A stretch of 64,000 nt of DNA from Sistotremastrum niveocremeum HHB9708 (Eukaryota; Basidiomycota; Agaricomycetes; Sistotremastrales; Sistotremastraceae), in NCBI GenBank assembly GCA_001630475.1, contig KV419435.1, positions 209,303 to 273,302 of the forward strand, read 5' to 3'. The translations under genes and the position numbers were made by a program. Each line of letters begins with the position of its first letter. Position 1 is the first letter of the stretch. Under the pieces are notes generated by a model that was not told the origin of the DNA, did no database searches, and saw nothing but the letters and a program-made list of their open reading frames with translations. Below are positions 1 through 64,000 of this stretch, in pieces.

Positions 1-276
1 GTGAAACCAAATGCCGAGTGTTCCTCCGTCTGAATCCGATAAGGCTCAGTCACTTCGCCCATTCTGCAGATCTGCAATAGGGCATTCGAAACGAACCTGG
101 GCTGTTTAGCGATCCCTCAGGCTACCATGCTATGACACTGGAATGATTGGACTGATGCCATTGATCGATTAATGTCGAAGTCAGTTACATATACATAAGT
201 GAGACCTAAAGGGATATACTACGAGGAGGCGAAGAAATCCGGAAGAATATCAGAACAAGTAACGCGCCAGGCGATG
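1..276. other. 3' flank of SOF1, no gene seen
   Basis: This stretch lies downstream of the SOF1 stop codon and runs to the window edge. I see no coding signature, repeat or RNA gene. It presumably holds the SOF1 3' untranslated region. Confidence 0.4.
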
Positions 277-2114
277 CTATGTCTGCTCTGCCACGACCAC
301 CTTCTTCCGCTCAGCCTTAGGCTTGTTTTCACCGGCCCTCGTGTGCTTCCTCCGTCTGTCTTCCTTGACCTTCCGGGCATCCACCATCGTACGCTTAAGC
401 GTGTCAGCATTGTGGACAGCCTTTGGCAAATGTCGACTCCTTCGACACAAATGAACAAACAGCACTCAAACGTCAATGGAAAGGCAACATACCTCGAGAT
501 TCTGCCAATAGCTTTGTCAGATTTCCATCGTTCTTTCAAGGCGTCCCTGTATTCCATCGCTGCCTTCTCTCTTGTATCAATGATACCCAGTTTCTCATTC
601 GCCTTCGCCTTCCATATTCTGACATTACCGTCATCGCTTCCACTCAAGACATATCGTGCATCGGCTGTGAACGCCGTCGATAAAACCCTGTTCAAGAATT
701 AAATCATCAACAGCAATGAGATAGCAGAAAAAATGCTACCTTTGCATACGTTTCGTATGATAAACTTCAGGTTGTTTACCGACACCTTCTTTCCATATTC
801 GGACCGTCCGGTCCCAGCCTCCACTGACGAATTCTAATCCAGTAGGACTCCAATCGCAGCTTATCACAGCTGAGACGTGAGCTTTATATATCTGTGTTGG
901 TGATTGCAAGGACCGGATGTCGAACGTGTAAAGGTTGTGGTCTTCGGATGCAAGGAGAATAGAGGTAGGGAAAGTCGGTGACCAAGCCAAGTCATTGGAT
1001 CGCATCTAATATGGATTAGATCGACGGCCAACGCGAAAATGCAATTTATAACAACGAACCTGCATTACCAGTCGACGCTCAGCTTTTCCTGTCCGAATGT
1101 CATACAGTGTAAAAGTTCGATCACTTCCGATAGACGCCAGTACTGAAGGTTCTGATTGGTTAAATCGGATCCCTGTTACTGTCTCGGTAGAAGTCGAGAA
1201 CGTCAGGTCGGATACTGGGGTGCTTCTAATATACTGGTCAGCCCCTATCCGAGCGATGCAAGAAAAGGGTAACGAACTTGGTTTCGTCCCATATCTGAAC
1301 GACATTTGATGCTGTCGCAAACAGAGGTTCTTGAGCGTGATGATCTATCCCACTTGTGGATGATGTATAAGTTCCTCGTCAGCCTGTGCGTGAAGTTAGC
1401 GACATACCTGAAAGCTGCTTTCCCAGGAAACACGGCCAGCGGTTTTCTCTGGGGCGACCAATGTGATCAGCAAATGCGGGCGAAAAGATTCGATTGCATG
1501 GACTCACGTCTGTGATAGGATCTTTGGTGGAACTTCCCTCACCACTCTCCAATGCTGATCGTACATCCCATAACTTGACATTCCGGTCGACACCACAACT
1601 TAATAACCGATCTTCATCCGCAAAACATAGGGCAGAGACTTTGCCTTTGTGAGCATTGGGAAACCGTACGAGTTGTTGTCGCAAAGGAAGGTCGTGCAGG
1701 ATAATTTCTGAAGAAAAAGCGTCAGAGCCTCATTCTTGCACGACTGGATGGGAAGTAGCTGGAAGGGATGAATGATGAGACACTGACCTCCATCCCAACT
1801 TGCACTGGCAATCACGCCCAATCTCTTCGGTCTCCGTACAATGCACTCAACTCCCTCAATGTGGCCTTCCAACGCCGCTACAAATGGTTTTGCGAACATT
1901 CGTTCCATTTTCACAGCATTCAGTGCGCGCATTCTCTCTCTTGCTCGCGCAAATGGGTGCATGTGAGGGCTCAGGTTACGGGATATCGGTGTGGGATCGC
2001 CAGGGCGTTGAGGTAAATGGGAGGATGTTGCATGTTGAAGAACAGATATTTTCTAAGAGAATAGTAATATTAGGACAAATGGAGCCAATGCCACATTTAT
2101 GAGCATACCACCAT
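277..2114 (-). CDS. SOF1: WD40 U3 snoRNP/ribosome biogenesis protein, SOF1/DCAF13 family
   Basis: SOF1 (human DCAF13) is a nucleolar WD40 protein of the U3 processome needed for 18S rRNA maturation. The N-terminus shows the family block QRPGDPTPISRNLSP followed by HPFARARERMRALNAVKMER and FAKPFVAALEGH. WD repeats follow, including EDHNLYTFDIRSLQ, HVSAVISCDWSPTGLEFVSG, EVYHTKRMQ and YVLSGSDDGNVRIWK. The basic C-terminus contains HLPK, VEDRRRKH-like and KAERKK motifs and ends at a TAG at 277. I start at ATG 2114: a six-base first exon (Met-Val), then GTATGC donor, and exon 2 begins at 2052 after CTCTTAG, giving MVKISVLQ, which fits the family start. At least five further short introns separate the WD exons. 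The gene looks intact. A partial copy of its 5' half lies about 5 kb away (7500-8341). Confidence 0.93.
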
Positions 2115-2959
2115 CGTATTGAGAAGTTAATGGTTGACGGACAGGGCCTGGATGAACCGAGAAGAGGCTTATGGCGTTTCAGCCCCAGAAACAACTTGAA
2201 AACGACGTCGCTGAGTGTTGCGCCGTTGATGTGAGCAGCTGAAACAGATTATTGGAAGCAGCTAAATGAGTTTGAAAGCCTCGAAAGCTGATGCGCGCCG
2301 TAGTTGTCTATAGGATGGACAAGATCTGCGTGTCCTGGCGGTTGCTCAAAAAAATCGTGTGTACGGAGTTACCGCATAAAGCAATGGCCTCCGTAGCCGA
2401 CAGTAGGCAGGGTCTGAATTTAAGAGCTGACTAAGCATCTCCCTGCTTGACCACCCCCACCTGAGGCCCTCAGGCTTCAATACGGAATCGATCTTAAATC
2501 GTCGCAAAACATCTGTCAAGTATGTGCAGGAGGAGCTGGGTTTGAATTAGAACCTACAAATATCTATGTAGTCCATGGCTTTCTCGGGCCATGAAAGTGA
2601 CAGCCGCCCCGCAGCGTCGGTAATTACATGTACTGTATAATGGGATGGGATGAACATTGGGAGCGATGTTTGCAACGTCAGCTGTATCGAGTGACACTGA
2701 TTCGGCTCATAGTGCCCTCACTACTTCTTCGGCTGATGCGACTCAATTAATAAATCGAAACATCGGAATTTGTACTGCTATAGGCTACGTATAGCATCCC
2801 GACGGAGCAGTTGCATATGCTTGACTATTAGCATCAACAAAACTTTACAATTGGCACTAATGTCACTCAGTAACGACACCGCTTTTTTTGTCAAATTAAC
2901 GAACCAACATGACCACAGACAAATCTACGACAACCAAGAACAAAGAAAGCCGGTAGCGC
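2115..2959. other. Intergenic, SOF1 5' flank and 3' end of next gene
   Basis: About 840 bp between the SOF1 start and the end of the membrane-protein gene. It should contain the SOF1 promoter. I see no coding exon, transposon end or RNA gene. Confidence 0.4.
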
Positions 2960-5900
2960 TTAGGCAGCAGACCCCGAATCTGCATTGAGTATCTTCTCGT
3001 TCGTAGCGGGTCTCGCAAATATCTTGTGAATGGTGTTCCAACCTGCTTTGAGAATATTGTTGAGGCTGGAAAGGACATGGAAATGGGAAGCAGGATGTGG
3101 AGATGGAGGATTCACAGTCGGAGCTGCCGGAGCTGAGGGAACAGGCGCGAGTGCAAGAGCAGCTTGACGTTCTTCTCTTTCTATATTTGAAGATATTAGT
3201 AAATTGACATGGAAGAATAACAAGGATCTCACCGTCGAGTATCCCCAGATATTTTGTTGCCCGTTGACGGGTCTTATCGCTGGTCTCACCTCGATCATCC
3301 CGAAGTTCATCGCTGGTCTCACCTCGATAATCCCGAAGCTCATCTTCTCGTTTGTGGGTACACAGCTCGTAGAAATGGCGGGCAGGTTGTGAATCAAATG
3401 GTTGGTCCAAAGGCACACAATCCATTAAGAAATCACTATATTTCCTCCAATTCCACCGTTTTGGTTTTTGGCGAGTCACAAGGTCATAGAGCGAAGTTAA
3501 AGCTGATCCCAAAGGAAGAGAGATATCCTTCTCCTTTAGTGCAGCGAAAATATCAAGAATCGACAAGTCACCGTTCACTTCTTTTAGCGCGGGAGCTAAC
3601 GGAAGAATTTGAACGATTAGGCCGGAGAGGTCGGTGGAGGTTTGCTGGGAAACATAAGAGAAGAAGGGTTTAATGCTGAACCAATCCAACAGATTGCTTT
3701 TCAGGAAAGATGCGAGAATATCGAGATGGTCCTTCTGAGGGATTCGATCAAACCCGTCGAGGGTGTTTGTGAGTAGGAGATAATTGCAGTGATTAACTGC
3801 TTGTAAGAATCCTTTTTTATCTTCGGACAAACGATCCTGCATCGGAGTATAGTAGGTGAGCTTATACAGCAATTGGTCAATGGCGGGCTTTTCCATGTTC
3901 GAAAGCGCTGCCACATAAAAGTCAGTATAAGAAGAAGATCACAAATAAACACACACGGGCAAAGCTATCCCGCAGACGCTTTATATACTCATTGGCACGC
4001 TGACGAACCTCGGAAGTCACTGCGCGCCCTTCAAACGGTGCTTTGAGATTGGAGGGGTTACTGAAGAAGAGGAGAGGGGAGGTGATATTCGACAGCTTAT
4101 CGAATACCCCACGACCGAGATAATACAGCAATGCGCTTTGCGAGGCGGGCAGGATCGGATTTCGGAGGGCAAGAGAGAATAGAGAAGACAAGTCAAGATT
4201 GTAAGGAACGGAGAAGTAGGGTGGAAGTGAAGGAAGTGAGGGAAGTGAGGGATCAGGGATTGAAAGCTCAACGAGGAACCCCAGAATGGCCGGAGTGTCT
4301 ACTCCCGACAAATCCGAAAGGAAGCCGGTCATATAGTCCAAAAGCGTCTGAGCACTCATTCCTTTCACCATTGTCGAGACAGAAGAGGCGATGAGATTCC
4401 AACCTGGCGAAGCTCGAAAGAACTCCTTGAGAAGGGAAATTCGATCGTCGTCGCTAAAGTAGCCAGCTTCGGCAAACGATCCGCACTGTCTGACGGCTTC
4501 TTCGAAGATTTCGAATTGGGTTGAGGATCTCATTGTCGGATCATATGACGTCACGATCTCAATGACGCAGTTCGTGAATGCTGCCTGAGGTTCGTCGCTC
4601 CATTTTAGTTCGTTGTTGAATTGCCGGAAGTAAGTCAGAAGCGCCGTGGATCGGAAGGATGAGGTACTGGGGGAATAAAGATACAACTCCTTGAACTGCG
4701 GCATACACAACCAAAGAAAGTCATCGTCAGACTTCTCTTTCCGTTTCTGTTTTGTGATCCAATCCCAAAAATGCTCAGCCTGAGGAGTAAGTGTCGCCTG
4801 CACTCGCAATGAAGCGCCGGTCCCTGAGAATCGTTCGTGGATGGCCTTGAATATAGGAAAGGCAGGGGCTCCGGCGATGCACCATGGGATGAATGAGAAT
4901 GAGGGGACCACTTTGTCGAGAAGCTCCGTCTCCGATGCGTTGGTCACCAGCAGCCCGTAGACTTTCAGTGTCTCCATGGTGACCTCATACTGATACCACC
5001 GGATGGACGCTGCCTTGTCCATCTCTTGGACCTGGAACCGCGGCTCCCAGTCTGGCACTCGCTCTTCCTTTTGCTCCCGAGTTCTCCAACTTGGCTGCAC
5101 CACTGAAACCAAGAGCTTCCATGTACGGCCTAACTCGCCGCTCAACGGACCCTGGAACGGCGAATCCTCGTGAGCCAATGCATGCCTTGTCGTCCACAAA
5201 ATGAACACAACAATGACAAAGCACATGATTGCGAGCAGCGTGCCAGCGACGAATAAAATCTCTCTCTGCTTTTGACTCCCATACAACCCAGTGCTGAAAA
5301 CTTGCAGGACAAATCCAACCAGAAAGAATCCAATTGACAGGCTCAGGAATCCGACGAGGTATCCACCCTGCGAAAATAGCAGTGACTCGGCCTGAACACT
5401 TTGTCGTACCACCGCGAGCGTTTGCTCGATGGGGCTCCCACTCTTTGGTGTAGTCGCCAATGCGCCGGCCCACTGGTTCGCCAGCATGCCCATCAAACCA
5501 TTCACCATCTATGCGTTCTTGGTCAACATCCTTCTATACCTGCATAGGAAAAACACTTGCCCCGCACATCAGCGACAGGATGTAGAACAATAGAGAAAGC
5601 AGGAAAAGCGCTGATTGCATAGGTGGCTGTAGAATAGCTGGGGAAGTGGAAGTTGAGGAGCTTGGTAGCAGACTTTGGATCGCCTGCACGGTGAAACCAG
5701 TCACGATGGCAAGGAAAATGGCGAGCTGAGTCCGGCAAGTCAGAATGAGTCCGGCAAGTCAGAATGAGTCCGGCAAGTCAGAATGAGTCCGGCAATTAGA
5801 ATCATTTACTTACAATGATGAAAGACGAGTCACTCGACGACAGCCACTTTTTAGTTCTCTTATTGATCTGCACGATTGCTTCCTTTCGTAGGGCAACCCA

Positions 5901-6187
5901 TGCTTGTATATTGAACAGTGTCGTCACCGTGTACGCCCTGCTGTCTGCGATTCGCTAAGTATGTAGTCCAGCCATTGTCACTGCAGTGACGAACCTTTGA
6001 CAGCCTCCAACGCCAACGTCTCCAGCTTTTGACCGTGCTCTGTGCGCAAAGCCTCTAGCTTCTGGCCATGCTCTTCGCGGTGTTGGTCTATCTTTTTGGC
6101 AAGATCCGCCATCCCAGATTCCGTCGCTTTATTTTGTGCCTGCATCAGCTGCACAAGCTGCGCTAGATAATTGTTGTCCTCGGACAT
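2960..6187 (-). CDS. Multi-TM basidiomycete membrane protein, DUF6535-like
   Basis: The start ATG at 6187 opens MSEDNNYLAQLVQLMQ and a coiled coil with a repeated heptad-like unit (EEHGQKLEAL, TEHGQKLETL). Four hydrophobic segments follow: LAIFLAIVTGFTVQAI, QSALFLLSLLFYILSLMCG, GGYLVGFLSLSIGFFLVG and ILFVAGTLLAIMCFVIVV. A long hydrophilic C-terminal region of about 700 residues ends in an Ala/Pro-rich tail (stop 2960). The layout of N-terminal coil, paired TM hairpins with LANQWA, and a large variable tail resembles the DUF6535 proteins expanded in Agaricomycetes; that assignment is inference. The exon beginning at 5508 joins through a GC-AG intron (5560-5509, 52 bp), which restores LSLMCG-MVNGLMGMLANQW. 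Another intron (5813-5726) contains a 19-bp tandem repeat. Function is unknown. Confidence 0.7.
5728..5803. repeat. 19-bp intronic tandem repeat, three perfect and one decayed copy
   Basis: The unit GAGTCCGGCAAGTCAGAAT occurs at 5728-5746, 5747-5765 and 5766-5784, with a decayed fourth at 5785-5803. It sits wholly inside the 88-bp intron 5813-5726 of the membrane-protein gene. On the coding strand each perfect unit carries TTCTGACTTGC, which contains a branch-point-like CTGAC. Confidence 0.9.
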
Positions 6188-7344
6188 AATGCGGGTTGTG
6201 AAAGACAATCGTTCGTCAGCGTTGTGAGGGTAGTCGAGGGGTGGATTACCGACGACAAGATGGGGATTTGAATACGAATGAAGGGAAAGTGGCGAGACGG
6301 GGTCGAATGAAGTTGCAATCGACGTTACAACAGGTTGCGGGACTCGCACATGTAGTGTGGCCCGTTACGTGTTTCGCATATCTAGCGCTGGGGAATAGAG
6401 GAGCAAATATTCGACCAATAAGAATCATCTGAACTGAATGCTCAGGGAGCGTCAGAATTGCCGTCCGATCGCTGCGTCAGACAGCCTGCGAGAGTTACCA
6501 TCGCCACGAGGTATGGTTCAGGCAGCGAGTGACACATTCCCTAATCCTGTCTTATCAAGTGGGATGTAATGGAGAAAGAAGAGGCGCCTTACGAGAACGG
6601 CTTGTTTAATAGTGATTGAACTAGGAACGACCGTTCATAGAGAGGCACGATACGGTAAATGCCCTGGCATTGCGGTCACTGTCATCGCTATGAGTTCGGC
6701 TCCAGTCCACTGTTCGTATATTTCCTAGTGCAGTCAGGCCATCAGGTACTCGCACACAGTGGCACAATCGTACGGCGTACGTACGGATGTCCTTAATGTC
6801 GAGGGGAGAACCTAAAGGAGGCATACTGTCTGAGGGTGTATCGGCTGTGCCTTGAGTTGACTTGATTCTATCACCGGATACCTCGCTGCTGCTGGATATG
6901 ATCCAAGACAACTGGACGCTGGACGCGACTCGGCTGGTGCGTATAAGTAGGCACTGCACAGGCGTGTCACAAAACCGTCACAACTTGACGCAGCTCATCA
7001 CTGAGCAGTAACAATGATCAGTAAAGAAAGAAAGAAGAAAGAAGAAACTCGAGAAAGGAACGAAAGGGTGCTGCTAGTATTCAATATGTAGGCTGGCCGG
7101 GGGACACATGATTGTCATGAGATAGATATATTGGCTGATGAGTAGAAAGCATCGCTAACAACTGCATAGAGTTGTCATATACAAGACCGGGTACAAAGGG
7201 TACATACAATATCAGCAATAACACAAAGGAAGTCGCAATTGTTGCAGTGAGAGTCGTGGTGCTAGTCGGAGGCCGGCCTGTATTGACGAACGAATCGAAC
7301 TTCTCTCAGCCCAAGCGCAGGAGCAACATGGTTATCACTAACTG
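6188..7344. other. Intergenic, 5' flank of membrane-protein gene
   Basis: About 1.15 kb with no convincing gene. A purine-rich stretch of GAAA/GAAG runs at 7020-7060. Short open frames here resemble no family I know. Confidence 0.4.
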
Positions 7345-8341
7345 ACCTGCTCACCACAACTATACAACCCACTGCCCAAGTGTCCGCAGCGGCAGTGAGC
7401 ACTCAGTGAGCGGCGGTGCTTGTGGTACATACTCGTGATCCTGCGGACGTGGCGATCTGCCCCGGCACCATCCAATGGTAGCTACCTCCGCGCGGCACCG
7501 TCGGAGGGGACGTTGAGAGTGTCGGATAAGATGCTGGAGTGCTTCGAATATACTTGCCATCCCCTATGCGTGCGATGTACCAGGAGGAGGACCAGACTTG
7601 GTGTCTTAATCTTGATGGTCGATCCACTTGTAGTTGATATATAAGATCCTCGTCGGCCTTTGTATGAAGCGAGCGACCTGAAGGCCGTTCTCGCTGTGGC
7701 CAGCAATGTGGATCAAAAAAGTGATCGTGGACAAATTCATTCAATGGACTCACGTCTGTGATAGTATCTTTGGCAGAACTCCCCTCACCACTCCCCAATG
7801 CCGATCGTACATGGCATAACTTGACATTCAGGTCGCCACCACAACTCAGTAACCGATCTTCATCCGCAAAACATAGGGCAAAGACTTTGCATTTGTGGGC
7901 ATTGGAGAATTGTATGAGTTATTACCGTGAAGGAAGATCGTGCAGGATAGATCCTGAAGAAAAGGCGTCAACCCTTCATTTTTGTAGACTGGTTACTAAT
8001 CATGGCGGATGGGAAGGAGGTAGAAGGGATGAATGGTGAGACACTGACTTCTATCCCAACTTGCACTAGCAATCACACCCACTCGACTCGGTCTCCGTAC
8101 AATGCATTCAATCCCCTCAATGTGGCCTTCCAACGCCGCTACGAATGGCTTCGCAAACATTCGTTCCATCTTCACAGCATTCAGTACATGCATCTTCTCT
8201 CTTGCTCTTGCTCAATGTGAGGACTCAGAATACGAGATATCTATGCAGGGTCGCCAGGACGTTGAGGCAAATAGGAGGACGTTGCGTGTTGGAGAACTGA
8301 GACCAACGCTACCAAGGAAAGGATAATGTACAGACCACCAT
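7345..8341 (-). pseudogene. Chimeric pseudogene: SOF1 5' half joined to a TKL kinase fragment
   Basis: From 8341 down to about 7500 the sequence follows the SOF1 gene from its start codon (ATG-GTG kept at 8341) through its introns and into the third or so WD exon, corresponding to 2114-1180. Examples are NAVKMERMFAKPFVAALEGH with one or two changes, and the IASASWD block. The frame is broken in several places, and the first donor has changed from GTATGC to GTCTGT. At about 7495-7505 the similarity stops and a kinase segment begins: GGSYHWMVPGQI matches GGSVRWMAPEQI of the kinase at 14958-16303. A degraded equivalent of its VDVWSFGCVVVV block follows near 7380-7350. Both parts lie on the same strand in the sense direction. 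I expect no functional product. Confidence 0.8.
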
Positions 8342-9248
8342 ATGTGCCGCAGTATGTGGACGAAATATGGACCCTCAGACGAGAGAAAGTTAATGACCAG
8401 ATATACTTGAGCTCGGCGCTCACCAGCAGAGCAGAAACACAACTTGAAAAAGTACAGTGTCAATTTTCTGGCTGTCACAAAGATAGTGACAGGTCAAGCC
8501 GAAGGAAAATATTGCAATGTATGGAGTGCTTGAGATGACTCGAATAATGGGTGATCTCAACGTGGAACAGAGATCTGGTATTGGAGCTGGTATTGGTCTC
8601 TGGGAAAGCGAGGTTTCAGAACCATTATCGGAGTTACGGGCTATCACCGTCATCCGATATCCGAAGCATCGGATCGGGACATCATTTTGTAATACCCAAG
8701 TGCTTGCCCAAGTGGCTGCACCAAAGTGCTCAAAGATATATAATCCAGAGTTCGACGCGATGGAACTCTCGCGTCTCGCCCTCGTGCACCTCTGCGAAAT
8801 AGGAGGCTCTGTCCTTGCATGCAGTCTTCCACCCACCACACTTTCTCTTCGGCGAATGAATGACCCCACCCGCAGTCGTTTCATAAGGAGTTTCATGGGC
8901 TTATTGAAACCCCACATCAGAAGTTCTGCGCAGAAGAGAATTTTCACAATTCTCTGGTCATGGGCCGTTGAAGACCAAATGCCTTGCAATTTCCTCTCAT
9001 CGATGAATTATGGTCCCATCCACCATCGAACTACCAGGTGATTGAACTGGGTCCCAATTAATGATCCAAGTGCTAGCCAGCCTTTTGAATTGGTTGAATC
9101 GAGGTGGCCGCTTGCCATGTCGAACTTTTGCGTAGACCGCGGGGCGCCATCGGAGTTGGCCGGGGTTCACGTCGGCCGGGCCTTACTCATCTGAAAAGAT
9201 ATCAGACCGACAACGCGCTCTCTCTTCCAACTATCTCATACCTTTGCG
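8342..9248. other. Intergenic before the kinase cluster
   Basis: About 900 bp. Open frames on both strands (for example 8517-9041 plus) match no family I recognise and overlap each other. It probably holds the promoter of kinase K1. Confidence 0.35.
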
Positions 9249-10453
9249 ATGACTGCACGTCCAAGCAGAGCGGACACCGACGCTCAGTACCCAACAGTCG
9301 TACCCCTTGCCCTGACAGAACCTCGGGACCTTACCGAATCGATCAGTTTTTCAAAGAAACACCCATTCGCCGTCAAGATGGGGGGCCAAGCGGACATACA
9401 TCTAGCCCAGTTGGATGGGCGATTGGTTGCTGTGAAAGTGATGAGACAAATAGAGGACAGAGGTGGCCGTGCCCTGAGTAAGGTGACTATCGATTACCAT
9501 CGCCCAACAGTATCTTGACGAAGTATCCAGTTTAAACGGGAGATGCGGATATGGTATCAGTTGCAACATCCCAACATCCTGCCATTCTTTGGTTTCAGCT
9601 TCTTTCCAACCGGCTCCACCCATGGCAATCACGCAACCGAGTCCGTTCTGTCTCTTGTCTCTCCCTGGATGAAAAACGGCACTATCCTGGAATATATCAA
9701 GGCACACCATATCGAGGATCGGATTACACTGGTATAATCCCTCCCTACGCGTTGAATCTATCATTAATTTATGTAGCTTTCTGAAGTTACCCAGGGCCTT
9801 GCCTATCTCCATGAACAGGACGTAGTTCACGGTGATCTTAAAAGCGTATGTGCCCAACTCTCAACCTCAATGGTCACTGACTATCATTTCAGTCCAACAT
9901 ACTTGTGAACGACGATGGACATGCCGTCCTCGTTGATTTTGGCCTGACGAGACTGCTGCTGGACCCAACAGCTGTCAGTGTATCCTTCGACTCAGCCACC
10001 AATATCCGTGGTACAGCTCGCTATATGGCACCAGAGTTATTCCTCTCGGATTGCGACAATCCGAAACCCGACAAAGCCTCGGATATCTGGGCTTTCGCAT
10101 GTGTAGTCCTAGTAGGTCGACCACTGCTTCGAATCAAAAACAGCTGCCCGAGTAGTTCCTAGGAAGTGATCGGAGAAACGATTCCGTATGCCAATTGCAA
10201 GAGTGATCCTCAGGTGATATATTGTATCATCTCTCAACGTCTGCCCTATCAAAGCATGGTCAATGGCACACGCAACCACCGGACAATCCCTACCGACCCG
10301 GATTACTCTGGACACAACAAAGTCCGATTCGAATCCCCGGGTTTATGGGAGATTTGTCTCCAGTCATGGAGCTTAGACCCCACTGCTAGACCAAGTGCTT
10401 TCAAGATATCCCGCATTCTGCAATCGCTCGCAAACGCGAAGGATAATCCTTGA
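9249..10453 (+). CDS. TKL-type protein kinase K1
   Basis: This is a compact kinase of the basidiomycete tyrosine-kinase-like group, predicted to phosphorylate Ser/Thr. Motifs in order: glycine-loop equivalent KMGGQADIH, catalytic lysine in LVAVKVM, the αC start REMRIWYQLQHPN, hinge region LVSPWMKNGT, catalytic loop VVHGDLK with Asp kept (His-Gly-Asp, usual in this group), DFG in VDFGLTRL, APE in RYMAPELF, and the F-helix SDIWAFACVVL. The C-lobe closes with LWEICLQSW and ARPSAF. Introns follow the N-lobe Lys strand, the hinge region, HGDLK and the F-helix. These same positions recur in the neighbouring kinases. The start is ATG 9249. About 60 N-terminal residues precede the kinase domain and no other domain is present. 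Confidence 0.85.
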
Positions 10454-11282
10454 CATACTTCGACTAATTAGACGGAGCTATCAGCAGTGGTGCCACACTC
10501 CCCGATCCTATGTGTGTTAATTTTACAGCTCAAATATTCATGGCATCTTAGCGTTCGCTTTCACAGAAGCTGCTTTGTGAGCGCGACCAAAGCACTTGAG
10601 TCAGGCCGTCAACGTCCAGGATGTAATTCCCACACACACCCCAATGGATACCGAAGGTGTGCTTACAAGATGTTGGCCATACAGCTGTTTTGCTGTACGT
10701 GGCATTTGAGTTCAACAGCTGTAATTTTATTCCTATCTTACATGGGGGCGTATCCTTCAATCTAATAAATTTCTGTCTATGAGTTTTTCTTAGGAGAGGA
10801 GAAACATCATGAGCATACGAATCATTAGCTTGACGATGGGGGTGTGTTCGATACGCTACCGACTGCCGTATTCTCCACTGATTCCCATACATGCAGTTAT
10901 TGCGTTCTGCGTGGAATTGAACTGTTTACTGAATCGGATGGCGACCGAATGAGCATTCCTAATGCTTCTCTTCGGCAACAATTCCGCGGATATGACAGGA
11001 TCGTCGCTGGCTCTGGCGCCCTCTATCTGTGTGTCTGCGATGTCTTTCCAGTATTCAAAGGAGGAAGTATACCCGAATCCTCGAAACGTCTGCGCTCCGG
11101 ATCCGAGTCTCTGTGTCTCATAGCTCCTCTGCTTTCACTTAACGTGGTTCACAACCTTTTTGAACTTGCTCGCAAGATGCGGAGGTCTCGAGACTGAGAT
11201 ATGCGCTCGTCACGCACTTTTGTGGGCATACTGTGGGCATACTACGGCGGCTATCATTTGGAGAGAGAGAGAGCTACATATT
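10454..11282. other. Convergent intergenic between K1 and K2
   Basis: About 830 bp shared by two facing 3' ends. No gene is supported. Short open frames on both strands show no family features. Confidence 0.35.
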
Positions 11283-13063
11283 TCAGGCTGAGACTCCGGA
11301 CGCTGGTGAATTACAAGAAGTAAAAGAGAACGACACGACCACTGGACGGATCACAACGGCAAAATGGAACAAGAACTTGGCTCTTACATCAACCATGACG
11401 AGGTCGAAGGGGAAAACAACTACAATTCTACGGACCCGATTCCATGGTGGTTCCAACGTGGGCAAGACGTGGTGCCTCGTTGATAGATCTGTCTTGGAGC
11501 CTGAGTATATATGTGTTTGTGAAAGGGCCTGGGTACTATACCTCAACGCTTGGTCTACATCATCAAGTGCCCTCTTCACTTCTTGAGCCGACGGGCGTAA
11601 ATTCTCATCCATGTCAACACACTGGAGGCATAATTCCCATAAATTCGGATAACTCGCAAATTGCTTGGGTGGTCCATCTGGGAAGGGCCCGTAGGGCGGT
11701 TTCTTCTCAACCACCTTGATGATGACTCCCGGGTCCGCCGGGACGGTGTGATACGGGTTTAGTCCCGTCATAATCACCTGGAGATTTGAACGCCATCAGG
11801 AGGATGACAAACCTGCATCGCAAAATGTTCTCACCACTACAACACAACCGAGCGCCCAGATATCGACTGCGCGGGTGAGCGGCGGGGGCTTCTGTTGGTT
11901 GTCTGCAGTGTCTCTCGTTAGTGCTAGTGCCTGTTCTGGTGCCATCCAACGCGTAGTGCCACCTAGACCGTTGGTCTGGTTGAGTGAATGCGAGGTAAAC
12001 CTTGAGTTGACATCGGCTAGCGCTGACATTCCGAAGTCTGTGATCATGGCTGTTCCATGGTCGGATACCAGAATGTTTTGCTGAGGGGCGTTCAATTGAA
12101 TCACAGATGAGCGATGAGCTTCAGAATGGCGACTGACCGGTTTAAGATCCCTGTGGATAATTTTCAGTTCATGAAGGTAAACAAGTCCGGCTGCGATACC
12201 CGGAATCTATACAATCACATGAGACCCGCAATGATTGACTCGTTACGTCGATAAATGTCACACCATCTTCCATCGATTGGCCGATTTGTTGTCCCTGAGA
12301 TAATCTTGTATGGTGCCGTTGTTCATCCAGGGCGATACCAAGCATAGGTACTTATTCTTATTCAACGCTGGGAAGAAGCTGAAGCCTAGGAAAGGGACGA
12401 TATTGGGGTGCTTCAGCGCAGACCAGATTCGCCTTTCCCGACGGAGCTTCGCAGGATCAAATATGAACTGTGGGCTTGACTGAGTCTGTGCTGGAACAAT
12501 GGTCCTTTCCACGACGGTATCAGACTCCGATGATTGCTGGTGGTAGAGTGGCAATAATAGTTAGCACTGCCGTAAACAACGGAATGCGAACCTACCAGAT
12601 CAAAACTGTTCCCTACAACCCGTGCTTGCGATTGCTCCTCGGCTAGGTGACCGGGATGAGGGTCGGCTTCCTACAATAACAGAATGTTTCGGGGATGACT
12701 ACCATGCGCTTTTGAAAAATCGGTTCAGTCTGTGTACCTTGATGTCCAGTTCCTAGAAAAGAAGTCGTGAAGGGGAAGGTCTCAAACATTGGACGAGGGG
12801 AGAGGTATTCAATGTACCTTTGTTAGCTCTTGCTTCTGTTCTTTCCCTATATTGAAGGACCTCAACAACTTCACGGCTACCGTCTTTTCTTGACCATGAC
12901 TCGGATCCTTCAGTGTGGCCTGATAGACATCTGCTTGCCCTCCTGTCGTGAAAGCACGGTTTTCTGGGAACACGAGCAGGCATGTGAGGTCCACAGGCTG
13001 AACCCTTTCAAGTAGGTTTGGTCTGGCTTCAGACGAAGTCGTATTTGACTCGGAGGTAGACAT
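11283..13063 (-). CDS. TKL-type protein kinase K2 with N-lobe insert
   Basis: The start ATG at 13063 opens MSTSESNTTSSEARPN. Motifs: FTTGGQADVYQAT, catalytic lysine in VAVKLLRSF, αC region LRRERRIWSALKHPN, hinge region LVSPWMNNGT, catalytic loop IIHRDLK (true HRD), DFG in ITDFGMSAL, APE-like TRWMAPEQA, VDIWALGCVVV, and C-lobe LWELCLQC and LRPSAQEV. Between the Lys strand and αC lie two or three small exons encoding an insert of roughly 60-70 residues (DPHPGHLAEEQSQA, QQSSESDTVVER). K1, K4 and K6 lack this insert, while K3 has a shorter version. The C-terminus carries a further tail of about 80 residues with no recognised domain. All catalytic residues are present, so the kinase is predicted active. 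Confidence 0.82.
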
Positions 13064-14957
13064 GGTGATGTGAGGTCCGTAACACACAGAGAGTGTGTGG
13101 ATGAGTGTGTCAAAGTAAGTTTTGGGGGGCGCGCTGACCTAAAGCTCTCGAGCACACTCGTCGATGTCTTAATAAACCGAGGTCTGTAATTTAAAGTCGA
13201 TTTTGCTTTTCAAAAACAACATTTTAGGGTCCAGATACTATCAGAAGGTACGATTCTCCATCTTCATTTACGGGCAGATGCCACGAGTCGCTTCTTTGGA
13301 GACCTCGTGAATGTTGCCAGTGGGTACGCCTACTAGAAAAAGGGGAACTATCATGGCATCTGGACGCTTATGCTCGTGATCCAGAACGATGGGTGTTTCT
13401 GATCCAGTCGGAATCTAATCAGCTTATTAGTTGAATGATATACAGAATCAGATGCCCGGGACCAGGCCCAGCTTCTATTTGAATCCAGCACCGCAGCAGT
13501 TTCGAAACAGAAGAGTTCGAGGGGCCGTGTGTCAGGTGGACAGTGAACTCCGCAGGCGTCGCAGTCTCCTGAGGGCCAATGCGTCGGAATTCTCCGAGTC
13601 AATACCAGACTGGCACGCTGCTCTGAGCGCTACCTTGCGCCTTCTATGGTACCATTGTGCAATGATACCATTCAGGTCTGAAGATAAGGTCCTATTTGTA
13701 GGCAAACCTGTCAGGCACTCACTGGTCAGCCCGTCGGTACCTGCAGTATCTCCGCCAAGCCACCAGCCACTGTCATAACCCTTGAACTAATACTAGTAAC
13801 ATGCGAACCCCGGGTATTCATAGTAAGTGTTTAATTTTGTACGTTTGAGGTTCGCCATCAACGAAGAATTTTCGTGTTCCGGGTCCTTAGTACAGAGTCC
13901 TTCGAATTCGATGTGCTAGATCAGGAAACCGCCCTCCGACTACCGGCAGGATACATATAATACGGACGTGCCTCCAATGGTCCTATCCCATACCTTTCCA
14001 GGACCCCAAGTCTTTTGGGATAGGACAAGTCAGGGGCTTCGCAAATAAAAGAATATTCAACTCAGTTGCTTTATTACTAGGTAACCTTTAGATAATATAG
14101 ATAACAATTTTCGTCTGACATGTATCTCGCACCTTTGTGGGGCCAAGAAGGTCATGGTACTAATTATAAGTTTTGACAGGACAGTGGCCAAGACGGACGG
14201 TTTCTGTTTATCAGTTTGGTTGGCAATTACTAATTTGAGGCTAGGGTCGGTTCCCGCACCGGTTAGCGAAATAAACATGAAAGGGTATGGGATATAGCCT
14301 CCGAAGACCATGAGTTAGGCACTAGGAACGGTTGGTGGACGACAAGAGAGGTTATGGGTTTTGCCAGTCATGGGATATGACAGAGTCGACTGTAATAGCG
14401 TAGCTTCGGACGTGCGAGGGTAGTGGCCTTGGGATGACATGGGGGACCTCAATAGTGACCTTCAATTACTAGTATAGTAGAGACCTAGGCTCAATTTCCG
14501 CAGAAGGTGACCACGAAGACAGAAGACACCCAATCAAAAATAGAAAGCCTCTCGTATCCATTGACTGACGGGTCATGGCATTCCTGGTCGTCTGTGCTAC
14601 ACCAATAGCCCCAGATCTTGGCTTCGTCACAAGCGCCCACTTTCTGTGGTACATGTCCCATGTTTGTAGCCACGACGTCGCTTTACACGGGGTGAATTTT
14701 GGAAGCCAGCTCTGAGCTGTTGCATAGCGCGCGTGAACCCGACACAAATATGCCAATTCAATCAGAAATATGCGACCACAATGGTGACTAACAAGCGGGA
14801 TTCAGAGAAATATATTCCATGGTAGCCCTAGCTCATACTGAAAATAGGTCGCATGCTCGAGCTCAGTACCTCGAGAAAGAGCTCGATTAAAGCATCCAGA
14901 TTGGTTTAGTTGCCGAGGGACAGCCATTAAGCCTACTTGATTTGGCTATACGATTGC
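13064..14957. other. Intergenic between K2 and K3
   Basis: About 1.9 kb between the K2 start and the K3 end. No coding signature that I trust. It contains a short perfect inverted repeat (13980-14026). Confidence 0.4.
13980..14026. repeat. Perfect 11-bp inverted repeat with 25-bp loop
   Basis: The arms GTCCTATCCCA (13980-13990) and TGGGATAGGAC (14016-14026) are exact reverse complements. No coding exon surrounds them. It could be a hairpin or a palindromic binding site, or chance. Confidence 0.7.
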
Positions 14958-16303
14958 CTAAGAAAGTGGGCCTGCGAAGAGTGAGGAAGTCACATACCCC
15001 AGAAAATTAAGCTGTTCGACCAGTTCTCGAGATGTTGGGCGCAATGTTGGATCATCGAGCATGCAATGCTGGCATATTTCCAAAAGTTCCGGGTACTCAC
15101 GCCATTTATCAGGCGCAGCCTCGGGGTACGGGGAGTGCTTTTGGAGGACGTTCATGATGATCGCATGATCAGAAAGGCATTGTTTATAAGGAACGACTCC
15201 GGTGATAACTTCCTAATGTGACTTATATCTTCACTGGAAGACGAAGGCGTAGAAGCGATTCTCACCACCACCACACAGCCAAATGACCAAACGTCGACCG
15301 CAGTGGTTACTGCGTCTCCGGTAGAATAAGCTAAAATCTGTTCTGGTGCCATCCACCGCACGCTACCGCCGCCTGAACCAGAAGCGTTGAGAGACTGTTG
15401 ACTGAATTGTGCGTTGACATCGGCCAGAGCCGACATCCCAAAATCTGTGATGACGGCTCTTCTATCGTCTGATACCAGAATATTGGTCTGTGGATGACAG
15501 TCCCAAGAACATATAGCGAATATAGCAAAGCCATAAGCGGAACTGACTGGTTTGAGATCTCTATGAATGATTCCAGTATCATGAAGATAAGCAAGTCCAG
15601 CGGCAATCTCGGGGATCTGGCAGGATATCAGAGTGGCTACAGAACAATGTGAGGTACCACCCACTGCTTTCGATCGGTCTGCCGAAGGATAGTGCTTCAG
15701 ATAGTCTGAGAGAGAGCCGTTGGCCATCCAAGGAGACACGAGGGCCAAGAGTTTCACGTCCTGTCCCACATCGTAAAAGCTGAAACCTAGGAAGGGAGCG
15801 ATATTGGGATGATCCAGAACCGCCCAAATTCGTCTCTCGCGCCGTATGTTGATAGGGCTGAGTCCATGAACATCGTTGGATTGGGTGGCGACAACTTGAA
15901 TTATCTTGCAGTCATGATTATCACCGAGACGATTTAAATCGGATCAACGAGAATAGGGTGAAACTACCATAGCATCGGGTTCTAATGGAACCTCCTCCGC
16001 GTATGTCAACCGCGCTTCGTTCGGCGACAGGGACTGCAGAGCGTTAGCAATTCCGAAGGCCGGCGAGCAGGGATAAGACAATACCTCTGTTAAGCCTCTT
16101 TGCTGAATTGCATCAACCACAAAATGTCTGAAAACCTTGACCGCCACGACATCATTGGACCCTTTCATGATCGCTCTGTAGATATCTGCCTGCCCCCCTC
16201 TTTTGGCAGGAAAAGCAACGGGGTACGAGAGCTCGCTCGTAAGGTCCTTGAACGTGACCTTCTTCAAAGAAGTCACATGAAGCGACTGATCTTGTCTTGT
16301 CAT
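14958..16303 (-). CDS. TKL-type protein kinase K3 with N-lobe insert
   Basis: I start at ATG 16303 (MTRQDQSLHVTSLKK). Motifs: AKRGGQADIYRAI, catalytic lysine in VAVKVFRHF, αC stretch RRERRIWAVLDHPN, hinge region LVSPWMANGS, catalytic loop IIHRDLK, DFG in ITDFGMSAL, RWMAPEQI and VDVWSFGCVVV. The last exons read EVITGVVPYKQC and LLEICQHCMLDDPTLRPTS. It is the closest neighbour-paralog of K2: both have HRD, DFGMSALADVN and an insert between the Lys strand and αC, here about 40-50 residues. The true 3' end may differ slightly, because a GTATGT donor-like site follows LNFLG just before the stop at 14958. Confidence 0.82.
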
Positions 16304-18529
16304 ATTGAGGGCGTCGTTTATCAACGAGGAACTGGGGAGCAGAGATTGCGATGGAGGGGGTTAATAGGCGTGCAGCACGATGGCATGAAACTTTGCTCGC
16401 TTAACCCACAAAAGGGATGGCGTATGACAAACTTCTGGGAACAAGCCGATAATTCCAACTCCGACCCTTGGCTTCATTTCCGTTCACCCTTTACCCGGTT
16501 TACCATCCAGCTTTCGAGTTTCGGTTTATTATCATGTAATGTAGAAAATTCGGGAAGTTGATGAAAACGAGAAGCTTAAAAGGTCTCTATAGCTGAAATT
16601 GTCACTGACTTCAAGACAAGAACTTGAATGCAAGCACAGGATGGCTAAGAACTTGAACTTTAGGGCCAGTCGAAGTCGTTGCTGTCGGCAAGAACGAGTA
16701 ATACTCACAACTGGGACGTTGAGCGAGTTACCGAACCAAACCTTTGGAGCCGATCTTCAAGGTGGTGTCAAGACTTTTGTCAAGCTTCCTATTAGTCTCT
16801 AAATGGAGCATGTGCTTCTGCGAGTTTGTTAACTTGAACGGTGTTTGCTGAAACAAAAAGCAAAGGACTGCGCTCCCTGATTCTTTGTTGAGGGGGATCC
16901 TCAATTGATTGTCGTAGAAATCGATCCCTCTTGTAATGGTGATAAGTGGTGGGGGGTTTACGATCGGCGGACCAGATCTGGGCGCCTTGACCTTGGCTCT
17001 CTCTTGCCCTTCACATGCTGGCTCTGCTAAATTTCCTTTGGGAACGGAAAACCTTGTTCAGGCCCAATGGGTGAGATCGCAAATGGCTGCGAACGTCGTC
17101 GACACAGTGACACCACCATCGGCACTACTACGACCATTGTAGAGTTCTAACATCTCGACACACAGCGGAGTACGAGCGTTGAGATCTCGTTGAGATCTTG
17201 AGAGCCGAGGCAGCCGAACACTGACCCATGCGCGGGACACGATGCACACGTAATATGTACGCGATGACAGGTGCTGTTCAGCAACGAGTTGTGAGGTAAT
17301 GAGCTCATAGCAATATTCCCTCTCAATAATTTCTGATTTGGATATCTAGCACTTGCGATGATCTAGCAGCCGCCATATTACAAGTCGGGTCAGCAGCGAC
17401 TTCAGTTATAGAAGGCTGCGCACCGTGACGTTGTCGATCCCTTGATGGGACGCCATCAGATAGACACGGTCCGTCGCTCACATACTGACGGATGTCTCCC
17501 GGTGTTTCCGAAAGTTCGTTGACTTCGTTCGCTGAGAATGCCCCCCTCGTGCCCTCTCTTCTGTCCCTCTTTTGCACGCTCGAATGCTCTGTCGTGATAT
17601 CGATTCAGTATATCACCTTCGAACTTCTAGGTTCTCGATTCACAATGCCCAAGCGACATCTATGTTGAGAAGGAGAGACTATGCATCCGCTCTGAGCATC
17701 GCATTGCTTGTTGAAACGTGGCTTCGTGGGTCCAGGGTTAATCCAGATTGGCGGACTGATAACGTGAGATGCAAGAATTTCTGTGCCGATCATGGCTGTA
17801 AGACCTCCAATTGAACATAATTCGGATTTAGACAACGTGTTAAGGGAGCGCTTGAGGTTCGGCGTCTTCAGCCTGTTGGGTTATCCATATATAGCAGATT
17901 GTTTCGAAGGAGGTGTCGACACAGTCGATGCCGAGATGCGGCATAGCCTGGGGAACGGGTGTTGCACTTATGAACACATTCGTGTCGTCAGTCAGCGACA
18001 CTGAGCGACTTTCAACACTCGCGTTCCGCGCGCAGGGTGGTCAGTACCGGAACGGATCGACTTCGAGAACTGTGCTGCACGTCTCCACCGTCATCGCAGC
18101 TGAGCGTACAGGTGGGCTAGGGTTTGAAATGACTCAATGTCAGGCCTTGTGTGAACTCCTCTCCTGTGCCAGGGCGCATGTTTGTCATCTCCCGTTATTC
18201 CAATAATGCTTCTTTGGACCTACATTGTTAACAAAAACTTTAGTTTTAATACAAGTGAGCATTGTCGCGCCCATTCAAGTCGATATGTTAATTGAGGAAT
18301 CTGATCCATTCAACTTAGGTCGTGATGACGCAGAGTATTCCCTGCTGACTAATCCACACAACCCTTGTTGCGGCTCTGGGTTGCGTGCGTGGATTGGGCC
18401 CTTTACCATGCCCTGCACGAGCATAGGCCAAAGTGGCTGTTGCGTAGTTCAATCTTTCTCACTTCACTCCATCGCTATCGCCACCCCCCGTGTTTCAGCC
18501 TTGCAAAATAGCAGCAGCAGGAGGAACAG
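16304..18529. other. Divergent intergenic between K3 and K4
   Basis: About 2.2 kb separating two kinases transcribed away from each other, so it should hold both promoters. Open frames inside have no family features. A small direct repeat (GTTGAGATCT twice) lies near 17179-17201. Nothing else stands out. Confidence 0.4.
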
Positions 18530-19659
18530 ATGGGATATGGTTCTGACTGCGAGGACTTAACGGACCAGATCGTCTACCGATCAAGCTGTCCTTATCCCAT
18601 CGCCCTAGGTGGACAAGCCGATATTTATCTTGGAACTCTGTCAGAACGCGGTTATGTCGTTGCTGTTAGAGTGCTCAGAAATTTTGACCTCGACGCACGA
18701 AAGAAGGCCTCTGTATTGAAGGTCGGTTCGTCCACAATACTTGAGTAAAACAAACTCACGCTTTGCAGAAGGTGAAACGAGAGATAAGACTGTGGTCCTC
18801 TCTGAAGCATCAGAACATTATCCCTTTCCTTGGGGTGTGTTTCTTTCCAACTGGAGACCCGGCTTCAGATGCATTCTTCTCCCTCGTGTCACCGTGGATG
18901 CGTAACGGCACAAGCTGTGAATACATAGCAAGTCATTCCGACGTCGACAAAATCGCTATGGTATGACGGAACTACTCAAACATCGACCACTTCTGATAGA
19001 AAGATAGTTCCTCGGAGCCGCCGAAGGGCTTCTGTATCTTCACGAGACAGGGATCGTCCATGGAGATCTCAAGGGTGTCAGTTAGGTCTCACCCGAAATC
19101 AATGGCCCAGTTTTTGACGATCACTAGTCCAATATCCTGATCAATGAGAATGGACAGCCTGTCTTAGCGGACTTCGGTTTAGCGAGGCTCTCCAACCCAG
19201 ATGGCGCCTTCGCATCCGATCGACTTACCTCCTCGAGCTCACTGCTGAGCGGCACTTGTAGATGGACCGCTCCTGAGCTCATCAATGAACCTGATCTTTA
19301 CCCGGGACCAACAATTCCTTCCGACGTATGGTCTTTTGGGTGTGTCATGCTTGTCAGTTCATCTCCGCATAGATGTGTACTTGCGAATTCCCTAATCCTC
19401 CGATGGACAGGAGCTTCTCTTTCAGAAGGTCCCATATTTTCATCGTCGACAATCTGTTCTCGTGATTATAGCCATCATGAGGGGTGAGTTACCCTATGAT
19501 GGTTTGCTTGACCCCGAACATGAGCCTGCAGAACTCGCAACACGTCCAGGACTTGGGTCACTTTGTCGCGCTTGTCTCGACTTTGAGCCAGGATTACGGC
19601 CCTATATGCAAGAGGTTGTGAGCCGTCTGAGACGGCTCTACGAAGGTCCCAATGGATAG
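18530..19659 (+). CDS. TKL-type kinase K4 with Arg in place of the VAVK lysine
   Basis: The start ATG at 18530 follows a CAGCAG-rich stretch. Motifs: IALGGQADIYLGT, then VVAVRVLRNF, where the catalytic lysine codon is AGA (Arg). Then VKREIRLWSSLKHQN, LVSPWMRNGT, IVHGDLKG with the Asp kept, DFG in LADFGLARL, CRWTAPELI and SDVWSFGCVML, then C-lobe LGSLCRACLDFEPGLRP. The reading frame is intact across the same intron positions as K1 and K6. The Lys-to-Arg change normally cripples ATP phosphate anchoring, so I predict weak or no phosphotransfer. A sequencing error at one base could also explain it. Confidence 0.82.
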
Positions 19660-22202
19660 AGGTTAGAGATTGCGAGTGAAAATATTGCACGCCATAGATA
19701 GAGAGCCGTTCTTGCCTATTGATCTGCCGATGTATTCTTTTTCTGTCTCTTTTTTTGGAGACAATATTTGTGCAGAAAGTAACTCTGTGCGTGCATACAA
19801 CACTTAATGCATTGATTCGCGCTACAGTTGCTTGTCCTATGCTCTGTGCGAGACTTCTCCATACAATGAACTAGCGAAGGAACACAGAAATACGAGACCA
19901 AGATCCAATTTCAGTGTACACTTAACAATGGAAGGTTCGAAGCGCCGCTACGTTTTCTCTGCTCTCGTTGAAGACTACTAGTAGTATTGGGTCCCCGATG
20001 CTCCCAGTGGCGTAGCGTGCCCGTGGCTCCCAGGCCCTGATTTAGTCAACACTGATGCATACATATATTACTCTGTATCAAGGCTCAGAGCAACTGACTA
20101 AGTTGGGACTGTACCGTGCATGAGTGCTGTAAGGTATCCTACCTTAACTCAACGTTGAGTCCTTCATATTCGTCTTCGCCTTCGTTTTGCTTCGTCGAGC
20201 CCAGCGCCTAAAGTCACCGTGATCACGTTGAGTTTTCAAACTCCGACGTACGCCTTTTCGACTTCGTTTACTCTCGCCGTCTCGAACATCCACATCGTAT
20301 TCAACGTCATTCTTTACGTCCTCCTTTACGTCCTCGACATCCAATCCATCCATATAACACTCCTTCGACATGCCAGCCCGCTCCCATCGCATTCCCACGC
20401 ATCGCCCGAATGTCCCCATCCAGCCTCGACATCGCCGACACACTCGAAAGAGCAACCTACATTCCTTATTCCTCGACTCTCGTCTTTGAAATCACAATTC
20501 CACATGCTCGGTCATCGCATTATTCATCCTTCCCACACGCTCCGACGTCATGCTCTTATGAATGGCTTTATGTCCTTGCCCAAACCTCCCCCTTCTCTGA
20601 AGGATCCGCCATCGAAGACTAGGAGCTATTCGACGATTGGATATTGTGAAGGACTCCTATTAGACTGTCAAATGCGCGGCTCTTTTGTATTCAATCATGT
20701 TGCTTCGCACCCTCCTGTAGTCACTCATGTAGGCCTTGGCCAGGCCAAACTCTCTCACAGATTTTCATTGGTTAGTTACTGCATTCGAAATACTATAAGT
20801 ACATGCATGTATTGACCGATTAAAAGTACCAATCAATCCCTCCTTTTCGTGCTATAACCTCGTCTGAAGTTCAAAAATCAACAAACTCATTATATTCATC
20901 TCACTCTTGGTTCACATCTTGTCGGCCCCAGTGTCGAATTCTTGGTTCGAGATCTCTTCAGATTTCTCAGTCAGCTTAACTGCTAGACTTACAAGTGCCA
21001 CGATTTTCATAGATCGACCTTCAACCGATGCCGTGCCGTGCCGCTGATTTGGAAATGAAGAAATGACGGTTTCTGCCATTGAGGGATTAGTTGTTGTTGC
21101 TTTGTATCACCACCACTTTTGTATAGCGGTTACTGCACATCCAAAAAGGGTAATTTGGCTCACCCTTCTGATAGAAATGCTTGTATTGACGAAAAGAACA
21201 AATCTGCAGGAGGAATTTCGCGAATTCTTAAAACTGATCGAGTTAGAAACTTTTCTCCGGACCTACTATAATTGGTCAGACCCCGAAAATTTCCGTTTTG
21301 GGCCATCTCGGACATGATTCCCGTTATTTCCGTGACTCTGATTTGACGTTTTTGGCTCAAATTGAGTGCCCAAACCCTGAAAACTTTCCCAGATCCAGAT
21401 TGGCCGGGCGCTTAACACAAGTAGCAGTGACTCAGCGTCCCGCATCATAAGTAGCGGAGCCCGGTCGTGAGACCGAGCCCCGGGTGTGTGTGTGTGTGTG
21501 TGTGTGTAGTAGGATTATGCACTTCTAGTATCCACGATGCGATGTTCCCTTATAATATTGAGAGACCGTAGCCCTGACGAAGTTCTCCGATTCTTCACAT
21601 TCTAAAATTGTGCCGGAAATACCAGATCCTGGTGTTCATACATATTGCATGATATATTACTAGTCCAAGGCGTAACTGGAAACACCTCGTAGCATGAGTG
21701 CAATCCCATAAGGAGAAGATAACATCAGGTCACAGAAGCTGCCACTCCTTCTTCAGGAGCAGTGCGAAGTCTATAACAGTCAAGGGCTTGAGCTCTGGTC
21801 TCGTACCCATCGGCAAACCGATCGACACGATGCTCACTTTTTCGATGCTGGGAGAGATATGTCATGCCGAGTTCCTACGACATCGAGCTTCCCTTTATTA
21901 TATGCAGCTTCAGTGTGCTATATATAGAGAAGAGAGAAGGGCCTAACGTGCAACTTTCGTGTGCTGCCTGCCCAAGAAGGGTTCGACGCCTTGGGTATCC
22001 TAAAGAGATCATAAGTCTGTGAGATAGTGGCAGACCCATGATATACTTGTTTAATCGGACAGGCTGCAACTCACCGTCGTTCTCTCGTTGGGATGTCCGG
22101 AAGCAAGTCCGGAAGCCAGCGCTGGCACATGATTCTGTTTGGCGGAGCTTGGAACGGTACGATTACTAAGCAAGTATCATCTCATATCCGGGCTTGAGCA
22201 AC
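19660..22202. other. Long intergenic between K4 and K5
   Basis: About 2.5 kb. A C/T-rich stretch at 20220-20640 gives long open frames of low-complexity Ser/Pro/His composition, which I do not accept as a gene. Near 21480 a (GT)12 microsatellite follows a segment of uneven composition that could be a decayed repeat, but no ends are visible. Confidence 0.4.
21484..21507. repeat. (GT)12 microsatellite
   Basis: Twelve uninterrupted GT dinucleotides directly after GAGCCCCGG. Noncoding. Confidence 0.95.
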
Positions 22203-23304
22203 CTACTTCAAAGCCTTGACTATCACCCCGAGAGGGGATCTTGCCTGAGGATCGAAGTGCCAACATCCAGTACAAATTTTGCCAAATTCGAGGTCAAGAC
22301 CTGAGCCAAACACTCCCAGGTCAACAAGAAGCGAAGTGGGAGCCTTCTTTTCCTCCATTCGTAGCATGACTTGAGCATCAACTTTGCACTCCGCATATGG
22401 CACGACCTTTGTGAGCAATTCCTACCATCCATTTCATCTGAATGATTCTCGTTTGCTGAGTAACGGAGTGGATCGTACCATCAGAATGCACCCAAATGCC
22501 CATATATCTGCTTCTACGGTCGGATCAGAATTGGACAATACCTGCTCAGGGGCCATCCAACGCAAGGTGTCACTCGGTCCATCGGTCGTTAAAGATAGCG
22601 AGTCGGATGGCAAAAGCGGAGTAAGAACGTTCAAGCTAGGCTCGGCGAGCTTTGGAACATTGTCTTGCACAAAAATGTTGGACTGAAACTGACATCAGGT
22701 GGGAGGGACACTTTGTGGAAAGATGTAACTGAACGCTTTTCAATGCCCCGTGAACTATGCCTTGCTTATGCAAATAATTTAGTCCATCTGCAACCCCACT
22801 GGCCTTTTAGTGCGGTAGGATCGGTCAGTAATCTTTTGGGCTACAGTGGCATCGACGTACTAGTATAAGATGATCGACATCCTGATTTCTCACATACTCG
22901 GACAATGTCCCCCCCTGTACTTTGGGAGAAACAACCGAAAACAACCAAGTGTTCCTCCCTGACTCTGGCGAGGCAGTGGGGTAAAAGCAGAAACCTCGGT
23001 ATGGCAAGACATTAACGTGTTTCAAAGCGGTGAGCTTATCCACCTCTCGCGCAATTTTCTGTTCACATATAAGAGTCATAGTATGTCTGGAATTTAGATT
23101 ACCTGCCTCTGCCGACTTTCGTCTTGCATCGTTCGATACAGAGATACTTCGAATGACTTTGACCATTACCATCTCCCCTTCGAGAGACGCAGAATGGAGG
23201 TCGACTTGGGCGCTTGCCTTCAACGGATGACCCTCTTCAAATACGAGGTGACCAGTCACGTCGCAGGAATAAGGAAGGCCAGGTTGTTCGTCGACGATAT
23301 TCAT
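22203..23304 (-). CDS. TKL-type pseudokinase K5
   Basis: The start ATG at 23304 opens MNIVDEQPGLPYSCDVTG. It keeps the fold landmarks of its neighbours: MVKVIRSISV (lysine kept), IAREVDKLTALKHVN, VVSPKVQGGT, LRWMAPEQVL and ADIWAFGCILM, then ELLTKVVPYAECKVD. The glycine-loop block is ASAQVDLH instead of GGQADIY. The catalytic loop reads IVHGALK, so the catalytic Asp is Ala. The DFG segment reads LAEPSL, giving Glu-Pro-Ser. The exons stay open and splice sites look good, with the same intron positions as the other cluster members. I therefore call a coding pseudokinase, not a dead gene. It is divergent from K6. Confidence 0.75.
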
Positions 23305-23874
23305 TGGGATAATGCTATGGGCAATGGGCAGGTACTTGGAATGAAAGCTGGGAGAACACGTCGCTTCGCGACTTGTAATGATCTGGTCACTCTTATTGCT
23401 CGGTTCCCCACTGAAAAGTGCTGTGAGATTCTAGGAACGGCGTGAGCTAACCCCATCAAGGATGCTCTGCTCGTTCGCTGAGACCCTTTATGTGCGCTAA
23501 GTAGGCACCATGCTCATCGAAAAACGAGGGAGCACCCCGATGATGGGCCCACTGCATCCAGTCGTTCAACGGTTGATGCACTCTGCCCGCTGTCTGTGCT
23601 TTGACAGCGGCTGCAATCTCGCCGGCCCCCAAAGAAGAAGAAAACTGCCACCAGGAAGTGCAAGTGTGGCCACCGAGAGTCTCTCTGCAGCCATGTCGGG
23701 CCTCCCGCTCTCGAGTGTGGCGCTACGAATTCCCCGTTTGTGGGAGAGATTGATCCTGGATCGAGAAGCAAGATCAGCGTTCTGGGTAGACGGCAAAGTT
23801 GAAAAGATTCTTGAGACCCTAGAATTGGTTCAGCTTTCCTCTTCAACTCTGCTCTCATCAGCCCCAGACGCTAT
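23305..23874. promoter_or_regulatory. Divergent spacer between K5 and K6
   Basis: 570 bp between two start codons facing away, so a shared or back-to-back promoter is expected. An open frame at 23510-23992 crosses the K6 start and shows no family features. Confidence 0.4.
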
Positions 23875-25307
23875 ATGTCAGAACTTGGCCCTGTCGACAA
23901 AAGCGATAGTATCGTTTTTGCTAGCCCTTATCCTTCATACCGAGGCGGTCTCGCGGATGTTTATCGGGAAACATTGGAATGCGGCCGTTTAGTCGCGGTT
24001 AAAGTCATGCGCGACAAGCCTCTACAAGAGAGATGTCCAACTCATGTCAAACCCGTATGTAACGTTGCTTGTCTAGCATCACTGAGGGCCAATAATCTCG
24101 AAGAAATTCATCCGTGAAATGGAGATCTGGTCTAACCTTCACCACGACAACATACTGCCGTTGATTGGATTCTGCTTTCGTCCCATCTTTCGAAAGGACG
24201 GGAGTCCGCCGAAGACATGGGAATTCTCACTCCTGTCCCCATGGATGGACAATGAGACTGTAGACGAGTATGCGAAAGACAAACCGACCGAAGTGCGCTT
24301 GAGACTTGTACGTATACCTACCTATCTGAGGGTGCTTTGTCACTAAGCATCGAAGACACAGCTGAGTGACATTGCTAAGGGGTTAGAATACCTCCACGAC
24401 TCCCGAATCATCCACGGAGACTTGAAGGGTGTAAGGCGCTTCTTCTGTTCGTCTCCATATTCAGTCAGCTAACCTACACCCTTAGCTCAATATTCTCGTC
24501 AATGTTGAAGGACGGGCCCTCCTAGCCGACTTTGGTCTATCGCGTCAAGTGACACAGTCTCTAGACCGACCAAAGGACATGTGCAACTTGGGTGCCGGGA
24601 CCACAAAATGGCTGGCTCCCGAGCTCGTCATGCATGATCCGCCGATACCTTCCACATATTCAGATGTTTGGGCCTTTGGTTGTATCATTATGGTATTTTT
24701 TTCGGCCGAACTCCAAGACGCGGGACTTGATGGCGCTGAACATGTCAACAGGAAATCTTTGTAAACACTACGCCGTATTCCAACTGCAGGTACTACCAAG
24801 CTATTCTGAAAAAAATCTTGGACAAAACTCCTCCGCACGAAGGACTGCCCGAAGTCGAGCAAAAAATTAGGAGTGTCCCCGAACTATGGGAGCTTTGCTT
24901 GAAGTGCTGGGAGCAGCAACCGGAAGAGCGCCCAATCGTTTCTCACATTATTGATGCTTTGAAGTAAGTAATCTATTGTAAGCTATCCCACTGATGCGTG
25001 GTACTGATACACATGACGAAGGGGCATTGGTGTGCTTCCGATAGCAAACGGGACTACGCAATCACTGTCGGACTCTATTACTGCTGCTGATGTCTCTGAT
25101 CCCGATGATTCGCCACCATATCCTAAGACACCCGAAGATTCACCATCCCAAACATGCACCAACCTCACCGTGGTCAATCTTGAAAGTAGTAGCCATGAAA
25201 CCGATGACCAAGAATCAATAATCTGCCCACAACCGGTAGTAGAGATCCACTCCCCGACCACAAAGCGGTGTGAGCTCAACTTCAGCTTATCAGATACAGA
25301 TTCATAA
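23875..25307 (+). CDS. TKL-type protein kinase K6 with acidic C-terminal tail
   Basis: The start ATG at 23875 opens MSELGPVDKSDSIVF. Motifs: SYRGGLADVYRET, catalytic lysine in LVAVKVMRD, REMEIWSNLHHDN, LLSPWMDNET, catalytic loop IIHGDLKG, DFG in LADFGLSRQ, TKWLAPELV and SDVWAFGCIIM, then LWELCLKCWEQQPEERP. All catalytic residues are present. After the C-lobe (IDALK) an intron leads to a final exon encoding about 90 residues rich in Ser, Thr, Asp and Pro (for example DPDDSPPYPKTPEDSP), ending at 25307. No other kinase of the cluster has such a tail. It could be a docking or phosphorylation region; that is inference. Confidence 0.84.
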
Positions 25308-26573
25308 AGTAGTCGCTAGCATCGAAGAAAAGTAAAGAGTAGATGCGGTTTCATCCGTGTGATCGTGTCAGGTTCGGCTTTTTAGGTTTGTTGATGTAGC
25401 ACTATTAGGAGAGATTAACATTTTGAGATTCATTCTGTTGCATGCGGACCTATTCTTTATATGTAATGCGTTTTCTATTTACTGAAATGTATTTTGGTTA
25501 CTTCTTACTAAAGCTGACAGCCAATAGCTCTCGATATATAGGCAAGTGGTCTACCAACCCTTTAAATTGGGGGTCTTAAAATTATCGTCGTTCACGGAAG
25601 AAACAGAATCACGGAATATTTGAGCGTGAAGCATAAGCCTCTGACCTATTTACTGTATAATCATAGTAGGCTATAAGTCTATTGATCGATGGCCCTCATG
25701 AGCTCCCTCATGCCACTGAGTGGCGCCGCAACTGGAATTTGTTCGTTGGTTCCCGTAATCCTGACCTTGATCACCGACACACTCAACAAGCCTAGATGCG
25801 GAGATAGACCCTTACGGAGTGCTTTCCTATATCATACTCCAATGTCCACTAGCTCATTTCTTTCGGAGACGAACGATCGGCAAGAGAGAAAACCAAAGCA
25901 TCGGAGACTACTGTACATACAGGACCGTAACATACCGTTACGGCCGAAATCGTGAGATTAATATGCCAAATTGGCGTAACGTTACGCCAGCCGCTCTCGA
26001 GATAAGTTACATTGAGTCTGGAAATTTCGGCGAGCCGGCTACGCCGGCTGGTATATCCGGGCGTCGCTGTATGTCAATTTTTTCGAACGTTACACTGATA
26101 GTTTGGTGAGTATGTTGAAATTTCGGTTCCTGATATCGTTACGGCGTTGCGGCCGTATGTTATGGTCGTGTATGTACAATAGGATATATTATAGGAGCAG
26201 CTACCGGTGACAGAACGTGACAGGAGTGACATAGCTATATATGGAAGGATGTGGCTGTGGCACGTAATGCATTAACTTTGGCGCTCCTCACCCTAACCTG
26301 CGCCTCGAGGACATCATCCAGAGGCTCCTAGAATACCCTGCAGTGCGCAGATATTGCAAGAAAATTGGAGTGTCCGCGAATCCTCCACACCGGAAAGCCA
26401 GATCACGCTCACAGGGAGCCGACACCGCCATCGCTTTAGCGGTGCATTCGCTACGAACGCCAGCAGCCGACAGCATCAGAAGGTCTCTCCACCGCAGCGA
26501 CTCTAGAAGAACACTCATAGACTCCGAACTCGCTCACTGACTCGACCTTCACCACCCACTCCTTATCGCTCCA
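25308..26573. other. Intergenic holding a MITE-like element
   Basis: About 1.27 kb between the last TKL kinase and the CaMK gene. The middle is a short inverted-repeat element (25911-26179). The remainder shows no gene. Confidence 0.5.
25911..26179. mobile_element. MITE-like nonautonomous DNA transposon, 269 bp
   Basis: The termini are inverted repeats: 22 of 25 bases match between 25911-25935 and the complement of 26155-26179, both starting YTGTACATACA. TA flanks each end (25909-25910 and 26180-26181), as expected for a TA target duplication. Inside are the perfect 16-bp palindrome GGCGTAACGTTACGCC (25973-25988) and a hairpin AGCCGGC-TAC-GCCGGCT (26033-26049). No transposase is encoded. TA duplications fit Tc1/mariner-like mobilisation, but the superfamily is not proven. 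Confidence 0.65.
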
Positions 26574-28571
<1,998 letters not shown>

Positions 28572-29271
28572 ATCCCCTCCAAGTCTGCCTTGGATCCGGA
28601 TCGCACAGGTTTTCGTGCACGGCAGTTGGATAGATGCGCTCCGACATTGGGGATTGGGGTCATTACTAAACATTGTTCACGGAGGTTGAGGCTGGAAGTA
28701 TTATTTGGTCGTGGAATAGTCTATTCTGCTGTGGTGTTTTTGCTTTGTGTCCTTGTACATTCTAATAGTGATCGTCGGAGGGCGAGATGCCAGAATTCAA
28801 GAGTTATTTTTAGGCGCTAGCGCTTAGATTAATCAGTTCCCGATTACGTAAGAAAGCGATCGACCGGATAAGTTTATCTAGGCTTATATGTTTTTCCGCC
28901 AAACCACCAAGTTAACTGTAACGGTCGTCGAGCAGATACTCAGACGGCTAGATATAAGTACCCAGATAATAACAGTGAAGCGAGACAGAATGCGGCCGGC
29001 AGCACCGGAGCTAATGGAAGATCTAGAAGAGGGCCTTCTTTGTCCATGTCGAACTGTTGGACAGTATCACTGATACTAATGCGAGGCTGAGACAGTTAAA
29101 TTGGATGCGATAGTGCATAGAATGATGGAAATCTTGAGACATAAGACCAAGAAATGTGGACTCCATAAAACGAGTCGCTGATGCAAGATAAAGAGCAAAT
29201 GGGACGTGACATAGAAGCTGGCAGTGAACCGACGCTGAGTGAATGAAGCCCGACGCATGGCAGGTATGCGA
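28572..29271. other. Convergent intergenic between CaMK and MYND genes
   Basis: 700 bp with two facing 3' ends. No gene or repeat is supported. Confidence 0.4.
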
Positions 29272-30444
29272 TCATGCGGGCCCGATTCTTTCGACTGGCT
29301 TCAAAACGCGGCGAAGAAGGCGTTTTTCAGCCTTGCCGAGGTTCAAATTTGGATAATTGGTAAGAAACTCGAAGACTTGTGCGGTCTTCGCTGCGTTGAA
29401 AAGTGACATGGGAGTGAAAGCGGTGTCCTTGAAGAGCCTGCGATAAATGACTCGCAGCTCTTTCACATCCGTGCTTTGCTGGATGTCCATGAGGCCGTAT
29501 GGAAGAAGGAGGTGTGGATTCGGGATCGATTCGGTAGATAAGGCGAATGCCTTGAGATACCACACACTTGCGATACGATCAGGGGATTGGGAGAGGACTT
29601 CGTCGAAATCGCGGGAGAGTCCACAAGTGGTGCGCAGATCTTCGAGTCCCTTTGCTTCCATGAGCGATTGTAGAGAAGATCCTGAATAAGCATTGCAGAA
29701 TTCATCGAATGTACAGCGATGGATGAGGAGTGAATACGTCTTGTGAAGCACCTTTGCTTGTTGGGTACTAGCGACACAGTACCCAAATTTCACCCATCGT
29801 TCCCATTCTTCGACGTGTGGTGAGAATTCGCTCAATGAGGAGCAAACGAATTCGTAACAGAAGTTTCTGGCTTCAGACCATGACGCCCTGATTGTTGTGA
29901 TGTCCTCCCAGGTATCCGTATCTGATCCTCCGATAAGTTTCCATGGTACACGGTTTCTAGCCCGCCCCCCTTCGATCATACGGGGAATAACGTCAAGTGG
30001 ATCGGCTTGGCTGAAGACATCTTCATGTTGACTCAGCCATAGAAAGTTCCCGCGATTATACTTTCCGGCCGCTTCATACTTCGCAAAGATCTCAGGATAG
30101 AGCCGTCCTTCGACCTGCCATTTGTGGAGGGTGGGCGCTTTGACATTGAACGTCTGAATGACTTCGGCGTAGACTTCAATGAGGGATCGGACGTCTGGTT
30201 CGGTGTATACTTTGATGAACCCGTAGTCGACCATCATGGAACCCTGATTGAGGTTCACCCTGTTGGTAATTATGGACGCAGCGAGGTGATCGGCTGAGGT
30301 TATTTTGCGCCCGGGGTTCTCGCACTCGACAATGTGAAGCGTCCAATGCGCCTTTTGACATCTCGCAGTGCAATAAGCGACTTTCGAGCATCCTGAGCAG
30401 GTTTTATGTGTGGGTGTACCACAAACCACGCAGGGTCGGCCCAT
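29272..30444 (-). CDS. MYND zinc-finger protein
   Basis: Single-exon gene of 390 residues, ATG at 30444. Residues 5-41 form a complete MYND finger: CVVC, then CSGC, YCTARCQKAHW and HIVEC, with all Cys and His ligands in place. MYND fingers bind proline-rich partners. The rest is a predicted helical region without a SET signature, as in many Agaricomycete MYND proteins of unknown role. The C-terminus is basic (KRLLRRVLKPVERIG). Absence of introns is unusual compared with its neighbours and supports the frame. Confidence 0.88.
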   Translation of the reverse strand: MGRPCVVCGTPTHKTCSGCSKVAYCTARCQKAHWTLHIVECENPGRKITSADHLAASIITNRVNLNQGSMMVDYGFIKVYTEPDVRSLIEVYAEVIQTFNVKAPTLHKWQVEGRLYPEIFAKYEAAGKYNRGNFLWLSQHEDVFSQADPLDVIPRMIEGGRARNRVPWKLIGGSDTDTWEDITTIRASWSEARNFCYEFVCSSLSEFSPHVEEWERWVKFGYCVASTQQAKVLHKTYSLLIHRCTFDEFCNAYSGSSLQSLMEAKGLEDLRTTCGLSRDFDEVLSQSPDRIASVWYLKAFALSTESIPNPHLLLPYGLMDIQQSTDVKELRVIYRRLFKDTAFTPMSLFNAAKTAQVFEFLTNYPNLNLGKAEKRLLRRVLKPVERIGPA

Positions 30445-31169
30445 CTGTATTAACGCGGATGGAAGGATAAATGAAGATGTCTATCGGGGTTGATACAGTC
30501 AGATCAATGCTTATATTGTGAGGAGGACGGTCTGGCTGTACGAACCTTCAAGGCCTTTGCTCACCGAAAGCCTGTCCTTCCAGATACTCCGCTTGGCTCG
30601 GGTCGAACTTACCCAAGATCTATCGCTTCGTCAACGATGAACGCTGTTGGAAGTTCTGTATACTGTACTTGCCAGCTGGCCTCGTGTTAGGTTACACCGG
30701 TATAGTATAGATCGACTGATCGACACGATGGTTATTCCGAGTAGTTATAGCACTCCCAACACCACAGTTGATCTGGGCCACAATGAACCAGTCATCGAGA
30801 TGATCAGATAGAGTGTCCTGAAGGGAGAAAGTGAGGTCAGATCAGCTGAGCTGCATGCAGTCAAGAATTGGGTAGCGCGGCTTGCCCGGCTCGGTTAACG
30901 GGAATATCGGCGGAGGTCTTTCTCTCCCCTCCGAAGGAAATCTCTTGTTGACTAGTGGATATAGCCTCAAATTTGTTTTGCAACATGCGCGAGAAACTGT
31001 CTTTCATGAACACTCTTTTACATTATTTTTCCTCATCAATACCCAGCACACAATACCAAATACAACAAGCGATACTAATAAGTACTGTAGTATTCCGCAT
31101 GGCCATTGACCGAGCAAACGCTTCGCAAAACGAAACACATGAGACTCCTAGATCTTGCTGGATCATATA
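30445..31169. other. Intergenic upstream of MYND gene
   Basis: 725 bp between the MYND start and the 3' end of an arrestin-like gene. It should hold the MYND promoter. Nothing else seen. Confidence 0.4.
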
Positions 31170-32568
31170 CTAAGCTTCGTGAGCCTCTGAGACTTCCCAG
31201 TAAGAACTACCACGATATTTTAGCGATGCATGTAACCCACAAACACAGATTCACCCACGGAGGCAGATCTAGGGTCAGATTCGCGTCGTGTTCTCTTTCG
31301 CCGTCACGGTACAACCCCGATGAAATCTTCAATGACGAGGTTTTCAACAGAACGTTGTTACCTAGCCCCGGAAACGGGACCAGAGCTTGCAAGTGATACT
31401 GGACGAACTTTACAGTAAGAAAGGAATGCTCGGGGGTCCTTTTGGCCGTACTCACCGATGTATGCACAAGTCCGTGTTTAAAACTGGGAGGACACTGTAA
31501 CGTCATCAAGGAGTTGAAGGTCACTTCTTGGGTCCATCTTCCCTCCTTCTTCGAGTCGCCTTCCAGGATCCATATAGGCGGAGAAACATCCACAGTGACA
31601 TTATCATTCCATCCTTGCTTAAGAGCCTTCTTATCTTGCACTCCGAAGCCTGCAACCAGACCACGGTCTTCATGTCCCGTAGCGTAGTATGTTTCAGCAG
31701 TGACCCCTGCGAAAGAATAAAGACGAAGGGATATGTCATGTGCAGATCTCGGAGGTTTTGGGAATTGAAAAGTTGCTGGATCTGATGAGCTGGATTCTGG
31801 AAGGGGTTTGGAGTAACAATGTATGTGGAGTTGAATCGGGATCGGTTGGTACAATGGAAGGGAGGGTAGGTCAGGCAGAATAAGCTTTTTTTCGATTGAG
31901 AAATGTACAGAGCGCTACAAGTTCAACTTACCTCGACTTCAACCTTAGCTTGGCGACCACCGAACAGGCTGCGTCTGATCGAGACTTCTTCTCGCCATGT
32001 CCGAGTGTTTGCACCCAGTATCGAGGGGGGTGGTGTGTCATCGAAGGGGACAAAGGTGAACGGCCGATTAATCCAGATATTCAGTTTGTACCAAGCTTTC
32101 AGCTTTCCTACAATCTGAATATAATACTTGATACTTGCACTTCCATTATCAGTCAGTTGATCAAATGACGGAGGCAAATCAGGGTCGTCTGGCATAGTGA
32201 AAGAGAAAGGAATATTCAATAACCCCATCGAGCTGGGGTCGGCTTTATCGTCGTCTATGTTGGTGTCCAGTTGCCACAAAGTGGTTCGCAGATTCACAAG
32301 TGTACGCCATTCTGAAGCACTCTTGGGAGCAACCCGATCGTTGATGCTCCTCAAGTTGGCCGACCTAAATTCATAAGTTATGATGCAGTGTGAGTACTCT
32401 ACACACGTGGTACACTCACGTCCTCAGCACCCCAACCAAGGAGGCGGTCACAGCAACGATGCCCCTTTCTTTAATCTTGCCCACATCCAGATCGACGCTG
32501 CCCTCCACTGTGGACTTTGGGGTACGCAGAGATGGCGAAAAATTGAGTGTTATTCCATGATTGACCAT
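31170..32568 (-). CDS. Arrestin-like protein, copy A
   Basis: Arrestin-fold proteins in fungi often act as ubiquitin-ligase adaptors for membrane cargo. Exon 1 starts at ATG 32568 (MVNHGITLNFSPSLRTP). The core strands read LNIPFSFTMPDDPDLPPSF and SASIKYYIQIVGK, the classic arrestin PFSF-(L/M)P ... PPSF ... YY pattern. Then FTFVPFDDTPPPS, LPLYQPIPIQLHIHCYSKPLP, VPFPGLGNN and ISSGLYRDGE. The last exon, SYWEVSEAHEA, ends at TAG 31170. I placed it by comparison with copy B at 44603-46026, which has TYWEVAELKEK at the same splice phase. No PPxY motif is visible in the parts I can read. It is divergent from VWA8 with 331 bp between starts. Confidence 0.78.
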
Positions 32569-32899
32569 GGATGCGCACAAAGAGATTAAATTAGCCTCTT
32601 CTCACAGAAATATCGCGCGGCATGCTTTACTGGACGGCCATGACGCACGAACAAACAAAGACCACACATGCGCGCAATGATTGGCTGATCCGAAGTTCCG
32701 ACGTCCATATTAGGTAGTGACGGCTTCAAACCCGGCAACTCGGCTAGATTGAACAACCGGTCCTTCTCCTTTCGAATGACGACCGCAGAGCGCTCCGAGT
32801 CGCAGGGCCTGCTACAGACGTTGACGAACGACGGCTTTCAGGCTTATCCACCTTGAACAACGTTCCAGAAGATATTTTCCGTCGCTAGCTGGAAGATAT
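32569..32899. promoter_or_regulatory. Divergent promoter region, arrestin A / VWA8
   Basis: 331 bp between two start codons facing away, which must hold both promoters. I cannot pick out specific binding sites. Confidence 0.5.
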
Positions 32900-35800
32900 A
32901 TGTCTTCCGCCGCCAAACGACTCGAGCATGTTAAGGATGCTCTGAGCGCGCCCAAAACAATTGGGACGCTAAAGCTTGGAGAGCTGACCTACGCTGTTCC
33001 AGAAGCCCGTGATTCTACGCGTCTGCCACACACCACAGACTTGTTAGAGACTGACGACAAATTCAACTTGACGAACCTTCATTTCTTGTTGCAAAAGTAC
33101 AGACTTGGTCAGGATGTATTTCTTCTTGGGCAGCCTGGTCCTTATGCTCGACGATTGGCGATGACATTCTGTCGGTATGTCGGTTCAGCTACCTCCGTTG
33201 TGTTGGTTGTGATGAAACGGCCGCAGACTTATAAACTCTGAGTACGAGTATATCGCTCTCCACCGAGACGTGGGTGAAACGGAGCTCAAACAAGTAAGCG
33301 CGTGTACCCGTCCAGTGACTGTACAATAACGAAGACTTCAGGGCCGTGAAATCAGACGTGGAGGGAATTTGGTCTATGTGGATAGCCCTGCCGTTCGAGC
33401 TGTGAAACATGGCCGAATACTCATCATTGAAGGAATTGAGAAGGCGGAACGTGGAATTATGCCCGTCATCAATAATCTGCTGGAGAATAGGGAAATGTTT
33501 GTATTCTGTACTATCCCCGATGCACACTCTCTCACGTGTCACGCACAGGAACCTTGATGACGGCACTCACATCCTCCACCCTGCACGGCATACACTGCTT
33601 CGCGAGTCTCCCGAATACGATTCACTGTCGAGTTCGAAGACTTTCATATCTGCTCACCCTGACTTCCGTGTAATCGCAATTGGTAACCTTCATTTATGTG
33701 CTCAAAAGAACGACTGCTGATGTGCTCGCCAGGTGCTCCTGTTCCTCCTTACAAAGGTTACCCATTAGATCCTCCCTTTCGCTCTCGCTTCCAAGCGCGT
33801 TTCGTTGATACACTTGGATCCCTTCTCTCGCTTTGCCGTTCAATAGAGAACCAATATTCAATACCATCTAATTCAGCATCATCGTCCCTCACCCAAAAGC
33901 TTCGGGACATAATTTTGGCCGTCCAGTATGCCAACGATTCTCGGAACCCTCTCGAGAACACAGGAGGTTCATCGCTGCCACCTTTCCCTCAGACGGCCCT
34001 TAGAAAGCTTCATCTCCTAGCATCTCAATTTCCTGCATCAAGTTCACTCCCGCCCGAGCAGCTTGCGCGTTTGATGCTTGCTATCCACCCTGCTCTTATC
34101 CATGTGGCTTTCCAAGGTTGGGCCTCGCTCACTCGACAGATTGAGGATGTAGGCCTCGGACAACTCGGTAGCCCATCTTCCGCGGGGTTGGAAGATGGCA
34201 CCGGGTTCCTCGGATACAAAGCAGTCAGGATAGAACGAATCAGCGAGTTGCGCGCTCGTGTAACTTTCGAATGTCTTGCAAGCTCAAACACCGTCGTTCA
34301 TGAAGTTGCCGCTGGCCCGAAGGAATTTCGTCCATTCCCTCTGGAAGCTGAAGAGGGTCTTTTGTTCTCAAACAGATTTATGGGATTATTGACTTGCTTC
34401 CTCCAACTTCATGCCTTGGGCTCTGACATATCCTATGTCCCACCAGTTTTGCCTTCTACCGCTTCATCTTCGACTTCTTTGCTCGTGCGGATCTTCGCTC
34501 AGATCTTGGGATACGAACTCGAGACCGTGCATCTTTACAAAGAGCTAGGCGGACGTGAAATCGTAATGCGCCGGAAGATCGAAGAAGGGGGTGCAACGAC
34601 ATGGGAGCCCAGGTTCGTTCATTCGAGTGACTCGACTTTTCTCAACTGATTTTTAGTGCAGCCCCTTGATTCAAGGTGCCTGGGAGGGTCGTCTCGTACA
34701 TCTTGCGGGTCTGGATGTCATAGGGCCCACCGCTGGTTCTATTGCCCGATTGGTTCAGGATCGCGAGTTAGATCTATGGGAGGGTCGGCGTATCGCTGCC
34801 AAGGCAACTCCAGAAGAAGTACGTCTGACTTCACTTGTATTGCGATCAAGCTTATTCGCTCCGTAGCTTGCTTCTGAGGATATCACCGTCGCCCATCCGT
34901 CCTTCCGCATTATCAGTTCAGCATCCAAATCTTTGCCTCTCAAGGATTGGCTTTTTGACGAACATGCTAATATGTTCTTCACCATCCCTTCGCAACCGAT
35001 GGAAGAAGACGAAGAATCTTCGCTCCTTCTTGGCACTGGTTGTCCGCCGGCGACGGTGAAGATTCTCCTGAATTTCGCAACTAAATATCGACAAACCATG
35101 TCCTCGGACACGGTACAGAAGAATAGAAAACTGGGAACACGTTCCTTGATTCGTATCGCTAGACGATTAGCGCAGTTTCCTTGGGATGATGATCTTTATC
35201 CGATCTTTAGCAGAGCCGTGCTGTTGGACTTTTTGCCACCCGCGGAACGCACGAACGTCGTGACGATCATGGAAGAAAGTGGAATAAAGCAGAGAATTAT
35301 ACTGGTAAGTAGCTTGGTGTATATACGCGATATCTGAGCTTATATATGAGCATAGTATAATCCACCGCCTGTCATACGCTCCGACGGCATCATCTTCTTC
35401 CCGGAAGCTAGCGACCCTTACGATCGCACAAAGTCTGTGCATATCCCCCTCTTTGATCCCTCACAAGATCGGGAAGGCGCGGCATCGCACATACCGCACA
35501 TGGAACACTTTTACGATAATAGTCTGCAGTCGGGCCTGATGAGGGACATGGCTGTTGATCTGGAGCTTCTGAAGGAGCATCTAGTTCTGCTTGGAAATCA
35601 GGTAAGCATTTTGAAGCTTAGAGTATCGTGCTTGACTGATCATACATACAGGGTGTCGGCAAAAACAAGGTATCGTGGTGTGGATCATGCAATTCACAAC
35701 GCTGACTTTCATTAGATCATTGATAGGTTGTGTCAGGTATGGCTTGATCGTAACCTTATCCTTTCTTCGCTGATTATCTTACAGCTTCTGGGCAGACCGA

Positions 35801-38336
35801 GGGAATACGTGCAGCTTCACCGAGACACCACAGTGAATCAACTCATGTTCCAAACATCATTAGAAGCAAGCCAGATCCGCTACATTGACTCTCCGCTACT
35901 CCGAGCAATCATATATGGAAGAGTCATTATCGTTGACGAAGCTGATAAAGCTCCTGAGCACGTCGTTGCCGTGCTTCGCAGTCTTGGTGGTCATGGTGAG
36001 ATGAGTCTTCCGGACGGCAGACGAGTCCGGCCGAAGAAGGAAAGAGAGAACGACATCACTGTGCACCCGAACTTCCGGATGATATTACTTGCGAATCGTC
36101 CCGGCTATCGTGAGTCCTTCACCATGTCTTTCTTAATCTCTCTGACATTCCGCCGCAGCGTTCCTCGGAAATCACTTCCTTCAAGTGCTCGGAGATAATT
36201 TCAGTTGGTGGGTATCAATATTTGGAAACTTATATATTTGTCCTCATATCAATCTAGTCATTCTGTTTCGAATCCTGATTTGGAATCCGAACGACGACTC
36301 TTAGCCCAGCTGGCACCGGAGCTCGACGAAGACACTCTGCGGCGGTTGGTTGGTGCTTTCCATGACCTGCGCACGGGATATGATGAAGGAAAATTATCTT
36401 ACCCATATTCTCTTCGAGGTGCGCCGAACATGAGCTGGGTACGACCAACGACTCACGTTGAGACAGAATTGATTAATCTTGTCCGGCACATGCGAACTTA
36501 TACTTCCGATACTCTCGATGCCACCCTGCGAAACGTCTTCGATTTCGACGTATACAAACCCGAAACGATCGACGTACTATCTGATATTCTCGAACATCAT
36601 GGGTCCGTTCGGTTCCTCATTCTTTTGACAATGTATGCTTACCTTCGGCGTATAGGCTGAAAGTTCAAAACGTTGGGTTGGACGCCGTCCGCGATCCGGC
36701 CGAAAAGAAGGTCATGGAAGTGAAGTTCGAGCCAACGGGATCGACGGAGCTCGATGAACCGAAGAAGGGCATCGACGATCCTGAGAACAAGCCTCATACG
36801 GGCGGCAATACTTTCTCGGGTGGTACTGGTGGTAGAGATACTGCAGGCCAGGGCGGTCGCGGAGGTTTCATGAGGTTGTCCAAAGGGCATCCTATTAATC
36901 AGGTATGCATCTTCTGTTCTCTGACGATTTGTATGGTATTTGACGCCGGTGGCAGGTCTCGCAGAAGTTGAAAGATGACGTCCCGGAGGAAGTCAAGAAG
37001 AGAGCTCGCGAGATGGCACAAGCGGAACTTGCTCGGAAATTGCAAGAGCTCAGCATGTCGACCGGGGATGCCAAGGGGTACGGCAGACTTTTAAGCGCCG
37101 TTCAATCTCACATCGCGTCGCTTCACGATTTACTCGAAAGTACGATATCAAGAAACTTGCGCCGCATTAACACCTCGCTGATTCTTTGTTCCAGATCTTG
37201 CGGCGAAGGAGGAAGAGCGTGTCTGGGTTAAGAGGCAAACAGATGGAGAATTGGATGATTCGCGGTTGACTGACGGTCTGACTGGAGAGGCGACAGTCTA
37301 TAAACGCCGGGCTATGGAGAAGCCGGAGCTTGGAAGACCACAGATAAAGTGAGGGCAGCTCATGATATTTGTCTCAGGCACTGACAACCATTTCAGACCT
37401 AAGCGTATTAGATTCCTCTTCGATGTCTCTGGCTCTATGTGCGTGTTTCGATCCGAATTCTTCAGCCCTGGCACTCGCTAACTGTGGCCTAGGTATCGCT
37501 TCCAGTACGATGGGCGACTACAGAGATCCCTTGAGACGGGTGAGGCGGACAATATATCAATGCGACGGGGAGCTGACTTGTTATAGCTGTGATGTTGATG
37601 GAGACCTTCAGTAAATTGTCGAGGAAGGACAAATATGTTTGGGATGTAAGTTCTCGGAATCCTCGAGACTGTTCATTCGTTAATATGGAACTGCTGCAGA
37701 TGTATGGCCATGTCTGTCCTTTCCCCTATGGTTTTGTGCATGAACTGAATTTCGTCAAAGTCAGGAGATAGTCCTGAGATCGCATTAGTTGAGGCCGATA
37801 AGCCGCCCGACAATCCGGGAGACCGATGGAGAGTCGCAGAGAAGATGAATATGCTGAGCCAATATGCATTCTCTGGCGACTACACCGGTGCGTGATCTCT
37901 CCTGATCTGTCAACCTTGTTGAGCTGACGTTGTCATAGTCGAAGCCATCGAGAAGGCCGTAACGGCAGTGTCAAAATTCGACGGCGGTAAGCAGTTTGCG
38001 TTCTGCTTTCAATAATACAGTACTGATCCTGTGCGAAGACGATTGGTTCGTGATCACGATCACGGACGCCAACTTTGCTCGCTACGACATCACCGCGGAG
38101 GACTTGCGCCATGTCATGGACCGTGATTTGAAAGTCAAGACTGCTTTGATCTGCATCGGGGAAGGTGCTGAGACTTCATGGTGAGCCTCTTTGCTTCCAT
38201 TGATTGTAATGGATAGCTGTTGACTCGAAACAGGATACCTAAGAACTTCAATGGTCGTGGGTTCAGAGTGAACAATACAGGAGATATTCCCACTGTTCTC
38301 CGAAATATTCTCTCGACTATGATGGGGGAAAGATAG
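32900..38336 (+). CDS. VWA8: VWA8-family protein: AAA-ATPase modules plus C-terminal vWA domain
   Basis: VWA8 is a mitochondrial, dynein-like AAA protein in animals. Module 1: QDVFLLGQPGPYARRLAM (P-loop degenerate, as in human VWA8) and RILIIEGIEKAERG. Module 2 has no P-loop lysine (STASSSTSLLVRIF where human has a canonical loop). Module 3 is canonical: LLGNQ-GVGKNK-IIDRL, PREYVQLHRDTTV, VIIVDEADKAPEHV, and FRMILLANRPG. Then TGGNTFSGGTGGRDTAGQGG, EEVKKRAREMAQ and a vWA domain with intact MIDAS motif DVSGSMYRF plus ITDANFARYDI. I estimate about 1,400 residues, against roughly 1,900 in human; the stretch between NVFDFD and the Gly-rich segment is much shorter. There are about 20 introns, including micro-exons of 18 nt (35652-35669), 21 nt (35716-35736) and 12 nt (37700-37711). 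The stop TAG ends at 38336. Confidence 0.92.
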
Positions 38337-38884
38337 AACGTCGTGTGGACAGATAGAGATAGAAATATACGTAGAGATTCGCTTTCTGGCCATAATGAGC
38401 TTGTCGAAGAGCACTCGAATTTGAAATTGTGGGTCGCGAAGCCCTTGCGACTTGGTCGTCAATGGCTTTAGCGCCTTACGTCATCAGCCATTCTTGCCAA
38501 ATTTCCACCGCAACTTGAAGTCTTTCGAAAGGCGCAGATGCTCTTGGTACTCGTCCATGCCACTTGGTCCTCCTACTTCTGGAAATCCCAGAGTTGTTAT
38601 AATTTATGAAGATATAATGCTCGCAAGAGAAGAACGCGCATCAGAATGGACCCTCGCCCTGGGACGCTGAGGTCGTTATGACACCCGACGAGAACGACGC
38701 CAATAAAAGCAATATACGTGGGCTTCGAGCCTCAGGTCTCTTATTCATCGCTGTCGTTCGTGTGGTTTGGCCTTCGCCGTCGTTCTTTCCTCCTACTCTT
38801 TCGCTCTTTTCGTTATCTTTATTCTTTCGATTTTCTGCCTGTGGCCGGCCCATGTTTTCTTGAGTCAATTCTGTAATCATATCA
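38337..38884. other. Intergenic between VWA8 and membrane protein
   Basis: 548 bp in a head-to-tail arrangement. It contains the 3' end of VWA8 and the promoter of the next gene, with a T/C-rich run (38760-38840) just before the start, typical of fungal core promoters. Confidence 0.45.
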
Positions 38885-41353
38885 ATGGACGCGTCGTCTT
38901 CGTACTCTGGAAGTTTTGATCTTTGTTTATCGGCCACCCCCATTCTGCGATGTTATTCTTTGACCAAGGTTCAGATCGTCGGCGTGGCCATTCCAACACT
39001 TCTCGAGCTGGTATTTTCGGTCGCTCTTGCGTCTGGAAAATGGGGGAATAAAAGGTGAGTCTCTTGAAGACCTCTGACCCACAAACGTTGACGGAACCCT
39101 TAGGATTCATTGGCTTCTCGTCGCCGAAGGCTGGACATACCTAATTCTGACGATTTTGGCTCTCCTCCCCCATTTTGTCCAGTCTATAAACGACTCTCTG
39201 AAGACCTTCCGAGTGTTTGACATATTTATCGGTATGTCTGGCAGAACGAATTTCTTCGTCCTCAACTCAGATGTTTTCTTGCAGGCGCGTCATCTTCGAT
39301 TCCATTGCTCCTGTACACTGTTTTCTTCCTTCTCTATCTCCGGCAATACGTCTACTTCAAGATTCCATCGAGGCAACGAGGATTTCACAAAATCACTCTA
39401 TTCCTCTTGATTCCGGCCATCTTTGCGATGAACATTCTCTCTTCATTCTTGGGTGTGGTATATACACCATCCTCCCCAGTCGTATCCATCGGTTTCGCGG
39501 ACTTCCACGCCCTTCAATTCTGGACGTTTCTCACCAGTCTCGTCCTGGCTCTTTTCTCTTCGTATCAAGCCCTGTGCTTCTTCATATTCTTCTTCCAGCT
39601 TGTATGCTCGGTCGTTGAGAAACGGCGCTCAGCTTCTGATGGTCGGATCTCTGATGATCAGTCTAGGGGAACCGGCTGGTTCTCGGCAGGGTTGAAAATT
39701 GGGGTCGTAGAGACTCTCATAGCATTTGCGGGTGGTGGATTTGCTACCGTCCTCATTCGAAGGATCTTACGCATGCTGAGCCGAACCTTTATTATCTTGG
39801 GAACTATGAAGGGGTAAGCTATCCCTCTCACTTTTCCAACTCCAATGACTTATGCTTCACGCAGCATTAACGCTCTGGAGAACGTCGCTTACTCTCTTGA
39901 AAGAGGGCCAGTGAGGTCAGATAGCATTCGCGAGCGAATCGGCAATCCTATCTCGAACACTTTCGTCCAAATGAGCCCCAGCGCCAGTAGATTCTACCGT
40001 CTACGCGAACCCACAGCTCCCATGCCGCAGACCCCACCCCGACGACAACGAGTCACGGTACAATACAGCGGCGGTAACGAACCGCCAACGCTGCAGATGC
40101 GCTTGTCGGATCTCGAACTGCCCAATCCTAGAGAATTTGTTCGCAGCTTCCTCGAAAATCGTACTCGGAAAGGATCCATATCCGTACCGAAGCCACTCAT
40201 GTTGGCAAAAGCTGCTCCTCACGTGTCATTCGCGAATCCATTCGCGGATCCTGCTGTTCGATCTCTACCGCCCCCAATTCGCCCCGCACCGAGTCCTACA
40301 CGATCACCCGTGTCGCCATTTGACCCGAACAATATGCTATTGAATCGGAGGCCGACATCAGATTCTCTGTCGATTGTGCGATCTTTGGCTTCGCAATTCC
40401 CAGGTCTACCTCCTCGAGTGACGCATCGTGACTCGCCGTCAAGCAAATTCGATTCGTCCTCGACGCCTGAGAAACAATATCCGATTACGTCATCGACGCC
40501 TCCGGCGGCTGCTTCGACAACTTTTGTGAGGACAGCTAGCGGGAAGAGGAAACCGGTCCCCGTTTTCATCGATGATGCGATCGTGGAACCATCTTCAGCA
40601 CGCCTCACGCGGACCGCTCCTTCTGATCGTGACTATGTCCCTCCGTCTCCCTCGTCGAGCTCAGGGACACCGTACGAAATGAACACACCGTCATTCGCCA
40701 CCGACGAAGCTCGCGCGTCTATCGCAGAAACCGCGTCTGTGCGATCTATTCATTTCGGATCGCCCAGTTATACTTCTCTCAGTTTCTGGCAGACGGGACG
40801 ACTAGCCGACCGCGCCATCAAACTGGAGCAGCAAAAGGCGCTGACGAATTCTCCTCCGAAGATTGTAGAAGTCCAGCCTGTTCCTCGAGCAGCGCGAAGA
40901 ACTAGTACAACCTCGCGAAGACCTCGACCCGGGGTGGAATCATATAGTCGAGACAGCGACAGGATCGCTGTCTCGTGGATGGAAAGAAGTGATGCTCAGA
41001 GTCGCAGTTCTGATATGTTAGAGGCGGCATGGGTTTCCATGGGGTTGTCGTCTTTGGAACGACAAACGACGGGCAAGATTAAGAGGATGCCGAAGCTCCA
41101 CGAGAGAATGCCGACTCAAAGCAGTATCCCTCTGGACCGAGTTATTGAGGGTCAAGATGCTAGCATGCCGGTTTATCAGGCGACTTCTTTTGATCAGGAG
41201 GGCGTGCTACGTAATGCTATTCCGGAGGAAATGAGTATATCGCCGAAGAGTGCTTATGCGCCTTCTACACATACGAGAGCCGACTCTGGAGTGTTGGGAG
41301 AAGATGATATACAAGACGTGAGGAGGAGTTTGTATGGCTCTGGGAGAGTATGA
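38885..41353 (+). CDS. Polytopic membrane protein with long disordered tail
   Basis: Start ATG 38885 (MDASSSYSGSFDLCLSA). Six or seven hydrophobic segments are visible: VGVAIPTLLELVFSVALASG, LLVAEGWTYLILTILALLPH, IPLLLYTVFFLLYL, ITLFLLIPAIFAMNILSSFL, FWTFLTSLVLALFSSYQALC with FFIFFFQLVCSVV, and VVETLIAFAGGGFATVLI. The final exon from about 39865 encodes about 495 residues that are Ser/Thr/Pro/Arg-rich and lack hydrophobic runs, so a cytosolic disordered tail is likely. The topology resembles uncharacterised Agaricomycete membrane proteins. It does not carry the motifs of a transporter or a GPCR that I know. The tail contains many SP/TP sites, suggesting phosphoregulation. Introns are at about 39054-39104 and 39231-39284, and one near 39816-39863. 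Confidence 0.78.
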
Positions 41354-41786
41354 TGATGGTCTTGTTTCGGTCGCTCGTTGAAGCACATTTGCCCATATCT
41401 TGTTCCGAGATAGCACGAGATGCTTCACGGGGAAACGCCTTGTAATCAATTTTGGATATTCTGTTATTGTTGCCTCATATGGCATTCGGAATGTCAAGGA
41501 TATATATGGATGTGCTCGCAATGAAGATAGATTCTGAAAATTGAATGTTAAAATCTGAAGTGTCATCGACGTGGTAGCAAATATAATGACCCCCGGGATA
41601 TTGCGACAACCTTTGGGGGTGAAGAGATTGCGACTCCGAGTGATGACTCTGAGAGGAGACTGTCCTTCAAAACGTCATCTGAGTCTAGAACGCTATAGAA
41701 GATCCGTACATAAAACAATAAAATAAAAACGGGCAAAGGTATATCCGACTGACCCGAATGGACAAGGTTATAACTGATCCTCTTTT
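41354..41786. other. Convergent intergenic
   Basis: About 430 bp between two facing 3' ends. A GTAAGT donor inside the neighbouring minus-strand gene (about 41847) could extend that gene into this stretch. Otherwise nothing is seen. Confidence 0.35.
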
Positions 41787-42368
41787 TCAAACTCCAGCAC
41801 CTCTCCCGAGTGCTCTTTGTCCATTCCGGCGTGCTCTATATTCACTTACAGTCGGTCCTACAACTTCTCCTATCATGGTGATAGCTTGAGCTGAGCTCAT
41901 TCGGGGATCTAATTTCGAAATTTGAATGCCACGAAATATATTGCCTGAGGGGGTTTCAGCGAAGACCAAATACGACGAACCTTGGATATCAAGAATTAAT
42001 CCGGATTCAGGAGGCCTTTTTTTCTCGGGTGAAAAGTCCCCCCAATTGACGCCATACCTTTTGCTGCACCACACAACTCTCTCTCCATGCACAACTCGTC
42101 TGCCTCGTCTCAACAGCAGGTCCTTGGTACCAGGACCCGACATGAGATATTCTAGGGTTTTGCTTCTGGTGGAGCAACTCAGCGGATTATTCTTGATTGT
42201 TCTTGGAGTCAGTGGGGAATTTGCAATAAATGGCGTTTTAGCTTTGACTGCCGGCGTCATGCCCAGCTGTTTGGGCCACTGTTCAAGGAAAGGTTTCACG
42301 AACGCAAAAAAATTACTCTGGGTGTATGACTTCCATGTGAGCCTTTTTAATGCCATAATCAGTAACAT
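41787..42368 (-). CDS. Hypothetical protein, 193 residues
   Basis: One open exon starting ATG 42368 (MLLIMALKRLTWKSYTQSNF). The protein is basic and partly polar, with a mixed middle (ERVVWCSKRYGVNWGDFSP, GLILDIQGSSYLVFAETPS). I do not recognise a domain. A consensus GTAAGT follows EVVGPT near 41847, so the annotated C-terminus (SEYRARRNGQRALGRGAGV) may really be intron, with the true end further left. The coding potential rests only on length and composition. Confidence 0.4.
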   Translation of the reverse strand: MLLIMALKRLTWKSYTQSNFFAFVKPFLEQWPKQLGMTPAVKAKTPFIANSPLTPRTIKNNPLSCSTRSKTLEYLMSGPGTKDLLLRRGRRVVHGERVVWCSKRYGVNWGDFSPEKKRPPESGLILDIQGSSYLVFAETPSGNIFRGIQISKLDPRMSSAQAITMIGEVVGPTVSEYRARRNGQRALGRGAGV

Positions 42369-43078
42369 ACTGAACTTAACGAATAAATGTCTCTGAGCAA
42401 GCCAAGTTGATTTGAGAGCCGTTCCTAATCTATAACTTGGTTAAAATGGTCTGGAACCTTAGCCCGGACCTTGAGGAAAGGGTGTGTGATGTCTTATGGA
42501 TTTCTCCCAGCTGTATTTGCAGGCTGATGTTGCTAAATCCAAGTCTCCTGTCCGGGTTTGAAAATAGGTTATATACGGGCGAATCGCGAGCATTTTGCCC
42601 TAGGTTGATGACCTACCTCCAGATTATTTCCATGAGCAGGACGGACTAGTAGGTCATCCCAGACCGCTGCTGAGATCCCCAGAACGTTACCCAAGCTGAT
42701 CGCCCTGGTGTTGGACAAAGGTGTTCAGAAGCCTGTTTGTCAACTATAATTCTGGCCCAAGTTCTGGATACTGATCTGAAAGTGATAGGTTCTTGCGAAG
42801 ATCACCATGGACTCGGATGACAGTCATTGAGTAGAAGGGCTAGCCCACTGTCAATGAGTATGATCTCGACCATCTCGTAACAATCGAAGAAACAATCCTC
42901 GAATATCGGAGCTCCTTGCCTCTTTGGATTCAATCAGTCTCCGCGGCTCCGTTCCAGGCCCACCCTCCAAACATGAACCACACGGTCCAATCCGGCTCTG
43001 GATACTAAGAAATAGAGAGGACATGCAGCGAGTCGTCACCGCCCCAAGATTTCTCTCGATCACTTTGGCTCCACCCCC
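42369..43078. other. Divergent intergenic before zinc-cluster gene
   Basis: 710 bp. Should hold the promoters of the hypothetical gene and the zinc-cluster gene. No other feature seen. Confidence 0.4.
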
Positions 43079-44031
43079 ATGTCAACCAAACACTCCTCCA
43101 GCTCGGTAGATGGCGATCGCGGACGTCGTGGTGATTCGCCCAGCTCCTCTAATCAATCACAGAAGTCGCGCATACCGAAAAGTAAAGTTAACGCGCCTTG
43201 GTGCCCTGCATATTTTTTTCAAATCAACCCTAGGCTGCGACAGCTGCAGGAAATCACACGTGCGATGTGTCATGATCGCAAAGATGACTCCACCCAACTG
43301 CAGGCGTTGTAATGGCATGGGCACCAGTACGAGTTTGCTTGCATTCTAGACCGTCAGATTTCTCAAATCCTAGTCAATCTAGCCTGCGTCTTTTCAGGTC
43401 AGATTAAGCTATTTTCCCAAGGAGGTCATTAGTGAACCCTTTCCTTTTCAGTAATCACTCCGGCACGAGGCGCAACGCGAAGGCAATTGTTTCTTCCATA
43501 TTGCATATCCGACGCCTAATTTTATCGTCTATATTGAAAGGGAAATAGAATCTATGGAAACTCGTTTACAAGAGGCAGAAGCAGTTTTGGGAATGATCCA
43601 GGCATTTCCAGACCATCGAGTCCAGTCACTTCTCGGTGACATGGCCCAAGATCCTAGAACTCGAAAGGTCTTCGACCATGTCCATCAAAGCCAATTCGGT
43701 CCAGGAGTCAAATTCAAGCCTCTAGACTCGGCTCCAGGCCCTTCAAGACTCTCAGAACCCTTACCCGTGTCGTCGACTACACGTCCTGTGGACAAGGCAG
43801 GTAAGCCAAAAAATGACATGTCACCACGATGACCGTGAAACAATGAACCGTTTTAACGCTATTTCAGGGCCATCCGCCACTGGAACCACCGGGACAAGCT
43901 CACAGGCATATTCTCAAGATGACCTCGTTTCTCGCCTTTCTCCTCTCAGCCTCGCGGCGCCTGCTGAAGACGATCAGGAGAAAGAGAATTCCAATGATGA
44001 CGCATCTACCGATGCTGATGACGAGGAATAG
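43079..44031 (+). CDS. Small Zn(II)2Cys6-type transcription factor
   Basis: The start ATG at 43079 opens MSTKHSSSSVDGDRGRRGD, a Ser/Arg-rich lead. An intron then joins the cluster: CDSCRKSHVRC, then PPNCRRCNGMG. Five cluster cysteines are clear with the usual spacing (CX2CX6C ... CX2C). The sixth is not in the same frame: a Cys in the next frame (FAC, about 43340) could be reached only through splicing I cannot define. A later exon reads FIVYIEREIESMETRLQEAE, a coiled coil that typically follows such clusters, then QSLLGDMAQDPRTRKVFDHV and a Ser/Pro linker. The acidic end is DASTDADDEE (stop 44031). The exon structure at 43310-43550 is uncertain, and a damaged gene is possible. Confidence 0.6.
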
Positions 44032-44602
44032 ATTGTATGTCCCGTGCAAAGTGATCGTCGTACATGATATCCCGTATGTTGTTGCAATTGCCCGAGATGC
44101 CCCTGATGCCCTTCATGTTTGTTGAATCCATTTATGACGAGCGCATTCAGATATTCAGGAATGTATATGATGCAGAGTTTTGAATTTGAAATTCTTGATT
44201 TTACGACCGATGAACCAGGAACCACTGGCATATTTTGTTGACCTAGAGGACTCTGGCCCTACTTTCCGTTTCGGTGTTTTGTGTGTTGATGAGCTGCTTC
44301 GTCCGTTGTTGCAAAGCGGGATCTCAGTTGGGATGATACCTGGAGACTCAAAATATGAGTGCAAAGTCAGTTGCCAAGGGAGAATGCTTTTCAATTTGCG
44401 TCTCCGCGTTCAGCTTTGAACTCCAATGACGTCAAGGGCGCTCAATTTCGGCTTGCCTCGGCCCGGCTACTCGGTTCATCATTCGGCCTTCTTTCTGCCG
44501 CCCGGCCTGAGACCAGACTCTTGGGTGAACCATAGCGTTGGGAGGCTCCCAGGATGCATTCTCAGTAACAATCGTCTTCATCACCAGTGCTCAAGCCTAG
44601 TC
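44032..44602. other. Intergenic, 5' flank of arrestin copy B
   Basis: 570 bp. An open frame runs in from 44426 into the arrestin gene, but I place the start at the Met nearest the conserved domain. Promoter expected; nothing else seen. Confidence 0.4.
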
Positions 44603-46026
44603 ATGATTGCTGCCATCTCTAATATAAGAACAGGATCGAATGCGAGTCAAGACGGTATATCTCTAGATTTCGTCCCATCCCTTCAACATCCTGGTTCTGT
44701 CGTTTCTGGAACGGTCAATATCGATACGGAGATTGCTCAAAGCAAAGGCGTAACAGAAGTGATGGCAAAGCTTGCAGGAGAGGTTCGTACGTGAGTTTTC
44801 ATGTCCTGTCCCAGACCATCATTGAGTGATAAACGTCGTAGAACAATCACTGTTCGAACAGCAGGTCCCGCAGCCGCAGTGAACGTCTTCCATCATGAAG
44901 GTCACATTATTTTCAACCTGGAAAACGTTCTCTGGAATCTCGAAGGATTCGGCTCCTCAGCCTCTAGTAATAACGGCCTTTTATCGATTCCTTTCGAATT
45001 CACCATACCGAACGACGAAAATCTGCCGCCTTCCTTCAAGCAACAGATCGATGACATGTCTGCTGCTATCCAGTACTATGTCATGATACTAGGAAAAAAG
45101 GAGGCGTGGTACAAGAGCAACGTCCGGATTGTCAAGCCTTTCATGTTCTTGCCATTCGATCAAAGCTCTCCTCCATCCGCTTTGAGTTCGGCAGGGCGAA
45201 TCTGGAAAAAAGAGATCGCGATTAAACGAGGGGTTCTTTTCGGAGCCGCTGGCAAAGTTGAAGCAGAGGTAAGTCATTCCCCAACCTAGCGCGTCAGCCA
45301 ATGAAATTCAGGCATCTTCACAGGTCGTACTGCCAGATGTCCCCTCTCTTCCCCTCTTCCATCCCATCCCAATCTACATCCGGATAAAATGTTACTCCAA
45401 ACCTCTCCCACACACTGAATCTTCCGATCCCTCTTCGTTCAAATTTCCACTCCCTCCCACGGCCACCACAGGCCTGGATCTCAAGCTCTGTTCTCACATC
45501 CGAATCAGTGCCAAAGGTCACGTCCGAGAACGACCATTAGATTACGCATCTGTGGCAGGGTTGGGAAAGCCCGAGAAAAAGACTCAGGCAGGTGGATGGG
45601 GACAAGATGTTCAAGTAGACGTTGGACAGCCGACATGGGTTATGGAAGGCGAATCGAAGAAGATGGGACGCTGGTTCCAGGAATCGACCTTTCAAGCCCC
45701 TATGACGCTGAGATGTCCGCCCAGCTTTGATAGACGGACTGTCAGACTTGAAGTGAGCTCTTCACGACGTCTTTGTCTACCTCTCTGACGTATCATTGCC
45801 AGTATACTTTCGAGCTGACAGTACCGTTCCCCGGTCTTGGAAACAATTTGACATTATCAGTGGGACCCGTTCCTGTCAGCTCAGGAATATATCGGGATCA
45901 AATCGAACGCGCAGCTGGAGAGCTGCTTGACATCCCTCCGTGAGTTAATCGTTGTCATCGACCCGTAAAAGATTTTCATCATGATACAGAACGTATTGGG
46001 AAGTTGCGGAGTTGAAAGAAAAATAA
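44603..46026 (+). CDS. Arrestin-like protein, copy B
   Basis: Paralog of the gene at 31170-32568 on the opposite strand. I start at ATG 44603 (MIAAISNIRTGSNASQDG); an upstream in-frame Met at 44426 is possible. Core motifs: LSIPFEFTIPNDENLPPSF, SAAIQYYVMILGKKEAWYKS, KPFMFLPFDQSSPPS, LPLFHPIPIYIRIKCYSKPLP, WVMEGESKKMGRWFQEST, and LTVPFPGLGNNLTLS. The last exon TYWEVAELKEK ends at TAA 46026. Introns sit at the same places and phases as in copy A. Identity by eye is moderate, so the duplication is old. The predicted role is cargo-adaptor-like by fold; substrate is unknown. Confidence 0.78.
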
Positions 46027-47230
46027 AGGGATAACTTATCAAATCATTTCCTTCGCGATTCTCCTTCTACGTGGCCCTAGCTTCATTGCGAGGAACTTCT
46101 TCTGGCGCCGGCTCTACCATCGGAGGGGCCTCTGGCTTTCAGCATCCAACAAGTTACGCAATGATGTCACCGCGAATCTTCGCACGATTCTCTCGCCCGA
46201 CGACGAACACTCAGTACTCAGGTCCCAGGTCCTTCATCGTTTAGCGACGAACGAACAACCTTCATTTCTTCTTCGCCCACATGTGTTCCATAAGCAACGC
46301 TCTCGCTGCAACTCGACTTTGAACCATGATGTGCTTGATAGCACGAGGCACGAGTCCATTGGCTCCACGTGACACCATCGCCCTCAACGTCGTTCCAGGC
46401 TCCATCCTCCTCCTTTACGACATACTCGGTTGAAGACGCAGCCGTCATGGGAAATTTTTCCAGTCTGTCAATAGGCTGCAAGAATAATCCAGGCTAGACA
46501 GAACTGACGGTGACCGACTTGGAGGGACGCAGGCGTACTCCATCAAGAATAGACACTCATCGCATCCGCAGACTATTCGGTGTTGTCGGCGTACATGTTT
46601 TTTCCAAAGTTCTCAATTAACGAGTTCAGTGCTGAGAAGGATCACATGCGGCGACTCTGACAGAATCAAAGTACTTGGGATCTCATTCATGTTCTATTCA
46701 TTACGACAGACCCGCAAGCTCTTATAAATAGATATTGAAGATGTGTCATGAAAGAACTCGTGTCATTCCATGTACATGTAATATTAATAAACTCCTGCAA
46801 TGTATATCAGTCTTTTCAAATCCTGGTGAAGACTTTGTGATAGGATATTTTCTTCGGCCGAGCTTCGCGGCTGGGTGACTCATAGTCGTTGCACCGTTGT
46901 GCATTGATTCAGCTATTTTGGTCGGCAAAGCGGTGGCAAAGGCTGTGCTGGCGTGACCCCACGCGACGATCGATGGTCACACTGTCACGCTGACCCAGAG
47001 TCCGCCCAGTGCGCAAGCTGGTGCCTGGGCCCTGTCCTGGGCAGAGCCTGGCAGTGCACCCATTTAAGAGTCGTTCTCCTCTGTCGTTGCGTGCTCAGCA
47101 TCCTCAGAAAGCCCCCGTTGTCCTTATAATCGACCCGTAAGTCTTTCACAAAGAGTTCAAGGCATCTTCAGTTTCTGATCCCCCCCGCAGACTCCAGTGA
47201 CTCAGGTCTCGTGCCAGCTCTACGATTACG
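46027..47230. other. Intergenic before the receptor gene
   Basis: About 1.2 kb. A minus-strand open frame at 46218-46481 might be coding but has no family features. A cluster of CCTGGGC-type repeats lies at 47020-47055. The receptor promoter should be near the right end. Confidence 0.4.
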
Positions 47231-48898
47231 ATGTGGCTTGAAGACTGCACCCCTACTGCCGACGGACTGGATCGCGACACACGACAGAATGCGGCTTGTA
47301 ATTTTGGATTTCCAACCCGTCTAGGATTGAGTATCGTCGTTGAGATGGCACTCATTTCAGCGATTGCCACGGCGAGTCTGATTGGTTTCATTCTTGTGCG
47401 TCTGCCTCAGTCACCTATTACATCACACTGAACGGTTGTCCAGTATACGAATGCGAAAAAATGGCTCCGCTGGCGTGCCGCACAGCGTCGTATTTCTGAC
47501 AAGTCTCGAAGGAGACCCTTCCCGTGGCCCTCTCACTTGCTCTTCTACCTCACAACGCTTCTGGGTTTCGATTTCATAGTTTCGCTCGGTATGTTCGAAC
47601 CTTGCACGCTGTGGCTGTCCCAGTCTAACCCCAGATCCCAGGCGCTATATTTGACATTGCTTGGATCCGTGATGCTGTGCGTTTTCCTTTCGGACTTCAT
47701 ATATACCATGAATTAATGTGCCTGTGATTCTTAGGGTATCGTGGAAGGCCCCTTTTGCTCTGCTCAAGGTATGCAGAGAGCTTCGGCTCATTGTTTCCTC
47801 AATCTAACGCAACTTCGTAGCCGTCCTGAAACAAACGGGCGACGTTGGCGTCGCTCTTTCGTAAGCTATTCTCTCCAACCGTTCTGTTCCATACTCATAT
47901 GATATTTCAGGACACTTGTACGTGTCATTGTGGCTCTTTCTATTTAGTTTTTAACGCATATGTAGGCTCTGACTTCGCATACCTTCGCTGTGCTCTTCTT
48001 CCGATGGAAACCAAGTCGATCGCCTCTGCTCGCCTGTTTTGTCATTGGTCTTATCTGGCTGTTCCTGGGCCTCAATGACGGATTGGCATGGCACTTCCAT
48101 CACACAAAAGGCCAGAAGTTGTACGGAAACACTCGCTACTGTAAGTGCTTTTTAAACTATCAATATGTAAAGCCTGATAAATGTGTAAAGGGTGTTGGAT
48201 TACAACAAGCCACACAGGAAAATTCAAATATTATGGCATTGGTGCGTCAATCATCTAAATAACGATATTTGCTTACTCATGTGATGAAAAGCCCTGGAAT
48301 ATATTTGGATGTGGGTTACCGCCCTCATGAATATATTCTTGTATATTCCCACAGCGCTCCTCTACTTTGGCATCATCCATCAAGAAGAGGTTGAGGTCAA
48401 AGGCCACATTAAAAGAAAATACTCATTCAATCCTCGGGGAAACCCTGATGTCAAGGGTGACCGATCTGTTGGTTGGCTCATGATGCTGTGAGTTGTATGC
48501 AGCTCGGCACCTCAGCTGTTTGCTAATGCACCATCCAGATATTCTGTCATTTATGTTGTCACGGTATGGCTTTCACCGTCTTGTCCGCTCTATGTTTATC
48601 TGACCACAAGAAATAGATTGCTCCTGTTTCTGTTGCTCGCATCATGGAAACAGTATGGGATGCAAAGGATCTGGATAAGACTGTCCCCTTCTCTGCTACT
48701 GCCATCGGTGCAGTTTTCCTGTCGTCTGGTGGCCTTCTCAACACTCTGCTATATGTCAACACTCGCAAAGACTTGTTGTTCACTCGTGAAAATGAAATTG
48801 ATGAGTCAGCAAGCGAAGAGGAGTATAAGGCAGTTAGCCGGACAACGTCGCCGGAACGTGAGCTTCCATCAAATTTTGACGTGGATGCTGGGTACTAG
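47231..48898 (+). CDS. Seven-TM receptor, fungal cAMP-receptor/Git3-like GPCR
   Basis: Start ATG 47231 (MWLEDCTPTADGLDRDTRQN). Seven hydrophobic segments: LSIVVEMALISAIATASLIG; LLFYLTTLLGFDFIVSLGAI; GVALSTLVALTSHTFAVLFF; LLACFVIGLIWLFLGLNDG; YIWMWVTALMNIFLYIPTAL; GWLMMLYSVIYVVTIAP; and ATAIGAVFLSSGGLLNTLLY. A Cys before TM3 (GPFCSAQA) and a WCWI motif in the second extracellular loop, restored by splicing at about 48140-48193, are typical of the cAMP-receptor-like class, where they form a disulfide. TM7 carries NTLLYVNTRK, resembling the NPxxY region. The C-tail is acidic and Ser/Thr-rich. The gene has about eight short introns. Its ligand cannot be read from the sequence. Confidence 0.82.
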
Positions 48899-49076
48899 TT
48901 TTTGTGGGTTTTCTCCTCTTTTGCGTCACCTCTTTCTTGCTGTCTGAGTGATCTTGGCACGTCTCCAGTTCCGTTAGGCTATAGCTATAGGTTTAATGAT
49001 ATCACGTCTCTCGGGTGCAATGTTAGTAACGAATTAATGTACTATATACCCATCGCTTTCTTCAGCCCAAATTGTC

Positions 49077-50770
49077 TTACACGCCAACCCACGTTCGCCA
49101 CTCTTTGATCTCCTTGCGATGACTTTTGACGATGGCCTTGACTTCTTCGCCCCAAACTTGCGCACCCTCTTTAACATGACGCTCAGACTCTGGGATTTCC
49201 ATCACGACGATATTCTCCAACGTCAAATCGCCAGCTTGATCCCACTTGACAAGAGTGGGTCGCTGAGGTATAGCATGAGGCGGGATCACGGATCGGCCAC
49301 GATGGACATCCTCAAAGAGGAACGATACATCATCTTCGTCAATCGGCATGCGACTGTCCTCGTGTCAGCATGATAATCTAAGATGTAGAGGAAGAGCGCC
49401 TACTTTATCTGCGTGCCTGTGAGTTTCGCTTCTCGCACTTGGAGATCACGAAGGAGCTTTTCGTAGAGCTTTCGACGGCCTTTGATAGGGAGTGGATTCG
49501 GGATTGGCTTTCCCGCAAGCTCGCACAGTATGTATGTCGCGATGTTTAATCCGAATATCGATGGTAGCGGTCCTATATCAGATGTCAACATCAACGATCA
49601 CACTCACAAGATGTTGCTCATCTTACCTAGAACAGGAAGGATCCGTACGCGGAAGTCATCGAACACTCCGAGCTCGTTGACTGATCCTTTTGCGAATTCT
49701 TCTTCGGGGAGGGGAAGAAGTTTAACATCTCCAGGGACTTCCGTTGAGTAAACCACAGGAATACCAAAGGAGATCCCTTTCGCTCGTAGACGTCGGCGAA
49801 CAGCGCGCGCTAGAGGGTCATAGACTGTATGCGAGATATCGCTGAAATTGCGACAATTAAATTTCAATGATGATCATAATCCGGGAGCTGCGAACCTTAT
49901 TTGAATACGAGTAGGGTCGCATTTGGCACCAGCACCCATAGAAGCGAACACCTTGATGCCCTTTTCGTGACAGTATTTGAGGAGATCCACCTTGGTGCCG
50001 ATGTTGTCGATGGCGTCTGATGAAAGCGTGGGTTTCAATGTTGAAACGGAGAAGAAGGAGCATACCTACGACCCAATCCACGTCATCCAGAAGCCAGCCA
50101 CCGTCCTCTGCCCTCCACAGTTCGATACAGGACTCGACTTTGATCCATTTGGAAAACGACTTGAGTGCCTTCTCCACGCACTTGACCTTGGGCGTCCCCA
50201 CATCTGCAAGAGTAGCAGTTGCATGTCGATTCAGCGATGAGAGTGTCACATAATCGAAGTCTACGAGGCGGATGCTTGAAATTCCTCTGCAAGGCTGAGC
50301 GATCAGCGACGCCCTTTACAGGAGAGAACCAATTTTACCTACGAGCGAACAAGCATCACAGCCGCCCAGCTCCCGACCCCACCGCATCCAATGACCGCCA
50401 CCTTACTTCCCCGTATTTTCTTCATGCCTTCGTCGCCAAAGAAAGCGTAGTTCCGCGTCAACTGTTCACGTATAAGAGTTTCATCGTAGTTGGATTCTTC
50501 ATCAAGAATAGGCAGATCAGAGTCGGTAGCGGTCTGTACAGTACCCTTGCCAGGGAATCGCAGCGCTTCAGAGGGTCGACGAACTCTGTGGCTTTTCTGG
50601 CTTGACTCGACGTCCAATTCGTGTGCGAGGCTTTCGTTGACTTCTTCGCTGAGTTTGATTCTTCTCTGACGCCGAGAAAAAGCTTGATAAGAGAATATGG
50701 CTATCGCAGTTGCTGAAGAGGCTGCGAAGGCTGCAATGGCCAGCTCGACGACTGGAGGTCGTCGAGACAT
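49077..50770 (-). CDS. tRNA threonylcarbamoyladenosine dehydratase-like (Tcd/ThiF family)
   Basis: This family cyclises t6A37 of tRNA to ct6A using ATP; fungal members sit on the mitochondrial outer membrane. ATG 50770. The N-terminus has a TM anchor (VVELAIAAFAASSATAIAIF) and then a basic linker. The ThiF/E1 fold follows: QLTRNYAFFGDEGMKKI, nucleotide loop VAVIGCGGVGSWA, LVDFDYVTLSSLNRHA (Asp and Arg contacts), VDWVVDAIDNIGTKVDLL, SMGAGAKCDPTRIQI and VYSTEVPGDVKL. The C-terminal exon (SRMPIDEDDVSFLFED to WRTWVGV) ends at 49077. The protein is about 475 residues over six exons. Its first roughly 377 residues are encoded identically in an inverted copy at 61486-62832. It is convergent with the receptor gene, 178 bp apart. 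Confidence 0.9.
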
Positions 50771-52351
50771 TGCGCTTGCAGCTGACTAAGCAACTTCTGC
50801 GTCATTCTCTTAGAATCGCAGAACCAAATCGACGTTTATGCTTGCGTTTATGATATCGAACTTGTATTCCCGTCAGCGAGCCAAACAGCAAATCTGAAAC
50901 CTTCTCCAGTCAGATCGCACGCAGCCATCTCTTTGAGTCCATCTTCCACAGTTTCTCTGCCCCAGTCTGCAGTTACCACAGGAGCGAGTTGAATCAAGGC
51001 AACAAACATGCGTCATTCATTGGACTCTCGACTGAAGATGACGAGGAAATGAACTGCGAGATCGCTAGCCGAGAAAGCGGCGAGAATGACTCGTCGACAC
51101 TCCCAGCCTTCTACATCGAATCAATCCCCGCCAGATAGCCAGAGGACGTCGCTGTATTATTGCGAGGGTGTTAATAGTAATGCCATCTCTTCAAAAACAC
51201 AGAACACTTGCATTCCATGCCTGTCGTGACAGTCTCCGCAAAACGAAGAGAGTCGTATCACGATGTCTAGAGTTGTACGAGGTCAAGGTCATCGACGGCT
51301 GTGCAATGTGAGATGCAGAGTGTAAGGGCTGCTCGGGCCTGTTACAGTGAAGGGGGAAATATCTCTTCAGAGATCACTACATTCGTATTAGCTGCTGAAT
51401 CATTGTGAGACCATTGTGAATGATTATCTCGCACCTTCCACCCGAATGGAACCGAGAAATGAACCACCAAAAACAAACACACATTATGAGCGACGAAAGC
51501 TTCACCCAGTCGCCCCTCTCAAAATCATGAATGAGCAGGGCAAAGGGGAGAAAATACGACATCCTGATGTCGAATTCGGGGAAGACTCTCCACAAGACCA
51601 CCCTCAGGCTACTGTTTGCGAGAGGAGTGAGGGGTCCCACTCTTCAGCTCGGCTCCCCATCCATCGTCGACAATCACTGACAACTGATGCCGCAGCACCA
51701 GCCACCATGGTCGTTTTCGACCCAACGGGTCAGGAACGATGAATGGGCCTGCTCCTGGGCCCAGGAGCAGAGAGCCCACAACAGCCTTGCGGCTGCTGCG
51801 AGAAGAGCTCCTTGCCTCCTAACAGACTGCAACAATCAGCAACCGGGCGCCCAGCTGCCAACTGCCCGTCTGTCCGCTGCCAAAAAGACAGCCACCTCAG
51901 CTCGGCTCACCACTCATCGTCGACAATCACTGACGACTGATGCCGCAGCACCAGCCACCATGGTCGTTTTCGACCCAACGGGTCCGGAACGATGAATGGA
52001 TCTGCTCCCGGGCCCAGGAGCAGAGAGCCCACAGCAACCTTGCGGTTGCTGCGAGAGGGGGGAGAACAAGGAAGGATGGGGAATATTCTTGGGGGCGAAA
52101 ATTACTTATCCTGCGTCGTCAGCTGGGATTGAATATTCAGCGACGAAACTCAGCAAGGGGACTGACTAGAATATACGCACCTAGTCATCCAGTAATTCTC
52201 GAAGCAGTCCATCCAACCAGAGAAGCGCAGGAGGTCCTAGTAGAAAGCCTGAGTCCAGCGGATGAAGCATCGGAAGCATCGGGAATCGGAGAGGAGAAGC
52301 ACTCTTGCCGGGCGCCGAGCTACATGCCGACATCTGCTTCCGGACTTCACA
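49424..52351. repeat. Left arm of a 2,928-bp perfect inverted repeat
   Basis: Every position x here pairs with 112256-x in the right arm (59905-62832). I compared several blocks and many open frames on both strands and found no mismatch or indel. It covers the dehydratase gene except its last exon, plus about 1.6 kb upstream. The first mismatch outward is at 49423, and inward at 52352. Beyond both edges a diverged match continues. Confidence 0.93.
51645..52056. repeat. Hairpin-dense direct repeat, two units with 253-bp period
   Basis: Unit 1 (51645-51803) and unit 2 (51898-52056) align without indels and with about a dozen changes. Each contains GTCG-TTTT-CGAC, GACCC-AAC-GGGTC and a palindrome centred on GGGCCC. 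In unit 1 this is a perfect 22-bp palindrome (51749-51770); in unit 2 it has one mismatch (52002-52023). The mirrored copy in the right arm lies at 60200-60611. Confidence 0.85.
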
Positions 52352-53013
52352 GTTGCTCAGGTCGTCTACTAGTAATTTCGTGCATTTGGTGGTCTCGCCG
52401 TCACCACGCGACGATAGTTTGAGATACATGAATAATTGTCCTCCCTCTGGATCTTTCCTTGGAAATGGAACCGAGTTCGCACTTAAATTCAGGTTTCATT
52501 CTCAGATGCTGGCGTTTCCCCATCATAAATTTGATTGGATATATGGGAATGCTCTTGGACAAAACTGAACTGCTGAGAAGCAGTGGACCTGAGGAGAGAA
52601 CACTATTCTCACCGGAATATTATCGAGAGAAACCCAACTGATGAACTCGAATGGCTTCTCTTGAGCGTCCCAAAACAAACGGATTAGCACCGCGAACTGA
52701 TTATTCGTCCTCGCGGTCAGAATCTTGCAGCACCCTGAGACGTGTCCGAAGCGGTCCGTTCATTCTGCATTCCGATTTGACGAGTTTCGGCAAAATCCAC
52801 AAAAAGAAGGATTTTATTTCCTGGAACGTTAGCCAGATCGTCGAAGGGCGGATGAGCTGCGAAGCACAAGCAGAATGGGCCTATGGCCAAAGATAATCAT
52901 GACATGAGACTTGAAAGCGACTGTTCATCTTCCCGAGCGTGTGGGTCTGACTTTGACGCTTTCGTTCGCAGCATACGCGGCCTAGGCAATATAGAGATGA
53001 CGTGACTGCATGT
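52352..53013. other. Diverged inner extension of left arm
   Basis: No gene is supported. It aligns, inverted, to about 59200-59904 at much lower identity than the perfect arms. Shared blocks include ACTATTCTCACCGGAA-ATTATCGAGAG (52602-52632, complement near 59643-59673) and AACGGATT-GCA-GCGAACTG (52678-52699). It marks the older part of the inverted duplication. Confidence 0.6.
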
Positions 53014-54137
53014 TCAGTCTATCCGGCAGAGGGGTGGAAAGCTAGCAACAAGGGCAGTCAGAGCAAGGAATGTGCCTTGGGACGGATGTCGCACCAATTC
53101 GTCTGCAACACTTCGCAGCATTGGAGTCAACATAGTACTTTGATTGTAATGAGAATCAGGCCGGAGGAGAATGTCGGACACACGCACTGTAAGGTTGAAC
53201 AAACATATCTTCGAATGCCCATAAGGAGAGCGTTCCTGCCGACATTCCAGTTCGGTACCCGCGAGCCCAGACGAAACTGGTCGCAACTTTTCGTTGCGGA
53301 CGCGAGCATAGAAGTTCCTGATCAAGCAGTCAGTCGTCAAAGTTCTTAACAACAATCGAGGGTCGGCTTACCCGTGCAATCGTGGAGCTCTCGCACATCT
53401 TGTCAGCCAAAGAGGTCAGGTAGGCTCATGCCCGACGTCGAGCAGCGTGGGCGGGGTACTATAATGCGCGAAAGATCGCCCCATAACGATCAGGCCACAG
53501 CCCCAGAGACTGTCCTGGAATGCAAACCTTAGCTAACGACGCCACGGCGTAGCATTCCGAGTCATGTTGGCTTTCGCAGAGGGGTGTTTGATGCCTTTCG
53601 TGAAAGCATTCAAGCAATGATATCTCTGGATATATGTCCTCAGTGCCGTTAAACACTTGATTCACAGAAAGGAGTACATACCTGAAGTAGATTCCATATA
53701 ATTCGGACCGTCAATGTCCTCTGGCCTCGGAGTCTGCCAATGGTCTCCACAGTTCTTGCGAACGAATGTAGTCAGAATTACTTCGTTCAGGTCCTCCAGC
53801 CTCTTGGACGACTGCTGCCGGGCGAGCGATGCGTTCCATATCAGCAGTGGTAACTTCATATGTTCGCAGTCGACCAGACGAATGGCAGATCCGCACTGAC
53901 CGGACGTCTCTCGTGCCAAAGATGAGAAAAAAAGACTTACGACTACACGACCATCATTATTAGAACTCGATTCATCACGGTCCAGTGACTGCCCAATCTT
54001 TTTGAACGATTCACGGCAGAAAACGCGTTAGATCTTCGTAGGTGTAGTATAGCAGTAGTTGACCGTAGGTCTCCTGGCTGACTAAGCGCATCCTCAGGTT
54101 GCTCTTGACCAAGGAAACGCTCATTCATTCGCCCACT
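53014..54137 (-). pseudogene. Unknown gene X, left copy, decayed
   Basis: A gene-like series of blocks reads MNERFLGQEQPEDALSQPGD (from 54137), ADMERIARPAAVVQEAGG, GPNYMESTSG before a GTATGT donor, and then GLWPDRY. An inverted relative lies at about 58186-59200 with the same order of blocks and introns. Aligned to that copy, the left one has in-frame stops in the block after WPDRY (YPAHAARRRA region), so I call it a pseudogene. I do not recognise the protein family. Its start abuts the F-box gene start head to head (54137/54138). Confidence 0.5.
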
Positions 54138-55611
54138 ATGTCTCTCCTTACGATGGCACCTGAAATTCGCGAGATGATATTTGAAGCCTTCGTAGTTGAC
54201 GCCATTGAGTCCTGCACCCGTACAGCGGACCGTCTCAAAATGACACTGAAAATAACACACATGTATGCGCTTTATGATATCCAGACGCTCTCACCCTTGA
54301 CGTTGCAACAGATGCAGGACGATACGTACTGCCGCCTTCGACTATCATCGCTTTTGGTCGTTGATCCATCTCCATTGGCACGCGGATGCAGTCCAATTCT
54401 TTCTCGAGCGCGCTCGCGTACAGACGAATCCCGACCTCCATGTATTCTTGGATCTACAAGCGGGGGGGACGAGTAATAAAAGAAAAAAGCACCAACGTTG
54501 GGGGAAGTTTCTGGAGAAGGAGATGAAGATCATCCAGTTCCTAGGGATCAAAATCACCCTCAACCACGGAAGCCCAGTCATCGTAGCAGCCCTTCGCGAT
54601 ACTCCTGCGCCTCGACTCACGGGTTTCGAACTGGATCTCGACGAAAGACAGACACATAATGCCAATATCACCCGACTCTTCAATAACGACGCCCCTTCAT
54701 TGAACTCAATACGCATACATGCTCGTGCGCCATTCGATCAGTTGCCGAACTTTGCTTCCTTGGAGGAGCTCGGGTACAGATTGACTGAAGAAAACTTCGC
54801 GGGACTACTGGAGATGTTGGAAGGGAGTCCGAGATTGAAGTACATCTCATTGAAAGGAGCTTCGCGATGGACGCCTTCGCCGCTACCTGGAGTGAATCCA
54901 GCGCTTCAAACACCAGTCGTTCTCCCGGATTGTTCATCCTTATTCATCAGGGGCATGGATGCACGTCGCACGTGGCATATACTCCGCAACATCAGCTTTC
55001 CGGTGATGACTCGTTTGGACGTTTACGAAAGAATATTCGAGCACGATAACAATCTCATGGGAACGATCTTCGATACGCTGCCGAAACTTCCTCAGAATCC
55101 TGAGTTACCTCCGAAAGACTATCTCTTCTTGGGCATACGACCTAATCTCATCTGCATCGAGCTCAAAGGTTACCGATACCAATGCAACTGGACGAACCTC
55201 CACTTCCAAAATCTCACGGACGGTGCAGGTGCCCACCTTCTCTTCTCGTTCGTCATCGACGCCATTACTGCTCCAGCGAATGTTCTCCATCTCCAACCTC
55301 CAAAACTTCATATCGAAAATAATATCACTCTCGAAGAAGACAACCCTCTATCGCTGGATCTACACGATCTCACTGTCTTGTTGGTTCGAATCTTCGACGC
55401 GTACCCACTCGTCGAGGAGCTGTGCCTTTCAGGGAACACGGCCTTCATTACGCAGCAGCTTCGCCACACCCATACGCAATCGCTTCCGTTATTGGCCACT
55501 TTGAAGCTCGAGAAGAACTTACGACACAATATTCCACAAACTTATGACGCAGAATCGGTCAACGCACTCGAAAGGACTCGGAATCTTGAGATAGTCAACT
55601 CTTTTCTTTAG
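54138..55611 (+). CDS. F-box protein with LRR-like C-terminal region
   Basis: F-box proteins bring substrates to SCF ubiquitin ligases. ATG 54138 gives MSLLTMAPEIREMIFEAFV, an F-box start (PEIRxxIF). A 49-bp intron (54263-54311) joins TLKITH to ICRTIRTAAFDYHRFWSLIH, restoring the typical end of a basidiomycete F-box (CRxxRxxA...FWSxIxL). A long second exon encodes about 430 residues with regularly spaced hydrophobic and Asn/Leu motifs (PSLNSIRIHARAPFDQLPNF, LEELGYRLTEENFAGLLEML, LVEELCLSGNTAF), consistent with leucine-rich-repeat-like packing. It ends at 55611. The gene is intact and sits at the centre of the inverted duplication, with no partner copy visible on the other side. Confidence 0.82.
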
Positions 55612-58157
55612 GATGGGTAAACATAGCTGACGCCATTGTGTTGTTGGGGTTACTTCTGTCTATCGCTGTTCGTCTTCTGTTTCGCTTTGAAATTGCCGGA
55701 CTTGGTGTTTGAGAATGTTATTGATGAATATTACAATACAGTTGTCAATGTGATAATATCCCTCAAAAGCGTGACCGCTTTGAGTCGTAGCAGCATAAAA
55801 GCTCCAGTTCCTCTTTGAGAGTCAAACGTGAATTAACACGCCATAAATCCGTCTTCGATTTGCTTCTAAAGAGGCTTTGATTATCCGCCGACATAAGTGG
55901 CCTACTCTTGATGTCCTGTCAGCGGCTTCAATCTTGGCCTTTACTTCTTCATCGTGAGCTCGCGCATCTTCTCCGACCTGACCCTCGGCTTTTAGGAGGT
56001 CCATCTCAATGGTATACTTTTTCACTCGGTTTCAGTCTTGGGTGACGCGGGAGGACAGCTTGATATGCAAGAGAAGACGACGTGATCGTCGCATAGGTGC
56101 TAGGTGCTAGCCTGATAGTCGGCGAGACATCCGTGCTGATCGACGGCGTCAGCGTTATGACAAGACGAAGAAAAGGTGCGGAGAAGGTGCAGACCTGGCA
56201 AAGGGGCATTCTTTCTTCATTGCATCCATCACAAGCAAGACGAACGAACTCGGTAGCAGTCCTAAATCATTTATCGACGTGTATGCATGATCTTGCATCG
56301 GCACGAAAAGTTTCTGACAATGCGTATCAATGAAATCAAACGCCCCAGTAGCAGCGGAAGCACAAACTATTTGACGATGCTACCGGGTTCAATCCTCTAG
56401 CATCCTTTCAGAAGCGCTGCCTGCTCTGGGCAAAGGAGAGTATATGCTGGCGGAGAAGCTTAGCGAGGTCCCTCTTAGCTTTGCGCTCTCCCTTCGGCGA
56501 ACTCGGGCGACATCGGGCGACATCGGAAAGAGAGGGGGTGCATTTGAGGACACCTAAGCCGCGAAACTTAGAATGAATGATCTGATGAAGACTGAACAGC
56601 ATGCTTTTCACGTCATGGTGGTCGAGGACCGTTAGTCTGAATCTGCGGATCGATTTGAGGAGGTGAAGAACAGGTGGAATGGTGTGGGACCTACGCATGA
56701 CTCGATGTTCCATGGACGCAGAAGAGGGATCAAGCTAGGTGTCGTCCAGAGATTCGGAGGCAGAGAATATGCGTCTCAGACTGTCGAGCATCGGAAGCTG
56801 AGCTATCCCACATATCATTGAAGGCTTGTGTCGGAGAGAGCGATGGTGCGTTATCGCGTCATATGGCTGCACTCCACTCTATAACAAATAGTCTCGAGAT
56901 TCGTACGCCTTTGACTATTTCTGTGGAACGTGCATGAGAACGAAATTAGTATCAACTGGTCGACACGCACACTTGATGGCCTGGTGGATCGCTGTCTTAA
57001 CTCGCCTCTGCCTGTGTTGATGAAAGACATGAGCACAAAACTCCACAGTTAATGGCTCGTGATGCCCGAACAGAGTGCGCATTGAGGGGTCCTGACACAG
57101 GCGTGAATATTCACACTTTGACTTCGTCTCAATCTCTGACTCACCCAGCACATGATGCATGTTGCTTTCACCAGGACGTAGTCGCAAAGGCGAGATTAGG
57201 GTGAGGTACGGGCGCAGAATCTTCTTCGGGTGGCATAAACTGTTGTCAACACGCGAGCTGAGGAATCTTCAAGTGTTCGGAAGATATCGCTGACGTGACA
57301 GAAGGATCAGGATATCGTCAGAGAGGTAGAGATATAGTTGCGGGGCTTACATGACCATGGGTACGACCACGCTCTGCCTCTAAGTTAATGGGAATTGCGG
57401 ATATTTTATGCTTTTCTGCCTCTGTCTCGAGAGTGTCGGATGTAGAGGGTCGCGCTCATACCACCTGACATGCAGTTGAATCTTCTATTCATGCGAGGAG
57501 AGACCAGCGTACCTACAATCTGACCCAAGTCATTCAGATGTCAAATGCTTTCCTCTACTATACCATCCGCAGTCCAAGACACGATGGGATTGGTAATGGT
57601 ATTTTCTCTCGGCATTTCACCTTCGGGATTATCAACGACTTGGATGACAATTGAGTGACAGAAGGGTCATACCATTGAGATTCGGCGAATAGACATTCGA
57701 TATTCGCCTACGTGGCCTTTCATAAGCGACACTCTGCAGGGAAGAAATATACAAACGAACGGATAAGCATCGCTGGTCGTCCAAATCCCAACATCATGAC
57801 ATCCAGCCACTGCCACATTAGTTCAAAGATTTTCTTGAAGCATGTCCCGCAGAAGAAGCTGAAGGAACACACGGACCATTCCCAAGCCAGTTTTTCGCGA
57901 TCAAACGCTTCATCAAGACTAGGAAATCAAGAGAGATGCCATCTGTTGTGAAATGGCCAGAAAACGACGGGTTTTGAACTTTGGTAGATTTGAAGACTGC
58001 TCTGAGGGTTTTCGGACGGGGCGCGACTTCAAGTTTCAAGCGTTAGAATTGGAGGTGAGGACTGCGGGGGTCAGAACATTCGTGCGTTCGCTGAAAATTT
58101 GAGACTGAGAGAGACGTTGACATTGCAGAATGTAGACTTTGCATTGGACCAAGACGA
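55612..58157. other. Centre of the inverted duplication, no clear gene
   Basis: About 2.5 kb. Minus-strand blocks at 55822-56025 (EMDLLKAEGQVGEDARAHDE) and 56408-56713 (HHDVKSMLFSLHQIIHSKF) have protein-like composition and might be exons of one unresolved gene or its remains. No family is recognisable. The small duplicated motif CGGGCGACATCGGGCGACATCGG lies at about 56506-56524 (11-bp unit, twice). Confidence 0.35.
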
Positions 58158-58185
58158 TTGAGAGCGAGAACGACGACCTCGGCGG

Positions 58186-59200
58186 ATGGCCGTCGGAGAC
58201 GACACTCGCAGATCAGAGCCGCGACCATCAATGTCCCTACGAAAGCCGTCTTCTGCTGTGAATGGCTCAGAGATATGCGCAGTGACGAGACCTGGTCCAG
58301 TGCGCTCTATCGTTGGTCGTGTGATAGTGAGTCATACTTTGTCGTCATTCGCGGATGACCCTCACCAAGAAATAGCCTGACGGCGGACTCTCTTATGATA
58401 TTCTCTCTATCAACAGTCTGGTGTCCCGACAATTGCTGATGCAACACGCGTTACTTGTCTAGCAAAAGTCGTCCAAGAGGCTGAAGGGCTCAAACGAAAC
58501 GCTGCTCCATCGGATATTTCTATCGAAAGCTGGAAGCCGGAGCCTAGGGATGGTGGCTGCCCGGATTATAAGGATTCGCCTTCAGGTATGCCCCTTTTGC
58601 TTTGCACCACGTATCTAAAGCTCTGACAATATTTCCTCAAAGATGGTACTCCTTGAATTTCACGAAAAAATGTCTATGGCCCCTGAGCCATCGCGATCCG
58701 TAACCCTACGTGTTGTCAGATAATGTTCGCACTCTAGAGCTGTCACCGACACTGTGGCCTGATCGTTATGTGATTTCAGAGATATCCCTTGCATCACGGT
58801 ACCCTGCCCACACCGCTCGACGTCGTTCGTTAGCTCATCTGATCTCCTCAGCCCACAAAATATGCGAAAGCTCCATTCTCTCAGAGGTAAGCCGGAGATC
58901 AATTGTTGCCAGGAACTTTGAGTACTGAATGCTTGATCTGGAACTTCCATGGTCAAGGCCAAACTCAAAGTCGCGACTGCTTTCGTTTAGGCTCGCGGGT
59001 GGCGAATTGGGCCGTTAGCAGGAACGTTTGTTTGATCGTAGGGTGCGTGTTTCCCCCATTCTCCCTCGACTTTATGCTCATTTGACCAAAGTAGGGTCTT
59101 GTCGCCAAAGTTGCGAAATGTTTAGCGAACATTGTCGCCGCATCCGTCTCAAGGTGTCCATGATCTAACCCCTTCGTCGACGCCTTGCCCCCACACACAC
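58186..59200 (+). pseudogene. Unknown gene X, right copy
   Basis: Blocks in order: RPSMSLRKPSSAVNGSEI, then after an ACAG acceptor PTIADATRVTCLAKVVQEAE and CPDYKDSPSG before a GTATGC donor, then LWPDRYVISEISLASRYPAH and RRRSLAHLISSAHKICESS. These match the left copy (53014-54137) inverted. The WPDRY exon is open here, where the left copy is broken. The downstream part (58930-59200), however, has no clean frame, so the copy may also be decayed or its exons may be misread. I do not recognise the family. Confidence 0.4.
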
Positions 59201-59904
59201 ACCGAATACGCCGAATACTCAGTCGCGTCCGAATTCCTTGTTGCGCAGGCCGACTTTGGCGCCCTCAAGCCGAACGGCATATTCGAAAGGGAATCACATT
59301 GTCGAGAAGCCGAAGACTTCCGTTCAAGCGTGCATTCGGGCGATCGAGTCTCTCCCTAAGGTCGTGCAGGTCGTATTTGACAGTCCGTCCCCCCTTCGAT
59401 GCTCCGATTGACGGGCAATTGAGGATGCCCTCTTCGTCCTGAACATTCCTGACGCTTGCCAATCCAGCATGAGTGGAAGGACGACCCCTAAAGGCATTGG
59501 TAGACCTGTCAAAAACATTTCGAGGTACCGTCAAACGTTGATTGCGAGGACGATAAACTTAATTATATAGAAGCAGTTCGCATTGCCAATCCGTTCGTTC
59601 TGTGACACTGAAGAGAACGCTGCGATTTCTTCGATCGGATTCCTCTCGATAATGTTCCGGTGAGAATAGTCGTCACTGTGGAGATGTATGCTTCTCAGTA
59701 GCGTCTTGTAGAGCATTCCAATTCATCAAATTGATTTGATGAGGGGGAAACTGGAATGCAAGCAACTTGGACCTTTCGTGAGAAAAACTGAATGTGAAGG
59801 GGAATTCAGCTCCGTGTCAAAGAAAAGGTTTGAAGGAATAACTGGCACCAAAGCACTCTCAATTAACAGGACGAAGAGCAAGTGAGCGATCTGAGAACGA
59901 ATAT
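59201..59904. other. Diverged inner extension of right arm
   Basis: The inverted counterpart of 52352-53013, with scattered conserved blocks and small indels; for example 6 bp are inserted directly at the edge of the perfect arm. No gene is supported. Confidence 0.55.
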
Positions 59905-62832
59905 TGTGAAGTCCGGAAGCAGATGTCGGCATGTAGCTCGGCGCCCGGCAAGAGTGCTTCTCCTCTCCGATTCCCGATGCTTCCGATGCTTCATCCGCTG
60001 GACTCAGGCTTTCTACTAGGACCTCCTGCGCTTCTCTGGTTGGATGGACTGCTTCGAGAATTACTGGATGACTAGGTGCGTATATTCTAGTCAGTCCCCT
60101 TGCTGAGTTTCGTCGCTGAATATTCAATCCCAGCTGACGACGCAGGATAAGTAATTTTCGCCCCCAAGAATATTCCCCATCCTTCCTTGTTCTCCCCCCT
60201 CTCGCAGCAACCGCAAGGTTGCTGTGGGCTCTCTGCTCCTGGGCCCGGGAGCAGATCCATTCATCGTTCCGGACCCGTTGGGTCGAAAACGACCATGGTG
60301 GCTGGTGCTGCGGCATCAGTCGTCAGTGATTGTCGACGATGAGTGGTGAGCCGAGCTGAGGTGGCTGTCTTTTTGGCAGCGGACAGACGGGCAGTTGGCA
60401 GCTGGGCGCCCGGTTGCTGATTGTTGCAGTCTGTTAGGAGGCAAGGAGCTCTTCTCGCAGCAGCCGCAAGGCTGTTGTGGGCTCTCTGCTCCTGGGCCCA
60501 GGAGCAGGCCCATTCATCGTTCCTGACCCGTTGGGTCGAAAACGACCATGGTGGCTGGTGCTGCGGCATCAGTTGTCAGTGATTGTCGACGATGGATGGG
60601 GAGCCGAGCTGAAGAGTGGGACCCCTCACTCCTCTCGCAAACAGTAGCCTGAGGGTGGTCTTGTGGAGAGTCTTCCCCGAATTCGACATCAGGATGTCGT
60701 ATTTTCTCCCCTTTGCCCTGCTCATTCATGATTTTGAGAGGGGCGACTGGGTGAAGCTTTCGTCGCTCATAATGTGTGTTTGTTTTTGGTGGTTCATTTC
60801 TCGGTTCCATTCGGGTGGAAGGTGCGAGATAATCATTCACAATGGTCTCACAATGATTCAGCAGCTAATACGAATGTAGTGATCTCTGAAGAGATATTTC
60901 CCCCTTCACTGTAACAGGCCCGAGCAGCCCTTACACTCTGCATCTCACATTGCACAGCCGTCGATGACCTTGACCTCGTACAACTCTAGACATCGTGATA
61001 CGACTCTCTTCGTTTTGCGGAGACTGTCACGACAGGCATGGAATGCAAGTGTTCTGTGTTTTTGAAGAGATGGCATTACTATTAACACCCTCGCAATAAT
61101 ACAGCGACGTCCTCTGGCTATCTGGCGGGGATTGATTCGATGTAGAAGGCTGGGAGTGTCGACGAGTCATTCTCGCCGCTTTCTCGGCTAGCGATCTCGC
61201 AGTTCATTTCCTCGTCATCTTCAGTCGAGAGTCCAATGAATGACGCATGTTTGTTGCCTTGATTCAACTCGCTCCTGTGGTAACTGCAGACTGGGGCAGA
61301 GAAACTGTGGAAGATGGACTCAAAGAGATGGCTGCGTGCGATCTGACTGGAGAAGGTTTCAGATTTGCTGTTTGGCTCGCTGACGGGAATACAAGTTCGA
61401 TATCATAAACGCAAGCATAAACGTCGATTTGGTTCTGCGATTCTAAGAGAATGACGCAGAAGTTGCTTAGTCAGCTGCAAGCGCAATGTCTCGACGACCT
61501 CCAGTCGTCGAGCTGGCCATTGCAGCCTTCGCAGCCTCTTCAGCAACTGCGATAGCCATATTCTCTTATCAAGCTTTTTCTCGGCGTCAGAGAAGAATCA
61601 AACTCAGCGAAGAAGTCAACGAAAGCCTCGCACACGAATTGGACGTCGAGTCAAGCCAGAAAAGCCACAGAGTTCGTCGACCCTCTGAAGCGCTGCGATT
61701 CCCTGGCAAGGGTACTGTACAGACCGCTACCGACTCTGATCTGCCTATTCTTGATGAAGAATCCAACTACGATGAAACTCTTATACGTGAACAGTTGACG
61801 CGGAACTACGCTTTCTTTGGCGACGAAGGCATGAAGAAAATACGGGGAAGTAAGGTGGCGGTCATTGGATGCGGTGGGGTCGGGAGCTGGGCGGCTGTGA
61901 TGCTTGTTCGCTCGTAGGTAAAATTGGTTCTCTCCTGTAAAGGGCGTCGCTGATCGCTCAGCCTTGCAGAGGAATTTCAAGCATCCGCCTCGTAGACTTC
62001 GATTATGTGACACTCTCATCGCTGAATCGACATGCAACTGCTACTCTTGCAGATGTGGGGACGCCCAAGGTCAAGTGCGTGGAGAAGGCACTCAAGTCGT
62101 TTTCCAAATGGATCAAAGTCGAGTCCTGTATCGAACTGTGGAGGGCAGAGGACGGTGGCTGGCTTCTGGATGACGTGGATTGGGTCGTAGGTATGCTCCT
62201 TCTTCTCCGTTTCAACATTGAAACCCACGCTTTCATCAGACGCCATCGACAACATCGGCACCAAGGTGGATCTCCTCAAATACTGTCACGAAAAGGGCAT
62301 CAAGGTGTTCGCTTCTATGGGTGCTGGTGCCAAATGCGACCCTACTCGTATTCAAATAAGGTTCGCAGCTCCCGGATTATGATCATCATTGAAATTTAAT
62401 TGTCGCAATTTCAGCGATATCTCGCATACAGTCTATGACCCTCTAGCGCGCGCTGTTCGCCGACGTCTACGAGCGAAAGGGATCTCCTTTGGTATTCCTG
62501 TGGTTTACTCAACGGAAGTCCCTGGAGATGTTAAACTTCTTCCCCTCCCCGAAGAAGAATTCGCAAAAGGATCAGTCAACGAGCTCGGAGTGTTCGATGA
62601 CTTCCGCGTACGGATCCTTCCTGTTCTAGGTAAGATGAGCAACATCTTGTGAGTGTGATCGTTGATGTTGACATCTGATATAGGACCGCTACCATCGATA
62701 TTCGGATTAAACATCGCGACATACATACTGTGCGAGCTTGCGGGAAAGCCAATCCCGAATCCACTCCCTATCAAAGGCCGTCGAAAGCTCTACGAAAAGC
62801 TCCTTCGTGATCTCCAAGTGCGAGAAGCGAAA
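59905..62832. repeat. Right arm of the 2,928-bp perfect inverted repeat
   Basis: Reverse complement of 49424-52351. It carries the hairpin-dense repeat (60200-60611) and a copy of the dehydratase gene on the plus strand. Perfect identity stops at 62833, where a change turns Leu to Ile in VREAK(L/I)TG. About 60 bp of roughly 75-80 percent identity follow before homology is lost. Confidence 0.93.
60200..60611. repeat. Hairpin-dense direct repeat, right-arm copy
   Basis: Mirror of 51645-52056: unit 2 at 60200-60358 and unit 1 at 60453-60611, with the same palindromes in reverse order. Confidence 0.85.
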
Positions 62833-62890
62833 ATCACAGGCATGCAAATGAAGTACGCACGCTTCCATTCTATCTTAGATCGCCATGCTG
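61486..62890 (+). pseudogene. Truncated second copy of the Tcd-like dehydratase
   Basis: From ATG 61486 the first five exons and introns equal the left gene up to 62832, so the TM anchor, GCGGVGS loop and the rest of the ThiF core are intact. Beyond that, similarity decays (KITGMQMK for KLTGTQIK) and ends at about 62890. The last exon of about 92 residues present in the left gene (starting SRMPIDEDDV) is absent. Reading on gives an unrelated tail to 63075. A shortened protein could still be made, but a truncated gene copy is the simpler view. Confidence 0.72.
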
Positions 62891-64000
62891 GCTCAATGAT
62901 CTGGATGTGGTTGGAGGTGCGCATATCTTGCCGCTTACCAAGTGTAACACTCATATCCCTATCAGAGGTCTTTGAGAACAAGAAACAAAGGTGTCCCTGC
63001 TTGCTTGCTCAGACTTCAGTGTGTGCTTTCGCCTCATGTCATTTTACTCGTGTTCACGTTATGTCGCAGTTTTGAAGTGATCCCTTGCCTACATTCTTAT
63101 GGTTGCGCACTATTCAGCGATATAGATCAATAACACATAGGTAAGTGCCGCTTCTCGTTAGCTGCTCGATGATCTGATCCGCTGAACAGATCTCACCGGC
63201 GACACCCAACTCCTTTTAGCATTCTCGGCAAGCCAAAGATCTACGGTTGACATGAAAAGAAGCACTTACAAATCTGCCGGAACTTCTGTCACTCATATCG
63301 GATTTGAGTTCCCAGCTCATGTCTTGAGCGAAGCCCACGCACAGAAGTCACCATGCCTTAAACCGAACTATCTCGCAATGCCCTGCAGGTCAATCTTCGT
63401 ACGTCCCTGGACATTCCAGATGAAACTCATCAATAATATTCCTGTCAAGGTCTCGGCACTAGTGGATGTTCCGGTGGATGTCCCACAAGTCATCGCACAG
63501 GTGACCTGGCATGTTCGATGTATAATGTCGTTCATAGCAACCGTAACCTTCTCGTAAGTTCTCCCTTCTCGTGGCGTTCACGCGCCATCTGAGAACGTTG
63601 ACGAGATAAGCAGTCGAGTAGACACTCTGTCGATGTTCCTGTCTGGCGAGCAACCTCCCGAGCTGGTTGCGACTCGCGAGCTGCGAGGCCCTCTCAGTAA
63701 CTCAGATTTCAACCTTCTTTGAGCGAGAGGAACTGGCGAAAACATTGGGCGAAAACTGAGCTTGTCTGATCTGGTCTCGGCAGGTCAGTATTATTCTCTC
63801 CTCCTCGCACTCGCTCACACATAAGACATCGAAGGGTATTGGTAGTTGGAGGGTCTCCGATAAGAGTTGGCATCAAATCGCGAAGTAAGCACGTCTGCCA
63901 CAGTTTGCTCCATATCGGACGATCTAACCCCTATTTTCTTAGCGCACAGAGGACGATTCGAGTCGTCTTCACAATCCGAGTCCCGCTACCTCCCCTATAT
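62891..64000. other. Right flank, no firm gene
   Basis: About 1.1 kb to the window edge. An open plus frame at 63252-63557 (KLINNIPVKVSALVDVPVDV) has protein-like composition but no recognisable family and no second exon I can place. It may be part of a gene continuing past the window. Confidence 0.3.

Follow-up and report, generated by a model that had tools for sequence, protein, structure and literature searches.

A perfect 2.9-kb inverted repeat within a diverged, probably older inverted duplication carrying a predicted Tcd gene in Sistotremastrum niveocremeum

Among described systems, the closest that we found to the locus reported here is the flip/flop region of Saccharomyces chromosome XIV, where a segment of 24 kb with 15 genes has been documented in both orientations across strains, according to the available part of the report (PMC9731477). 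For the human Y palindrome P6, the accessible text of another study counts three inversions against 146 conversion events (PMC3723533). The kind of event considered below is already known, and the present locus is a new example of it with an unusually readable history. A search of the literature on conversion, inverted repeats and Tcd gave no report of this locus, which is weak evidence since many journals fall outside its coverage.

The window, a stretch of 64,000 nucleotides without a single N, corresponds to positions 209303–273302 of a 294,938-base contig (C42) in an assembly of 34.7 Mb and 111 contigs. A script comparison showed that positions 49424–52351 (left arm, forward strand) and 59905–62832 (right arm, reverse strand) are exact reverse complements at 2928/2928 bases, the match stopping precisely at 49424/62832 on the outer side and at 52351/59905 on the inner side. 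A repeat search and BLAST returned the same two arms, extended slightly outward with mismatches. The right arm ends ∼22.8 kb before the end of the contig; the whole tract has no other match in the 34.7-Mb assembly, and parts of it recur. By the rule of three, the absence of differences in 2928 bases would place the divergence of the arms below about 0.1%. The tract spans coding, intronic and non-coding DNA, including four introns of a predicted Tcd gene and the DNA upstream of this gene. Since these introns and the intergenic DNA, which are sites without coding constraint, are identical as well, coding constraint cannot explain the identity, and selection for identity is ruled out on the same ground. 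The original prediction had claimed both the exactness of the arms, with edges at these same bases, and the mixed content of the tract, and on these two points it was borne out.

Inward of the tract, the inner flanks at 52352–54042 (left arm, forward strand) and 58236–59904 (right arm, reverse strand) remain homologous for ∼1.7 kb at ∼63% identity with many gaps; counts made as far as 58760 in the right arm gave identity at 237/372 aligned bases in a first stretch and at 439/697 in the next. On the outer side, homology continues for 67 bp without a gap between 49357–49423 (reverse strand; the end of Tcd exon 5 and most of intron 5) and 62833–62899 (forward strand), with 49/67 bases identical. 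When 100,000 random pairs of 67-mers were drawn from the window, the best pair shared 33 bases and none reached 48. Beyond 49357/62899, arm-to-arm similarity is at chance level. Exact matches common to the flanks reach at most 19 bases on the inner side and 9 bases on the outer side, and no intermediate step of arm-to-arm identity was detected beside the inner edge or, in 20-base steps, beside the outer edge. On either side, the near-identity gives way to diverged homologous DNA that stays in register, over only 67 bases on the outer side.

Because both ends of the tract pass unbroken into collinear diverged homology, the proposal of a recent conversion tract, or of recopying, inside an older palindrome is supported, and we consider it probable that conversion or recopying in some form took place recently within an older inverted duplication. 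The diverged homology that had been claimed for both sides holds inward, for ∼1.7 kb, but was overstated outward, where it amounts to only 67 bp and is gapless. A fresh inverted duplication into unrelated DNA fits the perfect identity when this is taken alone, but would not leave collinear diverged homology on both sides without an offset; the continuation of this homology rules the fresh duplication out, and we attach next to no probability to it. The arms had also been described as prone to hairpin or cruciform formation. Extrusion is not needed to explain the data and appears unlikely given that the spacer between the arms is 7,553 bases long.

The core of the spacer (54043–58235) has no detected arm-to-arm homology. 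It holds a long open reading frame (54301–55611) for which no Pfam match was obtained at E ≤ 0.01 and which has a diverged relative at C42:289608–290373; relatives of other stretches of the core are found in contigs C84, C73 and C97. Three other diverged duplicate pairs in the window were looked at as an informal control, at 1190–2046/7509–8300 (77% identity by BLAST), 11931–12443/15338–15844 (68–76%) and, inverted and 113 bases long, 31469–31579/45629–45740 (73%); the BLAST rows for these pairs contain no long exact tract. A DUF6535 match and introns of ∼50 bases were noted as well, and would point to an agaricomycete.

In the left arm, a Tcd gene (tRNA threonylcarbamoyladenosine dehydratase), predicted to be complete with six exons and 476 aa, occupies 49077–50770 on the reverse strand; its intron borders were picked by eye. 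The tract takes in exons 1–4 and most of exon 5, with an open frame, and leaves out the last part of exon 5, intron 5 and exon 6. The introns are of the GT..AG type, four within the tract and the fifth (50 bases) outside it. The predicted protein matches PF00899 (ThiF) with an E-value of 3.5e-46, and its best PDB match is 9hmp (tRNA threonylcarbamoyladenosine dehydratase 1; residues 98–460, E 3.4e-77). Residues 361–471 are matched at E 2e-7 by 9tzg and 9hmo, chains of 121–122 residues that bear the same name; from their length and the available part of PMC13139853, these chains would be the isolated C-terminal domain. The best NCBIfam match is TcdA at 118.7 bits, below a curated cut-off of 304 that is set for bacterial proteins. 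The left-arm protein is thus predicted, from its sequence, to combine a ThiF/E1-like domain closest to Tcd/TcdA with the C-terminal domain, and to be a tRNA ct6A dehydratase.

The right arm carries a 3'-truncated copy of this gene at 61486–62899 on the forward strand, consisting of exons 1–5 (to 62852), whose homology to the left gene stops within intron 5. Inspection by eye of the 524 bases past the tract, in all three forward frames, showed neither exon 6 nor a C-terminal domain. In the accessible text of PMC13139853, yeast strains have no ct6A when the C-terminal domain is missing from Tcd1, from Tcd2 or from both, so that the right-arm copy is probably not functional by itself. When the first 217 Tcd residues were searched against the assembly (E ≤ 0.001, with only the best candidates scored), matches were obtained only in the two arms and in a third copy, hereafter copy C. 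The left arm holds the only complete Tcd gene found.

These observations bear on the direction of the event at the outer edge, where only the left arm continues into the last exon and the C-terminal domain of Tcd. The open Tcd frame within the tract, together with a drift of the truncated right copy that its stub suggests (27% diverged, 18/67), would point to the left arm, or its lineage, as the donor at this edge, on a stub of 67 bases and with copy C stopping short of the outer edge. The argument requires the decay of the truncated copy to have preceded the event.

Upstream of Tcd in the arms lies segment B, which contains two direct repeat units of 160 bp belonging to a dispersed element. 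The units are located at 51644–51803 and 51897–52056 in the left arm (forward strand, together spanning 51644–52056), where they are 93% identical to each other, and the same units are found at 60200–60359 and 60453–60612 in the right arm (reverse strand, spanning 60200–60612). A search that covered C84 and C97 in full, the terminal 105.6 kb of C42, and stretches of C48 (8.6 kb), C28 (10 kb) and C73 (17 kb) yielded 36 B units in these six contigs, mostly paired and 35 of them at least 110 bp long. Allowing ≤1 mismatch, the assembly has 31 matches to a 17-base core of B (0 to a backward control); 28 of the 31 are in the same six contigs and three are in C8 and C21. By eye, B looks non-coding, since the indels between its copies are not in threes. 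Two other identities were considered for this DNA and rejected: a transposable element, in that no place in the assembly other than the two arms matches the whole tract and B recurs at low copy number on few contigs, and a structured RNA, in that the window has no Rfam match at the gathering score.

Copy C lies ∼5 kb beyond the window and, in window numbering continued past the window's end, consists of a B block at 68999–71139 and a decayed A (Tcd) block at 71210–72186, in permuted order. The Tcd block contains stops, frameshifts and deletions and looks like what is expected of an unselected copy. In a tree of 35 B units, from which one unit of 54 bases was dropped, the units beside the Tcd remnant of copy C (C42:282375 and 282621) group with units from C73 and C97 and not with those of the arms, indicating that B has an exchange history of its own.

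Copy C allowed the inner edge of the tract to be polarised. Over the B part of the tract (51638–52351), both arms are identical to copy C at 665/707 positions (94.1%). In the next ∼430 bases inside the inner edge, the right arm stays close to copy C (372/426, 87.3%), whereas identity between the left arm and copy C drops to 234/383 (61.1%). Site patterns in this region consist of 110 shared by the right arm and copy C, 20 shared by the two arms, 14 shared by the left arm and copy C, 11 at which all three differ and 216 at which all are alike (binomial 110/130, p 3e-16). An alignment-free comparison gave the same polarity, as 69/416 12-mers of the right flank but only 2/418 of the left flank are present in copy C. 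The B end of the tract thus belongs historically to the inner flank that is now on the right arm. Farther inward, the patterns are nearly even (113 shared by the two arms, 105 by the right arm and copy C, and 88 by the left arm and copy C). With copy C taken as an outgroup, the tract therefore conflicts with the history of its flanks, the three-way patterns changing at the inner edge.

The identity between the right arm and copy C is not uniform, being 94.1% in the tract versus 87.3% in the flank (Fisher p 1.5e-4), which would reflect either locally varying rates or one further event. The block of high identity between the right arm and copy C, ∼1.1 kb long (from ∼60618 to ∼59478), looks like an older exchange. 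Two B copies aligned from elsewhere gave no polarity for the inner flank: the one in C84 is 50.0% identical to the left arm, 53.0% to the right arm and 51.8% to copy C, and the corresponding values for the one in C48 are 47.6%, 48.1% and 47.0%.

The two donor signals are opposed, the inner edge indicating the right arm and the outer edge the left arm, so that simple copying in one direction, with the spacer oriented as assembled, does not suffice. One form of such copying would run from right to left, with the Tcd part of the right arm still intact when it was copied. The strong continuity of the inner edge with the right arm is what this account predicts. It also implies that a Tcd copy without its C-terminal exon, and so with little to keep it intact, stayed intact while its stub diverged by 27%; the absence of ct6A in yeast without the C-terminal domain in Tcd1, in Tcd2 or in both (available text of PMC13139853) and the decay of copy C both argue against this, and we give simple right-to-left copying little chance.

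We tentatively prefer a left-type donor combined with a changed orientation of the 7.55-kb spacer, a combination that we regard as quite possible without rating it as probable. An old inverted duplication of ∼4.7 kb (49357–54042 and 58236–62899) would have comprised Tcd minus its last exon, element B and further DNA, and its copies would have drifted to about 63–73% identity. Recently, ectopic homologous recombination (gene conversion) would have replaced 2.9 kb of one arm with the sequence of the other; most likely the left-arm lineage, bearer of the only complete Tcd found, was the donor. Either the spacer would have been inverted by an accompanying crossover, or it may be mis-oriented in the assembly. 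A flipped or misplaced spacer is suggested by the inner end of the tract, which is continuous with the inner flank that the right arm now carries, and a single event could explain both edges because a crossover between inverted arms flips the spacer and so swaps the inner flanks. A real flip and a wrong assembled orientation have the same appearance here; the rarity of inversions relative to conversions in P6, in the accessible text of PMC3723533, lowers the prior for a real flip.

Alternatively, at least two overlapping conversions in opposite directions, with the left arm supplying the Tcd part and the right arm the B part, may have occurred without any flip of the spacer. This main rival accounts for the opposed polarity of the edges without a crossover, and the older, shorter block shared by the right arm and copy C (∼60618–59478) suggests that local exchange has been repeated. 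Two events are needed, however, both recent enough to have left 0 differences in 2928 bases, and an intermediate step of arm-to-arm identity is seen neither at the inner edge nor at the outer edge; we therefore hold opposite conversions to be rather unlikely. Going further than a single conversion with spacer reorientation, the locus could be an active flip region in which the B neighbourhood re-homogenises the inverted duplicates, the orientation of the spacer switches between strains, and the complete Tcd gene and its truncated twin are rewritten repeatedly. We offer this more speculative reading as an unlikely one.

The assembly itself might have produced the identity, either by a consensus that made similar arms identical or by using the sequence of one arm twice. 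Repeats were difficult for the assembler, as judged from a 100-N gap in C84, from the 5.8S rRNA, for which the assembly search gave no match, and from the TTAGGG array, which was not found (0 matches to the pattern, 7 to a backward control). The gap lies exactly where a 1484-bp repeat shared with C48 at 99.26% identity ends, and this coincidence, like the exactly zero differences between the arms, is what an artefact would predict. On the other hand, four distinct flanks would need at least two real copies and the window contains no N, while other close repeats have kept their differences, namely this C48/C84 pair (99.26% over 1484 bp) and a ∼4.8-kb C73/C97 pair (97.13% over 4843 columns), both between contigs. 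If the arms were collapsed, the assembled identity could conceal a few real differences, but even collapsed arms would be far more alike than their flanks and would still ask for a recent homogenisation. We consider an artefact decidedly unlikely. Proximity to a telomere, considered separately, is not supported by the TTAGGG counts.

With its sharp tract edges set in an old, diverged background, the locus records ectopic recombination in a compact, natural form, and this record contains two polarity markers, a third copy at one edge and a gene truncation at the other. A real flip would be a fungal inversion between re-homogenised repeats in addition to the Saccharomyces case; failing this, the locus is a warning that assemblies can mis-orient a segment between perfect inverted repeats.

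The following comparisons rest on the available parts of the reports cited. Like the yeast Tcd1 and Tcd2 and the Tcd of S. pombe, the left-arm protein combines a ThiF domain with a C-terminal domain; unlike in those systems, the second copy here is inverted and lacks the C-terminal domain (PMC13139853). The long inverted repeats of Caenorhabditis are likewise near-perfect and contain gene pairs together with intergenic DNA, which was read there as active maintenance; their structure is conserved across species, whereas the present one is known from one genome (PMC1803023). Palindrome P6 of the human Y matches the reading proposed for this locus in its arm-to-arm conversion with tracts of several kb (mean 2068 bp, maximum >9 kb) and rare inversions, but the arms of the human Y palindromes are >99.9% alike, whereas here a single tract lies between flanks that differ by ∼37% (PMC3723533). 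The Saccharomyces chromosome XIV flip/flop, the closest case found, is also a gene-bearing inverted repeat of a fungus and of similar size (∼4 kb in that case), and its arms are homogenised within strains while the intervening segment inverts, a behaviour that the present arms may share; that report also considers whether errors of assembly could create false identity (PMC9731477). The locus described here differs from the Saccharomyces case in its 7.55-kb spacer, in coming from one genome, in a tract placed between diverged inner and outer remnants, and in a third copy that polarises one of its edges.

Element B, the dispersed repeat found inside the arms of the perfect 2928-bp inverted repeat, is represented at 51380–52760 and at related loci, mostly as paired units of about 160–250 bp. 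It is apparently non-coding, is present in low copy number and is found in a few gene-family neighbourhoods. On contig C84 of the same assembly, B units lie inside an inverted pair (11562–12602 and 18837–19879, 90.6%), and a further inverted pair is located at 6404–6903 and 19991–20490 (93.8%).

A B-element neighbourhood also holds a near-identical tract common to contigs C48 and C84 (C48:251561–253044 and C84:24334–25817), with 99.26% identity over 1484 bp and with 1071 of 1071 positions identical in its final windows. On one side, homology continues in a collinear but diverged form, at 87% and then at 76–80%, and a 100-N gap in C84 is positioned exactly at the end of the tract. Just two copies were detected in the assembly, besides one 58-base match in C76. 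Alongside the perfect inverted repeat of the window, this pair is a second near-identical tract.

The spacer between the arms of the inverted repeat carries a long ORF (54301–55611), for which no Pfam match was obtained at E ≤ 0.01; diverged relatives of its DNA are present at C42:289608–290373, on the contig of the window, and in C84. Elsewhere in the window, a direct repeat (1190–2046 and 7509–8300, 77% identity) is accompanied by a second diverged direct pair (11931–12443 and 15338–15844), one copy of which overlies a protein kinase ORF, and by an inverted 113-base pair (31469–31579 and 45629–45740, 73%). Of two short tandem repeats, the one at 5727–5795 has a 19-bp unit (3.6 copies, 100% matches) and the one at 3276–3344 a 33-bp unit (2.1 copies).

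Searches of the whole assembly gave no match to 5.8S rRNA and no TTAGGG array, with the backward pattern, used as the telomere control, matching 7 times. A pair of about 4.8 kb was found at C73:62216–67032 and C97:2395–7222 (97.13% identity), the former copy reaching the end of its contig. Since C97 is a 15-kb contig, these copies could be either residual alleles of one locus or the product of a recent duplication.
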